From: Thauera sp.
GTDB lineage: Bacteria > Pseudomonadota > Gammaproteobacteria > Burkholderiales > Rhodocyclaceae
NCBI GenBank assembly: GCA_024235615.1
Contig: JACKMB010000006.1
Location: 62,001-126,000, forward strand
DNA length: 64,000 bases
Reading direction: 5' to 3'
The notes below the pieces were generated by a model. The model made no database searches. It was not told the DNA's origin and saw only the letters and a list, made by a program, of their open reading frames with translations. Position 1 is the stretch's first letter. The number at the start of each line of letters is the position of its first letter. This document shows positions 1-64,000 of this stretch, piece after piece. The position numbers and the translations under genes are program-made.

Positions 1-734
1 CCGACGATCGCGGCGGTCATCAGCAGGCCGATCCCGGCCTCGTCGAGGCCGACGCGCTCGCCATACACCGGGGTCAGGCTCCAGAACGCCCCCATCGACA
101 GGCCGGAGGACAGCGCGCCCACGTAGGCCGCGGGCGCCGCGCGCCAGGTCATCCTGAGGCGCAGGCGCACGCGCGTGGCGATCTGCGGCTGTGGGAAGCG
201 CGTCATCGTCACCGGCAGCAGCGACAGGCAGACGAACATGGCCGCGACCGCGAACAGGGTGAAGCTGGCCGGCGTGTCCAGGCGCAGCAGCTGCTGGGCG
301 CCGGCGAGCGCGGCGAGGTTCACGATCATGTAGGCCGCGAACACCTGGCCGCGGCGTTCGGGCGCGGTCTGGTCGTTGAGCCAGCTCTCGATCACCGCGT
401 AGAAGCCGACCAGGCTCATGCCGGTCAGTACGCGCAGCCCCATCCAGAACCAGGGATGGACGACGAGCGCGTGCAGCAGGATGCAGGCCGCGACGGTGGC
501 GCCGAAGAAGGCGAAGGCGCGGATATGGCCCATGCGCCGGATCAGCTTGGGGGCGACGAAGGTGCCGAGGAAGAAGCCGAGGAAGTAGGTCGAGCCGATC
601 AGGCCCAGCGTGGTCTCGGAGAAGCCTTCGAGGTTGCCGCGCAGCGACACCACAGTGTTGAGCAGGCCGGAGCCGAGCAGGAGCAGGGCGATGCCGGCGA
701 GCAGTGCGCCGATCGGGACGAGGGTGGGCAGCAT
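1..734 (-). CDS. MFS transporter, YcaD-like (partial, C-terminus beyond the window)
   Basis: Reading leftwards from an ATG at 734 the frame stays open to the window edge, giving about 244 residues of a larger protein. The N-terminus (MLPTLVPIGALLAGIALLLL) is a first membrane helix. It is followed by a loop of the MFS A-motif type (FVAPKLIRRMGHIRAF), then further helices, including a segment with IESWLND that resembles the YcaD/UPF0226 branch of the major facilitator superfamily. About six to eight helices are visible, so roughly the last third is missing. Substrate is unknown. It is divergent from the PACE efflux gene to its right. The family assignment is good; the subfamily is a guess from the ESWLN motif. 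Confidence 0.8.
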   Translation of the reverse strand, partial: MLPTLVPIGALLAGIALLLLGSGLLNTVVSLRGNLEGFSETTLGLIGSTYFLGFFLGTFVAPKLIRRMGHIRAFAFFGATVAACILLHALVVHPWFWMGLRVLTGMSLVGFYAVIESWLNDQTAPERRGQVFAAYMIVNLAALAGAQQLLRLDTPASFTLFAVAAMFVCLSLLPVTMTRFPQPQIATRVRLRLRMTWRAAPAAYVGALSSGLSMGAFWSLTPVYGERVGLDEAGIGLLMTAAIV

Positions 735-1059
735 GGGCGGGCGCCGCACTGCTGTCCGTCCCGGGTGGGGGCGGTCGCCGTGCGGCAGAAATTAGTTTTT
801 GTGCAAACATTTTAGCAGCATTGGGTTGCCGGCTGCCTTCCCGGCCACCGCCTGGGGAGGGATCACCACGTTCGGCTTGCCAATCCGCGCGCGACTTGCT
901 AAAAGTCCGCCCGGGTGTCGGCGACACCCGATCCGGTCCGACGCGGGGACGACCCCGCCCGCCATGCGCGCATCGCGCAGCGACCGTCGGTTTCCCGCGG
1001 GACGACCCGCAGGACGAGGCGCGGGCCCGACCGGCCCGCTGCCGCCCGAGTTTCCTCCC
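735..1059. promoter_or_regulatory. Divergent intergenic region with an AT-rich promoter-like patch
   Basis: The 325 bases separate the minus-strand MFS gene from the plus-strand PACE gene. Most of it is as GC-rich as the coding DNA, but 787-835 is clearly AT-rich (it contains TTAGTTTTTGTGCAAACATT) and is the natural place for the divergent promoters. I see no convincing -35/-10 pair, operator or small gene. A plus-strand frame runs through the region upstream of the PACE start, so the PACE protein could begin earlier, for example at the ATG at 964. Confidence 0.35.
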
Positions 1060-1542
1060 GTGTCCGCAAAACCCAAGCTTCGTACCTTCCCCGACCGCCT
1101 GCGCCAGATCGCGATGTTCGAGATCGGCGGCCTCTTGCTGGTCACCCCGCCCTTCGCCTGGGCGAGCGGGGTGCCGATCCGCGAATCCATCGGTCTGCTC
1201 GCGCTGCTGGCGCTGATGGCGGCGATCTGGAACGGCGCCTACAACACCACCTTCGACTGGATCGAGGGCCGGCTCACCGGGCGCACCGCCGACCGCCGCC
1301 CGTTCCGGCTGCGCGCCCTGCATGCGCTCGGCTTCGAGTCCGGCCTGCTGCTGATGACGCTGCCGGTGATCGTGTGGTGGACCGGCATGGGCTGGGTCGA
1401 GGCGCTGATCGCCGACATCGGCCTGGCGATCACCTACACGATCTACGCCTTCCTGTTCAATCTCGGCTACGACCGCCTGTTCCCGATCGCGCCCGCCGAC
1501 GGCAACGCGGCGGCCGCGGCCGGGCTGGCGGCGGAGCGCTGA
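1060..1542 (+). CDS. PACE-family (AceI-like) efflux transporter
   Basis: A 160-residue inner-membrane protein with four predicted helices arranged as two tandem bacterial transmembrane pair (BTP) modules. The module signatures are visible: [12 protein letters not shown] then [18 protein letters not shown] in the first, and [19 protein letters not shown] then [17 protein letters not shown] in the second. They match the Acinetobacter AceI family, which exports chlorhexidine and other biocides by proton antiport. I chose the GTG at 1060 because it gives the usual family length. The frame remains open upstream and an ATG at 964 would add 32 residues with no family counterpart. The stop lies one base before the murB start. 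The physiological substrate cannot be read from sequence. Confidence 0.85.
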
Positions 1543-1543
1543 C

Positions 1544-2596
1544 ATGACGGCCGCTGGCTGCAGCCCGCGCGTCGACGCGGATTCGCAGGTCGTCGCCGAC
1601 GCCGACCTCTCCGCCCTCAACACCTTCGGCCTGCGCGCGCGCGCGGCCCGCCTGCTGCGCGTGCGTTCGGTCGAGACGCTGCGCGCGGCGATCGCCGCGC
1701 CGGGCTGGACCGAGACGCCGCGCCTGGTGCTCGGCGGTGGCAGCAACCTCGTGTTCGGTGGCGATTTCCCCGGCACGGTGCTGCGCGTGGAGATTCCCGG
1801 CCGCCGCCTGCTGCGCAGTGACGCAGAGGCCTGGATCGTCGAGGCCGGCGCCGGCGAGAGCTGGCACGACTTCGTTCGGTGGACGCTGGCGCAGGGCTGG
1901 CCCGGGCTGGAGAACCTGTCGCTGATCCCCGGCACGGTCGGCGCCGCGCCGATCCAGAACATCGGCGCCTACGGGCTGGAGCTGGTCGAGCGCTTCGAGT
2001 CGCTCGACGCGGTCGAGCTCGACACCGGCGAGCTGTGCCGCTTCGATGCCGCCGCCTGCGCCTTCGGCTACCGTGACAGCGTGTTCAAGCGCAATCCCGG
2101 CAGGTGGATGGTCGTCGCGGTGCGTTTCCGCCTGCCGCGGCCGTGGCGCGCGCTCACGCGCTACGCCGACGTGGCGCGCGAGCTCGAGGCGCGCGGTCTC
2201 GCGCAGCCTGGTGCGCTCGAGGTCTCGGACGCGGTGATCGCGATCCGGCGCCGCAAGCTGCCCGACCCGGCGGTGCTCGGCAACGCCGGCAGCTTCTTCA
2301 AGAACCCGGTGGTCGACGCCGCGCGCTGCGCGCGCCTGCTCGCCGAGCACCCCGCGCTGCCGCACTACCCGCAGGCCGACGGCAGCGAGAAGCTCGCCGC
2401 CGGCTGGCTGATCGAGCACGCCGGCTGGAAGGGGCGCGACCTCGGCCCGGTGGGCTGCTACGAGCGCCAGGCCCTGGTGCTGGTCAATCGCGGCGGCGCT
2501 ACCGGCGACGACGTGCGCCGCATCGCGCAGGCCATCATCGCCGACGTCGACGCGCGCTTCGGCGTGCGCCTGGAGCCCGAGCCGGTCTTCATCTGA
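1544..2596 (+). CDS. murB: UDP-N-acetylmuramate dehydrogenase MurB
   Basis: MurB reduces UDP-GlcNAc-enolpyruvate to UDP-MurNAc with NADPH and FAD in cytoplasmic peptidoglycan precursor synthesis. The 350-residue length fits type I MurB (E. coli, 342). The N-terminal [11 protein letters not shown] and the FAD-loop motif LGGGSNLVF near residue 65 are present, as are [27 protein letters not shown] with the active-site Tyr/Arg region, and [10 protein letters not shown] with the catalytic serine at about residue 250. The C-terminal LEPEPVFI contains the expected late glutamate. The gene starts one base after the PACE stop, so the two may be co-transcribed. The usual mur-cluster context is absent, which is common for murB. 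Confidence 0.96.
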
Positions 2597-2672
2597 ACTG
2601 CGGCGCCACCGCCAGCAGGTGGCGCCGTGCAGCAAATCGCGATATCGGGTGCGAGGCCCGCAGGAGAACCGC

Positions 2673-4067
2673 ATGTCCCAAGAACCAGGCCGCAGTGCCG
2701 TACTGGACGAACTGCGCACCGCCTTCGGCGCCGACGAGGTCCTCGCCGGCAACGCCAGCCCGCGCCACCTCAAGGACTGGAGCACGGCCAGCGGTGGCAC
2801 GCCGCTCGCCATCCTGCGTCCGCGCAGCACCGCGGAGCTCTCGCGCATGCTCGCGATCTGCAACACCCACGGCCAGGCCGTGGTGCCGCAGGGCGGCCTC
2901 ACCGGCCTGGTCGGCGGCGCGGTGCCGGGCGAGGGCCAGGTGGTGGTGTCGCTCGAGCGCATGAACGCGATCGAGGAGATCGACCTCGGCTCGGGCACCG
3001 TGACCGTGCAGGCCGGCGCAGTGCTGCAGACACTGCAGGAGGCCTGTCACGAGGCCGGCGCGCTGCTGGCGATCGACCTCGGCGCGCGCGGCTCGTGCCA
3101 GATCGGCGGCAACGTGTCGACCAACGCGGGCGGCAACCGCGTGATCCGCTACGGCAACACGCGCGAATCGGTGCTCGGCCTGGAGGCCGTGCTCGCCGAC
3201 GGCACCGTGCTGCCGATGATGAACCGCATGGCCAAGAACAACGCCGGCGTCGACCTCAAGCACCTGTTCATCGGCAGCGAGGGCGTGCTCGGCATCGTCA
3301 CCCGCGTCGTCCTCAAGCTGCATCCGCTGCCGCGCGGCACCAGCACCGCGCTGGTGGCGCTCGCCGACTTCGACGCCGCGCTGAGCTTCCTGCGCCACGC
3401 GCAGCAGAGCCTGTCGGGGCAGGTCAGCGCCTTCGAGATCATGTGGCGCGAATATCTCGACGTCGCGGTCGCCACCAACCACCTGCGCCGCCCCTTCGCC
3501 GCCGACTACCCGGTGTATGTGCTGACCGACATGCACTGCGGCCAGCCCGAGACCGACGCCCGCCGCTTCGAGACCATGCTGGAGCAGGCGATCGAGTCCG
3601 GCTGGGTGCTCGACGCCGCGGTGGCGCAGTCGATGGCCGACGCCGAGGCGCTGTGGGCGATCCGCGACGGCATCGCCGAGGTGCTGCGCGAGCGGGCGCC
3701 GACGCTGAACTTCGACGTCTCCGTGCCGGTGGGCCGGATCGGCGAGTGTGTGGCGCGCATGCGTGCCAACCTGGAGCGCGGCTGGCCGCAGCTGCAGGCG
3801 CTGTTCTTCGGCCACGTCGGCGACGGCAACGTGCACGTGGTGGTGTGCAAGGTGCCGCAGGACGCCGACAGCCTGCACTCGATCGAAGAGGCGGTGTATG
3901 GCGTGATGCGCGACTACGGCGGCTCGGTGTCGGCCGAGCACGGCATCGGCGTGCTCAAGCGCGACTGGCTGGCGTATTCGCGCACGCCGGCGGAGCTCGC
4001 GCTGATGCGCACGCTGAAGACGGCGCTGGACCCGCGCGGCATCCTCAACCCGGGCAAGATGCTGTAG
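2673..4067 (+). CDS. FAD-linked 2-hydroxyacid dehydrogenase (D-2-hydroxyglutarate / D-lactate dehydrogenase family)
   Basis: A 464-residue flavoprotein of the VAO/PCMH fold. The N-terminal FAD_binding_4 domain (about 35-215) carries the pyrophosphate loop VPQGGLTGLVGGAVP and IGGNVSTNAGGNRVIRYG. The C-terminal FAD-oxidase domain carries GHVGDGNVHVVV, whose histidine is a metal or substrate ligand in the family, and SAEHGIGVLKRDW, ending in LDPRGILNPGKML. The best family fit is D-2-hydroxyglutarate or D-lactate dehydrogenase (GlcD/D2HGDH type), feeding electrons to an electron-transfer flavoprotein or quinone. The exact substrate is uncertain. The ATG at 2673 has AGGAG eight bases upstream. The gene is convergent with the PilZ gene 20 bases downstream. 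Confidence 0.88.
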   Translation: MSQEPGRSAVLDELRTAFGADEVLAGNASPRHLKDWSTASGGTPLAILRPRSTAELSRMLAICNTHGQAVVPQGGLTGLVGGAVPGEGQVVVSLERMNAIEEIDLGSGTVTVQAGAVLQTLQEACHEAGALLAIDLGARGSCQIGGNVSTNAGGNRVIRYGNTRESVLGLEAVLADGTVLPMMNRMAKNNAGVDLKHLFIGSEGVLGIVTRVVLKLHPLPRGTSTALVALADFDAALSFLRHAQQSLSGQVSAFEIMWREYLDVAVATNHLRRPFAADYPVYVLTDMHCGQPETDARRFETMLEQAIESGWVLDAAVAQSMADAEALWAIRDGIAEVLRERAPTLNFDVSVPVGRIGECVARMRANLERGWPQLQALFFGHVGDGNVHVVVCKVPQDADSLHSIEEAVYGVMRDYGGSVSAEHGIGVLKRDWLAYSRTPAELALMRTLKTALDPRGILNPGKML

Positions 4068-4087
4068 GGCCGCGCGTCGCCGCGGCA

Positions 4088-4834
4088 CTAGATGATGCGG
4101 CGCGGCTGCTCGATGATGGTCTGGTAGACCAGGCTCTTGATCTTCATGCGGTCTTCCGCGCCGAGCTCGTGGAAGTCCACCCCGTAGTGGTATTCGATGC
4201 CTTCGCCCTCCGCATCGGGCTCCTGCTGCACGTTGCGGATCTCGGCCGCGATGTCCAGCTCGGAGTGCAGCTCGTGGAGGATCACGTCGAAGCGCAGGCG
4301 GATGATCGAGCCCTGTTCGCCCAGCGCGGCGCGGGTGTGGATCAGCGCGCCGGTCGCGCTCAGGTTCAGCATGGTGCCCTCGCTCGGCTCGCCGCCGGTC
4401 GGCGAGCTCAATCCCACCGGGAACTGGGTGCGCACCCGCGTCGATTTGCGGATCACGCTGCCCTGGATGACGGTCGGAAAGCTCAGGTGCACATAGTCGA
4501 AGGGCAGCTTGCACGCGCGCAGCACCGAGGCGCGAAATGCGAAGGCGCTCTGGCGCGAGAACACCCGCACGATCACCGGGTCGTTCTCGACCAGCTCCAC
4601 CCGCCGTCCGCCCGCCACCGGCGTGGTCACCAGCAGGCTGACGCCGTCCATGTAGCCGACCACGCGCACGAAGGCCCGCCACACGCCCGTGCTCGCGGTG
4701 CATTCGATCTGCAGGCGGTCGCCGACGGCCAGACGCATGTCCTCGAAGGTGAAGCCGCGCTGCGCCTCTACCTCGTCCTGTCCGTCCGCATGCTCGTCGT
4801 CGCGCAGTTCTGCGTTGCTCGTGTCTTCGCTCAT
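4088..4834 (-). CDS. YcgR-like PilZ-domain cyclic-di-GMP effector
   Basis: A 248-residue cytoplasmic protein. An acidic N-terminal tail (1-25) is followed by a YcgR_N/PilZN-type beta-barrel domain (about 28-135) and a PilZ domain (about 138-240). The PilZ c-di-GMP site is intact: an RxxxR element in IRKSTRVRTQ and a D/NxSxxG element in NLSATGALI. YcgR proteins bind the flagellar motor or export apparatus and slow swimming when c-di-GMP is high. That role is inferred from the domain order, since no flagellar genes are present in the window. The gene is divergent from the first Tsx-like gene. Confidence 0.88.
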   Translation of the reverse strand: MSEDTSNAELRDDEHADGQDEVEAQRGFTFEDMRLAVGDRLQIECTASTGVWRAFVRVVGYMDGVSLLVTTPVAGGRRVELVENDPVIVRVFSRQSAFAFRASVLRACKLPFDYVHLSFPTVIQGSVIRKSTRVRTQFPVGLSSPTGGEPSEGTMLNLSATGALIHTRAALGEQGSIIRLRFDVILHELHSELDIAAEIRNVQQEPDAEGEGIEYHYGVDFHELGAEDRMKIKSLVYQTIIEQPRRII

Positions 4835-5052
4835 CGTTCCGTCCGGCCTCTACGGGGTTGCCTCGATGACGGATTTCAGCTGCTGCGGACGCGCCGGGCA
4901 AGGACGAATTGCACGCCCGCACGCAGGAATATTCGTCGCTTCTGATGTGGTGCCGCCGCAAATACGGCTTCTGATCTCCCCTCGACCCTGCTAGCTTGCC
5001 GGCCGTGCGCATGAGGCCGCGCCGCAACAAGCCAATCCCTGGACAAGACCGC

Positions 5053-5907
5053 ATGTACAAGATGACAAAGCTCCGAAGCCTTCCCGCGCTCGCCCTCGCC
5101 TGCGCCCTGGTCGCCACCTCCGGAGCGAGCCAGGCCGTGACCTGGAGCGACACCTTCGTCGGCTATCGCCACGGCAGCGAGTTCCACGAGCCCAACAATC
5201 CCCGGGATGTCGAGAAGCACATCGTGCAGTTCTCCCACGCCAGCGGCTACACCATGGGACAGAACTTCCTCAACCTGGACATCTTCCGCTCGGACGAGGC
5301 GGACCCGACCGTGCGCGGGGGCGACAAGGGCGCGACCGAGTTCTATCTCGTCTATCGGCATCAACTGCACCTGGGCAAGGCGCTCGGAAAGCGCTTCGCC
5401 TTCGGTCCGGTGAAGGAGCTTGCGCTTACCGCCGGTTTCGATCTCAACACCAAGGATTCGCCGGTGCAGCCGCGCAAGCGCGTGCTCGTCGCGGGTCCCA
5501 CGCTGAAGTTCGACGTGCCCGGCTTCCTCGATGTGAGCCTGCTGTTCGGGAGGGAGTGGAACCAGAACAAGCTCGGCTCGCCGAAGCAGCGCATCGCGTT
5601 CGACCCGCAGTGGATCCTCAACGCCGCCTGGGGCATCCCGTTCACCGTCGGCCCCGTGCCGCTCAAGTTCCAGGGCTTCGCCAACCACCTGAGCAAGCGC
5701 GGTGAGGACTACAACGGCAGGAAGACCAAGGCCGAGACCCTCATGCGCGCAGCGCTGATGGTCGACGTCGGCCAGATGGTCTCCGGCAGGAAGAACACCT
5801 TCCTGATGGGCGTGGGCTATGAATACTGGCGCAACAAGTTCGGCAACCACGGCATCCCGGGTGTCGAAGTCGATGCGCCGACCTTCCAGGCGGAGTGGCA
5901 CTTCTGA
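5053..5907 (+). CDS. Tsx-like outer-membrane channel protein, copy 1
   Basis: A 284-residue exported protein with an N-terminal signal peptide ending near TSGASQA. The mature part starts VTWSDTFVGYRHGSEFHEP and shows alternating beta-strand segments, with a C-terminal WHF that fits the aromatic end of outer-membrane beta-barrels. Overall it resembles the nucleoside-specific channel (Channel_Tsx) family, often annotated in Rhodocyclales as outer envelope protein. The ATG at 5053 is favoured because it gives a normal signal peptide; 5062 is a possible alternative. A close paralogue lies 213 bases downstream on the same strand. Nucleoside transport is only inferred from family membership. Confidence 0.82.
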   Translation: MYKMTKLRSLPALALACALVATSGASQAVTWSDTFVGYRHGSEFHEPNNPRDVEKHIVQFSHASGYTMGQNFLNLDIFRSDEADPTVRGGDKGATEFYLVYRHQLHLGKALGKRFAFGPVKELALTAGFDLNTKDSPVQPRKRVLVAGPTLKFDVPGFLDVSLLFGREWNQNKLGSPKQRIAFDPQWILNAAWGIPFTVGPVPLKFQGFANHLSKRGEDYNGRKTKAETLMRAALMVDVGQMVSGRKNTFLMGVGYEYWRNKFGNHGIPGVEVDAPTFQAEWHF

Positions 5908-6120
5908 GGGCGTGAGGAGCAAGGCGCACCCGTCCCCGTGCCGCCGCCGCGGTGTTGCCTGCGGCATTTCCGCACGGCGGCCCGCGGCCGACCATCCGGA
6001 TTCGTGATGTGCTGTATCAGCTGGGCGGGATTCATGACGTTTCCCGGCCTGTTAGTTTTGCGACCGCGCGCAATGCCTTGCGCCCGAGAGCCAAACCAGA
6101 GACAGGACCGGAGACAAGAA

Positions 6121-7011
6121 ATGACAAGACTCAGCACCCGCATCCAGACGCTCGCCGCGGCCGGCGCGCTGCTGGCCATGCCTGCCGCAGGCCAGGCCGC
6201 GACCTGGAGCGACACCTTCGTCGGCTACCGCTACGGCAGCGACTTCCGCGAGCCGACCAACACCAAGGACGTCGACAAGCACGTCCTGCAGTTCACCCAC
6301 GCCAGCGGCTACTCGGTGGGGCAGAACTTCGTGAACCTGGACGTGCTGCAGTCGGACAAGGCCGACCCGGCCAGTGGTGGCGCCAGCGGCGCGACCGAGT
6401 TCTACCTGACCTATCGCCACCAGGTCCATCTCGGCAAGGCCTTCGACCGCAGCTTCGCCTTCGGGCCGGTCAAGGAGGTCGCGGTCACCGCGGGCTTCGA
6501 TCTCAACACCAAGAACACCGCGTTCTCGCCGCGCAAGCGCCTGGTGGTGCTCGGGCCCACGCTCAAGTTCGACGTGCCGGGCTTCCTCGACGTCAGCCTG
6601 CTCGTCGGCAAGGAGTGGAACCGTTGCGGTCTCGACCCCGTCGCGCCGTCGACCTTCGATCCCTGCCCCAAGACCGAGGTGAGCTTCGACCCGCAATGGA
6701 TCGTGAGCGCGGCCTGGGGTATCCCGTTCAGCGCCGGCCCGCTGCCGCTGAAGTTCCAGGGCTTCATCAACGTCAACGGCGAGAAGGGCAAGGACTACGC
6801 GGGCGTGAAGACCCACACCGAGACCCTGATGCGCACCTCTCTGATGGTAGACGTCGGCCAGATGGCCTGGGGCAGGAAGAACACCTTCCTGATGGGCGTC
6901 GGCTACGAGTACTGGCGCAACAAGTTCGGCAACCACGCCTACGCCAACGGCGTCGAGAAGCCCGGCATCGACACCAACGCGCCGACCTTCCAGATGGAAT
7001 GGCATTTCTGA
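6121..7011 (+). CDS. Tsx-like outer-membrane channel protein, copy 2
   Basis: A 296-residue paralogue of the preceding gene. The mature proteins share long near-identical stretches (ATWSDTFVGYRYGSDFREP, LKFDVPGFLDVSLL, KNTFLMGVGYEYWRNKFGN) and both end in EWHF. The main difference is a loop insertion near residues 163-180 containing two cysteines (RCGLDPVAPSTFDPCP), absent from copy 1, plus a short insertion near the C-terminus. The signal peptide ends near AAGQA. The duplication looks like an old tandem event with diversification in exposed loops. The intervening 213 bases are enough for an independent promoter. The stop codon is itself the first unit of a small tandem repeat. Confidence 0.82.
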   Translation: MTRLSTRIQTLAAAGALLAMPAAGQAATWSDTFVGYRYGSDFREPTNTKDVDKHVLQFTHASGYSVGQNFVNLDVLQSDKADPASGGASGATEFYLTYRHQVHLGKAFDRSFAFGPVKEVAVTAGFDLNTKNTAFSPRKRLVVLGPTLKFDVPGFLDVSLLVGKEWNRCGLDPVAPSTFDPCPKTEVSFDPQWIVSAAWGIPFSAGPLPLKFQGFINVNGEKGKDYAGVKTHTETLMRTSLMVDVGQMAWGRKNTFLMGVGYEYWRNKFGNHAYANGVEKPGIDTNAPTFQMEWHF

Positions 7012-7043
7012 CGCGTGACGCGTGACGCGTGACGCGTGAGGCG
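7009..7043. repeat. Tandem heptamer repeat (TGACGCG x4 plus one degenerate unit)
   Basis: Four perfect head-to-tail TGACGCG units begin at the stop codon of the second Tsx-like gene and are followed by TGAGGCG. Because the period is seven, the TGA triplets fall in all three frames. It is probably a slippage product with no known function. Confidence 0.8.
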
Positions 7044-7099
7044 CGAGTGCAGGCGGCGCCCGCTATCCCCGCTCCACCGCCGCATCGCAGCCGCGCAAG

Positions 7100-8536
7100 T
7101 CACACGTTCATGACCGTCACCGCGCGGGTGTTCAGGTAGGCGTCGAGCGCCTCCGGCCCGCCCTCGGTGCCGTAGCCCGAATCCTTGATGCCGCCGAAGG
7201 GCATCTCCGCGCTCGGCGTCGCCGGCTGGTTGATGTACAGCATGCCGACCTCGAGCTCGTGCGCCAGGCGGTGCGCGTTCTTCAGCGAGCCGGTGAAGGC
7301 GTAGCCCGCCAGCCCGAAGGACAGCCGGTTCGCCTCGGCGATGGCCTCGTCCAGCGTGGTGAAGCCGCGGATCGCCGCCACCGGCCCGAAGGGCTCCTCG
7401 TTGAACACCTTCGCATCCAGCGGCACGCCGGTCAGCACCGTGGGCGCGAAGAAGTTGCCCGCGGCGCCGATGCACTCGCCGCCCGCCGCCACGGTCGCGC
7501 CGCGCGCCACCGCGTCCTGCACGAAGTCCGCCATCGCCGCCACGCGGCGCGAATTGGCCAGCGGGCCCATCTGCGTGCCCTCTGCCAGGCCGTCGCCGAC
7601 CTTCAGCGTGCTCGCATGCCTGGCCAGCGCCGCGGCGAAGTTCTCGCGCACCGCCTCATGCACCAGGAAGCGCGTCGGCGAGATGCACACCTGGCCGGCG
7701 TTGCGGAACTTCGACCCCGCCGACACCTTGATCGCCAGCTCCAGGTCGGCGTCCTCGCACACGATCACCGGCGCGTGGCCGCCGAGCTCCATGGTCACCC
7801 GCTTCATGTGCTGGCCGGCCAGCGCGGCGAGCTGCTTGCCCACCGGGGTGGAGCCGGTGAAGGTGATCTTGCGGATCGCCGGATGGGCGATCAGGTAGCT
7901 GGAGATCTCCGCCGGCGTTCCGTACACCAGCCCGATCGCGCCTGCCGGCACGCCGGCATCGACGAAGGCGCGCACCAGCTCGGCGGGCGCCGCGGGCGTC
8001 TCCTCGGCGGCCTTGACCAGGATGGAGCAGCCGGTGGCGAGCGCGGCGGCGGCCTTGCGCACGACCTGGTTGATGGGGAAGTTCCACGGCGTGAACGCGG
8101 CGACCGGGCCGACCGGGTCCTTGATGACCATCTGCGTCGCGGCGAGGTTGCGGCCGGGCACGATGCGGCCATACACGCGCAGGCCCTCGTCGGCGAACCA
8201 CTCGATGATGTCGGCCGCGGCGAGCGTCTCCATCTTGGCCTCGGGCAGCGGCTTGCCCTGTTCCTGGGTGAGCAGGCGGGCGATGTCGCCGGCGCGCTCG
8301 CGCATCAGCGCGGCGGCGCGGCGCAGCGTCTTGGCGCGCTCGATCGCCGGGGTGCGGCGCCAGGCCTGGAAGCCCTTCACGGCGGCAGCGACGGCGAGGT
8401 CGAGGTCGGCGATCGCGGCATGCGCGACGCGGCCGATCTCCTCGCCGGTGGCGGGGTTGTGCACCGCCAGCGTGCGGCCGTCGAGGGCGTCGCACCATTG
8501 GCCGTCGATCAGCAGGCGGGTGTCGGGGTAGGTCAT
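7100..8536 (-). CDS. NAD(P)-dependent succinate-semialdehyde-type aldehyde dehydrogenase
   Basis: A 478-residue cytoplasmic aldehyde dehydrogenase. The Rossmann segment [20 protein letters not shown], the FTGSTPVGK loop, the general-base glutamate in MELGGHAP, the nucleophilic cysteine in GQVCIS and the C-terminal [17 protein letters not shown] are all present. Similarity is to the succinate-semialdehyde/glutarate-semialdehyde dehydrogenase branch (GabD/SSADH). An aromatic aldehyde cannot be excluded, since phenylpropanoid-type genes lie 2.6 kb away. The ATG at 8536 is chosen over an in-frame upstream start at 8572 because GAGGAAG sits at good spacing before it. Convergent with the Tsx pair. 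Confidence 0.9.
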
Positions 8537-8651
8537 GCGGGCTTCCTCTCGTGGGAATGTGGGGTCCGACATTCTAGCGGCTGGCGGATGACGGGCAGGC
8601 GTCGGTCCGCCGACGTGGCGTGGCCCGGACGTGTGCAGGGAAGGCCAGGAG

Positions 8652-8860
8652 CTCGCGACCCTTCCTGTAGGAGCGCCGGCAGGCGCGAATGCGGCTGCCC
8701 TGTCCGCGGCTACCGCCGTACCCGGAAGGGCGCTCGCGACGCTTCATGTAGGAGCGCCGGCAGGCGCGAATGCAGCGGCCTCGTCCGTGGCTACCGCCGT
8801 ACCCGGAGGGGCGCTCGCGACGCTTCCTGTAGGAGCGCCGGCAGGCGCGAATGCGGCGCT
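8652..8860. repeat. 81-bp tandem repeat, 2.5 units, each carrying one GTAGGAGC-type element
   Basis: Units begin at 8652, 8733 and 8814 (CTCGCGAC...), a spacing of exactly 81 bases. The third is cut short. Each unit contains the interspersed repeat core GTAGGAGCGCCGGCAGGCGC (at about 8667, 8748 and 8829) followed by a shared filler with TACCGCCGTACCCGGA. The rest of 8537-8895 holds only the aldehyde dehydrogenase leader and no gene I can support. Because 81 is a multiple of three, spurious reading frames here encode repeating peptides. Confidence 0.88.
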
Positions 8861-8895
8861 GCGGCGGGCGAGCGCCGCTCCGCCGCGGCCCCGCC

Positions 8896-10047
8896 TCAGG
8901 AGATTTCCCGCGCGCTCAGCGTGTAGCTGAAGGCGTCGGGGTCGAGGCTGTCGAAGCGCTGGCCGGCAAGCTCGCCCTGGGGGTACATCAGGAAGGGGAT
9001 CTCCTTGCCGGTGCTGTTGGGCAGGCGCAGGTCGTGGGCGTCGTTGTAGGCCAGCCAGTTCATCTCCCAGGCGCCGAAGAGCTGCCTGCGCACCGCGGCG
9101 ACCTTGGGATCGACCATGGAGAGCTTGCCCGGGGGCTCCTCGAGCACGACCTTGCGCACGTCCGCCGGGTCCACCGGCACCCAGCCGAAGCGCTCCAGGA
9201 ACACCTCGGCGCGGCAGTGCTGGGCCTTGGACACGTTGCCGCTCTTGCCCAGGCTCTTGTAGCCGAAGCGGGAGTCGGCGACGCGGATGCCGTAGACGTC
9301 GCGCGCCGGCAGCCCGGCCGCGCGCGCGAGGCCGACGAAGAGGGCGTTGAGGTCGGCGCACTTGCCCGAGAGGTTGCCGGTCTCCAGCATGCTGCGGATG
9401 TCGCCGATGCCGCAGCCGCGCACCTTGGGCTCGCGGAAGGTGTTGTCCACGATCCAGTCGTAGATCGCGCGCGCCTTGTCCTCGTCGCCCTTCGCGCCCT
9501 GGACGATGTCGCGTGCGGTGTCGCGCACGATGCCGTCGGTGGGCAGCAGCGCGGTGGGGCGCAGATAGAGCATGCGCTCGGCGCGCGTCAGCCGCTGGGG
9601 TTCTGCGCTGGGCTGGGTGAAGTCGGTGGCGCGGTCGCGGGTGGCGAAGCGGCTGAGGATCTCGAGCTGGGGCTGGGCGACGCCCGGCGCCCACTCGGCA
9701 TAGACCATCTCCGCGCCGGAGCGGTCGCGCACGCGCTCCATGAGCTCGGCATTGCCCTGCCAGAGGCTGCCCATCGGGCGCTGCCAGGCGGTCTCGTGCA
9801 TCGCCGGCAGCGGGACCCACACGCGCAGCGGGCCGTCGCCGGGCAGCGGCTCGATGCGGCTGACGAGCTCGAAGCGGCGCCAGCCGGTCTCCGGCGTGGG
9901 CGCGAAGGCGGGCGGTTCGGCGAGCGGGGTGGGGGTGGCGAGCGGCGCGGTGACCGCGGCCGAGGCCGGTTGCCGGGCACGCGCGAGCGCAGGCAGCGCG
10001 AGGCCGGCCGCGAGGCTGCCGGCGCGCAGGAAGTTGCGGCGGTTCAT
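8896..10047 (-). CDS. Tat-exported transglutaminase-like domain protein
   Basis: A 383-residue protein. The N-terminus MNRRNFLRAGSLAAGLALPA is a twin-arginine signal, so export in folded form is predicted. After a Pro/Ala-rich linker and a beta-rich N-terminal domain (about 50-170) comes a transglutaminase core. Its catalytic triad is visible as Cys in SGKCADLNALFVGLARAAGL, His in KAQHCRAEVFL and Asp in WVPVDPADV. Members act as periplasmic peptidases or amidases, or protein cross-linkers; the substrate is unknown. The ATG at 10047 has GGGAGAA just upstream. Upstream, in-frame sequence (to 10482) is repeat-rich intergenic DNA and is not part of the protein. Confidence 0.85.
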   Translation of the reverse strand: MNRRNFLRAGSLAAGLALPALARARQPASAAVTAPLATPTPLAEPPAFAPTPETGWRRFELVSRIEPLPGDGPLRVWVPLPAMHETAWQRPMGSLWQGNAELMERVRDRSGAEMVYAEWAPGVAQPQLEILSRFATRDRATDFTQPSAEPQRLTRAERMLYLRPTALLPTDGIVRDTARDIVQGAKGDEDKARAIYDWIVDNTFREPKVRGCGIGDIRSMLETGNLSGKCADLNALFVGLARAAGLPARDVYGIRVADSRFGYKSLGKSGNVSKAQHCRAEVFLERFGWVPVDPADVRKVVLEEPPGKLSMVDPKVAAVRRQLFGAWEMNWLAYNDAHDLRLPNSTGKEIPFLMYPQGELAGQRFDSLDPDAFSYTLSAREIS

Positions 10048-10252
10048 GAGTTCTCCCGATGAGCGAAGCCGCCCCGGTGCGGGATGCCGCCGGGGCTTGA
10101 TGTCTGGCCGTTGCCGGCGGCCGTGTGCGGGGCCTGCCCGCGGCGTGGAAGGCCGATACGAAGGATCGGCACGCTGGTCCGGCGCGCATTGTCGGCGATT
10201 GCGCGCAGCGAGTGAACCCGCGCACCGCGCTTCCAGGCCCCGAGCGCGGCCC

Positions 10253-10395
10253 TGTAGGAGCGTCGGCAGGCGCGAACGGGCGGCTGTCCATGCGCCGGCG
10301 CTCCTTTCGTCGATGGATTCGCGCCTTGCGGCGCTCCTACACGGGGTGCTGGCAGCGCTGAGACCGGTTTTTGCAGGAGCGCCGGCAGGCGTGAG
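10253..10395. repeat. Three GTAGGAGC-type interspersed repeats in a divergent spacer
   Basis: Copies lie at 10253-10277 (direct, one substitution), 10318-10341 (inverted, degenerate centre) and 10372-10395 (direct, GCAGGAGC start). They occupy the 433-base spacer 10048-10480 between the divergent transglutaminase-like and methyltransferase genes. Direct and inverted copies could fold together into a larger hairpin. No other feature is recognisable in this spacer. Confidence 0.85.
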
Positions 10396-10480
10396 CCTCG
10401 GCCCCCTGCCTGCGCCGACCTTCCCGAGTGCGGGATCTCCGCCATGGGCAGCGCCGGCGCGGGTCGATACAATGGTCCGC

Positions 10481-11206
10481 ATGAATCAGCCGATTCCCGG
10501 GACGGCGTCCTGCTGCCCGGTCTGTCTTGGCGCATCCGTGCGCCCCTTCCTGCACGCGGGCGGGCGCGACTATCTGCGCTGCGAAGCCTGCGAGGCGACC
10601 TTCCTGCACCCGGCCCAACGGCCGGCGGCGGATGTCGAGTGCGCCGAATACCGCCTCCACCGCAACGACCCCGGCGACCCCGGCTACCGCCGCTTCCTCG
10701 CGCGCCTGGTCGATCCGCTGCGCGCCCGCCTCGCGCCCGCGGCGCAGGGGCTGGACTACGGCTGCGGCCCGGGACCGGCGCTGGCCGCGATGCTGCGCGA
10801 GGCCGGCCATCCGATGCGGGTGTGGGATCCCTTCTTCGCCCCCGATCCCGACGCACTCGCGCGCCGCTACGACTTCGTCACCTGCACCGAGGTGGTGGAG
10901 CACTTCCACGCCCCCGCGGCCGAGTTCGCCCGCCTCGACGGCCTGTTGCGCCCGGGCGGCTGGCTCGGCATCACCACCTGCCTGCAGACCGAGGACGCGC
11001 GCTTCGCCGCCTGGCACTACCGGCGCGACCCCACCCACGTGGTGTTCTACCGCGCGGCCACCTTCCGGGCGATCGCCGCCCGCTTCGGCTGGCGCTGCGA
11101 GCTGCCGGCAAAGGACGTGGTGCTGATGCACAAGCCCGCGCCGCCGGTGGCCGCAGCGACTGCCGCTTCTTCCCCTCCCCCCAACCCCGACCGGGAGTCC
11201 CCATGA
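10481..11206 (+). CDS. Class I SAM-dependent methyltransferase with N-terminal zinc ribbon
   Basis: A 241-residue protein. The N-terminal region has two Cys pairs (CCPVCLGA and LRCEACEATFLHP), a putative zinc ribbon. A Methyltransf_23-type Rossmann domain follows, with the SAM motif GLDYGCGPGPALAAML, a VWDPFF acidic-loop equivalent and the post-motif region LLRPGGWLGITTCL. A Pro/Ala-rich tail ends it. The substrate is unknown; zinc-ribbon methyltransferases of this type are often linked to cell-surface sugar or tRNA-like substrates. Start at ATG 10481 (alternative ATG 10472). Its stop overlaps the next start as ATGA, implying translational coupling with the enoyl-CoA hydratase. Confidence 0.82.
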   Translation: MNQPIPGTASCCPVCLGASVRPFLHAGGRDYLRCEACEATFLHPAQRPAADVECAEYRLHRNDPGDPGYRRFLARLVDPLRARLAPAAQGLDYGCGPGPALAAMLREAGHPMRVWDPFFAPDPDALARRYDFVTCTEVVEHFHAPAAEFARLDGLLRPGGWLGITTCLQTEDARFAAWHYRRDPTHVVFYRAATFRAIAARFGWRCELPAKDVVLMHKPAPPVAAATAASSPPPNPDRESP

Positions 11207-11985
11207 GCTACGAAACCCTCCTCTACGACCTCTCCGACGGCATTGCCGAGATCCGTCTCAACCGCCCGCAGCGCCTCAACGCGGTCACGCAGCAGCTCTA
11301 CGACGAACTGAACGACGCGCTCGGCCGCGCCGAGGCCGCGCGCGAGGCGCGCGTGGTGCTGCTGACCGGCGAGGGCCGCGCCTTCTGCGTCGGTGCCGAC
11401 CTCAAGGAGCACAAGGTCGGGCGCACCGCCTTCGACCGCCGCCAGTACCTCAAGGGCGAGCAGGACGTGTGCCGCCGCCTGATCGATCTCCAGAAGCCAG
11501 TGGTCGCCGCGGTCAACGGCTATGCGCTCGGCGCCGGCGCCGAGATGGCGCTCGCCTCCGACTTCCTGCTGATGGCCGAAGGCGCGCAGCTCGGCCTGCC
11601 GGAGATCTCGATCGGCAACTTCCTCGGCGGCGGCGTGACCTGGCTGCTGCCGCGCCTGGTGGGGCTGGCGAAAGCGCGCGAGCTGGTCTTCCTCGGCGAA
11701 CGCGTCGGCGGCGAGGAGGCGGTGCGCATCGGGCTGGCGAACCGGGTGTTCGCGGACGCGGGCTTCCTCGACGAGGCGCGCGCCTTCGCGCGCAGGATCG
11801 CGGCCAAGGCGCCGTTCTCGATGGAGCTCGCCAAGCGCCAGCTCAACCTCTCGGCCGAGCGCACGCTCGACGCCTGCCTCACCGCCGAGCTCGAGGGCAT
11901 GATGTTCGTCGGCACCACGCGCGACTGGCAGGAGGGCGTGGATGCCTTCGCCGAGAAGCGCGCGCCGGTGTTCAAGGGGGAATGA
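11203..11985 (+). CDS. Enoyl-CoA hydratase/isomerase family protein
   Basis: A 260-residue crotonase-fold enzyme. The oxyanion-hole segment GRAFCVGADLKEHK and the second oxyanion loop NGYALGAGAEMALASDF are present. Both catalytic glutamates of true hydratases are conserved (GAGAEM and LGLPEISIGNF). The start codon overlaps the methyltransferase stop (ATGA), with GGGAG eleven bases upstream. One base separates its stop from the NDP-forming acyl-CoA ligase. This hydratase-ligase pair resembles the ferB-ferA arrangement of Sphingobium SYK-6, so a hydroxycinnamoyl-CoA hydratase/lyase role is a reasonable inference, but generic beta-oxidation is equally allowed by the sequence. Confidence 0.88.
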   Translation: MSYETLLYDLSDGIAEIRLNRPQRLNAVTQQLYDELNDALGRAEAAREARVVLLTGEGRAFCVGADLKEHKVGRTAFDRRQYLKGEQDVCRRLIDLQKPVVAAVNGYALGAGAEMALASDFLLMAEGAQLGLPEISIGNFLGGGVTWLLPRLVGLAKARELVFLGERVGGEEAVRIGLANRVFADAGFLDEARAFARRIAAKAPFSMELAKRQLNLSAERTLDACLTAELEGMMFVGTTRDWQEGVDAFAEKRAPVFKGE

Positions 11986-11986
11986 C

Positions 11987-14173
11987 ATGAGCGAGAACCC
12001 GAGCCCCGTGCCCTGCAGCCCGGCGCGCCGCAGCCCGCTGCACGACTTCCTCGCCCCCGCCTCGATCGCGATCGTGGGCGCCTCGGCCGATCCCACCAAG
12101 CGCGGCTACAAGGCCATGGTCGGCCTCATCAAGGGCGACTACCGCGGGCGCATCTACCCGATCAACCCCAAGGTGCCCGAGATCCTCGGCGTGCCGACCT
12201 GCGCCACGCTCGACGACGTTCCCGGGCCGATCGACCTGGCGCTGATCTGCACCCCGGCGAAGACCCTGCCCGGGCTGCTCGAGGAGTGCGGGCGCAAGGG
12301 CGTCAAGGGCGCGGTGATCCTCGCCAGCGGCTTCCGCGAGACCGGGCCGGAGGGCGCCAGGCTCGAGCAGCAGGTGCTGGACGCGGCGCGTGCGGGCGGC
12401 GTGCGCATCATCGGCCCCAACACCTCGGGCATGTTCAACCTGCACCACAAGGTCAACCTGCTCGACCTGCGCAACGCCCGGCCGGGCGACATCGGCTTCA
12501 TCTCGCAGTCGGGCAACATGCTGCTGGCGCTGGTGCTGGAGGCCGAGCACAACGGCCACGTGGGCTTCTCGACCTACGTCGGTCCGGGCAACCAGACCGA
12601 CGTCGGCTTCAACGACTACCTGCGCTACCTCGGCGAGGACGAGCACACCCGCGTGGCCACGCTGTACGTGGAGGGCTTCCGCGACGGCCAGCGCTTCCTC
12701 GAGGCGGCGCGCGAGATCACCCCGGTGAAGCCGGTGGTGGTGTACAAGTCGGGCGCCACCGAGCTCGGCAAGAAGGCCGCCAGCTCCCACACCGGCGCGC
12801 TCGCCGGCAGCTACGCGATGACGGTGGACCTGCTGCGCCAGGTCGGCGTGAGCGTGGTGCATCACTCCGACGAGATCCTGCCGGTGGCCGAGGGCCTGGC
12901 GCTGATGCAGCAGGCGCGCGGCCGGCGCGTGGCGGTGATCGCCGACGGCGGCGGCCAGGCCACGATCACCTCCGACCGCCTGTCGGAGTCCGGCCTGGAA
13001 CTCGCCGAGCTGTCGGAGGCCACGCGCAAGCGCCTGGCGGCGATCCTGTTCGCGCAGGCGTCGCTGGCGAATCCGGTGGACGTGGCCGGCAGCTCGGACG
13101 CCGACCCCGAGGTGCTGGCGCGCTGCGTCGAGATCGTCGCCGACGACGACAACGTCGATGCGGTCTTCCTCGTCGGCATGTTCGGCGGCTACCACACCCG
13201 CTTCGCCGAGTCCCTGCTCGGCGGCGAGATGCGCGCGGCCGAGGCGATGATCGAGCTCGCGCGCGCCAGCGCCAAACCGCTGGTGGTCTATAGCCTCTAC
13301 GCCCCGGTCAAGCCGCCCGCGCTGCGCCGCCTGCACGAGGCCGGGCTGCCGGTGTATGCGTCGATCGAGCAGGCGGTGAAGGTGCTGCAGGCGCTCGCCG
13401 AGCGCGGCCTCTACCTGCAGGACCGCCACGGCCAGCCGCTTCAGGCCGGCGTGGCGCCCGACGAGGCGATGCAGGCGATGTTCGCGCGCGCCCAGAACGA
13501 GGGCCGCGACCTCTACGAGCACGAGGCGCGGGCGCTGCTGCGCACGCACGGCGTGGCGGTCGCGGACGAGCTCGTCGCCCACACCGCGGACGAGCTCGGC
13601 GCGGCGATCGAGCGGTTCGGCGACCAGCCGCTGGCGATGAAGGTGGTGTCGAAGGACATCCTGCACAAGTCCGACGCCGGCGGCGTGAAGCTGAACCTGG
13701 TCGGCGAGGCCGCGCTGCGCGAGGCCTACGACCAGATCATGGCGAGCTGCCGCGCCTACGACCCCGGCGCCGACCTGCGCGGCGTGCTGCTGACGCCGAT
13801 GGCGAGGAAGGGGGTGGAGGTCATCGTCGGCGTGGTTCGCGACCCCATCTTCGGGCCGGTGCTGATGTTCGGCCTCGGTGGCATCTTCGTCGAGATTCTC
13901 GAGGACGTCGCCTTCCGTGCCATCCCGCTGTCGCGGCGCGACGCCGAGACCATGGTCGACCAGCTCAAGGCGCGCAAGGTCCTCGCCGGCGTGCGCGGCG
14001 AGCCCCCGGTGGACAAGGCCGCGCTGGTCGAGCTGCTGCTGAAGGTGTCGAGCATCGTCAGCGCCTATCCGCAGTTGTCGGAGTTGGACCTCAACCCGGT
14101 GATCGCCTACGCCGACGGGTATGCGGTGGTCGATGCACGCATCATCGCCAACCGCGCGGTGGCCAGCAGCTGA
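11987..14173 (+). CDS. NDP-forming acyl-CoA ligase (acetate--CoA ligase family, fused alpha-beta)
   Basis: A 728-residue enzyme. Domain order is CoA-binding Rossmann (about 20-150, PASIAIVGASADPTKRGYK), succinyl-CoA-ligase-like domains (about 160-470, containing FISQSGNMLLALVLEAE and SSHTGALAGSY), then an ATP-grasp domain (about 500-725, with AMKVVSKDILHKSDAGGV and PVLMFGLGGIFVEILEDV). It makes an acyl-CoA from acid, CoA and ATP with ADP release. Fusion of alpha and beta subunits is usual in proteobacteria. FerA (feruloyl-CoA synthetase) belongs to this superfamily, and the adjacent hydratase and aromatic-acid transporters make an aromatic or phenylpropanoid acid the likely substrate. Acetate or propionate remains possible. 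Confidence 0.88.
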   Translation: MSENPSPVPCSPARRSPLHDFLAPASIAIVGASADPTKRGYKAMVGLIKGDYRGRIYPINPKVPEILGVPTCATLDDVPGPIDLALICTPAKTLPGLLEECGRKGVKGAVILASGFRETGPEGARLEQQVLDAARAGGVRIIGPNTSGMFNLHHKVNLLDLRNARPGDIGFISQSGNMLLALVLEAEHNGHVGFSTYVGPGNQTDVGFNDYLRYLGEDEHTRVATLYVEGFRDGQRFLEAAREITPVKPVVVYKSGATELGKKAASSHTGALAGSYAMTVDLLRQVGVSVVHHSDEILPVAEGLALMQQARGRRVAVIADGGGQATITSDRLSESGLELAELSEATRKRLAAILFAQASLANPVDVAGSSDADPEVLARCVEIVADDDNVDAVFLVGMFGGYHTRFAESLLGGEMRAAEAMIELARASAKPLVVYSLYAPVKPPALRRLHEAGLPVYASIEQAVKVLQALAERGLYLQDRHGQPLQAGVAPDEAMQAMFARAQNEGRDLYEHEARALLRTHGVAVADELVAHTADELGAAIERFGDQPLAMKVVSKDILHKSDAGGVKLNLVGEAALREAYDQIMASCRAYDPGADLRGVLLTPMARKGVEVIVGVVRDPIFGPVLMFGLGGIFVEILEDVAFRAIPLSRRDAETMVDQLKARKVLAGVRGEPPVDKAALVELLLKVSSIVSAYPQLSELDLNPVIAYADGYAVVDARIIANRAVASS

Positions 14174-14310
14174 GCCTGTTTCCGGCAAGCAAGTGGAGCG
14201 ACGCGCCCCGACCCTGCGGCAAGGCAGGCGCCGGGGCCTAGTTGCGCGGCGGCGAAACGGCGAATGCCGCACCGTGCGGCTCCCGCCTCGATCCGGGGTG
14301 TGCAGGAAGT

Positions 14311-14342
14311 GGATATCGATGGTGCAGAGCCTGGATATTGAT
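14311..14342. promoter_or_regulatory. Candidate operator: direct repeat GGATATYGAT with 22-bp period
   Basis: Within the 292-base gap 14174-14465 before the first AAHS transporter, GGATATCGAT (14311-14320) and GGATATTGAT (14333-14342) are direct repeats two helical turns apart. TGCA tetramers lie at 14301 and 14323. This spacing suits a dimeric or tandemly bound activator or repressor. No clear -35/-10 pair was found, so the regulatory role is an inference from spacing and position alone. Confidence 0.3.
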
Positions 14343-14465
14343 CGGGCGGATTGCGCCATAACCTGTCGGCCTTTCACGTGACAGCGGTTGAAGTGCGTCT
14401 TGCCCTTCAGCGCTCGTCCGTTCGAGCTCCCCATCCAGCAGCACTTCCTGCAAAGAGGCACGATC

Positions 14466-16355
14466 TTGAATTCGAACGCTTCTCCAATCGAAAGCCCGGA
14501 AATGGCGCGCAAGCGGCGCAGCACCATCTTCTGGGTGATCGGCCTGGCCTTCATCGGCCTGGTCTTCGACGGCTATGACCTCGTGGTCTACGGTGCCGTC
14601 CTGCCCGGCTTCATGGGCCCGGATGCCGCCAAGTGGATCGGCGACCGCGCGCTGACACCGCAGGAAGCCGGGATGCTCGGCTCCTATGCGATGGTCGGCA
14701 TGATGCTGGGCGCGCTGGTCGCCGGCACCCTGGGCGACCTGATCGGCCGCCGCAAGGTCATGATCGCCTCGATCGCCTGGTTCTCGATCGGCATGGCGGT
14801 TTCGGCCATGACCGAATCGGTCACCGCCTTCGGTATCTGGCGCTTCATCACCGGCCTGGGCGTCGGCGCGCTCGCCGGCACCACCGGCGCGATGGCGGCC
14901 GAGTTCGCCCCGCCCGGCAAGAAGAACCTCGCCACCGCCTTCACCTACGCAGGCATTCCGCTCGGCTCGCTGCTGTCGGCCTTGCTGGCGATCTTCCTGC
15001 TGCCGGTCATCGGCTGGCGCGGCATGTTCCTGCTCGGCGCGCTGCCGCTCGTCACCCTGCTGCCGCTGGCGATCTGGAAGCTTCCCGAGTCGGTGGCCTG
15101 GCTGGCCTCGCGCGGCCGCCTGGATGAGGCGCGCAGGGTCTCCGAGCGCACGGGCGTGCCCATCCCCGAGACCGAGATCAAGCCGCAGCACAGCGCGGCG
15201 GCCCGCTCTTCCGACGAGCGTGCGGGCTGGGCGGGGCTGTTCACCGTCTATCTCGTCCCGGCCATCGTGATCGGCTTCGTGTCGGCGTTCTGCCTGCTGC
15301 TGGTCTATTCGCTCAACACCTGGCTGCCCAAGATCATGCTGCCGATCATGGGCCAGAACGGATCGCTGGCCTTGCTGCTGGTCCTCAATGCCGGCGCCAT
15401 GGTGGGCACGCTGTACGGCTCCACCCTGGCGGACAAGCACAGCCCGCAGCGCATCGTGGCGCTGGGCTTCCTGGTCGGTGCGCTCGCCATGGGGGCCATC
15501 GGCATGATCGCCTCCACGATCGATGTCCCGGCGGTCGCCAAGGCGGGCGAGGTCCAGCAACTCGCCGACGTCGGCGGGATCGTCGTCGCCCTGCTGCTGC
15601 TCACGATCGCGATCACCGGCCTGGGGACCTCGGGCACGCAGACCCTGATCTACGGCCTCGCGGCCAACTACTACCGCACCAACGTGCGCGGCGCCGGTGT
15701 CGCCTGGACGGCTGCCTTCGGCCGTATCGGCGGCATCTTCGGGCCGATCTTCGGCGCCTTCCTGGCGGTGAAGTTCGCCGGCGAGCTGCACAGCATCTTC
15801 TATGTGCTCGGTGGCATCAGCCTCATCGGCCTGGCGCTCACCCTGATCATCCCGAAGAGCAAGGCGGCGGCGGCCGTGCAGGCGGTGGCGCCGACCACGG
15901 CCCCGGCGGCGGCCGTGCCGGACGGCAAGTCCCGTCTCTACGGCACCATCATGGCCGTGGTCGATCACACCGGGAACAAGCTGACGCGCGCGCGTGTGTC
16001 CGAGTTCGTCTCGCTCACCGGCTCGAAGGTCCACCTGGTGTATCTCGCGCCGGAGCACGTCCTCTCCGCCGAGGTCGACCAGACCGACAAGACCATCGAT
16101 CCGCGCCACGTGGCGAACCTGCAGGAGTATGTGAACGAGGTGAACGCCCAGGGCGTACCGGCCGAAGGCCAGATCCTGACGTCCACCCTGTTCGGTCGTG
16201 GCAAGGCGGTGGTCGACCTGGCCGAGCAGCTTCGCTGCGACCTCATCATCCTCAACACCGAGGAGGGCGGGCAGCGTGCCAAGGCCGAGCTTGCCCAGGA
16301 AGTGGCCGGGCAGAACCCGAAGATGGCCGTGCTGATCGCGCGCTCGACGCAGTAA
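14466..16355 (+). CDS. AAHS-family aromatic acid:H+ symporter with C-terminal UspA-like domain
   Basis: A 629-residue inner-membrane protein. Residues about 20-465 form a 12-helix MFS core of the aromatic acid:H+ symporter family, with LVFDGYDLVVYGAVLPG in helix 1 (the Asp-containing substrate motif), the A-motif GDLIGRRKVM and WRGMFLLGALP. After an Ala/Pro-rich linker, about 140 soluble residues (RLYGTIMAVVDHTGNKLTRA to the end) resemble a universal-stress-protein fold with a nucleotide-site-like VDLAEQLRCDLIILNTEEGG. I chose TTG at 14466 because AAAGAGG lies seven bases before it; ATG 14502 is the alternative. Likely substrates are benzoate or hydroxybenzoate-type acids. A terminator follows. 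Confidence 0.85.
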   Translation: MNSNASPIESPEMARKRRSTIFWVIGLAFIGLVFDGYDLVVYGAVLPGFMGPDAAKWIGDRALTPQEAGMLGSYAMVGMMLGALVAGTLGDLIGRRKVMIASIAWFSIGMAVSAMTESVTAFGIWRFITGLGVGALAGTTGAMAAEFAPPGKKNLATAFTYAGIPLGSLLSALLAIFLLPVIGWRGMFLLGALPLVTLLPLAIWKLPESVAWLASRGRLDEARRVSERTGVPIPETEIKPQHSAAARSSDERAGWAGLFTVYLVPAIVIGFVSAFCLLLVYSLNTWLPKIMLPIMGQNGSLALLLVLNAGAMVGTLYGSTLADKHSPQRIVALGFLVGALAMGAIGMIASTIDVPAVAKAGEVQQLADVGGIVVALLLLTIAITGLGTSGTQTLIYGLAANYYRTNVRGAGVAWTAAFGRIGGIFGPIFGAFLAVKFAGELHSIFYVLGGISLIGLALTLIIPKSKAAAAVQAVAPTTAPAAAVPDGKSRLYGTIMAVVDHTGNKLTRARVSEFVSLTGSKVHLVYLAPEHVLSAEVDQTDKTIDPRHVANLQEYVNEVNAQGVPAEGQILTSTLFGRGKAVVDLAEQLRCDLIILNTEEGGQRAKAELAQEVAGQNPKMAVLIARSTQ

Positions 16356-16384
16356 GACGCCGCAGCATCACGACGACCGCCCCG

Positions 16385-16412
16385 ACCGCCCCGGTTCGGG
16401 GCGGTTTCTTTT
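16385..16412 (+). terminator. Rho-independent terminator after the first AAHS gene
   Basis: A perfect 8-bp stem (ACCGCCCC / GGGGCGGT) with a 5-base loop is followed by TTCTTTT. It lies 30 bases after the stop of the AAHS-UspA gene, so the next transporter needs its own promoter. Confidence 0.9.
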
Positions 16413-16507
16413 GTGCACGGGCGCCGCGCCTTGCTGCAAGCGGGCGCTGGCAGAGCGGAAGTCGTGCGTGGAAGCCATCGTGCCTTGGCCGGACAGAGAA
16501 GAAGTTT

Positions 16508-16563
16508 ATGCACTATTGTGCATTTAATGTGTGTTCATGCCGCAATTGATGAGATATAGTGCA
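16508..16563. promoter_or_regulatory. Promoter/operator with TGCA-N6-TGCA palindrome before the second AAHS gene
   Basis: In a conspicuously AT-rich patch of the 368-base spacer 16356-16723, ATGCAC-TATT-GTGCAT (16508-16523) is a perfect inverted repeat that also reads TGCA-N6-TGCA. A third TGCA (16560-16563) overlaps the end of a good -10 hexamer, TATAGT (16555-16560). TGCA direct repeats inside longer palindromes are the reported operators of BzdR/BoxR, the benzoyl-CoA-responsive repressors of Azoarcus. The position over a promoter fits repression relieved by an aromatic-CoA. That regulator is not in this window. Confidence 0.55.
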
Positions 16564-16623
16564 CTTTCAGGTGCCTCGATGGCAGGTGCCTGCGCTATTG
16601 CGGCGCACGAGCAAGGTTCCTGA

Positions 16624-20735
<4,112 letters not shown>

Positions 20736-20811
20736 GGCTCGTCCATCGTTCTGCGCGCCGCCTTCCCGATACGGGCGCGCCCCCTTCCTTAGCCGACTCG
20801 TGGAGCAACCC

Positions 20812-21624
20812 ATGACCGCAGCCTCCAGCCCCTCCTTCCCGACCACCCCGCCCGCCACCGAGCCGGCGCTGCGCCTGATGCCGATGCCGGCCGACCTCAA
20901 CTCCGCGGGCGATGTGTTCGGCGGCTGGGTAATGGCGATGGTCGACATCGCCGGCGCCCTGCCCGCGATCCGGCGTGCGCGCTCGCACGTGGTCACGATG
21001 GCGGTCAATTCCTTCGTCTTCAGGCAGCCGATCTCGGTGGGCGACGTGGTCAGCTTCCACGCCGACGTGGTCGCCGTGGGCAAGTCCTCGATCACCGTCG
21101 ATGTGCATGTGTTCGCCGAGCGCCACCCGGCGGACCCCGTGGTGGTCAAGGTGACCGAGGCGCGCATGACCTACGTCGCGGTCGATCGCGAGGGCTGCAA
21201 GCGCGTGGTGGGTCCGGAGAGCACCTCGCCCCCCGGCGGCGAGCGCCCGCCCGCGGACAAGGAGCTCGTGCTGCGGGTGGTGCCGATGCCGGCCGACCTC
21301 AACCCCTCGGGCGACGTGTTCGGCGGCTGGATCATGTCGATGGTGGACATCGCCGGCGCGGTGCCGGCGATCCGCGTCGCGCGCTCCAAGGTCGCCACCG
21401 TGGCGGTGGACTCCTTCGTCTTCAAGCAGCCGGTGTCGACGGGCGACATCGTCAGCTTCCACGCCGAGGTGGTGCGCGTGGGACGCACCTCGATCACGGT
21501 CGATGTCGAAGTCTACGCCGAGCGCCACCCGGAGAGCCCGGTGGTGGTGAAGGTGACCGAGGCGCGCCTGACCTATGTCGCGGTCGATGAATTCCGCGCC
21601 AAGCGCACGATCGGGGCGGGCTGA
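20812..21624 (+). CDS. Double-hotdog acyl-CoA thioesterase (tandem YciA-like domains)
   Basis: A 270-residue protein made of two hotdog domains (about 15-125 and 150-262) that are close copies of each other. Each carries the same motifs: PMPADLN(S/P)(A/S)GDVFGGW, MVDIAGA(L/V)PAIR, VNSFVF or VDSFVF, and SITVDV.V(F/Y)AERHP. The catalytic aspartate of the YciA/BFIT-type (GD.FGGW) is present in both. Such enzymes hydrolyse acyl-CoA thioesters. Fusion makes a pseudo-dimer from one chain. The ATG at 20812 follows GGAG. Convergent with the TehA-like gene; a short hairpin (21616-21630) spans its stop codon. Confidence 0.85.
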   Translation: MTAASSPSFPTTPPATEPALRLMPMPADLNSAGDVFGGWVMAMVDIAGALPAIRRARSHVVTMAVNSFVFRQPISVGDVVSFHADVVAVGKSSITVDVHVFAERHPADPVVVKVTEARMTYVAVDREGCKRVVGPESTSPPGGERPPADKELVLRVVPMPADLNPSGDVFGGWIMSMVDIAGAVPAIRVARSKVATVAVDSFVFKQPVSTGDIVSFHAEVVRVGRTSITVDVEVYAERHPESPVVVKVTEARLTYVAVDEFRAKRTIGAG

Positions 21625-21649
21625 GCCCGCGCCGGTCGGGCCCGTCCCT

Positions 21650-22642
21650 TCACTCGGGCACGCAGATCCTGCCCTTTCGTGCGGCACCCAGCGTCTTCAG
21701 CGCGAGCAGCACCACCACCATGGTGAGCAGCGCGAGCAGGATCAGGCCGAGGCCGTGGTGGAAGCCCGAGCCGGTGCGCGCGCCCATCTCCAGCGCGGCG
21801 AGCGTCATCGCCGCGAGCGGGAAGGAATAGGCCCAGGCCGGGATCGCGAAGGGCAGGCGCAGGAAGCGCAGCGCATTGCTCGCCAGCAGCAGGGTCAGGA
21901 AGAGCGCGGTGAAGTAGAGCACGCGGGCGAAGGCGTCGATCTGGTCGACGAGCGCGACCCAGGCGAGGAAGCCGGCGGCCGGCGGGGCGATGAGGATGAA
22001 CAGCGTCGGCGTCAGCCGCTCCGGCAGCGGCTCGTTGAAGAACAGCCGGTGCAGCACGATGGTCATCAGCACCAGCCAGAACACCACGCCGATGCTGAAG
22101 AAGAACCAGCTCAGGTCCGCCGGTGCGAAGCCGGTACCGGCGATCGGCACCAGGATGTTGCCCACCACCGGGATGAACCAGGCCGGGTTGGCGTGCTCGA
22201 GCTTGTAGCGCGGGTGGTGGATCCAGCTGCTCATCGCCGCCAGCGTGAACGCCAGGTGCAGCGCCGCGCCGAGGCCCCAGATCCAGGCCGCGAAGCCGGG
22301 CAGCTCGCGCGCCCACGCCACCGCGAGCAGGATCAGTCCGATCGAGATCGCCGGAAAGAAATTGAGCTTGACCGGGTGCATCCAGTCCGCGCGCACCGCC
22401 TGCGGATGGCGCACGAGCTTCGCCAGGTACATCGCCGCGAGGAACACGAAGAGCGCGCTCGCGAGCAGGCGCAGCACGTTGCCGATGAAGGCGGGGGCAC
22501 CGCCCAGATGGTGCAGCTTGAGCCAGGCGAGCGCGAGCCCGGTCAGTCCCATCACGATGGCGAAGAGGGCGACGGGGAAGTGCTCGGTTCGGCAGATGCG
22601 CAAGGTCGCGGGCACAGTGGCCGGGTGGGCGGATGCGTTCAT
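21650..22642 (-). CDS. TehA/SLAC1-family (TDT) anion channel or transporter
   Basis: A 330-residue inner-membrane protein with about ten hydrophobic helices. It matches the tellurite-resistance/dicarboxylate transporter family by HFPVALFAIVMGLTGLALAW at the start, PVKLNFFPAISIGLILL, NPAWFIPVVGNILVPIAG and WAYSFPLAAMTLAALEMG. In this fold a central phenylalanine gates anion flow. The substrate (chloride, nitrate, sulphite or C4-dicarboxylate) cannot be assigned. The ATG at 22642 gives a normal family N-terminus. Convergent with the thioesterase gene and divergent from the permease-feoAB operon. Confidence 0.87.
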   Translation of the reverse strand: MNASAHPATVPATLRICRTEHFPVALFAIVMGLTGLALAWLKLHHLGGAPAFIGNVLRLLASALFVFLAAMYLAKLVRHPQAVRADWMHPVKLNFFPAISIGLILLAVAWARELPGFAAWIWGLGAALHLAFTLAAMSSWIHHPRYKLEHANPAWFIPVVGNILVPIAGTGFAPADLSWFFFSIGVVFWLVLMTIVLHRLFFNEPLPERLTPTLFILIAPPAAGFLAWVALVDQIDAFARVLYFTALFLTLLLASNALRFLRLPFAIPAWAYSFPLAAMTLAALEMGARTGSGFHHGLGLILLALLTMVVVLLALKTLGAARKGRICVPE

Positions 22643-23067
22643 GGATCGGTTCCGGAGGAAATGCTGGCAGGTGCGGATCTTGCGTTGGCAAGGATGTTCG
22701 GTGCCGCTTCGACATGACCGGCGACGGCGGATATCACCGTTCCAACCGCCGCCGGCATGCTTGGGGCTGGGGCTCCCGGCCTGGGTGCACCGGATCGCAC
22801 CAGCATGCAAGCATTCACCGTGCCAGCGTGCAGTTGCGGTCGGGGCCTCGCAGCGACAGACGCAGTTCCGCGTTCCAGGGCGGAAACGGCAGACGGCTCG
22901 GTAGGCATCTGCCAGAATTGACAGAAGGATGGCAGGCCTCCGCGGTCGATTCGCCGGAGGCTTGAGCGACCTCTGCCACTTGCAGGCGAGTGGCCGAGGC
23001 GGGAGGACGGGATGCAGGGGTCAGGGGCCGTGATGGCGGCCCGGGTGCGGCTTCTTGGAGAATGCGG
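22643..23067. promoter_or_regulatory. Divergent spacer between the TehA-like gene and the permease-feoAB operon
   Basis: The 425 bases should hold promoters for both directions. I can point to a stem-loop at 22936-22961 (GCCTCCG / CGGAGGC arms) and an imperfect TGCCA...TGGCA pair just before it (about 22909-22935). I find no Fur-box-like or FNR-box-like palindrome good enough to call and no credible small gene. Confidence 0.3.
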
Positions 23068-23559
23068 ATGAAGATCGAACCGATGAAGAACCGCAGGGGT
23101 GCCGGCCCCGACATCGAGGGCGCCGGTGCGGGTTCGCCGCGCAAGGGGGCGTTCGGCCGCAGCGTGCAGGCCTTCGCGCGCATGCTCCCGATCCTGATCG
23201 GGACGCTGCTGCTCAGCAGCCTGCTGGTCGCCTGGCTGCCCCGCACGCCGGTGCTCGGCTGGTTCGGGCGCAGCGAGTGGCTCGACGTGCTGCTCGGCGC
23301 GAGCTTCGGCAGTATCGCCATGGGGCACCCGGTCGCAGGCTACCTGCTCGGTGGCGAGCTGCTCGCCGGCGGCATCGGCCTCATGGCGGTGAGCGCGCTG
23401 GTGGTGGCCTGGGTGACCGTGGGGGTGGTCCACCTGCCTGCCGAGGCGCTCGCGCTTGGCCGTGCCTTCGCCCTGCGGCGCAACCTGCTGTGCTTCGCGT
23501 CGGCGATCGCGGTGGCCTGGCTCACCGTCGCCAGCCTGCGCCTGGTGGGGCTCGCATGA
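23068..23559 (+). CDS. Small permease, N-terminal half of a split ArsP/DUF318-like pair
   Basis: A 163-residue membrane protein with an Arg/Lys-rich N-terminal tail (1-35) and about four helices (ARMLPILIGTLLLSSLLVAW, the GASFGSIAMGHPVAGYLLGG segment, LMAVSALVVAWVTVGVV and a last helix). The GHPVAGYLLGGEL loop resembles COG0701-type permeases, which elsewhere are single proteins of about 300 residues. Start at ATG 23068 with GGAG seven bases upstream. Its stop overlaps the next start (ATGA). The transported species is unknown; coupling to feoAB suggests a link with divalent metal handling. Confidence 0.7.
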   Translation: MKIEPMKNRRGAGPDIEGAGAGSPRKGAFGRSVQAFARMLPILIGTLLLSSLLVAWLPRTPVLGWFGRSEWLDVLLGASFGSIAMGHPVAGYLLGGELLAGGIGLMAVSALVVAWVTVGVVHLPAEALALGRAFALRRNLLCFASAIAVAWLTVASLRLVGLA

Positions 23560-24068
23560 AGAAGGCCGCACGCATCCCCGCTTCCTGGCTCTACGTCGCG
23601 TTCGGGCTCGCCGCGCATGGCGTCGGACTCCTCCTCGATCCTGCGGTCGCGCAGGTGGCGCTGGCGTCCTTCATCGACATGACGCGCACCATCCTGCCGG
23701 TGCTCGGCCTCGTGTTCGTGCTGATGTACCTGGCCGAGCGCTTCCTGACGCCTGCGCGGACGCGCTCGTGGCTGGGACGGGACTCGGGCACGAAGGGCTG
23801 GCTGCTGGCGCTCGCCGCGGGCATGCTGTCCACCGGGCCGGCCTATGCGTGGTACGGCCTGCTCGCCGATCTGCGCACGCGCGGCATGCGCAGCGCGCTG
23901 CTCGCGGTGCTGCTCTACGCGCGCGCGATCAAGCTGCCGCTGCTGCCGCTGCTCGCGCATTACTTCGGTTTTGCCTACATGCTGGTGCTGTCGCTCTTCA
24001 TCGCGCTCTTTGCCCTGCTCAACGGCTGGGCGATGGAGCGCTTGTTCCCCGAGCCCGAAAACGAATGA
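23556..24068 (+). CDS. Small permease, C-terminal half of a split ArsP/DUF318-like pair
   Basis: A 170-residue membrane protein with four to five helices, including DMTRTILPVLGLVFVLMYL and a GP-containing loop, GWLLALAAGMLSTGPAYAWY. That loop is similar in layout to the GHPVAGY loop of the preceding protein. The two are therefore likely to form a heterodimeric permease with pseudo-twofold symmetry. Its start overlaps the preceding stop and its own stop overlaps feoA (both ATGA), so all four genes from 23068 to 26313 are translationally coupled. Confidence 0.7.
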   Translation: MKKAARIPASWLYVAFGLAAHGVGLLLDPAVAQVALASFIDMTRTILPVLGLVFVLMYLAERFLTPARTRSWLGRDSGTKGWLLALAAGMLSTGPAYAWYGLLADLRTRGMRSALLAVLLYARAIKLPLLPLLAHYFGFAYMLVLSLFIALFALLNGWAMERLFPEPENE

Positions 24069-24307
24069 AACCCGCCCTCTCCACGCTCGACCATCTGTCC
24101 GTGGGCGCAACCGCCGTGGTGCGCGAGCTCGATGGCGGGAACGAATTCTCGGGCAGGCTCGCCGCGATGGGCCTGGTCCTGGGCGCTGCGCTGCAGGTGA
24201 TGCAGAACTCGGGCAAGGGCCCGATGCTGGTGCGGGTGCGCGACACCCGGCTGGCGCTCGGTCGTGGCGAGGCGCAGCGCATCCTGGTCGAGCGGGTGCC
24301 GCCATGA
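24065..24307 (+). CDS. feoA: FeoA-family protein
   Basis: An 80-residue SH3-like protein with the FeoA core: LDHLSVGATAVVREL, then RLAAMGLVLGAALQVMQNSGKGPMLVRVRDTRLALGRGEAQRILV. FeoA is a cytosolic accessory of the FeoB ferrous-iron transporter. It overlaps both the upstream permease gene and feoB by four bases, and no FeoC-like gene follows. Confidence 0.92.
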   Translation: MKPALSTLDHLSVGATAVVRELDGGNEFSGRLAAMGLVLGAALQVMQNSGKGPMLVRVRDTRLALGRGEAQRILVERVPP

Positions 24308-26313
24308 ACTCGCCCGTCCGGCCGATTCTGCTCGGTCTCGCCGGCCAGCCCAACGTCGGCAAGACCACCGTGTTCAATCTGCTCACCGGCCTGGACCAGC
24401 ATGTCGGCAACTGGGCGGGCAAGACGGTCGAGCGCGCCGAGGGCCGGCTACGCCACGGCGACGTCGAAGCCACCCTGGTCGACCTGCCCGGCACCTACAG
24501 CCTGAGCGCGAACTCGGCCGAGGAGCGCGTGGCCCGCGATTTCCTGATCTTCGAGAAGCCGGATGCGGTGATCGTGATCGTGGACGCCTCCGCGCTCGAG
24601 CGCAGCCTCTACCTGCTCGCCGAGCTGCTTGCGCTCGGCCTCGATACGCCGGTGGTGCTCGGCCTCAACATGACCGACGTGGCCGCCGCTCAGGGCATCA
24701 CCATCGATCCGGCGGTGTTCTCCGCCGCGCTCGGTCTGCCGGTGGTGGCGCTGGTGGCGCGACGCGCCCAGGGGGTGGCGGAGCTCACCGAGGCGGCGCT
24801 GCGCCTCGCCCGCGACCCGGCCTGCTTCGCACCGCTGCGGCCGGAGATCGCCGAGCCGCATCGCGAGGTCCTCGAGGACCTGCATGCGCTGCTCGCGGCG
24901 CACGTGCCTGCGCCCTATCCCGCACGCTGGGTGGCGCTGAAACTGCTGGAGGGCGACGCCGAGCTGATCGCGCTCGCCCGCCGCTGGGCGCCCGAGCCGG
25001 TGTGGGAGCGTGCGGCAGCGCTGCTCGGCGAGCACGAGGACGCCATCCTCGACATCGCGGCCGGACGCTACGCCTGGATCGAACGCATGGCACGCGCCGC
25101 GGTGAGCCGGCCGCGCCTCGGCCAGGTGAGCTTCACCGATCGTCTCGATCGCGTCGCGCTGCATCCCGTCTGGGGCCTGGTGATGCTGCTCGGCGTGTTC
25201 GCCCTCATTTTCGGCCTCACCTTCGAGCTCGCAGGGCCGGTGCAGGACTGGCTGGAGAGCGGCGTCATCGAGCCCTTCGGCGCCTGGCTCGCGGAGCGCC
25301 TCGCCGGCGCGCCGCCCTGGCTCGTGGGGCTGCTGGTGGACGGGGTGCTTGGCGGTGCCGGGGTGGTGATCACCTTCGTGCCGCTGCTCGCAGTGTTCTT
25401 CGCCGCGCTCGCGCTGCTCGAGGACACCGGCTACTTCGCGCGCGCGGCCTACGTCATGGACCGCTACATGCACCGCCTCGGCCTGCACGGCAAGAGCTTC
25501 CTGCCCCTGTGCCTGGGCTTCGGCTGCAACGTGCCGGCGGTCATGGGCGCGCGCGTGATCGATTCGCCGAGCGGCCGCCTGCTCACCATCCTGCTCGCTC
25601 CGCTGGTGCCTTGCAGCGCGCGCCTGCTGGTGCTCGCCTTCTTGTCGCCGGTGTTCTTCGGCGCGGCCGCGCTCCCCGTCGCGCTCGTCTTCATCGCGCT
25701 CAATCTCGCGCTGGTCGCGATCCTCGGCAGTCTCCTCGACCGCTCGCTGTTCCGCGGCAAGAAGGTCTTCTTCATCATGGAGATGCCGCTCTACCACGTG
25801 CCCAGCCTGCGCACCATCGGGCGCCACGTGCGCGGCCACGTGCTCGCCTTCCTGCGCAACGCCGGCAGCCTGATCCTGGTGTTCTCGGTGCTGCTGTGGG
25901 CGCTCGCGTGGTTTCCCGGCGAGGGGCTCGAGCACAGCTGGCTGGCCGGCTTCGGTCGCGCGCTCGCGCCGCTGGGTGAACTGCTCGGCCTCGACTGGCG
26001 GCTGATCGTCGCCCTGCTGGCGAGCTTCGTCGCCAAGGAGAACGCGATCGCGGCGCTCGGCATCCTCTACGGCATCGAGGCCGAGGGCGAGGTGCTCGCG
26101 CAGACCTTGGCTGCGAGCGTGCCGCTCGCGTCCGCGCTCTCCTTCCTCACCGCGACCATGCTCTTCGTGCCCTGCGTGGCGACGCTGGCGGTGATGCGCA
26201 CCGAGACCGGGAGTTGGCGCTGGCCGCTGTTCAGCGTGTTGCTGCATCTGGCGCTGTCGCTGCTTGCGGCGGCCGTGGTCCATCGGGGCTGGATCGCGCT
26301 CGCGGGGGGCTGA
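24304..26313 (+). CDS. feoB: Ferrous iron transport protein B
   Basis: FeoB (669 residues) is the GTPase-gated inner-membrane Fe2+ permease used under anoxic conditions. The N-terminal G domain has G1 GQPNVGKTT, G2 around GNWAGKTVE, G3 DLPGTYSL and G4 NMTD. A guanine-dissociation-inhibitor-like helical spacer (about 170-280) precedes the membrane region. The two Gate motifs are visible near GFGCNVPAVMGARVID and VPCSARLLVLAFLSP. It is somewhat short compared with E. coli FeoB (773). No Cys-rich C-terminal tail is seen. Fits the denitrifying, microaerobic lifestyle implied by the nos operon. Confidence 0.95.
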   Translation: MNSPVRPILLGLAGQPNVGKTTVFNLLTGLDQHVGNWAGKTVERAEGRLRHGDVEATLVDLPGTYSLSANSAEERVARDFLIFEKPDAVIVIVDASALERSLYLLAELLALGLDTPVVLGLNMTDVAAAQGITIDPAVFSAALGLPVVALVARRAQGVAELTEAALRLARDPACFAPLRPEIAEPHREVLEDLHALLAAHVPAPYPARWVALKLLEGDAELIALARRWAPEPVWERAAALLGEHEDAILDIAAGRYAWIERMARAAVSRPRLGQVSFTDRLDRVALHPVWGLVMLLGVFALIFGLTFELAGPVQDWLESGVIEPFGAWLAERLAGAPPWLVGLLVDGVLGGAGVVITFVPLLAVFFAALALLEDTGYFARAAYVMDRYMHRLGLHGKSFLPLCLGFGCNVPAVMGARVIDSPSGRLLTILLAPLVPCSARLLVLAFLSPVFFGAAALPVALVFIALNLALVAILGSLLDRSLFRGKKVFFIMEMPLYHVPSLRTIGRHVRGHVLAFLRNAGSLILVFSVLLWALAWFPGEGLEHSWLAGFGRALAPLGELLGLDWRLIVALLASFVAKENAIAALGILYGIEAEGEVLAQTLAASVPLASALSFLTATMLFVPCVATLAVMRTETGSWRWPLFSVLLHLALSLLAAAVVHRGWIALAGG

Positions 26314-26316
26314 CCG

Positions 26317-26340
26317 CCACAGGCGGCGCGCCGCGTGTGG
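26317..26340. terminator. Hairpin between convergent feoB and trxC
   Basis: Arms of about 11 bp (CCACAGGCGGC / GCCGCGTGTGG) with one mismatch and a 2-base loop fill the whole gap between the two stop codons. There is no T-tract, so this is a candidate bidirectional terminator or mRNA-end stabiliser only. Confidence 0.45.
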
Positions 26341-26778
26341 TCAGCCGGCGTGGCCGCGCACCCAGCGCACGATGTCCGCCGCGCCCATCGCTCCCGCCTG
26401 GCGAGCAACCTCGCGGCCGCCGCGGAACAGCGCCAGGGTGGGGATGCTACGGATGCCGAAGCGCGCCGCCAGCGCCTGGTTGGCCTCGGTGTCGAGCTTG
26501 GCGAGGCGGACCTGCGGCTCGAGCATGCCGGCGGCCTGCGCGAAGGCGGGCGCCATCGTGCGGCAGGGGCCGCACCACGGCGCCCAGAAGTCGACCAGCA
26601 CCGGGATGTCGCTGCGGCCGACGTGACGGTCGAAGTTCGCCGCGTCGAGCTCCACCGGGTGGGCGGTGAACAGCGGCTTGCCGCACTTGCCGCAGTTGGG
26701 CGCCTCGGCCAGGCGGGCGGCGGGGACGCGATTGACGGCGTCGCAGTGCGGACAGACCAGGTGCAGGGCGTCGGACAT
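26341..26778 (-). CDS. trxC: Thioredoxin TrxC (thioredoxin 2)
   Basis: A 145-residue cytosolic thioredoxin. It has the N-terminal zinc-binding extension that defines TrxC, with two CxxC pairs (LVCPHCDAVN and NCGKCGKPLF), then a thioredoxin fold with the active site WAPWCGPC and the cis-proline segment GIRSIPTLALF. TrxC reduces protein disulfides and is induced by oxidative stress in other proteobacteria. GGAG lies just before the ATG. Convergent with feoB. Confidence 0.95.
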   Translation of the reverse strand: MSDALHLVCPHCDAVNRVPAARLAEAPNCGKCGKPLFTAHPVELDAANFDRHVGRSDIPVLVDFWAPWCGPCRTMAPAFAQAAGMLEPQVRLAKLDTEANQALAARFGIRSIPTLALFRGGREVARQAGAMGAADIVRWVRGHAG

Positions 26779-26960
26779 GGGGGGCTCCGGAGTATTTCAG
26801 ACTTCCCTGATATCGTGGCGAGGCGGCGGGATTCAAGGGGCCGGTGTCCATCGGCACGGGCGAGGGAGGGGCGCGCAGGCCGTCGCGTCTCGCCGGGATG
26901 GCGTGCGCCGCAGCGTTCGGGACGATAATGCCGGCATCTCGTTGCGAAGGAGGACCACCG

Positions 26961-27548
26961 ATGAAGCAGCCCCGAATCGTGGTGATGGCCGGCAGCCGCC
27001 GGCGCGAGGCCTTGTCGCGCCGCGTGGCGCACGCGTGCGCACAGGCCCTGCGCGACGCCGGCGCGGAGGTCGAGCTGGTCGATCTGGACGATTACCCCGC
27101 GCCGCTCTACGACGGCGACCTCGAGGCCGCCTCCGGCCTGCCCGAGGGCATCGTGCGCCTGCAGCGCGTGCTGCACGCGAGCGACGGCCTGCTGGTGGTC
27201 AATCCCGAATACAACGGCTCGCTCACGCCGCTGCTCAAGAACACGCTCGACTGGTGCTCGCGGCCCAACCCCGCCGACCCCGAGCGCTCCGGCGGCAAGG
27301 TGTACGCGGGGCGGGCGGCGGCGGTGGTGGGGAGTTCGCCGGGCGCGCTCGGCGGCATGCGGGTGCTGTTCCACGTGCGCGACGTGCTCGGCTACCTCGG
27401 CATGCAGGTGATCCCGCAGCAGCTCGCGGTGGGCAAGGCCGGCGAGGCGGTCGGCGCCGACGGGCGCCTGGATGACGCTGCCCAGCAGGGCATGCTGGAG
27501 GGGCTCGCGGCGGCGCTGGTGGATACGGCGCGCCGAATGCGCGGCTGA
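26961..27548 (+). CDS. NADPH-dependent FMN reductase family protein
   Basis: A 195-residue flavodoxin-fold oxidoreductase. The FMN phosphate loop MAGSRRREALSRRV is near the N-terminus, and the family motifs NPEYNGSLTPLLKNTLDW and VVGSSPGALGGMRVLFHVR are both clear. Members reduce FMN, quinones or chromate with NAD(P)H. The ATG at 26961 has a perfect AAGGAGG seven bases upstream. It stands alone between divergent trxC and convergent DGC-domain genes. Confidence 0.9.
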   Translation: MKQPRIVVMAGSRRREALSRRVAHACAQALRDAGAEVELVDLDDYPAPLYDGDLEAASGLPEGIVRLQRVLHASDGLLVVNPEYNGSLTPLLKNTLDWCSRPNPADPERSGGKVYAGRAAAVVGSSPGALGGMRVLFHVRDVLGYLGMQVIPQQLAVGKAGEAVGADGRLDDAAQQGMLEGLAAALVDTARRMRG

Positions 27549-27639
27549 GGGTTTTTCGCGCGCGAAGCTTGCGGCGCGGATGCTTCGCAGCCCTCGGGGG
27601 TGCGCGGCCACTCGGGGCGGCCGGTCGCGGGCGGTGGCC

Positions 27640-28086
27640 TCAGTCCGCCTTTCCGTCGGCCTTTTCGTCGGCCTTTCCGTCCGCCGTTCCGTCCGCCTTC
27701 CCTGCGGCGGCTTGCCCACGCAGGCCGCGCACGGCTGCGCGGGCCTGCGCGAACACACGCTCGGCTTCTTCCGGGTCGAAGTCCGTGGCGTAACGCTTCT
27801 TCACCCCCTGCTCGTTGAGCAGCAGGTGGACGGAGGGCTGCACGCCGCGCTCGGCCAGGCTGCTGCGCGTGCATTCGAGCGCGCAGCCGTCGAGGGCGAG
27901 GATGGGGCGGCCGGAGCGGGCGATGTTCACCAGGTTCGGCACGTTGCCGCCGACGCCGGCGATGCAGGACATCTCGGCCTCGCCCTCGCGATCCAGGCGC
28001 AGCGCCACGTGGTTGGCCATCTGCGCGGCGCTCGAGCACCCGGAGCAGGAATAGACGAGCGGCAGGTTCTTCTTGCGGCCAGCCAT
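27640..28086 (-). CDS. DGC-domain putative zinc-binding protein with a repetitive C-terminal tail
   Basis: A 148-residue protein. Residues about 8-118 form a DGC domain, named for the conserved DGC in ILALDGCALECTR. Further cysteines (YSCSGCSSAAQ and MSCIAGVGG) could bind metal. The last 18 residues are a hydrophilic repeat (ADGTADGKADEKADGKAD) generated by a 12-base DNA repeat. The DGC family has no firmly established function, though it is often found with metal or redox genes. Start at ATG 28086 with GAGGA upstream; the frame further upstream runs into repeat-like intergenic DNA. Confidence 0.8.
   Translation of the reverse strand: MAGRKKNLPLVYSCSGCSSAAQMANHVALRLDREGEAEMSCIAGVGGNVPNLVNIARSGRPILALDGCALECTRSSLAERGVQPSVHLLLNEQGVKKRYATDFDPEEAERVFAQARAAVRGLRGQAAAGKADGTADGKADEKADGKAD
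27645..27700. repeat. Short 12-bp-period coding repeat at the 3' end of the DGC gene
   Basis: The DNA reads as variations of GTCGGCCTTTTC / GTCCGCCGTTCC repeated about four to five times just inside the stop codon, encoding ADGK-type tetrapeptides. A repeat of this kind is prone to length variation between strains. Confidence 0.65.
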
Positions 28087-28337
28087 GGCGGGGTCCTCGG
28101 GGGGGCGTGTTGGGGCAAACAGTTTACTACGTGCCGCCGGCGTACCCTGCAGGTCACGTATTCGCGATCGTGCCTGCCCCGCTTCGCGGGCAAGCCTGCG
28201 AAGCGGCGCGCGTCCAGCGCCAGCGGGGTGGCGGCTGCGGAGCATCGCAGGCCACGGTTACAATCGAACGATCGCGGCTGCCGCGGCAGGTGGTGCCCGC
28301 GGGTGGCGGCGCCGCCCTCACAAAGAGCGATCCCGAC

Positions 28338-29513
28338 GTGAATCCCCGACGACAGCATTACCGCGGCCGCAACCCGGCGCGCGCCCACAACATCGCCGAG
28401 CTGCGCACGATGGCGGCGCGCCGGCTGCCGAACTTTTGCCTCGAATACCTCGAGGGCGGCGGCGACGATGAACTCGCGCTCGCGCGCAACCGGCGTGCGC
28501 TCGACGACATCCTGCTGCTGCCCCGCACCCTGGTGGACGTGTCGCGGTGCGAGCTCGCGGTAGCGCTGTTCGGCACCGACATCGCCATGCCGGCGGTGAT
28601 CGCGCCCACCGGCTTCAACGGCCTGCTCACCCACGAAGGCGACCGCGTGCTCGCCGAGGCGGCGCGCGCGGCGGGCATCCCGTTCTGCCAGAGCATGGTG
28701 TCCACCGTGGCGCTGGAGGACATCGCCGCCACCGGCGTGCGCCACTGGATGCAGATCTATCCCTTCAAGGACCGCGACAACCTCGCCGCGGTGGTGAAGC
28801 GGGCCGAGCACGCCGGCTGCGAGGCGATCGTGCTGACCACCGACGCCTCGGTGTTCGGCAACCGCGAGTGGGACCGCCGCAACTACCGCGCGCCGATGAA
28901 GCTCACCTGGCGCAACGTGCTCGATGTCGGCCTGCACCCGCGCTGGATCTTCGACGTGCTGGTACCGCGCGGCATGCCACGCTTCCGCAACCTCGGCGAC
29001 TTCCTGCCGCCGGGCATGGACAGCGCGAGGAACGCCGCTGCCTTCCTCGCCGCGCAGATGGACACCTCGCTGACCTGGGACGATGTGCGCCGCCTGCGCG
29101 AGCTGTGGCCGCGCCGGCTACTGGTGAAGGGCGTGCTGCTGCCCGAGGACGCGCTGCGCGCGAAGGAGGCGGGCGCCGACGGCGTGGTGGTGACGAACCA
29201 CGGCGGACGCCAGCTCGACGCCGCGCCGGCGCCGATCGAGACCCTGGCCGCGGTGCGCCAGGCGGTGGGGGCGGAGATGACGGTGATCGTGGACAGCGGC
29301 TTTCGCCGCGGCAGCGACTTCGTCAAGGCGCGCGCGCTCGGCGCGGATGCAGCGATGTCGGGGCGGGCGACCCTGTACGGCCTCGCCGCCGCCGGCGCGC
29401 CGGGCGCTGCGCGCGCGCTGGAGATCGTGCGCAGCGAGATGGAGCGCACGCTCGGCTTGATCGGCTGCGCGCGCATGGCGGAGGTGGACGCGCGCTTCGT
29501 CGGTCGCGGCTGA
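28338..29513 (+). CDS. FMN-dependent alpha-hydroxyacid dehydrogenase (LldD/mandelate dehydrogenase family)
   Basis: A 391-residue TIM-barrel flavoenzyme. The family features are present: NFCLEYLEGGGDDELAL near the N-terminus, PVIAPTGFNGLLTHEGDRVLAEAA, MQIYPFKDRD, the lysine in LLVKGVL, the catalytic histidine in NHGGRQLD, and the FMN phosphate site DSGFRRGSDFVKARALGADA. It oxidises an (S)-2-hydroxyacid such as lactate or mandelate. The GTG at 28338 gives the usual length; the frame upstream (to 28107) crosses a hairpin-rich intergenic region and is not family-like. The 251-base gap upstream contains a REP-like stem-loop at 28181-28204. Confidence 0.87.
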   Translation: MNPRRQHYRGRNPARAHNIAELRTMAARRLPNFCLEYLEGGGDDELALARNRRALDDILLLPRTLVDVSRCELAVALFGTDIAMPAVIAPTGFNGLLTHEGDRVLAEAARAAGIPFCQSMVSTVALEDIAATGVRHWMQIYPFKDRDNLAAVVKRAEHAGCEAIVLTTDASVFGNREWDRRNYRAPMKLTWRNVLDVGLHPRWIFDVLVPRGMPRFRNLGDFLPPGMDSARNAAAFLAAQMDTSLTWDDVRRLRELWPRRLLVKGVLLPEDALRAKEAGADGVVVTNHGGRQLDAAPAPIETLAAVRQAVGAEMTVIVDSGFRRGSDFVKARALGADAAMSGRATLYGLAAAGAPGAARALEIVRSEMERTLGLIGCARMAEVDARFVGRG

Positions 29514-29547
29514 GCGCCGCGGGAGGGAGTGTGGAGCGGGGGGGGGA

Positions 29548-29895
29548 TCAGACCCCCCAGACCACCGGCGTCTCCTCGCGCAGCGATTCTTCCAGCATGG
29601 CGAGCAGCGGCCAGGCGCGCTGGGCGAGGCCGACCGGCGCGGCCATGCCGGTGTTGCCGGCTTCCTTTTCGGCCTCCTCGTCGGCGTGGCCGCGCTGGCG
29701 TTCGAGTTCGGCCTGGCGGGCGCGCTCCTCCTCGATCGCGGCCTTGAGGCGGGCGATGGCCTCGGGGAGTTGTTGTACGGTGAGGATGCCCTTGGCGTCG
29801 GCGGGGTCCTTGCCGAGGATGCCGATGAGCTTCTTGGCGGCGTCGCCGAACATGATTACGTCGGCGCTCGCGTGGGACTTGAAGGTGACCAGCAT
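29548..29895 (-). CDS. DUF1840-domain protein
   Basis: A 115-residue cytosolic protein matching the DUF1840 family, which is largely betaproteobacterial. It starts MLVTFKSHASADVIMFGDAAKKLIGILGK, has a charged helical middle, and ends with WPLLAMLEESLREETPVVWGV. No function is known. Located 17 bases downstream of hpt on the same strand, so probably co-transcribed with it. Confidence 0.85.
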   Translation of the reverse strand: MLVTFKSHASADVIMFGDAAKKLIGILGKDPADAKGILTVQQLPEAIARLKAAIEEERARQAELERQRGHADEEAEKEAGNTGMAAPVGLAQRAWPLLAMLEESLREETPVVWGV

Positions 29896-29912
29896 GGGGT
29901 GTCGCTCCTTTA

Positions 29913-30470
29913 TTACAGGCCCTTGACGGCGTAGATGCCGGGCGCGTTGCGCCAGTAGCCCTTGTAGTCCATCCCGCAGCCGAACAGGAAGCGGTCGGGG
30001 ATGTCGAGGCCGGTGAAGTCGGCGCGCATGCCGGGCTTCGCCTTGCGCTCGTGCAGCTTGTGCACCAGCACCGCGGACAGCACCTCGGCGGCGCCTTCTT
30101 CCTTCAGGTGCGCGATGATGGCCTCGAGCGTGTGGCCCTCGTCGAGGATGTCGTCGAGCACCAGCACCGTGCGCCCGCGCAGGTCCTGGGTGGGGCGCAC
30201 GCGCCAGTCGAGCAGGGTGCCCTGGATCGCGTGGCCGTAGCGCGTGGCGTGCAGGTAGGCGAGCTCGAGCGGGAAGGGCAGGCGCGGCAGGATGCGGCCG
30301 GCGAGGATCAGGCCGCCGTTCATCACCGCATAGACGAGCGGGTTGGCGTCGGCGAGGCGGGCGGTGATCTCGGCCGCCATGCGGTCGAGCGCAGCCTCCA
30401 CGGTGGCGGCGTCGGCGAGGCAGTCGGCCTCTTCGCGCGCGCGCTTGATTTCTTCCAGGTTCAGGGACAT
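29913..30470 (-). CDS. hpt: Hypoxanthine-guanine phosphoribosyltransferase
   Basis: A 185-residue type I phosphoribosyltransferase that salvages hypoxanthine or guanine with PRPP. The PRPP loop VLVLDDILDEGHT, the PPi loop region AVMNGGLILAGRI and the C-terminal purine-binding segment FLFGCGMDYKGYWRNAPGIYAV are present. Together with the adenine deaminase at 18.2 kb, upp, uraA and pyrE, it makes the window rich in nucleobase salvage. Divergent from upp. Confidence 0.92.
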   Translation of the reverse strand: MSLNLEEIKRAREEADCLADAATVEAALDRMAAEITARLADANPLVYAVMNGGLILAGRILPRLPFPLELAYLHATRYGHAIQGTLLDWRVRPTQDLRGRTVLVLDDILDEGHTLEAIIAHLKEEGAAEVLSAVLVHKLHERKAKPGMRADFTGLDIPDRFLFGCGMDYKGYWRNAPGIYAVKGL

Positions 30471-30669
30471 GTCGATGAGCTGCGGGCGCTTGCCCTGTGC
30501 GTTTTCGGACGCGTCATTCTAGCGCCGATCCCCGGCGGGCGCCGCCTTCGCCGGCGCGCCGGGACCCGCGGCGTGCTGCGATGCGGCAGGCTGTGGTTTG
30601 TGCGCTTGTGCGCCGGCCGGCGGCGCGGTAAAAGAGGCGGATCTTCGTCCCGCCGCCCCGGAAACCGCC

Positions 30670-31302
30670 ATGCCCATCCATGAAATCCGCCACCCGCTCG
30701 TGCGCCACAAGATCGGCCTGATGCGCGAGGGCGACATCAGCACCAAGAAGTTCCGCGAGCTCACCGCCGAGATCGCCCGCCTGCTGGCCTACGAGGCATG
30801 CAAGGACTTCCCGCTCGAGACGGTCGAGATCCAGGGCTGGGCTGGGCCGGTGCAGATCGAGCAGATCAAGGGCAAGAAGGTCACCGTGGTGCCGATCCTG
30901 CGCGCCGGCCTGGGCATGCTCGACGGCGTGCTCGACATGATGCCGAGCGCCAAGGTCAGCGTGGTCGGCATCGCCCGCGACGAGGAGACGCTGCAGCCGG
31001 TGCCCTACTTCGAGAAGTTCGTCGGCCAGCTCGACGAGCGCATGGCGCTGATCATCGACCCGATGCTCGCCACCGGCGGCTCCATGGTCGCCACCGTGGA
31101 CATGCTGAAGCGCAAGGGCTGCACCCACGTGCGCGCGCTGGTGCTGGTGGCGGCGCCCGAGGGCATCGCGCTGATGGACGACAAGCACCCCGACGTCGAC
31201 ATCTACACCGCGAGCATCGACAGCCACCTCAACGAGCACGGCTACATCATCCCCGGGCTGGGCGACGCCGGCGACAAGATCTTCGGCACGCGGCACAACT
31301 GA
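30670..31302 (+). CDS. upp: Uracil phosphoribosyltransferase
   Basis: A 210-residue enzyme converting uracil and PRPP to UMP. The PRPP-binding segment is [21 protein letters not shown], and the uracil-binding C-terminus ([29 protein letters not shown]) is complete. The N-terminal [12 protein letters not shown] is typical. The ATG at 30670 is preferred to an upstream in-frame ATG because it gives the family length. uraA follows 111 bases downstream on the same strand, a common upp-uraA pairing. Confidence 0.96.
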
Positions 31303-31413
31303 TTCCATGGCGACGGCGGGCGATGGCCCGTCGCGTCATCACCGCTTCATCCATAACGACAACCATGCCAGCTGCGCGCCACCCCGGCCGCGTGCGCCTG
31401 GCGGAGAACCCTC

Positions 31414-32661
31414 ATGCGTGAAATCCCCATCCAGTCTGCCGAGCCGTTGTGGCGGCAGGCGATCTCCGGCGCCCAGATCCTCTTCGTCGCCTTCGGCGCG
31501 CTGGTGCTGGTGCCGCTGCTCACCGGGCTCAATCCCTCGCTCGCGCTGCTCGGCGCCGGCGTCGGCACGCTGCTGTTCCAGCTCATCACCGGGCGCCAGG
31601 TGCCGATCTTCCTCGGCTCGAGCTTCGCCTTCATCGCGCCCATCATCTTCAGCATCCAGACCTGGGGTATCCCGGCCACCATGGGCGCGCTCGCCTGCGT
31701 GTCGCTGATGTACTTCGTCTTCGCCGGCCTGGTGTGGAAGCACGGCGCCGACATCGTGCATCGCTACATGCCGCCGGTGGTGGTGGGGCCGATCATCATG
31801 ATCATCGGCCTGTCGCTCGCCGCGGTGGGCGTCAACATGGCGATGGGGCGCAGCGGCGACGGCAAGATCGAGCTCGTGCCCTACGCCACCGCGCTCACCG
31901 TCGCGGGGATCTCCTTCGGCACCACGGTGCTGGTGGCGGTGTTCGCGCGCGGCTTCCTGAAGCTGGTGCCCATCCTGTGCGGGGTGGGGGCGGGCTACGT
32001 GGCGGCGATCCTGTTCGGGCTGGTGGATTTCGCCGCGGTGGGCGCGGCGCCCTGGTTCGTGCTGCCGCAGTTCGTCACCCCGAGCTTCGAGCTCGCCGCC
32101 ATCCTGTTCATGCTGCCGGTGGCGCTGGCGCCGGCGATCGAGCACGTCGGCGACGTGCTCGCGATCGGCGGTGTGACCGGCAAGGACTACACCGAGAAGC
32201 CCGGCCTGCACCGCACCCTGGCCGGAGACGGCGCCGGCGTGCTGTTCGCCGGCCTCGTCGGCGGGCCGCCCATCACCACCTATTCCGAGGTCACCGGCGC
32301 GCTGACGCTGACCAAGAACTACAACCCGGCGATCATGACCTGGGCGGCGGTGTTCGCGGTGATCCTCGCCTTCTTCGGCAAGTTCAACGCGCTGCTGGCG
32401 TCGATCCCGGTGCCGGTCATGGGCGGGATCATGATGCTGATGTTCGGCTCGGTGGCGGCCGTGGGGCTCAACACGCTGATCAAGGCGCGCGTCGACCTGG
32501 AGGAGCCGCGCAACCTGGTGATCGTGTCCTCGGTGCTGGTGATGGGCATCGGCGGCCTGGCGCTGAACTTCGACGGCCTGACCCTGCAGGGCGTCAGCCT
32601 GTGCGGCGTCGTCGCGGTGCTGCTGAACCTGATCCTTCCGAAGACTCGAGCCGACGCCTGA
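31414..32661 (+). CDS. uraA: Uracil permease UraA (NCS2/NAT family)
   Basis: A 415-residue, 14-helix uracil:H+ symporter of the nucleobase-ascorbate transporter family. The conserved features are QILFVAFGALVLVPLLTG, LGSSFAFIAPI, the glutamate of ALAPAIEHVGDVLAIG in helix 8, and GGPPITTYSEVTGALTLTKNYN in helix 10. GGAG precedes the ATG. Its last 68 bases overlap the antisense 3' end of the YqjK-like gene, so the two mRNAs are complementary at their ends. Confidence 0.95.
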   Translation: MREIPIQSAEPLWRQAISGAQILFVAFGALVLVPLLTGLNPSLALLGAGVGTLLFQLITGRQVPIFLGSSFAFIAPIIFSIQTWGIPATMGALACVSLMYFVFAGLVWKHGADIVHRYMPPVVVGPIIMIIGLSLAAVGVNMAMGRSGDGKIELVPYATALTVAGISFGTTVLVAVFARGFLKLVPILCGVGAGYVAAILFGLVDFAAVGAAPWFVLPQFVTPSFELAAILFMLPVALAPAIEHVGDVLAIGGVTGKDYTEKPGLHRTLAGDGAGVLFAGLVGGPPITTYSEVTGALTLTKNYNPAIMTWAAVFAVILAFFGKFNALLASIPVPVMGGIMMLMFGSVAAVGLNTLIKARVDLEEPRNLVIVSSVLVMGIGGLALNFDGLTLQGVSLCGVVAVLLNLILPKTRADA

Positions 32662-32995
32662 GGATCGCCAGCAGGCCGCGCAGCAGCGGCACGGCGGTGG
32701 GCAGCAGCGCCGACAGCCTGCCGCCGCGCACCTGGCGCATCAGCAGCCAGCCTACCCACGCCCGCTTCGCGAGGCGGAGCGTGAGCCTCGGCTTCGCGGC
32801 CAGCACGACGAGCAGTGCGACCGACAGCACCGGAATCTTGTCCTTCGCCCACGCCAGGTTGTCGCGCAGCGAGTCGACGCGGTCGAGCGCGCCGTCGATG
32901 CCGGCGAGGCGCTGCGCGATGTCGGTCCGCTGCGCTTCGGCGCGCAGCTGAAGCTTCTGCTTGCGCAGCGCGAGCTCGATGTGGCGGGAATCCAT
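32594..32995 (-). CDS. YqjK-like small membrane-associated protein
   Basis: A 133-residue basic protein. A charged helical N-terminus (IELALRKQKLQLRAEAQRTDIAQRL) is followed by one or two hydrophobic segments (KIPVLSVALLVVLAA and WVGWLLMRQV) and an Arg/Ser-rich tail. Its place as third gene after a DUF883 and a YqjE-like gene matches the E. coli yqjD-yqjE-yqjK order, so it is called YqjK-like mainly on context. The 3' end overlaps uraA antisense by 68 bases. Confidence 0.65.
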   Translation of the reverse strand: MDSRHIELALRKQKLQLRAEAQRTDIAQRLAGIDGALDRVDSLRDNLAWAKDKIPVLSVALLVVLAAKPRLTLRLAKRAWVGWLLMRQVRGGRLSALLPTAVPLLRGLLAILRRRLESSEGSGSAAPRRRRTG

Positions 32996-33008
32996 GCCCG
33001 GCGCGCCC

Positions 33009-33401
33009 TCAGTCGGGTTTCTTCAAGGCCGCGCGGTCGCGTGCGAACTCGGCGAGGCTGGCGGAGAACAGCTTCGTGCCGCTGCGGAAGGCGCGCGCTG
33101 CGTTGCTCGCGGCGAGCAGCCCGCCGCCCAGGCAGACTGCGGTCGAGACGCCCAGCGCGAGCAGGCGGTGTTCCTCCCAGAACAGCACGGTCAGGAACAC
33201 CATCAGGAAGACCAGCCCGAAGCCGAGCAGCAGCCCCGCCAGCACCGTGTTGAGCGCGAGGCCGGTGAGGCGGAGCTTTTCTTCCTGGAGCTCGACCGCG
33301 AGCAGCTCAAGCCGCGTCTGCGCCGTCTGCAGGCCGGCATCGACGATGCCGTGCAGGCTGTCGGCGAGACGCGGCCTGGGCGCCCTGGGCTCGGTGCTCA
33401 T
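33009..33401 (-). CDS. YqjE-like (phage-holin-family fold) membrane protein
   Basis: A 130-residue protein with a soluble amphipathic N-terminal helix (LQTAQTRLELLAVELQEEKLRL), two transmembrane helices (ALNTVLAGLLLGFGLVFLMVFL and LALGVSTAVCLGGGLLAA) and a charged tail. It belongs to the YqjE/holin-superfamily-III group, which is chromosomal and not evidence of a prophage. It starts four bases after the DUF883 stop. Confidence 0.82.
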   Translation of the reverse strand: MSTEPRAPRPRLADSLHGIVDAGLQTAQTRLELLAVELQEEKLRLTGLALNTVLAGLLLGFGLVFLMVFLTVLFWEEHRLLALGVSTAVCLGGGLLAASNAARAFRSGTKLFSASLAEFARDRAALKKPD

Positions 33402-33405
33402 CGAC

Positions 33406-33717
33406 TCAGCGGCGGCTGACCAGCAGGCCGAGCAGGAAGGCGACGCCGGCGGCGACGCCGACCGACTGCCAGGGGTTCTCATGCACGTAGTCGTCGGTCG
33501 CGCGCACGGCCTTCTTGCCGGTGTCGACGATTGCGGCCTCGGCGTCGGCCAGGCGGTCCTTGGCGACCGCCACGCGGCCGTTGATGCGCGCGCGCAGATC
33601 GTCGAGCTTGCCGCCCTGCTGGTCGGCGGTGAGCTTGAGGAGTTCCTCGGCGTCCGAGATCAGGGACTTGAGGTCGTCGACGATCTTGTCCTTGGAGGGC
33701 TGAAGGGTCGTTGCCAT
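33406..33717 (-). CDS. DUF883 (ElaB/YqjD-type) protein
   Basis: A 103-residue protein with a long amphipathic helical region (VDDLKSLISDAEELLKLTADQQ...) and a C-terminal anchor (NPWQSVGVAAGVAFLLGLLVSRR), the classic YqjD/ElaB/YgaM layout. In E. coli these tail-anchored proteins bind stationary-phase ribosomes and tether them to the membrane. First gene of the YqjD-YqjE-YqjK-like trio. The 287-base spacer upstream (33718-34004) is divergent toward a thioredoxin gene and shows no other feature. Confidence 0.9.
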   Translation of the reverse strand: MATTLQPSKDKIVDDLKSLISDAEELLKLTADQQGGKLDDLRARINGRVAVAKDRLADAEAAIVDTGKKAVRATDDYVHENPWQSVGVAAGVAFLLGLLVSRR

Positions 33718-34004
33718 GATGGTTCTCCTGAGTGTGGTCGGTAAAAATGGCCTGAAGCGTTTCGTGCCATGCCTGCAGCAAGCCTACCCCGGGGGGCTCC
33801 CGCCCGCAATGAACGATGCGTAAGCGGATGCTGAAGCCGGTGTAGGCGGATGTCGCGTCGCAGCGGTCGAGCCGACGCGGGCGGGTGCGCCGGGCGGCGA
33901 TGCTTGGCAAAATGGAGCCGATGTCGTCGGGCGCCTCGGTGCCCGCTCCCTGCCGGCATGGCACACGCCATGACGGACTCCCGTCTGCCAGGAAAGGTTT
34001 CCCG

Positions 34005-34514
34005 ATGATCCACAAGTTCGCCGTCACGCTCGCCCTCAGTCTCGGTCTCGTCTCCGCCACCGCCCATGCCGGCGAGGGGATCGACACCGCCGCCTTCTTC
34101 TCGTCCACGCTGACCGGCCTCGACGGCGGGAAGGTGGCGATGGAGCAGTTCCGCGGCCGCCCGCTGGTGGTCAATTTCTGGGCGCGCTGGTGCGGGCCTT
34201 GCCGCGACGAGATTCCGGAACTGGTGAAGCTGCGCGCGGAGCAGGGCGCGGACGGGATCGAGGTGATCGGCGTCGCGATCGAGGAGAACGACAAGCTCGA
34301 GGCGGTGAAGGACTTCGCCAAGGCCTACGACATGCGCTACCCGGTGGTGATCGCCGCCAAGGACGGCATCCCGCTGATGAAGGCGCTCGGCAATCCGCAG
34401 GCGGGGATGCCCTTCACCGTGTACATCGGGCGCGACGGCAAGGCGGTCGGCAGCAAGCTGGGCCTGGTGCGCCGCGCCGACCTCGAGGCTGCGGCGCAGG
34501 CCTTGTTGAAGTGA
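34005..34514 (+). CDS. Periplasmic TlpA-type thiol:disulfide oxidoreductase
   Basis: A 169-residue exported thioredoxin-fold protein. The signal peptide (1-22, ending TAHA) is followed by a TlpA/ResA-like domain with NFWARWCGPCRDEIPEL (Cys63, Cys66) and the cis-Pro segment AGMPFTVYIGRDG. Such proteins reduce disulfides for cytochrome c or copper-centre maturation. It sits at the far end of the extended nos operon but on the opposite strand, convergent with the last NosL-like gene, so it is probably expressed separately. The ATG at 34005 has AGGAAAGG upstream. Confidence 0.88.
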   Translation: MIHKFAVTLALSLGLVSATAHAGEGIDTAAFFSSTLTGLDGGKVAMEQFRGRPLVVNFWARWCGPCRDEIPELVKLRAEQGADGIEVIGVAIEENDKLEAVKDFAKAYDMRYPVVIAAKDGIPLMKALGNPQAGMPFTVYIGRDGKAVGSKLGLVRRADLEAAAQALLK

Positions 34515-34552
34515 CGGGAAGAACGGGCGCGGGTGAGGGCTGAAGGGCCGCT

Positions 34553-34706
34553 TTCGCGCCTGCCGGCGCTCCTACATGAACCCCGAGGCGCGACGGTTTC
34601 CTGTAGGAGCGCCGGCAGGCGCGAATACGGCGCTCCAGCGGTGTCGCGTGCTGCGGCCGCGCTTCTGGCCTCGGGGGTTTATGTAGGAGCGCCTGCCGGC
34701 GCGAAT
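34553..34706. repeat. Three GTAGGAGC-type interspersed repeats between convergent genes
   Basis: Copies at 34553-34576 (inverted), 34602-34626 (direct) and 34682-34706 (direct, with the central GCCGGCAGG replaced by its complement, GCCTGCCGG). The inverted and first direct copy can pair over more than 20 bases, forming a long hairpin between the TlpA gene and the end of the nos operon. It may therefore act as a terminator or 3'-end stabiliser. Confidence 0.85.
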
Positions 34707-34751
34707 ACGGCGGTCCAGCGGCGTCGCGTGCCCAGCTTCGGATCCCGGGCC

Positions 34752-35240
34752 CTACTCGAAGCGCCCTTCGTCCAGCATGACCGGCAGCGTGGCGCTCACC
34801 TCGTCGAAGCGCACGATGCGCGCGCCCTTGTGCTCCTTGAGGAAGTCCGCGGCGTCCTCGGCGCTGGCGAGCGGGACGAACTCGTGCCCCATCGGCCCGA
34901 GCACGTCCGAGCCGACGACGTACCACGCGCCCTTGGCGTCGATTGCCTGCAGGCCGTAGTACTCGGTCACCGCGATGCGCTCGATCTGCTCGCGGCTGTG
35001 GCCGGCGGCGTATTTGCCCGGGTCGTGCCAGAACTTGAACATGTCCTTGGCGCCGTCGAAGAAGTGGGCGTGGCCGTCCTTGTAAACGATGGTCGCCACC
35101 CAGTTGGGGTACTTGGCGGTGAGCATGCCGCATACCGGGCAGAGGTCCTTCGCGCCCGGTTTCGGCAGTGCGGCGGCGGGGGCCTGGGCGAGCGCGAAGC
35201 TCGTCCAGGCCGCGAAGACGAGGGCGAGCAGGGTCTTCAT
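34752..35240 (-). CDS. NosL-domain protein, third copy in the operon (Sec-exported)
   Basis: A 162-residue exported protein with a signal peptide (1-19, ending FALAQ). Its NosL-type metal motif is DLCPVCGMLTAKYPNW (Cys34, Cys37 and the following Met39), and FFDGAKDMFKFWHDPGKY is typical of NosL. NosL proteins are Cu(I) chaperones for NosZ. Unlike the canonical nosL in this operon there is no lipobox. Its start overlaps the preceding stop (ATGA). It is the last gene of the putative 18-gene operon. Function in copper delivery is inferred from the domain. Confidence 0.82.
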   Translation of the reverse strand: MKTLLALVFAAWTSFALAQAPAAALPKPGAKDLCPVCGMLTAKYPNWVATIVYKDGHAHFFDGAKDMFKFWHDPGKYAAGHSREQIERIAVTEYYGLQAIDAKGAWYVVGSDVLGPMGHEFVPLASAEDAADFLKEHKGARIVRFDEVSATLPVMLDEGRFE

Positions 35241-35848
35241 GACTTGTTCTGCTGCTCCATCATCTTGCGCCGACGCTCGGCGCGGTTCTTGCGGATGCGC
35301 GCGACGTCGGCCGACATGTCGGTGTAGGCGGCCAGCAGCGCGCCGTCGAAGTCGGTGAGCTCGCCGCCGTTGGCCGCCTGCGAGGCCTTGGCCGCGTCGG
35401 CGTTGCCGTAGGCGACCTTGCTGCGGGCGGTCATCACGCCGGGCAGCTTGCTGCCGACCAGGAAGCTCGCCTTGTCGACCTCGACGAGCGGCTTGGTGTC
35501 GCCCGCGGCGGCGTTGTCGCCGACCCACAGCGCCTTGGGGTCGCGGTCGATGTTGAGCGACAGGCTGATCGCGGAGCAGTGCAGCGAGCAGGTGCCGTCG
35601 GCGACGTCGTCGGCGTAATGCACGATCATGCGCGAGTGGTGGAACTGCTTGCGGTCCATGCCGCAGTACGGGCACTTGGGATACTTGGCGATGTCGTCGA
35701 CCTGGGGCTGCGGGTCCGGCGCGGTCCTGGGGGTGAACTGCGCCGGCGTGCCGTCGCCCGGGCAGGCGGACTGGGCGTTGGCCTTGCCCGCGACGGCGAG
35801 GCCGATGCTGGCGAGGACGGACATCTTGAGGGCTTCCCTGCGATCCAT
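35237..35848 (-). CDS. NosL-domain protein, second copy (twin-arginine signal)
   Basis: A 203-residue exported protein. MDRREALKMSVLASIGLAVA is a twin-arginine-type signal. The metal motif is YPKCPYCGMDRKQFHHSRM (Cys59, Cys62, Met64) and a second pair occurs in DGTCSLHCSAIS (Cys87, Cys91), so it has more potential copper ligands than ordinary NosL. The C-terminus is a basic charged helix (RIRKNRAERRRKMMEQQ). It lies 94 bases after the TlpA-like lipoprotein gene and is translationally coupled to the next NosL-like gene. A copper chaperone or copper-loading partner is inferred. Confidence 0.82.
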   Translation of the reverse strand: MDRREALKMSVLASIGLAVAGKANAQSACPGDGTPAQFTPRTAPDPQPQVDDIAKYPKCPYCGMDRKQFHHSRMIVHYADDVADGTCSLHCSAISLSLNIDRDPKALWVGDNAAAGDTKPLVEVDKASFLVGSKLPGVMTARSKVAYGNADAAKASQAANGGELTDFDGALLAAYTDMSADVARIRKNRAERRRKMMEQQNKS

Positions 35849-35942
35849 GGCTGGTCTCCTGGGTTGAGTCTGGCTGGTGGATGGGTGAGGCGAGGTGGGT
35901 CCGATCGTGCGCGCGTGCGCGACGGTGCGCCTTGATGAAGGT

Positions 35943-36440
35943 CTAGCGGGCGTCGGGGAGTATGCGCTTCAGCTGCGACATTAGCAGTTTCTGATCCGCC
36001 TCGCCGAGGATCTTCCCGCCGATGCGGCCATCGCGATCGATGAAGTAGGTGATCGGCAGGCCCTGCACGCCGTACTGGCGGGTGATCTTCGAGTCGGGGT
36101 CGAGCAGCGCCGGATAGCCGACGCCGAGCTGGGCGACGAAGGCGGCGGCGGTGGCGCGGTCCTGGGCGACATTCACCGCCAGTACCACGAGGCCGCTCGC
36201 CGCGTGCTCGCGCTGCAGGCGATCGATCTGCGTCATGCTGTTGGCGCAGTAGCGGCACCAGTCGGCCCAGAAGTCGAGGACCACCGGCTTGCCGGCGAAG
36301 TCCTCGGGGAAGCGATGCAGCTTGCCGTCGAGGTCCGTCGCCTCGAAGCGCGGTGCCGCGCTGCCCATCTTCGGGCCGGTGTCGGGTGCGCCGCAGGCCG
36401 CGAGCAGGGCGCAGGCGAGGGCGAGCAGGAAGGATCTCAT
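35943..36440 (-). CDS. TlpA-like thioredoxin-fold lipoprotein
   Basis: A 165-residue protein with a lipoprotein signal (ALLAAC, lipidated Cys16). Its thioredoxin/AhpC-TSA-type domain has DFWADWCRYCANSMTQ (Cys62, Cys65) and QGLPITYFIDRDGRI as the cis-Pro loop. The CRYC active site is unusual for TlpA proteins, which mostly have CxPC, so redox potential or metal binding may differ. Some ScoI/ResA relatives handle copper. ATG 36440 is preferred to the GTG at 36449 because GAAGG is well spaced. It starts 13 bases after the polytopic membrane protein. Confidence 0.85.
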   Translation of the reverse strand: MRSFLLALACALLAACGAPDTGPKMGSAAPRFEATDLDGKLHRFPEDFAGKPVVLDFWADWCRYCANSMTQIDRLQREHAASGLVVLAVNVAQDRATAAAFVAQLGVGYPALLDPDSKITRQYGVQGLPITYFIDRDGRIGGKILGEADQKLLMSQLKRILPDAR

Positions 36441-36453
36441 CGGTGGCACGCCT

Positions 36454-37464
36454 TCACTCGAGCAGGATCAGGTTGGAGCTCAGCACCATGAAGCTCGCCA
36501 CCGCGAGGAAGAGCGCGAAGCCCGCCGCGGCGATGCCGGCCAGGCGCGCGCTCGCCTGCGGCGCCAGCGTGGCGAGGCTGGGCCGGCGCGCGAACAGGGT
36601 CAGCACGCCGGCCGCCAGTCCCGCGGCGGCGGCGGCGAAGAGCGGGACGTAGAGCAGGTAGCCCTGGTAGTCGTATTCCGGCTTGAGGATGCAGAACGGG
36701 CAGTGGTGGTGCGGGTGCTCGTAGATGTAAAGCGACACGAAGGCGACGATGCCCATCAGCGCGGCGAAGAAGGCGACCACGGAGGACGCGCCCACCGCGA
36801 GCCCGCTCCACACCCGCCGCCCCGCGCCGCGCCAGTGCCACAGCGCGAGCAGCACGGCCGTACCCAGGCCGGCGTAGAACAGCGCGATGGCCTGGCGCGG
36901 CGCCATCGCGCTGACCTCGCTCGCCACCGTGTCGGCCTCCTCCGAGAACATGCTGCCGCAGCACGAGGTGATCACGTCGGCCTCGAGGCGGATGAAGTAG
37001 TTGAACTGCAGGTACAGCACCAGCGCGGCGAGCGGCGCGTAGGCGAGCAGCAGCACGTACTTGAGGCGGGTGAGCGGATAGTCGCGCGCCTGGTTGTCGA
37101 GGCGGTTGATCGCCAGCCAGGTGGAGGCGAAGAAGAACAGCGCGAGCTGCGCGTAGAGCGCCGGGAAGCCGTAGGCGTTGGCGTTGAGCGCGCCCACCGC
37201 GCACATCGCGCCGACGAACATCACCGACATCTTGTCGGCGTTGAACACGAACAGCAGCGTCGACAGGATCTGCAGTCCGCACACCAGCGCCACCATCATC
37301 GAGAACAGGTAGGTCAGGCGCTCGAGGCGCAGCTGGCGCTCGCTGCCGCTGCCGAGGTCCCAGTGGCGGATCAGCTGCACCGCGAAGGGCGAGGCGGTCG
37401 CCAGCATGGCCAGGCTCAGGCCGGCGGCCAGCAGCAGGGCGATGATGGCGGGCTGGAAGATCAT
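36454..37464 (-). CDS. Polytopic membrane protein with His-rich CxxC site, nos-linked, unknown function
   Basis: A 336-residue protein with about eight hydrophobic helices. I do not recognise a named family. Potential metal or thiol sites are Cys168-Cys169 in ITSCCGSMFSEE and HPHHHCPFCILKPEYDYQG (His run 250-254, Cys255, Cys258), each in a loop between helices. The CPFC pair next to three to four histidines looks like a copper-binding or thiol-redox centre. Its start overlaps the ABC ATPase stop (ATGA), and a TlpA-like lipoprotein and two NosL-like proteins follow, so a role in copper or thiol handling with the ABC transporter is plausible. Confidence 0.75.
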   Translation of the reverse strand: MIFQPAIIALLLAAGLSLAMLATASPFAVQLIRHWDLGSGSERQLRLERLTYLFSMMVALVCGLQILSTLLFVFNADKMSVMFVGAMCAVGALNANAYGFPALYAQLALFFFASTWLAINRLDNQARDYPLTRLKYVLLLAYAPLAALVLYLQFNYFIRLEADVITSCCGSMFSEEADTVASEVSAMAPRQAIALFYAGLGTAVLLALWHWRGAGRRVWSGLAVGASSVVAFFAALMGIVAFVSLYIYEHPHHHCPFCILKPEYDYQGYLLYVPLFAAAAAGLAAGVLTLFARRPSLATLAPQASARLAGIAAAGFALFLAVASFMVLSSNLILLE

Positions 37465-38159
37465 GGCCAGGCCCTGCGCGTGTCGACGACCTCGATGAGC
37501 TGGCCGTCGCGCAGCGAATACACCCGGTCGACCACCTCGGACTCCACCACCAGCGGGTCGTGGCTGGTGAGGATCACCGTGCGCCCGGCCTCGGCCAGCC
37601 GCCGCAGGATGGCGAGGAATTCGGCCGAGAGCTTGCTGTCGAGGTTGGCGGTGGGCTCGTCGGCGACGAGGATCTCGGGGTCGTTGATGAGCGCGCGGCA
37701 GATCGCCACGCGCTGCTGCTCGCCGCCGGAGAGCCACTCCACCTTGGCGTCGCGGCGGTGCGAGAGCTGCATGTCGGCGAGCAGCGCCTCGGCGCGCTCG
37801 ACGAGCCGCGCGCGCGGGGTGCCGGTGGGATAGCCGGGCAGGATGATGTTCTCGATCGCCGACAGGCCGCGCACCAGGTTGAACTGCTGGAAGATGAAGC
37901 CGAAGGTGCTGCGGCGGATTTCGGTGAGGAAGCGCTCGGGCAGGCCGGAGATGTCCTCGCCCTTGAGCCGCACCCGGCCCTCGGTGGGGCGGGCGAGGCA
38001 GCCGAGGATGGTGAGCAGCGTGGTCTTGCCCGAGCCCGAGGGGCCCTTCAGCACGTTGACGCGCGCGGGCGGGATCTCCAGGTCGATGCCCTTGAGCGCC
38101 CAGTATTCGTTGTGTTGGCCCTGGTTGAAGGCCTTGCGGATGTTGGCGAGTTCGAGCAT
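37461..38159 (-). CDS. ABC transporter ATP-binding protein (MacB/LolD type)
   Basis: A 232-residue nucleotide-binding subunit: Walker A GPSGSGKTT, Q-loop FQQFNLV, signature LSGGEQQRV, Walker B ILVADEPTANLDS and switch His in LTSHD. The sequence is closest in style to the MacB/LolD/FtsE branch, which works with FtsX-like permeases to drive periplasmic mechanotransmission rather than classical transport. Four bases separate it from the permease gene upstream, and it overlaps the downstream membrane protein by four bases. It is clearly distinct from NosF, so the operon has two ABC systems. Confidence 0.92.
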   Translation of the reverse strand: MLELANIRKAFNQGQHNEYWALKGIDLEIPPARVNVLKGPSGSGKTTLLTILGCLARPTEGRVRLKGEDISGLPERFLTEIRRSTFGFIFQQFNLVRGLSAIENIILPGYPTGTPRARLVERAEALLADMQLSHRRDAKVEWLSGGEQQRVAICRALINDPEILVADEPTANLDSKLSAEFLAILRRLAEAGRTVILTSHDPLVVESEVVDRVYSLRDGQLIEVVDTRRAWP

Positions 38160-38163
38160 CGCG

Positions 38164-39300
38164 TCAGCTCCGCATCACGGTGTCGGGGTCGGTGGTCGCC
38201 GCACGCCAGATCGGCACCAGGGTGGCGGCGGTGTAGGGCAGCACCGAGAACACGAACAGCGTGGCGACCTGCAGGCCGTCGATCTTCGGCGTCAGCGCGA
38301 AGCTCGGGTAGAGCACCGCCCAGCCCTGCAGCACCGGCGCGAAGAGCGCGAACTCGAAGTGGAACACGTGCACGTAGGCGGCGACGTAGCCGAGCAGGAA
38401 GGCGAGCAGCGAGACCAGGAAGCCTTCCCAGAACTTCATCGCGATCACGTCCCCGGTCTCCCAGCCGATCGCCTTGAGGATGCCGATCTCGCGCTTCTCT
38501 TCTGCCGAGAGGCCTGCGGCCTTCTCCCAGGCGAAGATGCCGAAGGCGAGGATGGCGGCCGACAGCAGGGCCAGCATCATGCCCTCGCGCCAGTCGAAGA
38601 TCGACGCGTAGGTGCGCAGCACTTCCTCGCGCAGGATGGGGCGCGAGTCGGGCAGGGCGTTGATCAGCTTGAGGCCGACGTTGCGCACCTCCTGCGGGTT
38701 GGCCACCCACAGCGCGATGTCGGTGTAGTGGCCGTCCGGATAGGCGAAGAAGCGGCGGAAGTCGGCCTCGCTCATCAGCACCAGGTCGGCATTCACCAGC
38801 TCGGACTCGTGCGCCAGCACCTCGCTGACGATGAAGGTGTGGAGTTCGCCCGAGTAGGCGCGGAAGGAGATGCCGTTGCCCTCGGCCAGTCCGCGCGAGC
38901 GCTCGAGTGCGGGGCCGACGACGATCTCGCCCTCGGCGATCCGGCGGTCGCTCGGCACCATGAAGGTGTAGTTGGCCTTGAGCACGCTGTCGTAGTAGTA
39001 GCCCCACAGCCGCCCCTCGATCTTCTGCACGCCGCGCACGCGACCGATCTTCTCGATGTAGCCGGGCGGGATGAGGTCGTGGCGGCCGGCGATGAGGCGC
39101 TGCAGCACGACCTCGGGGGTGCCGGCGAGCACCCGGGTGGCCTCGTTGCGCAGCGCGTGGGTATACAGCGACACCGAGGCGAGGACGAACACGAGCAGGG
39201 TGTAGACGACCAGCAGGCCGAGGCTCTTGCCCTTGCGCCGCGCCAGCGAGCTGGCGGTGAAGTCAATCAGATGGCGCTGCTTCTCGATCCAGCGGTTCAT
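38164..39300 (-). CDS. ABC transporter permease (FtsX/MacB type)
   Basis: A 378-residue protein with the MacB/LolE topology. One N-terminal helix (GLLVVYTLLVFVLASVSLYT) is followed by a large periplasmic domain (about 50-235) and three C-terminal helices (from MMLALLSAAILAFGIFAWEKAAG onward). The cytoplasmic coupling region EKREIGILKAIGWETGDVIAMKFWEG is typical of FtsX permeases. The partner ATPase follows at once. The MacB family can extract lipoproteins or export peptides and heme-like cargo; here the cargo is unknown. Its start lies inside the preceding small gene (38-base overlap). Confidence 0.88.
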   Translation of the reverse strand: MNRWIEKQRHLIDFTASSLARRKGKSLGLLVVYTLLVFVLASVSLYTHALRNEATRVLAGTPEVVLQRLIAGRHDLIPPGYIEKIGRVRGVQKIEGRLWGYYYDSVLKANYTFMVPSDRRIAEGEIVVGPALERSRGLAEGNGISFRAYSGELHTFIVSEVLAHESELVNADLVLMSEADFRRFFAYPDGHYTDIALWVANPQEVRNVGLKLINALPDSRPILREEVLRTYASIFDWREGMMLALLSAAILAFGIFAWEKAAGLSAEEKREIGILKAIGWETGDVIAMKFWEGFLVSLLAFLLGYVAAYVHVFHFEFALFAPVLQGWAVLYPSFALTPKIDGLQVATLFVFSVLPYTAATLVPIWRAATTDPDTVMRS

Positions 39301-39595
39301 GGCGGTCCAGCAGGAGGGCGGGGGGCGGAAGCAGCGAGCCCGAGGGGAAGTGCTCGAGCGCCACCGGGTGGTCCTGGAAGGCGGAGTGCAGGTCGGCCTG
39401 GCTGAGGTGGCGGGTGTAGCGCGCCTCGGTGAACAGCACGAGGTCGGACAGGCGCAGGTCTTCGACGAGGCGCTCGGTGCGCTGCAGCGCCGGCTCGTGC
39501 GCGTCGCGCCGGATCCCCGCGTCCACGAAGGTGGCGGCGAAGAGCGCGGCGGCGAAGAGCGTGAAGGCGAGCACGCGGTCGGAGGGACGGCTCAT
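39263..39595 (-). CDS. Small membrane-anchored periplasmic protein, unknown function
   Basis: A 110-residue protein. One N-terminal helix (VLAFTLFAAALFAATFVDAG) probably anchors or exports it. The rest is hydrophilic, with a charged segment RRDAHEPALQRTERLVEDLRLSDLVLF and a striking Tyr/His/Pro-rich region (ARYTRHLSQADLHSAFQDHP, then LEHFPSGSLLPPP). I do not recognise the family. It is tied to both neighbours: ATGA overlap with the UbiA-like gene upstream and a 38-base overlap with the FtsX-type permease downstream. This tight packing supports a real gene that works with the permease. Confidence 0.72.
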   Translation of the reverse strand: MSRPSDRVLAFTLFAAALFAATFVDAGIRRDAHEPALQRTERLVEDLRLSDLVLFTEARYTRHLSQADLHSAFQDHPVALEHFPSGSLLPPPALLLDRHEPLDREAAPSD

Positions 39596-40551
39596 GCCAG
39601 CAGGCCCGCGGCGCCCAGCCCGATTGCGAGCAGGAGGCCGGAGAGGTTGGCGGCGGCGATGGTGTCGCGGATCGGCGCCACCAGGCGGGCGGGATGCTCG
39701 GCGTCGGCGAGCAGCGCGCGCGCGGCCCGCACCGAGAACACCAGCGGCAACAGGGCGAGCGCTGTGCCGGCCGGCACCGCGCCGACGGCGAGCGCGCCCG
39801 CCAGCCAGAGGTGGGCGAAGGCGACCAGGGCCACGTAGCCGCGGCTGGCCGTACGCGGGCCGAGGCGCACCACCACGGTGCGCTTGCCCGCGGCCTCGTC
39901 CGCACGCCGGTCGGGGAACTGGTTGATGTACAGGATCGCCGCCACCAGCAGCGCGAAGGGCAGCCCGGCGACCAGCGGCAGGGCGGCGAGCTCGCCGCGC
40001 TGCACGTAGTCGGTGCCCAGCACCACCAGCAGCCAGCCCGCGGTGATGGCGAGTTCGCCCATGCCGCGCGACATCAGCTTGAAGGGCGGCGCCGAGTAGG
40101 CCCAGGCCACGAGCAGGCCGGCCAGCCCGATCGCGAGCAGGCCGGGGCCGGCGCCGAGGGTGAGCCACAGCCCGCCCGGGATCACCGCGGCGAGCAGCAG
40201 GTAGCCGAAGCGGCGCATCTCGGCCAGGCTCAGGTAGCCGTTCTGGATGAAGCGGCTGCCGCCGGTGTAGGGGTGGAGCAGCTCGGTGTTGAGCGCGTCG
40301 GTGCCGTTGAGGGCGTCGAAGTAGTCGTTGACCACGTTGGCGCCCGCGTGGGCGACGAGCGCGAACAGGATCGTGACCAGCGCGCGTGCCCAGTCGATCG
40401 AGAGCCCGTCGGCGAAGGCCGTGCCCAGGCCGATCAGCGAGCCGGCGAAGGTCACCGTCAGGAAGGCCGGCCGCGTCGCCGCGAGATAGCGCGCGAACGC
40501 GTTCGGGAACGGATCGCGCACGGGTTCGGCGAGGGACTTGTCGACGCTCAT
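39592..40551 (-). CDS. UbiA-family prenyltransferase (MenA-like) inside the nos operon
   Basis: A 319-residue, about nine-helix membrane enzyme of the UbiA superfamily. Both Asp-rich Mg-prenyl-diphosphate motifs are present: NVVNDYFDALNGTD (first, from residue 73) and INQFPDRRADEAAGKRTVVV (second, about 215-230). The second motif and GGSRFIQNGYLSLAEM favour the MenA-like (1,4-dihydroxy-2-naphthoate prenyltransferase) branch over UbiA proper or heme O synthase, but this is a judgement by eye. It starts 16 bases after nosY. Prenyltransferases are not part of the described nos machinery, so its presence suggests quinone tailoring for N2O respiration. Confidence 0.87.
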   Translation of the reverse strand: MSVDKSLAEPVRDPFPNAFARYLAATRPAFLTVTFAGSLIGLGTAFADGLSIDWARALVTILFALVAHAGANVVNDYFDALNGTDALNTELLHPYTGGSRFIQNGYLSLAEMRRFGYLLLAAVIPGGLWLTLGAGPGLLAIGLAGLLVAWAYSAPPFKLMSRGMGELAITAGWLLVVLGTDYVQRGELAALPLVAGLPFALLVAAILYINQFPDRRADEAAGKRTVVVRLGPRTASRGYVALVAFAHLWLAGALAVGAVPAGTALALLPLVFSVRAARALLADAEHPARLVAPIRDTIAAANLSGLLLAIGLGAAGLLA

Positions 40552-40567
40552 GCGCGCGGGCCGTCGA

Positions 40568-41395
40568 TCAGGGCAGGTCGCCGCGGCGGAAGACGAGGAA
40601 GCCGAGCGCCGCGCTCACCACGCCGAGCGCCGCGGGGTAGGCCACCGCGAAGACCTTGTAGCCGGCGACGCCGAAGAGGTCGAGGATCACGTAGGCCGAG
40701 GGGCCCAGCACGATCAGCTGCGGGTCGAACATCGACAGCGCGGCGGTGCGGAAGACCTGCAGCGGGTTGGCAAGCGCGATCGTGACCGCGAGCTCGGGCG
40801 AGATGCGCTCCTGGATCATCACCCCGAGCAGGATCAGGTCGAGGAAGAGCAGGAAGAGCAGCCACGCCAGGAAGGCCGCGCCCTGGGCGACGTCGGTGCT
40901 GCGTGCGATCGACGAGATCAGCATGCCGAAACCGAGGAAGCACATCGCCATCGCCGCGATCAGCGCGGTGTAGTAGGCGAACATCTCCCACGGCACCTCG
41001 ATGTCCTGCACCGTCGCCCAGCCCACCGCGAGCAGCATCGCGGCGAACACCGGCATGAAGATCACGATGTAGCGGCCGACGAACTTGCCCCAGAACCAGG
41101 CCCACAGCGAGACCGGCAGCGACAGCAGGTATTCGAACACGCCGGCCTCGCGGTCGCCCGCCACCGAGCGCACCGTGGTGATGAGCACGAAGATCGGCAG
41201 GATGGCCATGGTGAGCTGGATGTAGGTGACCAGCAGGCGCGACAGGCCGATGAAGCCGAGCACGCGCGATTCGGTCAGGCCGAAGAGGAAGAGCAGGGCG
41301 ACGATGCCGCCGAACACCAGGGTGTAGACCTGGAACCAGCGGGCGCGGAGCGACTCGACGATGTCCAGACGTGCGGTGAGCCAGAACTGTTTCAT
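40568..41395 (-). CDS. nosY: NosY, ABC permease for NosZ copper-site maturation
   Basis: A 275-residue ABC-2-type permease with six helices. It begins MKQFWLTARLDIVESLRARWF and includes VRSVAGDREAGVFEYLLSLPVS, the conserved NosY cytoplasmic coupling segment. NosY pairs with NosF (ATPase) and periplasmic NosD, and the complex drives assembly of the CuZ sulfide-bridged copper cluster. It starts five bases after nosL. In many nos loci nosY precedes nosL; here the order is nosF-nosL-nosY. Confidence 0.93.
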   Translation of the reverse strand: MKQFWLTARLDIVESLRARWFQVYTLVFGGIVALLFLFGLTESRVLGFIGLSRLLVTYIQLTMAILPIFVLITTVRSVAGDREAGVFEYLLSLPVSLWAWFWGKFVGRYIVIFMPVFAAMLLAVGWATVQDIEVPWEMFAYYTALIAAMAMCFLGFGMLISSIARSTDVAQGAAFLAWLLFLLFLDLILLGVMIQERISPELAVTIALANPLQVFRTAALSMFDPQLIVLGPSAYVILDLFGVAGYKVFAVAYPAALGVVSAALGFLVFRRGDLP

Positions 41396-41400
41396 TTGCC

Positions 41401-41889
41401 TTATTTTCCCTTCGCCAGCGTCTGCTGCCGCATTTCCTCGAAGCTCACGCTGTCCGTGGCGGAGTCTGCCGCGGCGGCGTAGTTGTAGCCCATCGGCGAG
41501 GTGCGGGTGATGTAGCGCACCTTGCGCGGGTCGTGCCAGATCATCTCGTCGCGGCTCTTGCTGTTGTAGTCCGCGACCCACATCCGAGTGGCGGCCTCGG
41601 CCATCCACGGGAAGCGCTCGCGCTTTTCCTCCAGCCAGAAGACGAGGCAGCCCGGATCGTCGAACTTGAACACGGTGTCCTTGGGACCGCCACGCAGCTC
41701 GGCGGCGAAGCGGCGGTCCGAGATCGCCATGTTGCAGCGCACGCAGGTGTCGCGGTCCCAGATGATGGATTTCATGCCCTCGGGCCACTTGTCGTCGGTG
41801 CAACCCGACAGCGCGGCGGCGAGCGGCGTGAGCAAAAGCCCCCCTTTCGCCAGGCGTCCGATGAACTGGCGTCGATGCTGGTCGCACAT
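41401..41889 (-). CDS. nosL: NosL, copper chaperone lipoprotein
   Basis: A 162-residue protein with a twin-arginine-like signal (HRRQFIGRLAKGGLLL) ending in a lipobox (LSGC, Cys30), so it should be a Tat- or Sec-exported lipoprotein. The Cu(I) site is RDTCVRCNMAISDRRFAAE (Cys49, Cys52, Met54), with Asn in place of the usual Gly before Met. FKFDDPGCLVFWLEE follows as in NosL. It lies between nosF and nosY with gaps of two and five bases. NosL delivers Cu(I) to NosD for NosZ loading. Confidence 0.92.
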   Translation of the reverse strand: MCDQHRRQFIGRLAKGGLLLTPLAAALSGCTDDKWPEGMKSIIWDRDTCVRCNMAISDRRFAAELRGGPKDTVFKFDDPGCLVFWLEEKRERFPWMAEAATRMWVADYNSKSRDEMIWHDPRKVRYITRTSPMGYNYAAAADSATDSVSFEEMRQQTLAKGK

Positions 41890-41891
41890 GG

Positions 41892-42749
<858 letters not shown>

Positions 42750-42804
42750 CTATCGACTCTTGTTATGTGTTGCGGAATCACCGGGGTTGGGGGCCCGGGC
42801 TGCC

Positions 42805-43782
42805 TCACAGCAGCTTGGACAGCCCCTTGACTTCGAAGCTCAGCGAGCCGGTCGGGCACGCGTCCACGCACAGGCCGCAGCGTGTGCAGTCCGGGCCGAG
42901 CGGCACCTCGGGCTCGACCGCGCGGCCCTTGATGACGGTGTCGAGCACGTGCGGCACCAGGCAGACCTTGCGACAGTCGCCCTCGTGGAAACAGCCCTCC
43001 AGCTTGTACTTGATGCGCACCGGCGAGATGATGCCGACCACCCCATAGGTCAGGCCGATCGGGCAGGCGTAGCGGCACCAAGCCCGGCGCGAGAAGAAGA
43101 CCTCGAACACGAGCAGGGCCACGACCCACAGCAGCGACAGTCCCGCACCGTAGATCAGCGCGCGCGACAGGATACCCGTCGGTGAGATGGCCTCGAACAC
43201 GGTGTAGCCGGTCACCACGGCGAGCAGCGCGAACACGATCCAGAACACGGAACGCAGGCGGCGGTCGATCGGCTGGTCGGTGACCAGCTTCTTCTTGGCC
43301 AGGTACAGGTGGATCTTCTCCGCCCATTCCGCAACCAAGTGATACGGACACACCCAGGAGCAGAAGGTTCGCCCGCCGAGCAGGGCCCACAGCAGCAGCA
43401 CGGTGGCGGTGCCGATCAGCAGGTTGGTGATGATGTGCTTGTGCGCGAGCATCACCTGCAGCGCGGAGTTGAGGTCGGCCATGTGGAAGCCGACGAAGCG
43501 CGACGCGGTGAGCGCGCCCTCGAGCACCTGGATGTCGAGCCAGTAGGAGAACACGAACAGCAGGTTGGCGAAGATCAGCGTCGCCCAGCGGCGGTTGCGC
43601 CACTTGTGGCTCGGCTTCTCGTGCGCGCGGCGGTGCTTGAGCTCGGCGATCTCGTCGCGGTTGTTCTTCTTGTAGAAGTGGATCTTCTGTGCGGCCGGGG
43701 AAATCTCGGCCGGCTTCGCGGGTTCCTTGCCGAACATCACCTTGATCTGGTCGATGAAGCGGCGGGTCAGCAGCTTGCTCAT
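42805..43782 (-). CDS. nosH: NosH, NapH-like membrane Fe-S quinol-oxidising subunit
   Basis: A 325-residue inner-membrane protein with four to five helices. Two CxxxCP motifs face the cytoplasm (RTFCSWVCPYHLVAEW and RAWCRYACPIGLTYG), and a C-terminal 4Fe-4S ferredoxin site lies in CTRCGLCVDACPTGS. This is the NapH arrangement. In clade II nos clusters NosG/NosH replace NosR in passing menaquinol or ubiquinol electrons toward NosZ. The charged N-terminal extension (1-65) is longer than in NapH. Starts at ATG 43782, overlapping the nosG stop (ATGA). Confidence 0.92.
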   Translation of the reverse strand: MSKLLTRRFIDQIKVMFGKEPAKPAEISPAAQKIHFYKKNNRDEIAELKHRRAHEKPSHKWRNRRWATLIFANLLFVFSYWLDIQVLEGALTASRFVGFHMADLNSALQVMLAHKHIITNLLIGTATVLLLWALLGGRTFCSWVCPYHLVAEWAEKIHLYLAKKKLVTDQPIDRRLRSVFWIVFALLAVVTGYTVFEAISPTGILSRALIYGAGLSLLWVVALLVFEVFFSRRAWCRYACPIGLTYGVVGIISPVRIKYKLEGCFHEGDCRKVCLVPHVLDTVIKGRAVEPEVPLGPDCTRCGLCVDACPTGSLSFEVKGLSKLL

Positions 43783-44642
43783 GATTTCCACACCTCACGC
43801 GGGATGATGGTGATCGAGGCGGGTTCGGTCGGGCAGATCATCTCGCACACGCCACAGCCGACGCAGTTCTCGTGCACGATCGGACGTGCACGCGTCTTGC
43901 CGTCGGGGCCGGTGAATTTCTCCAGCGAGATGGCGCCGGCGATCGGGCATTCGCGCATGCACAGGTCGCACAGCGGCAGGTCGTAGGGGTGGTCGGCCAC
44001 CGGGATGGGCTTCCAGCGATCCACCTTGATGTAGCGCATCGTGCCCTTGAAGTCGGGGCCGCGGGCCTGGCCCTTGAAGCCCTCGCCCTTCATCGCGAGG
44101 CAGGACTCGGGACGGGTGAGGCGCGCCACGCCCATGCGCTCGGTCATGTTGAGCGTGGGCTCGGGGTCGTTCATCTTGGCGATGAGGGTGGGCTTCTGCG
44201 ACAGTGCCGCGCCCTCGCGTACCGGCAGGAAGTCGGGCTTGTGATAGGTCAGCGAGCCGGTCGGGCAGGCGAGGATGCACTGTACCGCATCGCAGGAGAA
44301 GTCGCAGGCCTGCGCGCGGGCGTCGATGTAGGGCACGCCCACGCCGAAGCCGTCGATCAGGTCGGCGAGCTTGATCGCGTTGACCGGGCACACCTGCACG
44401 CACTGGCCGCACTTGATGCAGGACGAGAGGAAGTCCTTCTCGTCGAGTGCGCCGGGCGGGCGCAGGCGGTTGGTACGCGCATAGACCAGCGGCAGGTAGC
44501 CGGACAGGCCGGAGCCGAGCACGCCGCCGGTCAGCAGGATGGTACGCAGAACCTTGCGCCGGCCCTGGCGCGCGCGTTCGCGCGAGACCGGCACCTCGCC
44601 CTTGGCGGGCGCGGCTGCGGGGGTGTTTTCCTTCTCGCTCAT
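43779..44642 (-). CDS. nosG: NosG, NapG-like periplasmic ferredoxin
   Basis: A 287-residue protein with a twin-arginine-type signal (QGRRKVLRTILLTGGVLGSG). Four 4Fe-4S clusters are predicted from CIKCGQCVQVCPVN, CDAVQCILACPTGS, CDLCMRECPIA and CVGCGVCEMICPTEP, a NapG-type layout. NosG docks on NosH and relays electrons from quinol to the periplasm. ATGA overlaps tie it to nosD upstream and nosH downstream, so the three should be made in step. Confidence 0.93.
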   Translation of the reverse strand: MSEKENTPAAAPAKGEVPVSRERARQGRRKVLRTILLTGGVLGSGLSGYLPLVYARTNRLRPPGALDEKDFLSSCIKCGQCVQVCPVNAIKLADLIDGFGVGVPYIDARAQACDFSCDAVQCILACPTGSLTYHKPDFLPVREGAALSQKPTLIAKMNDPEPTLNMTERMGVARLTRPESCLAMKGEGFKGQARGPDFKGTMRYIKVDRWKPIPVADHPYDLPLCDLCMRECPIAGAISLEKFTGPDGKTRARPIVHENCVGCGVCEMICPTEPASITIIPREVWKS

Positions 44643-46021
44643 GATGCACTCCCTTCGATGCGCCGCTCCGGCTTGATGTAGAGGGGCTTTTCGTCCCTTG
44701 CCTGCAGGTCGGGGGTCGAGAACGGCGCGAGGCGCTCGAGGAAATCGAGCAGTTCGAGGACGGGCGAGGTCTTGAAGAAGCGTGCGTTGGGGATCTCCAT
44801 CCAGATCCGGTCGGCGTAGGCATATTCTTCGTGCGGGGTGTCGCCGGCGCCGTCCTCGTCGCGGTCGAACCCCTGGTAGGTGTCGAAGTAGTTCCCTTCC
44901 CACTTGTTCTTGACGCCTTCGCCCCGTCCGGCCTGGTACATGTCGGTCAGGTTGCCCTCGAAGGTGTTGCCGTACATCTCGTTGCCGCCGAGTTCGCTGG
45001 TGAGCTGGATGGCGATGCCGTTGAACGCGAAGCGGTTATTGACGAAGCGGATGGTGGTGTCGGGCTGGAAGGGCGAGAGGTCGGAGCCGACTCCCACCGC
45101 GCAGTAGATGACCTCGTTGTTCTCGAGCAGGATGTCCGAGGACTCCTTGAAGCCCAGCCCCATGCCCGTGGCGCCGGTGGCGTGCGAGATGATGTTGCCG
45201 CGCGCCGCGCCGCCCTCCATGTACATGAAGTAGACGCCGACGGCGTTGTCGTAGAAGCGGTTGTTCTCGACGATGTTGTCGTTGGCGAACATGAAGTGGA
45301 TCGAGTAGCGGCTGCGCCGGCCCTCGTTGCCGCGGTAGATGTTGCGGTGCGAGTACCACGCCACCATGTCGCGGGTGTCGGTGACGAGGTTGTTCTCGAT
45401 CAGGTTGTCGTGGCTGTACCACAGGCGGATGCCGTCGCCGCGCACGCCGAGCTCGAAGTCCTTCGACCGCACCTTGTTGTTGCGCACGATGTTGTGGTCG
45501 GCCTGCTTGAGGTCGATGCCGAACAGGCAGTCGGCGATGTTCAGGTTCTCGACCAGGTTGCCGTGCCCGCGGATGTTCAGGCAGGTGTCGTCGGAGTCGT
45601 GAGACTCGCCCGAGCCGGTGATGGTCAGGTTGCGCAGCGTGGCCTCGTTGGTCTCCAGGACGAAGACCGTGCCCTTGTCGCCGCCGTCGATGACGACCTC
45701 GCCCTCGCCCTCGATGGTCAGGCGCTTCTTCAGATGCACCGGCCCGGAGTAGTGGCCGGCCGGGACCTTGAGCACGCTGCCTTCCGGGGCTTTGTCGACC
45801 AGCTCCTGGAAGGGCTGCAGGCCGTGGATGCGCTTGTCGCGCAGGTAGAGCGGGATCAGCTGGACCGGCTTATGGACGTCGACCCGCGGTGCGGTGGAGA
45901 AGTCGGCGCCGGAGCCGGGCCCACGGGCCTGGTCCTCATCGTCGCTGTCCCGGGCCTGGGCCGCGGGCAGGGCCAAGGCCACTGCCGCGGCGAGCAATGT
46001 CAAGCGGTGAAGGAGGCTCAC
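44639..46021 (-). CDS. nosD: NosD, periplasmic copper-site assembly protein
   Basis: A 460-residue exported protein: signal peptide 1-23 (ending AAQA), an acidic stretch, then a right-handed beta-helix of CASH/NosD repeats (about 60-420) with many Asn-rich turns such as NIRGHGNLVENLNIADCLFG, NLIENNLVTDTRD and NDNIVENNRFYDNAVGVYF. NosD accepts Cu(I) from NosL and, with NosF/NosY, builds CuZ in NosZ. The start is GTG at 46021 with only a distant Shine-Dalgarno match; nosB ends 12 bases upstream, so re-initiation may help. Confidence 0.94.
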   Translation of the reverse strand: MSLLHRLTLLAAAVALALPAAQARDSDDEDQARGPGSGADFSTAPRVDVHKPVQLIPLYLRDKRIHGLQPFQELVDKAPEGSVLKVPAGHYSGPVHLKKRLTIEGEGEVVIDGGDKGTVFVLETNEATLRNLTITGSGESHDSDDTCLNIRGHGNLVENLNIADCLFGIDLKQADHNIVRNNKVRSKDFELGVRGDGIRLWYSHDNLIENNLVTDTRDMVAWYSHRNIYRGNEGRRSRYSIHFMFANDNIVENNRFYDNAVGVYFMYMEGGAARGNIISHATGATGMGLGFKESSDILLENNEVIYCAVGVGSDLSPFQPDTTIRFVNNRFAFNGIAIQLTSELGGNEMYGNTFEGNLTDMYQAGRGEGVKNKWEGNYFDTYQGFDRDEDGAGDTPHEEYAYADRIWMEIPNARFFKTSPVLELLDFLERLAPFSTPDLQARDEKPLYIKPERRIEGSAS

Positions 46022-46033
46022 GAGGGGGCATCC

Positions 46034-47029
46034 TTACCGTGCGCTGCCCTGGGCCTGCTCCTCGCGCAGCTGCTTACGGCGCAGCAGCAGGGCGAGCATC
46101 AGGCAGACGAAGACGACCATCAGCAGGCCGTAGCCCCAGTGCGGATAGGAGTAGGTGGAGAACTGCGCCACCTTGCCCTCGCCGAACACCGTGGGCATGA
46201 AGGGCTTGACCGTGAAGGCGCCCCAGGGGTGCAAGTTGTGGCCGAAGAACCACAGCCAGCCGGAGTACTCGATCAGGTAGAAGATCGGCAGCAGTCCGGG
46301 AATCAGCGCGAGCAGCAGCTCGAAGTTGCGCAGCTTGAGCACCCCGAAGATCACCACGCCCATGGCGGCGATCATGCCGAAGATGGCGACCTTGGAGATG
46401 ACCTCGACGTTCTTGCCCCAGGCGGCGATGCGTTCGGGGTCGTTGAAGAAGGTCGCGGACTCGTCCATGTAGTGCTTGACGTGCGCGGCGAGGTTGCCCA
46501 TGACGAACTGGTCCACGATCATCCATGCGGCCAGACCGCCGAAGCCGACGCCCATGATGCCCAGGCGCAGCTTGCGGTCGCGCACCGCGAAGGTGAGCAG
46601 CATGACCGCGAAGAAGGCGACGAAGAACTTGGAGAGCTTGGTCTCGACCGGACCGCCGGTGGCGATCGGGTACATGCCGACGTAGTGGTTGATCGTGTTC
46701 ATCTCATGAACGCAATCGAGCGCGGTGGCCTTGCCGGTCAGCGTGGTCTGCTCGGCGAGAATCGGGTTGTAGCGGCCGGTGCCCTCGCCCATGTCCTCGG
46801 CCATGGTCTCTTCGGCGAGACGCGAGGTCTTGGGCGGCGTGGAGCAGCCGTTCTTGACGCCATCGAAGTGGAAGTGGATGCGGATGCCGTCGGGGAAGGC
46901 GTCTTCGGGGTAGTTCGGGGCGGTCAGCGATACCCACCACAGGGGTGCGAAGTAGGCGGCGACCAATGCCACCAGCGCCACGAACGTGAGGCCGGCGATC
47001 AGGCCGTTCTTGTTTTGGGTTGCGGACAT
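46034..47029 (-). CDS. nosB: NosB, membrane protein characteristic of clade II nos operons
   Basis: A 331-residue protein with an N-terminal helix (NGLIAGLTFVALVALVAAYF), a large periplasmic loop of about 100 residues containing two cysteines (GCSTPP and LDCVHEMNTINHY), and about six further helices. It fits NosB, found with clade II nosZ and required for N2O respiration in Wolinella, with an undefined role in electron transfer or maturation. ATG 47029 has GGAG at seven bases. A stem-loop (47066-47098) lies in the gap before it. Confidence 0.85.
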   Translation of the reverse strand: MSATQNKNGLIAGLTFVALVALVAAYFAPLWWVSLTAPNYPEDAFPDGIRIHFHFDGVKNGCSTPPKTSRLAEETMAEDMGEGTGRYNPILAEQTTLTGKATALDCVHEMNTINHYVGMYPIATGGPVETKLSKFFVAFFAVMLLTFAVRDRKLRLGIMGVGFGGLAAWMIVDQFVMGNLAAHVKHYMDESATFFNDPERIAAWGKNVEVISKVAIFGMIAAMGVVIFGVLKLRNFELLLALIPGLLPIFYLIEYSGWLWFFGHNLHPWGAFTVKPFMPTVFGEGKVAQFSTYSYPHWGYGLLMVVFVCLMLALLLRRKQLREEQAQGSAR

Positions 47030-47065
47030 TTCGAGCTCCGGTCGCAAGGGGAGGGGTTGGAAGCC

Positions 47066-47098
47066 CCGGGGGCGCGCGAGAATGTGCGCGCACCCCGG
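47066..47098 (-). promoter_or_regulatory. Intercistronic stem-loop between diheme cytochrome and nosB
   Basis: CCGGGG-GCGCGC pairs with GCGCGC-A-CCCCGG with a single bulge, giving a very stable hairpin with no T-tract. It sits in the 104-base gap before nosB and is likely an mRNA-processing or stability element rather than a terminator. Confidence 0.55.
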
Positions 47099-47133
47099 TG
47101 CGAGACGGGCGGTACGGCTGTGGTCTCAGCGGC

Positions 47134-47847
47134 TTACTTCTTGTCGCCGCACATCGAGCCCGGCATCTTCAGGCTGGCCTGGTAGGCGGAGATCGCCACC
47201 AGCTGGTCGTCGGTGTAGGGCTTGATGACCTTGACCATGTCGGGGTTGGCATTGCGGCGGTGGCCGTCGCGGATCTCGGTCATCTGGCGCAGCAGGTACT
47301 TGTAGTGCTGGCCGGCGATGACCGGGTAGAACTTGGCCTTGTCGCCGGCGCCGGTGTCACCGTGGCATTCCTTGCACTGCTTCTCGTAGAGGTCCTTGCC
47401 CTTGGCGACCTGCATTGCGGCGTCGGCGCCCTCGTACTTGCCATGGTCGGTCGGGATGCACAGGCTCTCGATGTAGGCGGAGACGTCGGCCAACTCCTGC
47501 GGGTCGACCAGGGTCGCAGCGAACGGGTACATCGTCGGGTTGTCGCGCAGGCCGGCGCGGATGTCGGCCATCTGCTTGATCAGCACGGTGGTGTGCTGGC
47601 CGGCGAGTTGCGGGAAGGTGCCGTCGGGGCGGCCGGCGCCGGAGGGCAGGTGGCAGGCGCCACAGACCTCGTAGGCTTCCTCGCCGCGGGTGATGTCGCC
47701 CTTCTTCTGCAGGGCTTCGATCTTTTCGCCTTCCTGGGCGTTCCAGACATAGCCTTCACCTTCGATGCCCGTCTTCTTCGGGGCGGGAGGGCCGGCGAAG
47801 GCGACGCTGGCGGAGAGGAGGGCGGCAAGCAGAACGGTGATCTTCAT
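47134..47847 (-). CDS. Periplasmic diheme cytochrome c (c4-like) of the nos operon
   Basis: A 237-residue exported protein with a signal peptide (1-18, ending AFAG) and two class I cytochrome domains: CGACH (residue about 62) with axial-Met region NPTMYPF, and CKECH (about 157) with a second domain ending in KMPGSMCGDKK. The layout is that of cytochrome c4 or NosC2-type proteins. Encoded right behind nosZ and the monoheme cytochrome, it is the likely electron carrier to the CuA site of NosZ. Confidence 0.92.
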   Translation of the reverse strand: MKITVLLAALLSASVAFAGPPAPKKTGIEGEGYVWNAQEGEKIEALQKKGDITRGEEAYEVCGACHLPSGAGRPDGTFPQLAGQHTTVLIKQMADIRAGLRDNPTMYPFAATLVDPQELADVSAYIESLCIPTDHGKYEGADAAMQVAKGKDLYEKQCKECHGDTGAGDKAKFYPVIAGQHYKYLLRQMTEIRDGHRRNANPDMVKVIKPYTDDQLVAISAYQASLKMPGSMCGDKK

Positions 47848-47905
47848 GATTTTGGTCCTCTAGGGGATTGGGACGGAGGGGGGGCGGTCCGTCAATGGGC
47901 TCGAT

Positions 47906-47931
47906 CTGCCGGGCACCGGGGTGCGCGGCAG
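47906..47931 (-). promoter_or_regulatory. Intercistronic stem-loop between the two cytochrome genes
   Basis: CTGCCG...CGGCAG closes a hairpin with an inner GCACC/GGTGC stem, in the 93-base gap between the monoheme and diheme cytochrome genes. No T-tract follows on the minus strand. Confidence 0.5.
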
Positions 47932-47940
47932 CGTGGAGGC

Positions 47941-48249
47941 TTACTTCAGGCTCTCGAGCCAGATGGCGATCGCCTTGATCTCTTCGTCGTTGACGAGGTG
48001 CATCACGCCCTTCATCGCCGCGGTCTGGCCGTTGTTGCGCGCGCCGCTCTTGATGTCCTTCATCTGCTGCTCGGCATAGGCCGCGTTCTGGCCGGCGAGC
48101 TTGGGATAGGTGGGCAGCAGCGGCTTCTTGGCGTCGGCGCCGTGACAGGCGTTGCAGGTCTTCTCGGCGTAGAGCTTGGCGCCGTCGAGGGCGGCGAAAG
48201 CGGGGGCGGACACCGTGGCCGCCAGCAGCAGGGAGACGATCAGCTTCAT
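47941..48249 (-). CDS. Periplasmic monoheme cytochrome c of the nos operon
   Basis: A 102-residue class I cytochrome c with a signal peptide (1-19, ending PAFA), one heme site (KTCNACHGADAKK) and an axial Met in AAMKGVMHLVND. The C-terminal helix IKAIAIWLESLK is typical. Equivalent small cytochromes (NosC1-like) are encoded beside clade II nosZ, while in Wolinella a cytochrome domain is fused to NosZ itself. Likely hands electrons to NosZ or the diheme partner. Confidence 0.92.
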   Translation of the reverse strand: MKLIVSLLLAATVSAPAFAALDGAKLYAEKTCNACHGADAKKPLLPTYPKLAGQNAAYAEQQMKDIKSGARNNGQTAAMKGVMHLVNDEEIKAIAIWLESLK

Positions 48250-48271
48250 GGATTCCTGTTCCTTCTAAAGT

Positions 48272-48305
48272 GTCGGGGAGCTCGCCTCTGGCTTCGCTCC
48301 CCGAC
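48272..48305 (-). promoter_or_regulatory. Intercistronic stem-loop downstream of nosZ
   Basis: Perfect 10-bp arms (GTCGGGGAGC / GCTCCCCGAC) around a 14-base loop lie in the 97-base gap between nosZ and the monoheme cytochrome gene. No T-tract follows in the direction of transcription, so it probably protects the nosZ mRNA 3' end or gives partial read-through. Confidence 0.6.
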
Positions 48306-48346
48306 GCGGACTACTGGATTATCGATTCAACTTCGAGGGGCCGGTC

Positions 48347-50638
48347 TTACTTGGCGCCCTTCTGCTCCAGGAAGGTCTTGGCACGCAGGCCGATGTCGGC
48401 CGCCTTGACCTGGTACTGCCACACCTGCTCGGCCCACAGGTTCGCCTGCTCCCAGTCCTGCTTGGCGGCGGCGGCCTCGTGCTTGGCCTTGGCTTCCGGC
48501 ATCTTGCCGAGCTGGTCGGTGGCGTCTTCCATCAGCGCGACGACTTCCGGATAGGCCTTGTAGTTCACCGAGGTGATGTAGGCGACGACCTGGTCGATGA
48601 CCGCCTGGGTGTCCGCAACCTTCTTCAAGGTATTCTTGTAGTCGGTCTCGGTGTAGTTGGCGGCGGCGAGCTGCGCGCCCTCCTCGGGCTTCCAGCCCTT
48701 CGGCTTGACCAGCAGGTAGCCTTGCATCTCGAGGTGCAGCGCCGAGCAGAACTCGGTGCAGTAGTACGGATACACGCCTTCCTTGTCGGCCTTGAACTTG
48801 ACCGAGATGGTCTTGCCCGGCTCGACCGAGGCGTGCACGTTGTAGGTCGAGACGGTGAAGCCGTGGGTCTCGTCCTGTGCGCGCTCGAGGTTGGTCAGGT
48901 AGATCGTGACCTCGTCGCCCTGCTCGACCTCGATGGTCTCCGGGGTGATGTGCGAGCGGATCAGCGTGCCATACACCTTGACCTGGTTGCCTTCGCGGAC
49001 GGTCTTCTCCTCGCCCGCGCGCACCTTGCCTTCGTGCTGCTGGTCGGTGCGGCTGTTGGTGCCGACCTTGTAGCGCACGGCCGGCTTGAGCTTGTCGGCC
49101 TGGATGCCGACGACGTAGTGCGGCTCGCCCAGCGGCAGCGGCATGTCGTACAGGAGCTGCATCTTGTCGTTGCTGATGTCGATCAGCTGGTGGTTCTGCG
49201 GGTGCAGCGGGCCCACCGGGTTGAAGCGGTCGATCGACAGCTTGTTGAGCGCCACCAGGTACTTGCCCTTGGGCTTGGTGGTGTCGCCTTCCATCGTCAT
49301 CAGGTGGCCGATGTTGTAGTGGATGGCGATCTTGTCCAGCAGCTTGCCTTCGCAGAAGTTCCACTTCGCGACCATCGAGTCGACGTACAGCGAGGTGTAG
49401 GCCACGCACTCCTTGGCGTCGAACTGGGTGTGCAGCGGGCCGAGGCCGAGCTGGACCTGGGTGTGCAGCGCGTCCTTCATGCCGATGACGGGGATGCCGT
49501 ATGGGTCCTTGGACTCGAAGCGCTTGTTCTTGATCGCGTCCATGATCTTCTCGAAGGAATACACGGACACGTGGGTGTCGAGCTTGCCGGACACCACGAT
49601 GAACTTGCCGTTCGGGGTCACGTCGACGCCGTGCGGGCTCTTGGGCTCGGGGATGAGGAACAGGATGCCTTCGCGGATCGCCACTTCCATCGGGATAACG
49701 CGATGGTTGTTGATGATCTTGACGTTCTTGTCGTCCTTCGCGATCTCTGCGGCACGCTTCCAGTTCACCACGTGCATGTAGTCGGTGTCCTTTGCGGAGC
49801 AACCGGCCTCATACGGCGGGCGGCCCTTCTCGATGCCGCCGACGTAGCGTTCCGTGCAGAAGCTGTTGGTGAAGGACCAGCCGTCGGAGTCCAGCTTGCC
49901 GGCGTCGGAGAGGTCCTGCGAGTAGGGCGGCAGCTCGAGCGAGAAGGACTGGTCGGCCTTCAGCTGGCCGTGCTCGCGGTCGAACTTCCAGTAGGTGACG
50001 GCGCCGCGATATTTCTCGTTGAACTGCTCGAGCGGATAGAACTTCTGGTTCTCGAGCGGCGAGGCGTACTGCGAGGCCTCGATGATGTACTCGGTGTTCG
50101 GGGTCGCGAATGCGCCGCCGTGCTCCGACTTCATGATCGGGTTGGCGACGATCTGCTTGGTCTCGAAGTCGCGCAGGTCGATCACGGCCAGGCGCGGGTT
50201 GGACTTGTCGTTGATGAACAGGAACTGGCCGTCGTACTCGCCGTTGGTCTCGGAGATCGCCGGGTGGTGGGTGTCGCCCCAGGTGATCGACTTGCCGTCG
50301 ATGTTGCCGCCGGCGAGCACCTTCTTGGATTCTTCGTCGAAGCCGTAGCCCTGCCAGGGTTCGGGAGTGAACACGCCGATGTACTTCAGGATGCGCATCG
50401 ACGGGACACCGTAGACGATCATCTGGCCGGACTGGCCGCCCGAGGCGAAGGCGAGGAACTCGTCACGGCCGCCGCTCGGGGTGTAGGTCTTGGCCGCGGC
50501 CAGCAGGTCCTGCTGGGTGAGGTTGCGGCGCTTCATGACGTCCTGCAGCGACTCCGCGGCGAACGCCGAGCCGGCCGCACCCACGCCGAGACCCGCCGCG
50601 ATGAGCAGGGCCGTGGTTTTTACTGCGAATTTTTTCAT
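48347..50638 (-). CDS. nosZ: Nitrous oxide reductase NosZ, clade II (Sec-dependent)
   Basis: NosZ (763 residues) reduces N2O to N2 in the periplasm. The N-terminal signal MKKFAVKTTALLIAAGLGVG lacks a twin-arginine pair, marking the Sec-exported clade II. The beta-propeller holds the CuZ histidines, including GDTHHPAISET (His124, His125), EHGGAFAT (His173), SPHGVDV, LHTQFD and HNHQ-type HPQNHQLID. The cupredoxin domain has the CuA motif CTEFCSALHLEMQGY (Cys627, Cys631, His635, Met638). About 115 further helical residues follow CuA, an extension with no heme motif. It is the first gene of the operon, led by an FNR-type promoter. Confidence 0.97.
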   Translation of the reverse strand: MKKFAVKTTALLIAAGLGVGAAGSAFAAESLQDVMKRRNLTQQDLLAAAKTYTPSGGRDEFLAFASGGQSGQMIVYGVPSMRILKYIGVFTPEPWQGYGFDEESKKVLAGGNIDGKSITWGDTHHPAISETNGEYDGQFLFINDKSNPRLAVIDLRDFETKQIVANPIMKSEHGGAFATPNTEYIIEASQYASPLENQKFYPLEQFNEKYRGAVTYWKFDREHGQLKADQSFSLELPPYSQDLSDAGKLDSDGWSFTNSFCTERYVGGIEKGRPPYEAGCSAKDTDYMHVVNWKRAAEIAKDDKNVKIINNHRVIPMEVAIREGILFLIPEPKSPHGVDVTPNGKFIVVSGKLDTHVSVYSFEKIMDAIKNKRFESKDPYGIPVIGMKDALHTQVQLGLGPLHTQFDAKECVAYTSLYVDSMVAKWNFCEGKLLDKIAIHYNIGHLMTMEGDTTKPKGKYLVALNKLSIDRFNPVGPLHPQNHQLIDISNDKMQLLYDMPLPLGEPHYVVGIQADKLKPAVRYKVGTNSRTDQQHEGKVRAGEEKTVREGNQVKVYGTLIRSHITPETIEVEQGDEVTIYLTNLERAQDETHGFTVSTYNVHASVEPGKTISVKFKADKEGVYPYYCTEFCSALHLEMQGYLLVKPKGWKPEEGAQLAAANYTETDYKNTLKKVADTQAVIDQVVAYITSVNYKAYPEVVALMEDATDQLGKMPEAKAKHEAAAAKQDWEQANLWAEQVWQYQVKAADIGLRAKTFLEQKGAK

Positions 50639-50857
50639 TTTGGAAACTCCCGTAGAAACAACAGTTTCGAACTGCCTTCACCTTGCGGCCCAGCTCGGCC
50701 GTCCCCCCGTATGCCTGGAGGTCGTGCATCCGCACCTGTGCGGAATCCGGGGGCTGCGTGCCACGTTCACCGAACATGGCCCGAATGCTCCTGCGGGTCA
50801 CGGGCGTGAAACTTTTCCCATTGCCGCAGCGTCGACCTCCGTCGCTGGCGTGCCCGA

Positions 50858-50899
50858 ATTATCGACTCCTTATCGACGGGCAAGCTTGACATGGATCAA
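50858..50899 (-). promoter_or_regulatory. FNR-type promoter of the nosZ operon
   Basis: An FNR/DNR box TTGAC-ATGG-ATCAA (50886-50899) is centred 32 bases upstream of a -10-like GATAAT on the minus strand (50858-50863). This is the spacing of a class II FNR-dependent promoter (box at -41.5). Transcription would start near 50851, giving a leader of about 210 bases before the nosZ ATG. It implies induction under low oxygen or nitrogen oxides. Confidence 0.75.
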
Positions 50900-50998
50900 G
50901 TGCACGCTCTGTACCGGAATGCGATGGAAAAATGCAGTTGCGGCATCTAAACTTGGCGCCCATTGCTGGCAAGTCGCTGAATCTCCGGTCAATTGAAA

Positions 50999-51012
50999 TT
51001 GATCTGGATCAA
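50999..51012 (+). promoter_or_regulatory. Perfect FNR-type box facing the UbiE-like gene
   Basis: TTGAT-CTGG-ATCAA is a perfect dyad of the FNR consensus, embedded in a longer imperfect palindrome (TTGAAATTGATC...GATCAATTCAA). It is centred about 115 bases before the ATG at 51121. No strong -10 is seen 30 bases downstream. Together with the box at 50886 it makes the 482-base spacer 50639-51120 a divergent anaerobic control region. Nothing else is recognisable there. Confidence 0.75.
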
Positions 51013-51120
51013 TTCAAAATTGGTTTGATTGCTTTCGGATTCGCACTTTCGTCTGCGCCCGGCGGACCCCGTCTTCGGGTCGGAAACGGACGGCAGCGGC
51101 TCCGACCTCCTGGAAAACCC

Positions 51121-51870
51121 ATGAGCATTCCTCGCGACGGTGACAAACCGCTCGACAACACCTTCGGCCGCCAGTCGGTCTCGACCGACGAGCGCCGGCA
51201 GCGCATCCGCGACGTGTTCGACCACATCGCCTCGCGCTACGACCTGATGAACGACCTGATGAGCTTTGGCATCCACCGCCTGTGGAAGCGTCGCTTCGTG
51301 GCCGGCCTGCCGGACCAGGGGCTGTTCGTCGATCTTGCCGGCGGAACTGGCGACGTTGCGGCCCTCCTGGCGCGCAAGCCGGGCCGGCGGGTGGTCGTGG
51401 TCGACCCGTCGATCCCGATGATGCGCGAGGGCAGCACCCGCGCCGACGCGGCCACGGTGCGCTGGATCGCGGGCGAGGCCGAGCGCCTGCCCTTCGCCGA
51501 CGGGTCGGTTCAGGCGCTCACCGTCTCCTTCGGCCTGCGCAACACCACGCGGCTCGATGTCGCGCTCGCCGAGGCTGCGCGCGTGCTGGCGCCCGGCGGC
51601 ACCTTCGCCTGCCTGGAGTTCTCGCGGCCGATGAAGTGGCTGCAGCTGTTCTACGATCCCTATTCCTTCCACGTGATCCCGCGCCTCGGTGCGTGGGTCG
51701 CGGCCAATCCGGCGGCGTACCAGTACCTGATCGAGTCGATTCGCAATTTCCCGGATCAGCAGCGCTTTGCCGCAATGATCGAGGCGGCCGGTTTTTCTTC
51801 GGTGCGCTGGAAGAACCTGAGCTTCGGAATTGCGGCGATTCATCTTGCGACGAGACCGCTTGTGCGTTGA
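51121..51870 (+). CDS. UbiE/MenG-type quinone C-methyltransferase
   Basis: A 249-residue SAM-dependent methyltransferase. It has the UbiE signatures VFDHIASRYDLMNDLMSFGIHRLWKR (split here: DHIASRYDLMNDLM and SFGIHRLWKR), SAM motif I FVDLAGGTGDVA, LPFADGSVQALTVSFGLRN and the C-terminal FGIAAIHLATRP. UbiE methylates demethylmenaquinol or a ubiquinol precursor. Its N-terminus has a short extension (MSIPRDGDKPLDNTFGRQSV). Location divergent from nosZ and behind a perfect FNR box suggests an anaerobically expressed copy, possibly additional to the housekeeping ubiE. It could act with the UbiA-like enzyme of the nos operon. Confidence 0.88.
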   Translation: MSIPRDGDKPLDNTFGRQSVSTDERRQRIRDVFDHIASRYDLMNDLMSFGIHRLWKRRFVAGLPDQGLFVDLAGGTGDVAALLARKPGRRVVVVDPSIPMMREGSTRADAATVRWIAGEAERLPFADGSVQALTVSFGLRNTTRLDVALAEAARVLAPGGTFACLEFSRPMKWLQLFYDPYSFHVIPRLGAWVAANPAAYQYLIESIRNFPDQQRFAAMIEAAGFSSVRWKNLSFGIAAIHLATRPLVR

Positions 51871-51979
51871 CAACCCGATCCGGGTCTTTCGGGTGTCGGC
51901 AGAATTTTCAATGAATGAACGCGCAATGGTAAAGCCGAGTTCTCATTTGAATTGTTCGGACTTTATCCAGGAAAACGAA

Positions 51980-52795
51980 ATGGAATTCCTTTCATCGGCC
52001 GGCACCTGTTTGCGCTCCGCGTTTTTCGTCGCGTTCGCCTTGGCGGCTTCACTGGCTGCCGCCGAGGAGGCCTCGGTGTGGCGCGAGCCCGCGACCGGAA
52101 TGGAGTTCGTGCGCGTGCCGGGGGGCTGCTTCGACATGGGCGACACCTTCGGCGACGGCGAGACCAACGAGCTGCCGGTACACAAGGTGTGCATGACGCC
52201 TTACTGGATCGGCCGCCACGAGGTCACCCAGGCGCAATGGACCCGCCTGATGGACTACAACCTGTCGGTGTTCGCCGGCTCGCCGGCGCATCCGGTCGAC
52301 AGCATCAACCAGGCCGACATCGCCGAGTTCGTTCGTCGGCTCGGCGAGAAGAACCCCGGCCGGGTGTTCCGCCTCCCCACCGAGGCAGAGTGGGAATACG
52401 CCTGCCGCGGCGGCGGGCGCGCGGAGCGCTTCGGCGGCGAGGCTGCGCCCGAAGGGGCCAACACCGCAGAACGCGCCGAGCGCGAGGGCGATGGCAGTCT
52501 CCCGGTGGGAAGCTATGCGCCCAACGCGCTCGGCATCCACGACATGAGCGGCAACCTGTGGGAGTGGGTGTCGGACGTCTATGCGGCCGACGCCTACCTG
52601 CACCATCAGGCCGAGAATCCGCACTACCAGTCCAGCGGTCCGGCGCGCCTGCTGCGCGGCGGCGGCTGGACGCATCCCGCGGGCTTCGCGCGCTGCAGCA
52701 AGCGCCACATGCATTGCCGGCCCACGGCGCGCTTCGACTTCGTCGGCTTCCGGCTGGTGCTGGAGGAGGGCGCAGACGGACGGCCCGCGCATTAA
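51980..52795 (+). CDS. Exported SUMF1/formylglycine-generating-enzyme-like protein (NirV-like)
   Basis: A 271-residue exported protein with a signal peptide (1-30, ending LAAAEE) and an FGE-sulfatase fold. It begins GMEFVRVPGGCFDMGDTFGD and includes HEVTQAQW, FRLPTEAEWEYACRGGG and HDMSGNLWEWVSD, ending in RFDFVGFRLVLEE. The C-terminal cysteines (RCSKRHMHCRP) do not match the catalytic CxxxxC pair of true formylglycine-generating enzymes, so this is probably a SUMF1-like protein of another function. NirV of denitrifiers belongs to this family. AGGAAAA precedes the ATG at 51980. It may share the FNR-controlled transcript with the UbiE-like gene. Confidence 0.82.
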   Translation: MEFLSSAGTCLRSAFFVAFALAASLAAAEEASVWREPATGMEFVRVPGGCFDMGDTFGDGETNELPVHKVCMTPYWIGRHEVTQAQWTRLMDYNLSVFAGSPAHPVDSINQADIAEFVRRLGEKNPGRVFRLPTEAEWEYACRGGGRAERFGGEAAPEGANTAERAEREGDGSLPVGSYAPNALGIHDMSGNLWEWVSDVYAADAYLHHQAENPHYQSSGPARLLRGGGWTHPAGFARCSKRHMHCRPTARFDFVGFRLVLEEGADGRPAH

Positions 52796-52864
52796 GTACG
52801 CTCCGGCTTTTTCAAGTCGCCGGGCCGCTTGCCCGGTGGCACCGCAAGGATTTCAGGGGAACCG

Positions 52865-53569
52865 ATGAAGATTCTGCTTTCCGCACTCGTTGCCGGCCTG
52901 TCGATGGCCGCCCTGCCCACGCTGGCCGCGGAGCTCGCGCCGATCGCGCCGATGGTGCCGACGACCTCGATGGTGCCGACGCCGCCGCCGACGCCGCCGC
53001 TGGCGCAGCTTCCCGCCGCCGCCGCGCCCGCGCAGCCCAAGATCGCCCGCGGCCTGTTGCTGCTGCACGAGGGGCGGGTGTTCATGGCGCCCTGCCGCGA
53101 TCGCAGCTATGTCAACGTGGAAGACGTTTCCGAGGCGGGTGCGGTGCTCGCCGCGCTGCGCGACTTCGGCCTGGCGCCTGGAAACAACCTCTACGTCGAG
53201 CTGATGGGCGTGCAGGAGGGCGGCCTGCTGCGCGTGTCGGGGCTCAACTTCGCCCATGCCGGCGCACGCTGCCTCGGTGAAGCCGAGAACGAGGAAGACT
53301 GGCGCGCGCTCGGCCTGCAGGCCGAGTGGGCGGCGGCCGCCGGTGCGGGCGCGCTGCGGGTCGAGCGCGTCGACGCGCCCGAGCTGCGCACGAGCTACGA
53401 CGCGGTGAAGGACGACCAGGGCGCGCGCAGCATCGAGGCCGAGGGCGTGGCGCTGAGCTTCACGCCCGGCCTGTGCCGGACGGCCGACGGCAAGATGCTT
53501 ACCGGCTGGCGCGCGACGCTGGTGCCGGCAGGGGGCGGCGCGCTCGAAGGCTGCGGCTGGGAGCGCTGA
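52865..53569 (+). CDS. Exported Pro/Ala-rich hypothetical protein
   Basis: A 234-residue protein with a signal peptide (1-22, ending TLAAE) and a low-complexity Pro/Thr/Val/Ala linker (23-58, e.g. PTTSMVPTPPPTPPLAQLP). Two globular parts follow: GLLLLHEGRVFMAPCRDRSY..., and a C-terminal beta-rich part with LSFTPGLCRTADGKMLTGW and GGALEGCGWER. The Cys pattern loosely resembles COG3650/META-type periplasmic domains but I cannot assign a function. GGGGAA precedes the ATG. It follows the SUMF1-like gene by 69 bases. Confidence 0.72.
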   Translation: MKILLSALVAGLSMAALPTLAAELAPIAPMVPTTSMVPTPPPTPPLAQLPAAAAPAQPKIARGLLLLHEGRVFMAPCRDRSYVNVEDVSEAGAVLAALRDFGLAPGNNLYVELMGVQEGGLLRVSGLNFAHAGARCLGEAENEEDWRALGLQAEWAAAAGAGALRVERVDAPELRTSYDAVKDDQGARSIEAEGVALSFTPGLCRTADGKMLTGWRATLVPAGGGALEGCGWER

Positions 53570-53582
53570 CGCGGCGCGTCAG
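53566..53582. terminator. Short hairpin at the end of the exported Pro-rich gene
   Basis: CTGACGC-GGC-GCGTCAG forms a perfect 7-bp stem that includes the stop codon, in the gap before convergent xthA. A second GC palindrome (GCGGCCGGCCGC) follows. No T-tract, so termination is only suggested. Confidence 0.35.
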
Positions 53583-53648
53583 GGGCGGCCGGCCGCTGCG
53601 CCGCCGCCCGGGGTCGGGTGCCCTCCCGCATCGCCGCGTGCGCGGCCC

Positions 53649-54431
53649 CTACAGCGTCCAGTCGTAATCCACCGTCAGCGGCGCGTGGTCGGAGAAGCGC
53701 TGCGCCTTGTAGACCTCCGCCGCTTGCGCGCTCGCGGCCAGCCCTGGGGTGGCCACCTGGTAGTCCAGGCGCCAGCCGACGTTCTTCGCCCACGCCTGGC
53801 CGCGGTTCGACCACCACGTGTAGCAGTCCGCGGTGGCCTCGGGGTGCAGGCGGCGATAGACGTCGATCCAGCCCTGCTCGTCGAACAGGCGGCTCAACCA
53901 CGCGCGCTCCTCGGGCAGGAAGCCGGAGTTCTTCTGGTTCGACTTCCAGTTCTTCAGGTCGGCCTCACGGTGGGCGATGTTCCAGTCGCCGCACACCACG
54001 ACCTCCTGCCCGCTCTGGAAGAGCTGGTCCATGTGCGGCAGGAAGCGGTCCATGAAGTCGAACTTCACCTGCTGGCGCTCCTCCGAGCTCGAGCCCGAGG
54101 GCAGGTAGAGCGACACCACCGAGAGCTTGCCGAAGTCGAGTTGCAGGAAGCGGCCCTCGGCGTCGATCGCGGGGATGCCGAGGCCCTCGACGACGCGGTC
54201 CGGCGTGTGCCGGCTGTAGATGCCCACGCCGCTGTAGCCCTTCTTCTCGGCGGCGTGGAACCAGCCCCGCATGCCCGCGGGCGCGCGCATCTCGGGGCGC
54301 AGGTCGGCGTCCTGCGCCTTGAGCTCCTGTACGCACAGGAAGTCGGCCTGCTGCGCGGGCAGCCAGTCGAGCAGGCCCTTGGTGCAGGCGGAGCGGATCC
54401 CGTTGAGGTTCAGGGTGATGATGCGTAACAT
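53649..54431 (-). CDS. xthA: Exodeoxyribonuclease III (AP endonuclease)
   Basis: A 260-residue member of the EEP nuclease family used in base-excision repair. Key motifs are LNLNGIRSA, the metal-binding glutamate in [32 protein letters not shown], and the C-terminal [11 protein letters not shown] and [13 protein letters not shown] with the catalytic His. Length and motif order fit ExoIII/ExoA. The ATG at 54431 has GGAAA upstream. Divergent from pyrE with only 39 bases between starts, so the two promoters must overlap. Confidence 0.94.
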
Positions 54432-54470
54432 CGGCGGTTTCCAGTTTCGCTGCCAGGCAGCCAAAAAACC

Positions 54471-55115
54471 GTGGATTTTAGCCGGGATTTCATCGCCCTC
54501 GCGTGTCGCAAGGGTGTGCTGCGCTTCGGCGCCTTCGTCACCAAGGCGGGACGCAACTCGCCGTATTTCTTCAACGCCGGCCTGTTCGACGACGGCGCCT
54601 CGTTCCGCGAGCTGTGCGGCTACTACGCGCGCACGATCCGCGCCTCGGGCATCGCCTGCGACATGCTCTTCGGCCCGGCCTACAAGGGCATCCCACTCGT
54701 CGCCGGCACGGCGATCCGGCTCGCCGAGGACGGCGTGGACCTGCCCTTCGCGTTCAACCGCAAGGAGGCCAAGGACCACGGCGAGGGCGGCACGCTGATC
54801 GGCGCGCCGCTGCGCGGCAAGGTGCTGATCCTCGACGACGTGATCTCGGCCGGTACCTCGGTGCGTGAATCCGTCGAGCTGATCCGTGCCGCCGGCGCCG
54901 AACCCGCCGGCGTGGTGATCGCGCTCGATCGCATGGAACGCGGTAAAAGTGCCTTGTCCGCGGTCGAGGAGGTCAAGGAGAATTTCGCCATTCCGGTCGT
55001 CGCGGTGGCCACGCTCGAAGACCTCATCGCCTACCTGGCGGACAGTCCCGAACTCGCGGCCAATCTCGGCGCCGTCCAGGCCTATCGGGAACAGTATGGG
55101 ATTTCCTCGCGCTGA
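54471..55115 (+). CDS. pyrE: Orotate phosphoribosyltransferase
   Basis: A 214-residue pyrimidine biosynthesis enzyme that makes OMP from orotate and PRPP. Motifs: [15 protein letters not shown], the catalytic loop [10 protein letters not shown], and the PRPP loop [16 protein letters not shown]. The start is GTG at 54471. Its last 20 bases overlap the following exported coiled-coil gene in another frame. Confidence 0.95.
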
Positions 55116-55770
55116 ACGCGTCCTCGCCGGTTTCAGTTGGGTATTCGCGCTGGCGGTATCTTCCGGCACGCTGGCGGCGCAGCCGGCGGGTGCCGCCTCG
55201 ATCTATTGCTGCGACGTCGGTGGCCAGCCGGTGTGCGGCGACATCCTGCCCGCCGCCTGCTACGGGCGCGCCTACCGCGAGATGAGTCCCTCGGGCATCG
55301 TGCGCCGCTCCGTGCCTGCGCCGCTCACCGCCGACGAGATCGCCCAGCGCGCGGCCGCCGAACACAAGCGTCGCGCCGAGGAGGCCGAGCGCATGCGCCA
55401 GCTGCGTCTCGACCAAGCCCTGCTCGAGACCTATCGCAGCGTGCAGGATCTCGACAGCCGGCGCGACCGCGAGCTCCGCGATCTGGACCGCAGCATCCGC
55501 GAGTTGCGCGCGCGCGAGTCCGAGCTCATCGAGCGTCAACACGGGCTGATCGAAGAGGCCACGCGCACGGAGCGCAGCGATGTCGCCTCCAGCCTGGAGG
55601 CCGACATCCGTCTGCTCGACAGCGAGATCGCCGCGCAGTCCTCCGTGGTCGCGGCCAAGCTGCGCGAGCGCAGCGCGGTGGTCGAGCGCTTCGAGGAGCA
55701 CCGTCGCCGCTACGTCGAGCTCACCTCGGCGCCCGAGTCCGCGCGCATCCCGCCGATGCCGCGGCGTTGA
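55096..55770 (+). CDS. Exported coiled-coil protein (DUF4124-like N-terminus)
   Basis: A 224-residue protein with an N-terminal signal ([18 protein letters not shown]). A small Cys-rich segment ([23 protein letters not shown]) resembling DUF4124 comes next. A long charged coiled coil follows (about 80-205), rich in Arg/Glu with heptad spacing ([35 protein letters not shown]-type repeats). Function unknown; a periplasmic scaffold is conceivable. The start codon lies 20 bases inside pyrE, so the two are translationally coupled. Confidence 0.75.
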
Positions 55771-55822
55771 GTCTTTCGCCGTGCGGCCCGGCCGGGCCGG
55801 ACGGCCGCAACACGAGGCCGCG

Positions 55823-57901
55823 ATGCCCCCGTCGATCCCCACCGAAGTCCGCGTGCGTGCGGCCTGCCCGCACGACTGCCCCGACACCTGCGCGATGGAG
55901 GTCACGGTCGCCGACGGCCGCGCGGTGAAGGTCCGCGGCGCGGCCGACATGCCCTTCACCAACGGCGCGCTGTGCACCAAGGTCGCCCACTACCTCGAGC
56001 GCGTGTATTCCGGGCGCCGCCTGCTGCATCCGATGAAGCGGGTGGGGCGCAAGGGCGAGGGCCGCTTCGCGCGCATCTCCTGGGACGAGGCGCTCGACAC
56101 CATCGCGGCGAAATACCGCGACATCGCCGCCGAGGACCCGCGCGCGATCCTGCCCTACAGCTACTGCGGCACCATGGGCCTGGTGCAGGGCGAGAGCCTG
56201 GATCGGCGCTTCTTCCACCGCCTCGGCGCGTCCCTGCTCGAACGCACGATCTGCGCCACCGCCGGCGCGCACGGCTGGAGGGCCACCGTGGGCGCCATGC
56301 TCGGCGCCGACCCCGAGGCCGCCACCGAGGCCCGCCTGATCCTCATCTGGGGCGCCAACCCGGTGGTCTCCAACCTGCACGGCTGGCGCCACCTGCAGGA
56401 GGCGAAGCGGCGCGGCGCCCGCCTGGTGTGCATCGACCCGCGCCGCACCGACACCGCGAAGAAGTGCGACCTGCACCTCGCCCCGCTGCCCGGCACCGAC
56501 GGCGCGCTCGCGCTCGCGATGATGCAGGTGCTGATCGCCGAGGGCCTGCTCGATCGCGAGTACATCGCCCGCCACACCCTGGGCTTCGACGAGCTCGCCG
56601 CGCGCGTGCGCACCTGCACGCCGGAGTGGGCGGCGCCGCTCACCGGCCTCGCCGCCGCGGCCATCCGCAGCCTCGCCATCGAATACGGGCGCAGCGCGCG
56701 CAGCCTGATCCGGCTCAACTACGGTCTCAACCGCTGCGCCGGCGGCGGCATGGCGGTGCGCAACGTCGCCTGCCTGCCTGCGCTCACCGGCGCCTGGCGG
56801 CATCCCGGCTGCGGTGCGCTGCTGTCGACCTCGGGCAATTTCCCGGTGGACGCGCAGGCGCTCGCCCGCCCCGACCTCTATCCCGATGCGAAGCGCTTCC
56901 CGCCGCGCGCGCTCAACATGTCCTTCATCGGCGACGTGCTCCTCGACACCCGCGACCCGCCGGTGCGCGCGATCCACGTCTACAACGCCAACCCGGTGGC
57001 GGTCGCGCCCGACAGCCATCGGGTGCGCGCCGGCTTCGCGCGCGAGGACCTCTTCTGCGTGGTGCACGAGCAGTTCCAGACCGACACCGCCGACTACGCC
57101 GACATCCTGCTGCCCGCCACCAGCCAGCTCGAGCACCGCGACGTGCACAAGGCCTATGGCCATTTCTACGTGGTGGATAACCGGCCGGCGATCGCGCCGC
57201 TCGGCGAGGCGCGCTCCAACACCGCGGTCTTCCGCGCGCTCGCGCAGCGCCTCGGCTTTGCGGCCGCGGCGCTCTACGAGAGCGACGACGCCATCGCGGC
57301 GGCGGCCTTCCGCGCCGACGACCCACGCGTGGCGGGCCTCGCCGAGGGCCTGCGGACGCAGGGCTGGGCGCGGCTCGCGCTGCCCGCGGGGTATGCGCCC
57401 TTCGCCGACGGCGGCTTCCGCACGCCCTCGGGCAAGTGCGAGTTCTTCTCCGCCGCGCTCGCGCGCGAAGGCCTCGATCCCTTGCCGGCCTGGCATCCGC
57501 CCGCCGAATCGGTGCCGAGCAATCCGGCCCTGGCCGCGCGCTATCCGCTCGCGCTGATCACCCCGCCGGCGCGCAACTTCCTCAACTCCACCTTCGCCAA
57601 CCAGGCGCGCTTCCTCGCCGAGGAGGGCGGACCCAAGCTCGAGATCCATCCCGAGGACGCCGCCGCGCGCGGCATCGCGGACGGCGCGCGGCTGCGCATC
57701 CGCAACGACCGCGGCGACTTCGTCGCGCATGCGGTGGTGACGACCGACGTGCGCCCCGGCGTGGTGTGCAGCCCCTCGGTGTGGTGGCCCAAGCTGTGCG
57801 AAGGCGGCCACAACGCCAACGCCGTCATCGCCGCGCGCCCCACCGACATGGGCGGCGGTCCGACCTTCTACGACTGCCTGGTGGAGGTGGAGCCGGCATG
57901 A
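55823..57901 (+). CDS. Molybdopterin oxidoreductase (DMSO-reductase family), cytoplasmic
   Basis: A 692-residue molybdenum or tungsten bis-MGD enzyme. The N-terminal 4Fe-4S motif is CPHDCPDTCAMEV with the fourth Cys in NGALCTKV. The molybdopterin domain (about 60-560) includes SYCGTMGLVQGESLDRRFF, LIWGANPVVSN, CIDPRRTDTAKKCDLHL, STSGNFPVDAQ and FQTDTADYADILLPATSQLE. A C-terminal molydopterin-dinucleotide-binding domain ends with SPSVWWPKLCEGGHNANAV. There is no Tat signal, so it stays in the cytosol. The substrate is unknown; no partner subunits are adjacent. The stop overlaps the sirtuin start (ATGA). Confidence 0.88.
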   Translation: MPPSIPTEVRVRAACPHDCPDTCAMEVTVADGRAVKVRGAADMPFTNGALCTKVAHYLERVYSGRRLLHPMKRVGRKGEGRFARISWDEALDTIAAKYRDIAAEDPRAILPYSYCGTMGLVQGESLDRRFFHRLGASLLERTICATAGAHGWRATVGAMLGADPEAATEARLILIWGANPVVSNLHGWRHLQEAKRRGARLVCIDPRRTDTAKKCDLHLAPLPGTDGALALAMMQVLIAEGLLDREYIARHTLGFDELAARVRTCTPEWAAPLTGLAAAAIRSLAIEYGRSARSLIRLNYGLNRCAGGGMAVRNVACLPALTGAWRHPGCGALLSTSGNFPVDAQALARPDLYPDAKRFPPRALNMSFIGDVLLDTRDPPVRAIHVYNANPVAVAPDSHRVRAGFAREDLFCVVHEQFQTDTADYADILLPATSQLEHRDVHKAYGHFYVVDNRPAIAPLGEARSNTAVFRALAQRLGFAAAALYESDDAIAAAAFRADDPRVAGLAEGLRTQGWARLALPAGYAPFADGGFRTPSGKCEFFSAALAREGLDPLPAWHPPAESVPSNPALAARYPLALITPPARNFLNSTFANQARFLAEEGGPKLEIHPEDAAARGIADGARLRIRNDRGDFVAHAVVTTDVRPGVVCSPSVWWPKLCEGGHNANAVIAARPTDMGGGPTFYDCLVEVEPA

Positions 57902-58689
57902 GCGTGGACAAGACCCTGGCGGCGGTCGCGGACGTCCTCGCGCGCGCGCAGCGCATCCTCTTCGTCACCGGCGCCGGCATCTCGGTCGATTCCGGCCTGC
58001 CCACCTACCGCGGCATCGGCGGGCTCTACCACGACCGCCTCACCGAAGAGGGGCTCACCATCGAGGAGGCCTTGTCGGGCGAGATGATGGCGACCCGGCC
58101 CGAGATCGCCTGGCGCTACATCGCCCAGATCGAGTCGAGCTGCCGCGGCGCGCAGCCCAACGCCGCGCACCGCCTGATCGCCGCGCTCGAGCAGGAGAAG
58201 GCGCTGGTGTGCGTGCTCACCCAGAACGTCGACGGCCTGCACCGCGCCGCCGGCTCGCGCAACGTGATCGAGATCCACGGCACCGTGCATCGCCTGCACT
58301 GCATGTCCTGCCGGCAGGGGCGCCGGGTGGAGGACTATGCCGGCCTCTCCATCCCGCCCGAATGCCCGCGCTGCGGCGGCATCCTGCGCCCGGACGTGGT
58401 GCTGTTCGGCGAGGCCTTGCCCGAACTCGCGATCGAGCGCCTGGAGAGCGTGCTGTCGCAAGGCATGGATGCGGTGGTGTCGATCGGCACCACCAGCGTC
58501 TTCCCCTACATCGCCGGCCCGGTGCTGTGGGCGGCGCGCCAGGGCGTGCCCACGATCGAGATCAACCCGGGAGACACAACGGTGAGCGCGATCGTCGACC
58601 ACCGCCTGCGCATGTGCGCCGCCGAGGCCCTCCCCGCGCTGTGGCAGCGGATGCATCCGGCGGAGCCGGCGGAAGACCGTCCCCTGTAG
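57898..58689 (+). CDS. Sir2-family NAD-dependent protein deacylase
   Basis: A 263-residue sirtuin: NAD-binding FVTGAGISVDSGLPTYRG, the catalytic segment TQNVDGLHRAAGS with IEIHGTVH (catalytic His), and a zinc site from LHCMSCRQG and PECPRCGG. The usual Rossmann end (SIGTTSVFPYIAG and IEINPGD) is complete. It removes acyl groups from lysines with NAD+. It is translationally coupled to the molybdopterin oxidoreductase by a four-base overlap, which suggests functional pairing. Confidence 0.92.
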   Translation: MSVDKTLAAVADVLARAQRILFVTGAGISVDSGLPTYRGIGGLYHDRLTEEGLTIEEALSGEMMATRPEIAWRYIAQIESSCRGAQPNAAHRLIAALEQEKALVCVLTQNVDGLHRAAGSRNVIEIHGTVHRLHCMSCRQGRRVEDYAGLSIPPECPRCGGILRPDVVLFGEALPELAIERLESVLSQGMDAVVSIGTTSVFPYIAGPVLWAARQGVPTIEINPGDTTVSAIVDHRLRMCAAEALPALWQRMHPAEPAEDRPL

Positions 58690-58754
58690 ACGCGGAGGAA
58701 GCCGAGAACACGGCGCTCCGGCAATCGGTGGGCAGTGCCATCGGAGCGGCCGCT

Positions 58755-58997
58755 TTCGCGCCTGCCGGCGCTCCTACACGGGCCATCACGCCTCCGCCTC
58801 ATGCAGGAGCGCCGGCAGGCGCGAACGACAGCGTCTCCGCCTCATGCAGGAGCGCCGGCAGGCGCGAGCGGCAGCGCTCCGCCCCATGTAGGAGCGCCGG
58901 CAGGCGCGAACGACAGCGTCTCCGCCTCATGCAGGAGCGCCGGCAGGCGCGAGCGGCAGCGTCTCCGCCTCATGTAGGAGCGCCGGCAGGCGCGAAC
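58755..58997. repeat. Cluster of six GTAGGAGC-type repeats, five in a 42-43-bp tandem array
   Basis: One inverted copy (58755-58778) precedes five direct copies starting at 58802, 58845, 58887, 58930 and 58973. Unit spacing is 42-43 bases; the 18-base filler (ACGACAGCGTCTCCGCCTCA or a variant) is also repeated. The array fills most of the 358-base gap 58690-59047 between convergent genes. No gene is seen there. Confidence 0.9.
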
Positions 58998-59047
58998 CAA
59001 AGCGCCTCCGTGTTCCTGGTGCGCGGCAATTCCGGATGATTGCGCGG

Positions 59048-62000
59048 TTAGAGCAACACCCGCTCGATCCCCCCGCTGTTCGCCTTCGCCACGTAGTCCG
59101 GCAGCCAGCTCTCGCCGAGCAGGTGCTTGGCCAGCTCGACCACGATGTAGTCGGGCTCGATGCCGCCGGCGTCGTTGGCGTAGCGGTGCATGCCCTGCAG
59201 GCAGCTCGGGCACGAGGTCAGCATCTTCACCTTGACGCTGGCGTCGCCCTCGCGCAAGGCCGCCGCCCCCTTCTCGATCTCTTCCTGCTTGCGGAAGCGC
59301 ACCTGGGTGGAGATGTCGGGGCGCGCCACCGCCAGCGTGCCGGACTCGCCGCAGCAGCGGTCGGACAGGTCGACGCGCGTGCCCATCAGCTCGTTGGCCA
59401 CCTTGATGCCCTGGTACTGCTTCATCGGCGTGTGGCAGGGCTCGTGGTACATGTACTTCACGCCGCCGACGCCCTCGAGCCTGACGCCCTTCTCCATCAG
59501 GTACTCGTGGATGTCGAGCAGGCGGCAGCCGGGGAAGATCTTCTCGAATTCGTACTTCTGCAGCTGGTCCATGCAGGTGCCGCAGGACACGATCACCGTC
59601 TTGATGTCGAGGTAGTTGAGCGTGTTGGCGACACGGTGGAAGAGCACGCGGTTGTCGGTGGTGATCTTCTGGCCCTTGTCTTCCTCGCCGGCGGCGGTCT
59701 GCGGGTAGCCGCAGCACAGGTAGCCCGGCGGCAGCACGGTCTGCGCGCCGACGTGGTAGAGCATGGCCTGGGTGGCCAGCCCCACCTGGCTGAACAGGCG
59801 CTCCGAGCCGCAGCCGGGGAAGTAGAACACCGCCTCGGACTCGCCGTTGGCCTTCTGCGGGTCGCGGATCACCGGGATGACCTTGTCGTCCTCGATGTCG
59901 AGCAGCGCGCGGCTGGTCTTCTTGGGCAGGTTGCCCGGCATGGGCTTGTTGATGAAGTGGATCACCTGCGCCCGAACGGTTGGTGAAATGAGCGGCGCCT
60001 TGCCGAGCGTGGCCGGCGGCGCCTTCACCTGCGGCTGGATGAGGCCGAACTTCCTGCCCATCTCGTAGCCGAAGCGCTGCGCCTTGTAGCCCCAGTCGAT
60101 CATGCCGGTGCGGATGGCCTTGATCGTGGTCGGGTCCTTGATGGTGAGGAAGGCCATCGCCGCGGCCTTGCCCGGGTTGAACGACTTCTTGCCCTGCTTG
60201 CGCAGCAGGTTGCGCATCTTGATCGACACGTCGCCGAAGTCGATGTCCACCGGACAGGGCTTCTCGCACTTGTGGCAGATCGTGCAGTGGTCGGCCACGT
60301 CCTCGAACTCGGCCCAGTGCGCGAGCGACACGCCGCGGCGGGTCTGCTCCTCGTACAGGAAGGCCTCGATCAGCAGCGAGGTGGACAGGATCTTGTTGCG
60401 CGGGGAGTACAGCAGGTTGGCGCGCGGCACGTGGGTCGAGCACACCGGCTTGCACTTGCCGCAGCGCAGGCAGTCCTTGATGTCGTGCGCGATGTCGCCG
60501 ACGTCGGTCTGCTCCATGATGAGCGACTCGTGGCCCATCAGGTTGAAGCTGGGGGTGTAGGCGTTGTCGAGGTTGCCGCGCACCGGCCCCTTGCGCATCA
60601 GCTTGCCGCGGTTGAAGCGGCCTTCCGGGTCGACCTTTTCCTTGTAGGCCCAGAAGTTCGCCATCTCGTCGTCGGTAAGATAGTCGAGCTTGGTGATGCC
60701 GATGCCGTGCTCGCCCGAGATCACGCCGTCCAGGCTGCGCGCCAGCGCCATGATGCGATCGACCGCGCGGTTGGCGGTCTGCAGCATCTCGTAGTGGTCG
60801 GAGTTGACCGGCAGGTTGGTGTGCACGTTGCCGTCGCCGGCGTGCATGTGCAGGGCGACGAAGACGCGGCCGCGCAGCACCTCGCGGTGGATCTCGGCGA
60901 CGCGCACGAGGATGCGTGCGAACAGCGCGCCGTCGAAGGTCTGCTCGAGCAGCGGGCGCAGCTCCTCCTTCCACGACACCCGGATCGAGTAGTCCTGCAG
61001 GCGGTGGAACAGGGTCGGGCTGGCGGCGCGGTTGGAGAGCTCGCCGGCCTGGACGCCATAGGCGGCGAACTGCGGCTCGGCCTCGGCGAGGGCGAGGTCG
61101 AGGTTGTCCAGCAGCCACTGCCAGCGCCGGCGCACGCCGGCGACCTGCTCGAGCGCCTGGGCGCGGTGGTCGGAGATCAGCGCCTCGCGGTCCAGGCCCT
61201 CGTCCTTGACGTCGAGCGGCAGCTCGCCCTGCAGGAACTCGGCGAGGCGGTCGCAGAGCGCGATCTTGTTCTGCAGCGAGAGCTCGATGTTGATGCGCTC
61301 GATGCCGTCGCAGTATTCGCCCATGCGCGGCAGCGGGATGACCACGTCCTCGTTGATCTTGAAGGCGTTGGTGTGGCGCGAGATCGCCGCGGTGCGGCTG
61401 CGCTCGAGCCAGAAGCGCTTGCGTTGCTCGGGACTGACCGCGATGAAGCCCTCGGAGCCGCGTGCGTTGGTCATGCGCACCACCTCGGAGGCGGCCTTCA
61501 TCACCGCGTCCTCGTCGTGGCCGACGATGTCGCCGATCAGCACCATCTTGGGGCGGCCGTGGCGGCGCGCCTTGGTGGCGTAGCCGACCGCCTTCACGTA
61601 GCGCTCGTCGAGGTGCTCCAGGCCGGCGAGCTGCACGCCCGCCGCGTGGCCGGCGCCGCCCGGCTTGAAGAAGTCGGTGATCTCGACGATCGCCGGAACC
61701 GCCTCGCGCACCTGGCCGAAGAACTCCAGGCACACCGTGCGGGTGACCGGCGGCATCTTGTGCAGCACCCAGCGCGCGGCCACGATGAGGCCGTCGGTGC
61801 CTTCCTTCTGCACGCCCGGTACGCCGCCGAGGAACTTGTCGGTGACGTCCTTGCCCAGGCCGACCTTGCGGCAGGCGGCGCCCGGCATGGCGAGGATCTC
61901 TTCGCCGAGCGCGGCGTTGGTGAGCCCGTCGAAGCGGCGCAGGCGGAAGCGGACGGTCTCCTGCTCGTGGATCTTGCCGAAGTTGTGGTCGAGGCGCTCG

Positions 62001-62941
62001 ACCTCGAGCCAGTTGCCGTCGGGCGTGACCATCTTCCACCACGCCAGGTTGTCGAGCGCGGTGCCCCACAGCACGGCCTTCTTGCCGCCGGCGTTCATGG
62101 CGATGTTGCCGCCGACGCAGGAGGCGCTCGCCGAGGTCGGGTCGACCGCGAACACGCGCCCGGCGAGCGCGGCCGCTTCCGACACGCGCTCGGTGACCAC
62201 GCCGGCGCCGGTGCGGATGGTGGGGTAGGGCTCGGCCATCGGGCCGTCGACGCCGGGCAGCACGGTGGGCTCGACCGCGCTCATCGCGAGCAGCTTCTCG
62301 GTGTTGATCACCACCGAGCTTGCGTCCAGCGGCACGGCGCCGCCGGTGTAGCCGGTGCCGCCGCCGCGCGGGATGATGGTCAGCCCGAGCGCGATGCACT
62401 CGCGCACCAGCGGCGCCATCTCTTCCTCGGTGTCGGGGTAGAGCACCACGAAGGGATACTCGACCCGCCAGTCGGTGGCGTCGGTGACGTGGGAGACGCG
62501 GGCGTGGCCGTCGAAGCAGACGTTGTCGCGGCGGGTGTGCTTCGCCAGTGCCTTGAGCACCGCCTTGCGCCGGCGCGCGGTGTCGTCGAACCAGCGCTCG
62601 AAGTTCGACACCGCCTCGCGCGCACGCGCCACCAGCAGGGTGACGCGGTCGTTGCCCTGGCGGCGCTTGTCGATCTCGTTGAGGCGGTGGTCGAGCGCGC
62701 CGATCAGCGCATCGCGGCGTTCGCGCGAGGTGAGGAGGTCGTCTTCGAGATAGGGGTTGCGGCGCACCACCCAGATGTCGCCGAGGACCTCGTACAGCAT
62801 CCGCGCCGAGCGGCCGGTGACGCGTTCGGTGCGGAGCTGGTCGAGCACCGCCCAGGCCTCGGCCCCGAGCAGGCGGATGACGATCTCGCGGTCGGAAAAC
62901 GAGGTGTAGTTGTACGGAATCTCGCGCAGGCGTTGGCTCAT
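59048..62941 (-). CDS. Giant FAD-binding / Fe-S oxidoreductase (DUF3683, D-lactate-dehydrogenase-like plus CCG domains)
   Basis: A 1297-residue protein. Order: DUF3683-type N-terminal domain (about 1-150); FAD_binding_4 with [16 protein letters not shown] (191-206) and [20 protein letters not shown]-oxidase C domain with [14 protein letters not shown] and [14 protein letters not shown]; two 4Fe-4S motifs [11 protein letters not shown] (about 821) and [14 protein letters not shown] (about 880); then two CCG cysteine-rich domains ([28 protein letters not shown] and DRCCGESG). It fuses what in other bacteria are GlcD/LldE/HdrD-like subunits. Probable membrane-associated oxidation of a D-2-hydroxyacid to quinone. 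ATG 62941 is chosen over an in-frame start at 63001. Confidence 0.88.
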
Positions 62942-63067
62942 TGGGCTACCCGGAAGCGGCTGCAGGGAAGCGTTCCATTCTAGCGAACCGCAGTGCACCA
63001 TGCAGCAAAAATCAAGACCTTAAGAGCAGCATGGATTCGTGCTCCGCGGCCTGGCGAGGCGTGTGCC

Positions 63068-63418
63068 TCAGCGTGCGGCGGTGAGCGCGATCTCGATCCG
63101 CCAGCCCGGGTCGGCGAGCCCGGCGACCTGGACGCAGGCGCGCACCGGGGCGCTCCCGGGCGGAACCCAGGCGTCCCACACCGTGTTCATGCCGGCGTAG
63201 TCGGCCATGTCCACGAGGTAGATGGTGGCCATCAGGATGCGCGCGGGATCGCTGCCGAGCCTGGCGAGCTGGCGGCCGATGGATTCCAGCACCTCGCGCG
63301 TCTGGGTCTCGATCGGGCCGGCGCTGCTCGCCGGGACCTCGACCAGATGAATGATGCCGGCGTGGATGACGGCGTCGGCGTAGCGGGCAGTGACGCCGTG
63401 GCGTTCGATGGCGGACAT
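63068..63418 (-). CDS. RidA/YjgF family protein
   Basis: A 116-residue trimeric-type RidA protein. The conserved segments include RYADAVIHAGIIHLVEVP, ETQTREVLESIGRQLARLGSDP, ATIYLVDMADYAGMNTVWDAWV and APVRACVQVAGLADPGWRIEI, with the arginine of the RidA active site in VRACV. RidA hydrolyses reactive enamine/imine intermediates, but many relatives lack that activity. It stands between the large FAD/Fe-S gene and a YqaA-like gene, all on the minus strand. Confidence 0.88.
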   Translation of the reverse strand: MSAIERHGVTARYADAVIHAGIIHLVEVPASSAGPIETQTREVLESIGRQLARLGSDPARILMATIYLVDMADYAGMNTVWDAWVPPGSAPVRACVQVAGLADPGWRIEIALTAAR

Positions 63419-63498
63419 GTGGGGCGCTCCGTTGCGGGGAAAGGGGCCGTCGAGTATAGGCGAGGGGGCGGCCTGGGCGTCTTCTCCACCGCGCGCGC

Positions 63499-63942
63499 TC
63501 ACGCCCCGGCCGATGGCAGCGCCCATGCGATCGCTGCGTAGCGCAGGCCCTTGCCGAGCGCCATCCACGCCAGGCACGCGAAGGCGTTCAGGCGCAGCGC
63601 GCCTGCGGCGGCGCACAGCGCATCGCCGATCAAGGGCACCCAGGACAGCAGCAGGGCGAGGCTGCCCCAGCGCTGCAGGGTGCGCGCGTGCGCGCCGGGC
63701 TCCTTGCGTGGCAACAGGCGACCGAGCGCGTAGGTGCTCATGCCGCCCGCGGTATTGGCCACGGTGGCGACGAGCAGGGCCGCGGGCGTCAGCTCGGGGC
63801 GCAGCGTCAGCAGGGCGGCGAACACCGCCTCCGAGCCGCCCGGCAGCAGGGTGGCGGCGAGGAAGGCGGAGGCGGCGAGGCCTGCGAGCGGCGCGAGCTC
63901 CCCGCTCAGCACGACCGCGGCCTCGCGCGGAGTCCCGCCCAT
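63499..63942 (-). CDS. YqaA-like (DedA/VTT superfamily) membrane protein
   Basis: A 147-residue membrane protein with about four helices. The VTT-type pattern shows as LAASAFLAATLLPGGSEAVF, VATVANTAGGMSTYALGRL, SWVPLIGDALCAAAGALRL and FACLAWMALGKGLRYAAIAWA. E. coli YqaA has the same length and motif spacing. DedA-superfamily proteins can scramble or transport lipids, but YqaA's role is unknown. GGAG precedes the ATG at 63942. The last 58 bases of the window contain only its upstream region. Confidence 0.82.
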   Translation of the reverse strand: MGGTPREAAVVLSGELAPLAGLAASAFLAATLLPGGSEAVFAALLTLRPELTPAALLVATVANTAGGMSTYALGRLLPRKEPGAHARTLQRWGSLALLLSWVPLIGDALCAAAGALRLNAFACLAWMALGKGLRYAAIAWALPSAGA

Positions 63943-64000
63943 GCGGCTCCGTCGATGCGAAGTGCATTGACGAGGTTGTATGTCATATGCAAAATCCGGC

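Follow-up and report, generated by a model that had tools for sequence, protein, structure and literature searches.

What role is played by the genes that follow the nitrous-oxide reductase operon in this Thauera genome, and do they belong to that operon? In the window, which is the whole stretch of 64,000 nucleotides analysed, the ORF list and a check of the sequence show eight minus-strand genes running from 40551 to 34752, straight after nosY and with no break (Table 1). The original prediction took all eight for an accessory module attached to a clade II nos operon, and suggested a second copper or cofactor pathway serving NosZ or its electron donors. We propose that seven of them form a cell-envelope module that handles copper, joined through the UbiA gene to the clade II nos operon at its 3' end and having NosZ as its commonest client, a reading to which we assign a probability of about one half. 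No description of the module was found in the open-access literature searched.

Table 1. Features of the nos locus and of the block behind it (positions in the window)
Feature	Coordinates	Strand	Basis
nosZ, clade II (Sec-dependent) nitrous-oxide reductase	48347..50638	-	TIGR04246 910 bits, cut-off 625
cytB, cytA, nosB, nosD, nosG, nosH, nosF (upstream of the block)	41892..48249	-	ORFs
NosLa, NosL of the nos operon	41401..41889	-	PF05573 19.4 bits (under the gathering score, 24); operon position and tree
nosY, ABC-2 permease	40568..41395	-	PF12679 82 bits
UbiA-family prenyltransferase	39592..40551	-	PF01040 94.9 bits, gathering score 34.2
Small protein, one N-terminal membrane helix	39263..39595	-	ORF; 71 rows aligned
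FtsX/LolC-type ABC permease	38164..39300	-	PF02687 35.5 bits, cut-off 25.5
MacB/LolD/FtsE-type ABC ATPase	37461..38159	-	PF00005 105 bits
Mem, polytopic HHHCPFC protein, 8 TM	36454..37464	-	ORF; conservation and predicted topology
TlpA/ResA-like thioredoxin-fold lipoprotein	35943..36440 (alternative GTG start 36449)	-	PF00578 88.7 bits, cut-off 26
NosLb, NosL-domain protein	35237..35848	-	PF05573 41.2 bits, gathering score 24
NosLc, NosL-domain protein	34752..35240	-	PF05573 109.5 bits, gathering score 24
REP-like inverted repeats (immediately beyond the 3' end of the block)	34565..34711	.	

Organisation of the locus

The gene content and the placement downstream of nosY that had been predicted were borne out for all eight genes, and their junctions were verified in the sequence as originally read. 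The UbiA/small protein, ATPase/Mem and NosLb/NosLc pairs each overlap by the four bases ATGA and the small protein and FtsX genes by 38 bases; gaps of 16, 4 and 13 bases separate nosY from UbiA, FtsX from the ATPase and Mem from the ATG start of TlpA, respectively, and the single long gap, of 94 bases, lies between TlpA and NosLb. The Pfam cut-offs were passed by UbiA, FtsX, ABC_tran, AhpC-TSA and, twice, NosL, in agreement with the earlier domain assignments. Since every comparable gene of the block had a pairwise dN/dS of 0.11-0.46 when set against L089, L090 and L092 of Thauera (UbiA being computed against L092 only) and the gene order is kept in relatives, these ORFs are genes and not chance ORFs.

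A consensus scan gave no promoter or terminator site at the nosY/UbiA junction, a result to be read with scan totals that are close to chance (10 terminators vs 8.3 expected and 1 promoter vs 1.4 expected). The sole minus-strand match in the region was a terminator-like stretch within the Mem gene, at 37150.

The nos operon and the UbiA-family gene

The gene names from cytB to nosF are those that we presume from order and sequence. This order is kept in 19 of 20 clade II operons from genomes of the family, the other one (L219) being unmatched from nosF on. NosLa carries the CxM motif and, by eye, a lipobox-like signal.

The UbiA-family protein is not a proven MenA, as the best MenA model reached 127 bits (cut-off 264) and TIGR00751 72 bits (cut-off 102). 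Strong UbiA matches were found after nosY in 4 of the 20 clade II operons, from which the block is absent within the stretch read, and UbiA at a minimum of 50% identity was present in only five of 80 module loci (the best 80 of 450). Membership of UbiA in the module was rejected on both grounds, and gene neighbourhoods indicate that it is a separate nos-side addition of some clade II operons.

Proteins of the module

The alignments and the tree exclude rows with a stop or below the set length or identity. The small protein has a highly conserved stretch around LFTEARYTRHxxQADLHSAxQDHPxxxEHFPxGS (71 rows), and the copy in the window gave no Pfam or NCBIfam family match. Its AF2 model is confident in the first helix only (pLDDT 67, pTM 0.39). 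A loose-limit Pfam scan of the individual members produced scattered matches, the best being TM_HPP in one of 55 (E 0.00072), and we took them as chance.

Residues 161-377 of FtsX match the solved structure of LolC (E 5.8e-8). The curated cut-offs for the known members of this ABC group were not reached, the scores being 50 vs 362 bits for LolCE, 176 vs 308 for LolD, 188 vs 265 for FtsE and 190 vs 966 for MacB. The likeness of FtsX to LolC and of the ATPase to LolD, along with the lipobox-like signals seen by eye in TlpA and NosLa, could be explained by a specialised Lol-like lipoprotein-release transporter sorting the lipoprotein chaperones NosLa, TlpA and Sco. We consider this improbable: both Lol scores lie far under their cut-offs, no lipobox was seen by eye in the signal peptides of NosLb and NosLc, and Mem would be left unexplained.

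The Mem protein has eight invariant residues, M87, C88, C168, C169, H253, H254, C255 and C258 (five cysteines, two histidines and one methionine), all on one predicted side, in three loops predicted to be periplasmic; these sites were deduced from conservation and from the predicted topology, and portions of all three loops are of low confidence in the model. The copy in the window matched no Pfam or NCBIfam family, and neither the lack of a solved relative in Foldseek at E<=0.001 nor the single sequence-profile match at E 1.5 was given weight. TgpA_N, found by the loose-limit Pfam scan in one of 28 members (best E 0.0011), was likewise taken as chance. No Mem match occurs in the plasmid collection searched. 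We suggest that Mem and the small protein represent two new, unnamed protein families, with putative copper binding.

The TlpA-like protein has the active site WADWCRYC, in which W61, C62 and C65 are at least 93% conserved (53 rows), and falls under the ResA cut-off (106 vs 170 bits). NosLb has the motifs CPYCGM and CSLHC, and NosLc has CPVCGM and GPMGH. The residues C62, G63 and M64 of the former (40 rows) and C37, G38 and M39 of the latter (35 rows) are at least 93% conserved, and NosLc matches the solved NosL 7og7 (E 1.2e-9). The CxM motif of NosL is described as binding Cu(I) (extract of PMC6530538).

Conservation and genomic context

The order small protein-FtsX-ATPase-Mem is kept in 25 of 25 relatives of the family. 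Among the best 80 of the 450 matching loci, several of which are on short contigs and to which identity limits were applied, the ATPase is present in 79, FtsX in 75, the small protein in 70, NosLb in 41 and NosLc in 37, while TlpA lies just behind Mem in 63. As judged from this conservation, the seven genes from the small protein to NosLc (39595-34752) are a conserved module of the cell envelope.

The same 80 loci (best 80 of 450) contain a CopA-type ATPase in 45 cases, Sco in 44, a transmembrane protein of the DsbD_2 family in 40 and an OprC-like receptor in eight; with weak matches included, the counts are 11 for the receptor and 45 for NosLb. At least one gene among Sco, CopA, DsbD_2, NosLb, NosLc and the OprC-like receptor was found in 74 of these 80, and in all 36 of those with 9 kb or more on each side. 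The six without such company under the stricter limits are five contigs of 4-12.5 kb and L160 (18.4 kb), in which the module adjoins clade II nosZ. Outside the family, 13 of 15 loci had matches to NosLb, NosLc, CopA or DsbD_2; the two without a copper-gene match are G348 (19.5 kb) and G217 (9 kb on one side and a contig end on the other). One representative of each neighbour was checked, and CopA passes TIGR01511, Sco PF02630 and the DsbD_2 protein PF13386. The receptor representative aligns to OprC, with an ACxNxM stretch common to both; it reached 84 bits with the TonB-copper model (cut-off 472), and haem-receptor models gave it higher scores that were still under their cut-offs. The genome of the window has two weak OprC-like matches (best E 5.8e-15, 31% identity). 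The copper context of the module is well supported, and in relatives the module lies mostly away from nosZ, beside copper genes.

This gene company could also point to a thiol-redox system, in which Mem would be a membrane thiol-disulfide relay passing reductant to TlpA and Sco, the cysteines of copper sites would be kept reduced, and the ABC pair would export or regulate the reductant. The frequency of TlpA, Sco and DsbD_2 in the loci fits such a relay, as do the invariant C168 C169 pair and C255xxC258 of Mem in predicted periplasmic loops. Nevertheless these loops also hold invariant histidines and methionine, the NosL-domain proteins with CxM and the CopA-type ATPase match Sco in frequency in the best 80 of 450 loci, and 17 of those 80 have no TlpA directly after Mem, some of them at contig ends. 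We regard the thiol-redox system as unlikely, though it is the most probable of the alternatives.

Distribution of the module and of NosZ

In the family, NosZ is present in 21 of 25 module carriers and in 63 of 124 other genomes (p 0.0016), and in the class in 5 of 10 carriers and 57 of 358 others (p 0.015), both by Fisher tests that ignore relatedness; four of five further module-bearing genomes of the phylum also have it. One genome (G044), with a 31% partial match containing a stop, was left out before counting. Two genomes were scored NosZ-negative in the tests, yet the nos operon of G001 runs towards the contig end and two NosZ fragments of 42 residues occur in G008. Of the 80 loci (best 80 of 450; flanks of up to 10 kb), 11 contain clade II nos genes at no less than 50% identity, in several arrangements, and in Azoarcus taiwanensis the module is at the end of a clade I nos operon. 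Because NosZ co-occurs with the module above background and linkage to nos takes several arrangements, a functional tie of the module to N2O reduction is likely.

Whether this tie is restricted to clade II, the block having evolved with the clade II enzyme and serving only it or its electron donors, along the lines of the original prediction, can be judged from the same genomes. The gene order from nos to the module is unbroken in the window, in Thauera L092 and, without UbiA, in L089; the module of L160 abuts clade II nosZ; and clade II NosZ was found in 16 of 25 module-bearing genomes of the family vs 21 of 124 others (p 4.8e-6, Fisher test ignoring relatedness). However, eight genomes with Mem (G103, G033, G108, G348, G357, G528, G543 and G583) have only full-length NosZ matches of 440-484 bits, which are below the clade II cut-off and were taken as clade I, and three Thauera loci keep the module without clade II nos genes. 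Thauera aminoaromatica S2 carries the module together with a NosZ of clade I type and has no clade II enzyme. Moreover the block follows nosY in none of the 20 other clade II operons, chosen by us from family genomes and 15 of them covered for at least 8 kb past nosY, so that the constant presence behind nosY expected of a clade II nos set member was not observed. Some carriers also show no NosZ. Specificity for clade II is contradicted by this distribution and was rejected, and a dedicated clade II accessory is the least probable of the explanations considered.

NosZ was not detected in 8 of 40 sampled carriers, two of the eight being incomplete genomes. Among these eight, five gave no COX2 match and none passed the NirK cut-off. 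The absence of COX2 matches weakens the idea that CuA assembly is the task shared by NosZ and cytochrome oxidase.

The original prediction thus stands in part. A second copper-related pathway agrees with the copper neighbours and with the frequent company of NosZ; the eight-gene accessory of clade II nos does not, as UbiA is separate and the module is mostly unlinked and not tied to that clade. The eight carriers above in which no NosZ was detected, the genomes with NosZ of clade I type only and the Thauera loci without clade II nos genes speak in part against the prediction.

Proposed function and comparison with known systems

The module gives the impression of a copper machine of wider use, which this Thauera-like genome has attached to N2O respiration. 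Most likely it is an ATP-driven machine for periplasmic copper delivery working with NosL-type chaperones, for which we infer the following mechanism. FtsX and the ATPase, together with the small protein and Mem, would make up an ABC complex of type VII (MacB/LolCDE-like), and ATP hydrolysis would be converted into motion on the periplasmic side. This motion may pass Cu(I) between NosLb/NosLc and the Cys/His/Met sites of Mem, or onward to client enzymes, with TlpA holding the cysteines reduced. The module would then act like NosDFY with NosL, using different protein families. NosZ of either clade would be its commonest client, and carriers without NosZ would have to use it otherwise. More tentatively, we suggest that it may be a second, undescribed ABC copper-insertion machine, in which the type VII ABC pair, Mem and the small protein bring Cu(I) from NosL-type chaperones to several cuproenzymes, NosZ of both clades included, and which was wired into the nos operon in Thauera.

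The nearest functional parallel is NosDFY-NosL, which delivers copper to the CuZ site of NosZ and also has, encoded alongside nosZ, an ABC pair, a periplasmic partner and a NosL-type Cu(I) chaperone (extracts of PMC7558416 and PMC6530538). Unlike it, the module has an FtsX/LolD-type ABC pair where NosFY is ABC-2, lacks NosD, includes two unnamed families, sits beside NosDFY in the window without replacing it, and has most of its copies away from nosZ. The C-terminal domain of FtsX and the ATPase, nearest to MacB/FtsE/LolD, recall LolCDE/MacB/FtsEX, which we take to be type VII, mechanotransmission ABC systems; the module differs in its scores below the curated cut-offs, in having Mem and the small protein, and in its copper gene context.

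Sco and TlpA of the Sco/PCuAC/TlpA pathway for CuA sites are also found in the usual island of the module, and Paracoccus senC2 and pcuC mutants reduced less N2O at low copper (extract of PMC7558416). The module, in contrast, adds an ABC complex, and most of its NosZ-less carriers show no COX2. NosA/OprC, the TonB-dependent copper import for NosZ, has a counterpart in the OprC-like receptor of eight of the best 80 of 450 loci (at least 45% identity to one representative), which shares the CxxxM stretch of OprC, whereas the scores of that representative are higher with haem-receptor models, though under the cut-off there too. The NosDFYL locus of Parageobacillus, which has no NosZ, similarly couples NosL to an ABC transporter in a relay that possibly supplies a different recipient (extract of PMC13068155), but it is a NosDFY set and the module is not.

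Copper supply limits N2O reduction, and cells short of copper release N2O (extract of PMC6530538). A conserved module that contains two unnamed families, is over-represented among N2O reducers of both clades and is attached to nos in Thauera offers concrete genes for the study of this supply. NosL-domain genes also occur in genomes without detected NosZ; a nosL gene by itself should therefore not be taken for N2O-reducing capacity.

Fusion of the block to the nos operon

The seven genes small, FtsX, ATPase, Mem, TlpA, NosLb and NosLc form a module that is real, conserved, set in a copper context and, as far as we searched, unnamed; no paper describing it was found in the open-access library searched. 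In the window they are preceded by a UbiA gene, and all eight (the block) directly follow nosY in a nos operon of clade II, so that the original prediction was correct about this fusion, and the overlaps and gaps it listed between the genes agree with the sequence. Between nosY and UbiA a consensus scan, whose totals are at chance level, found nothing that looks like a promoter or a terminator; the single terminator-like stretch on the block's strand in this chance-level scan sits within the Mem gene.

Features of the window
Feature	Position	Strand	Remark
nosZ	50638-48347		clade II, TIGR04246 910 bits
NosLa (NosL of the nos operon)	41401-41889		19.4 bits, below the Pfam NosL cut-off of 24; NosLc of the block 110 bits
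Block, UbiA to NosLc	40551-34752	-	eight genes
REP-like inverted repeats	8667-8838; 10330; 34565-34711; 58767-58984		GTAGGAGCGC and its complement; 34565-34711 just beyond the block's 3' end
feoA/feoB-like pair	about 24000-26313	+	iron transport, named by eye

The nearest named loci are those of Thauera, among which T. phenylacetica B4P showed 95.4% DNA identity over 10.4 kb (best 80 of 450 stretches), which makes Thauera the probable source of the window. Pairwise dN/dS of the block genes against three Thauera loci (L089, L090, L092) was 0.11-0.46; L090 has no clade II nos genes at the locus.

Of 20 clade II operons, 4 have a strong UbiA match (55-62% identity) behind nosY, with a TlpA-like gene in between, and UbiA also follows nosY in genomes G069, G001 and G117. 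The fused operon of Thauera UBA6194 (L089) lacks it. Judged from gene order, UbiA is an addition on the nos side of the operon. Its protein did not reach the MenA cut-offs. A TlpA-like gene, with 27-36% identity to the TlpA of the window, stands behind nosY in 17 of the 20 operons (L202-L212, L214-L218, L220) and is not known to belong to the standard nos gene list.

Proteins of the block and a possible function

Pfam and NCBIfam assigned UbiA, FtsX, the ABC ATPase and the TlpA/ResA-like protein, and Pfam recognised the two NosL-domain proteins. In the window the small anchored protein has 110 aa and Mem 336 aa; neither matched a family in either database, and individual scans of 55 small and 28 Mem homologues gave scattered matches in only one or two members. 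FtsX and its ATPase are similar to proteins of the MacB/LolCDE/FtsEX group.

Eight membrane helices are predicted for Mem (pLDDT 78). By mean charge its loops 3, 5 and 7 come out positive overall, loop 1 neutral and loops 2, 4 and 6 negative, and since positively charged loops tend to lie inside, the last three are predicted to be periplasmic. Across 28 sequences, the others being 42-87% identical to the Mem of the window, every invariant Cys and His, plus M87, falls within these loops (M87 C88; C168 C169; H253 H254 C255 C258). NosLb and NosLc retain the CxM motif, to which PMC6530538 ascribes Cu(I) binding.

By analogy with NosDFY, which takes copper from NosL (PMC13068155, PMC7558416), we propose, inferring each step, that the complex would spend ATP in moving Cu(I) between NosLb/NosLc on one side and Mem or client proteins on the other, and that TlpA would guard the thiols. 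The strongest rival is that the module acts as a redox relay.

Distribution and copper neighbourhood of the module

Mem was found in 27 of 150 genomes from the window's family, including one weak partial match that was then dropped, and in all 25 remaining relatives small, FtsX, ATPase and Mem are adjacent in that order. Scanning 84,980 species genomes turned up 450 matching stretches; the analysis used the best 80, a set leaning to Rhodocyclales. The fullest and commonest order among these 80 of 450 is C17-Sco-small-FtsX-ATPase-Mem-TlpA-C10-C9-CopA-DsbD_2 protein-NosLb-NosLc, sometimes joined by an OprC-like TonB receptor; C9, C10 and C17 are our own cluster labels, and neighbours were identified from one representative each. 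Under identity limits, TlpA lies directly behind Mem in 63 of these best 80 of 450 loci, which also carry CopA (45), Sco (44), NosLb (41), the DsbD_2 protein (40), NosLc (37) and the receptor (8).

One or more of Sco, CopA, DsbD_2, NosLb, NosLc and the receptor occur in 74 of the best 80 of 450 loci, and in 36 of the 36 among them whose flanks extend 9 kb or more in each direction. The six without such company comprise five contigs of 4-12.5 kb and L160, where the module adjoins clade II nosZ. Among the 15 loci that came from the class and phylum samples, 13 carry such a gene, and no copper-gene match was found near the module in G348 (19.5 kb read) or G217 (9 kb on one side, a contig end on the other). 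Bar these exceptions, copper is, on gene content, the shared theme of the module neighbourhoods. In the window's own genome Sco is on another contig and there are two weak receptor matches. In L065, L066, L067 and L077 a NosLb-like gene adjoins a TonB receptor, with neighbours that are FecI-/FecR-like by eye; the receptor of L066 is over the siderophore-receptor cut-off.

Relation to NosZ

The original prediction took the block for a clade II accessory. Co-occurrence of the module with NosZ is above background. With NosZ presence set at E<=1e-20, the window's own genome left out of the family test and kinship ignored throughout, NosZ was found in 21/25 module-bearing family genomes vs 63/124 others (p 0.0016), and clade II NosZ passed its cut-off in 16/25 vs 21/124 (p 4.8e-6); in the class sample the figures were 5/10 vs 57/358 (p 0.015) and 3/10 vs 17/358 (p 0.013). 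In the phylum sample Mem was present in 7/398 genomes and, besides the own genome and G019, NosZ in 4/5. Pooling the samples, 30/40 carriers had NosZ under the strict rule and 10/40 had none; G001 and G008 look like assembly breaks, and with these set aside NosZ was not found in 8/40, namely G066 and G090 (87% and 86% complete) and G217, G283, G285, G312, G396 and G518 (94-100%). COX2 was present in 3 of these eight, and none passed the NirK cut-off.

A dependence of the block on clade II NosZ is not supported. Three loci, those of T. aminoaromatica S2 (L090), a Thauera MAG (L091) and T. phenolivorans ZV1C (L094), agree with the window along the left flank as far as about 53,650, and similarity begins again with a NosLa copy (72-74% DNA identity) followed by the block (86-87%); nosZ to nosF, nosY and UbiA are therefore absent there. 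These NosLa copies form one clade (100/100), sister to the NosLa of Thauera nos operons (98/92 jointly) and nested among NosLs of clade II operons. Tree and synteny are explained most simply by a fused ancestor that lost its nos genes and retained NosLa plus the block; insertion with replacement is a less simple alternative. A clade I type NosZ is present in both T. aminoaromatica and T. phenolivorans, and NosZ was not found in the MAG, which may be incomplete; the block is thus kept without clade II NosZ.

Nor did we find the block in any of the 20 clade II operons, hand-chosen from the 38 family genomes over the clade II cut-off with G069, G117 and G001 left out and read at least 8 kb beyond nosY in 15 (0.9-6.6 kb in L202, L206, L213 and L217; nosY unmatched in L219), and the accessory reading is unlikely. 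The three genomes left out were already seen to have the module, either about 16-18 kb away from nosZ in the same orientation or next to the nos operon. Within 11 of the best 80 of 450 module loci there are clade II nos genes sharing 50% identity or more, in differing arrangements: the module is fused downstream in Thauera L089 and L092, placed upstream in L160 with the same direction as nosZ, convergent in L158, divergent in L139, L142 and L157, and about 8-10 kb away on one strand in L134, L145, L150 and L153. In Azoarcus taiwanensis (L101, with L064 taken from its length as the same contig) the module and a NosLa copy terminate a nos operon of clade I type.

Tandem duplication of nosZ recurs across six genomes, with two clade II copies about 4.7-8 kb apart in G106 (at 8966 and 16961 of locus L202), G019, G080, G023, G029 and G088; the copies share 98% protein identity in G106, and in the remaining genomes their HMM scores are equal.
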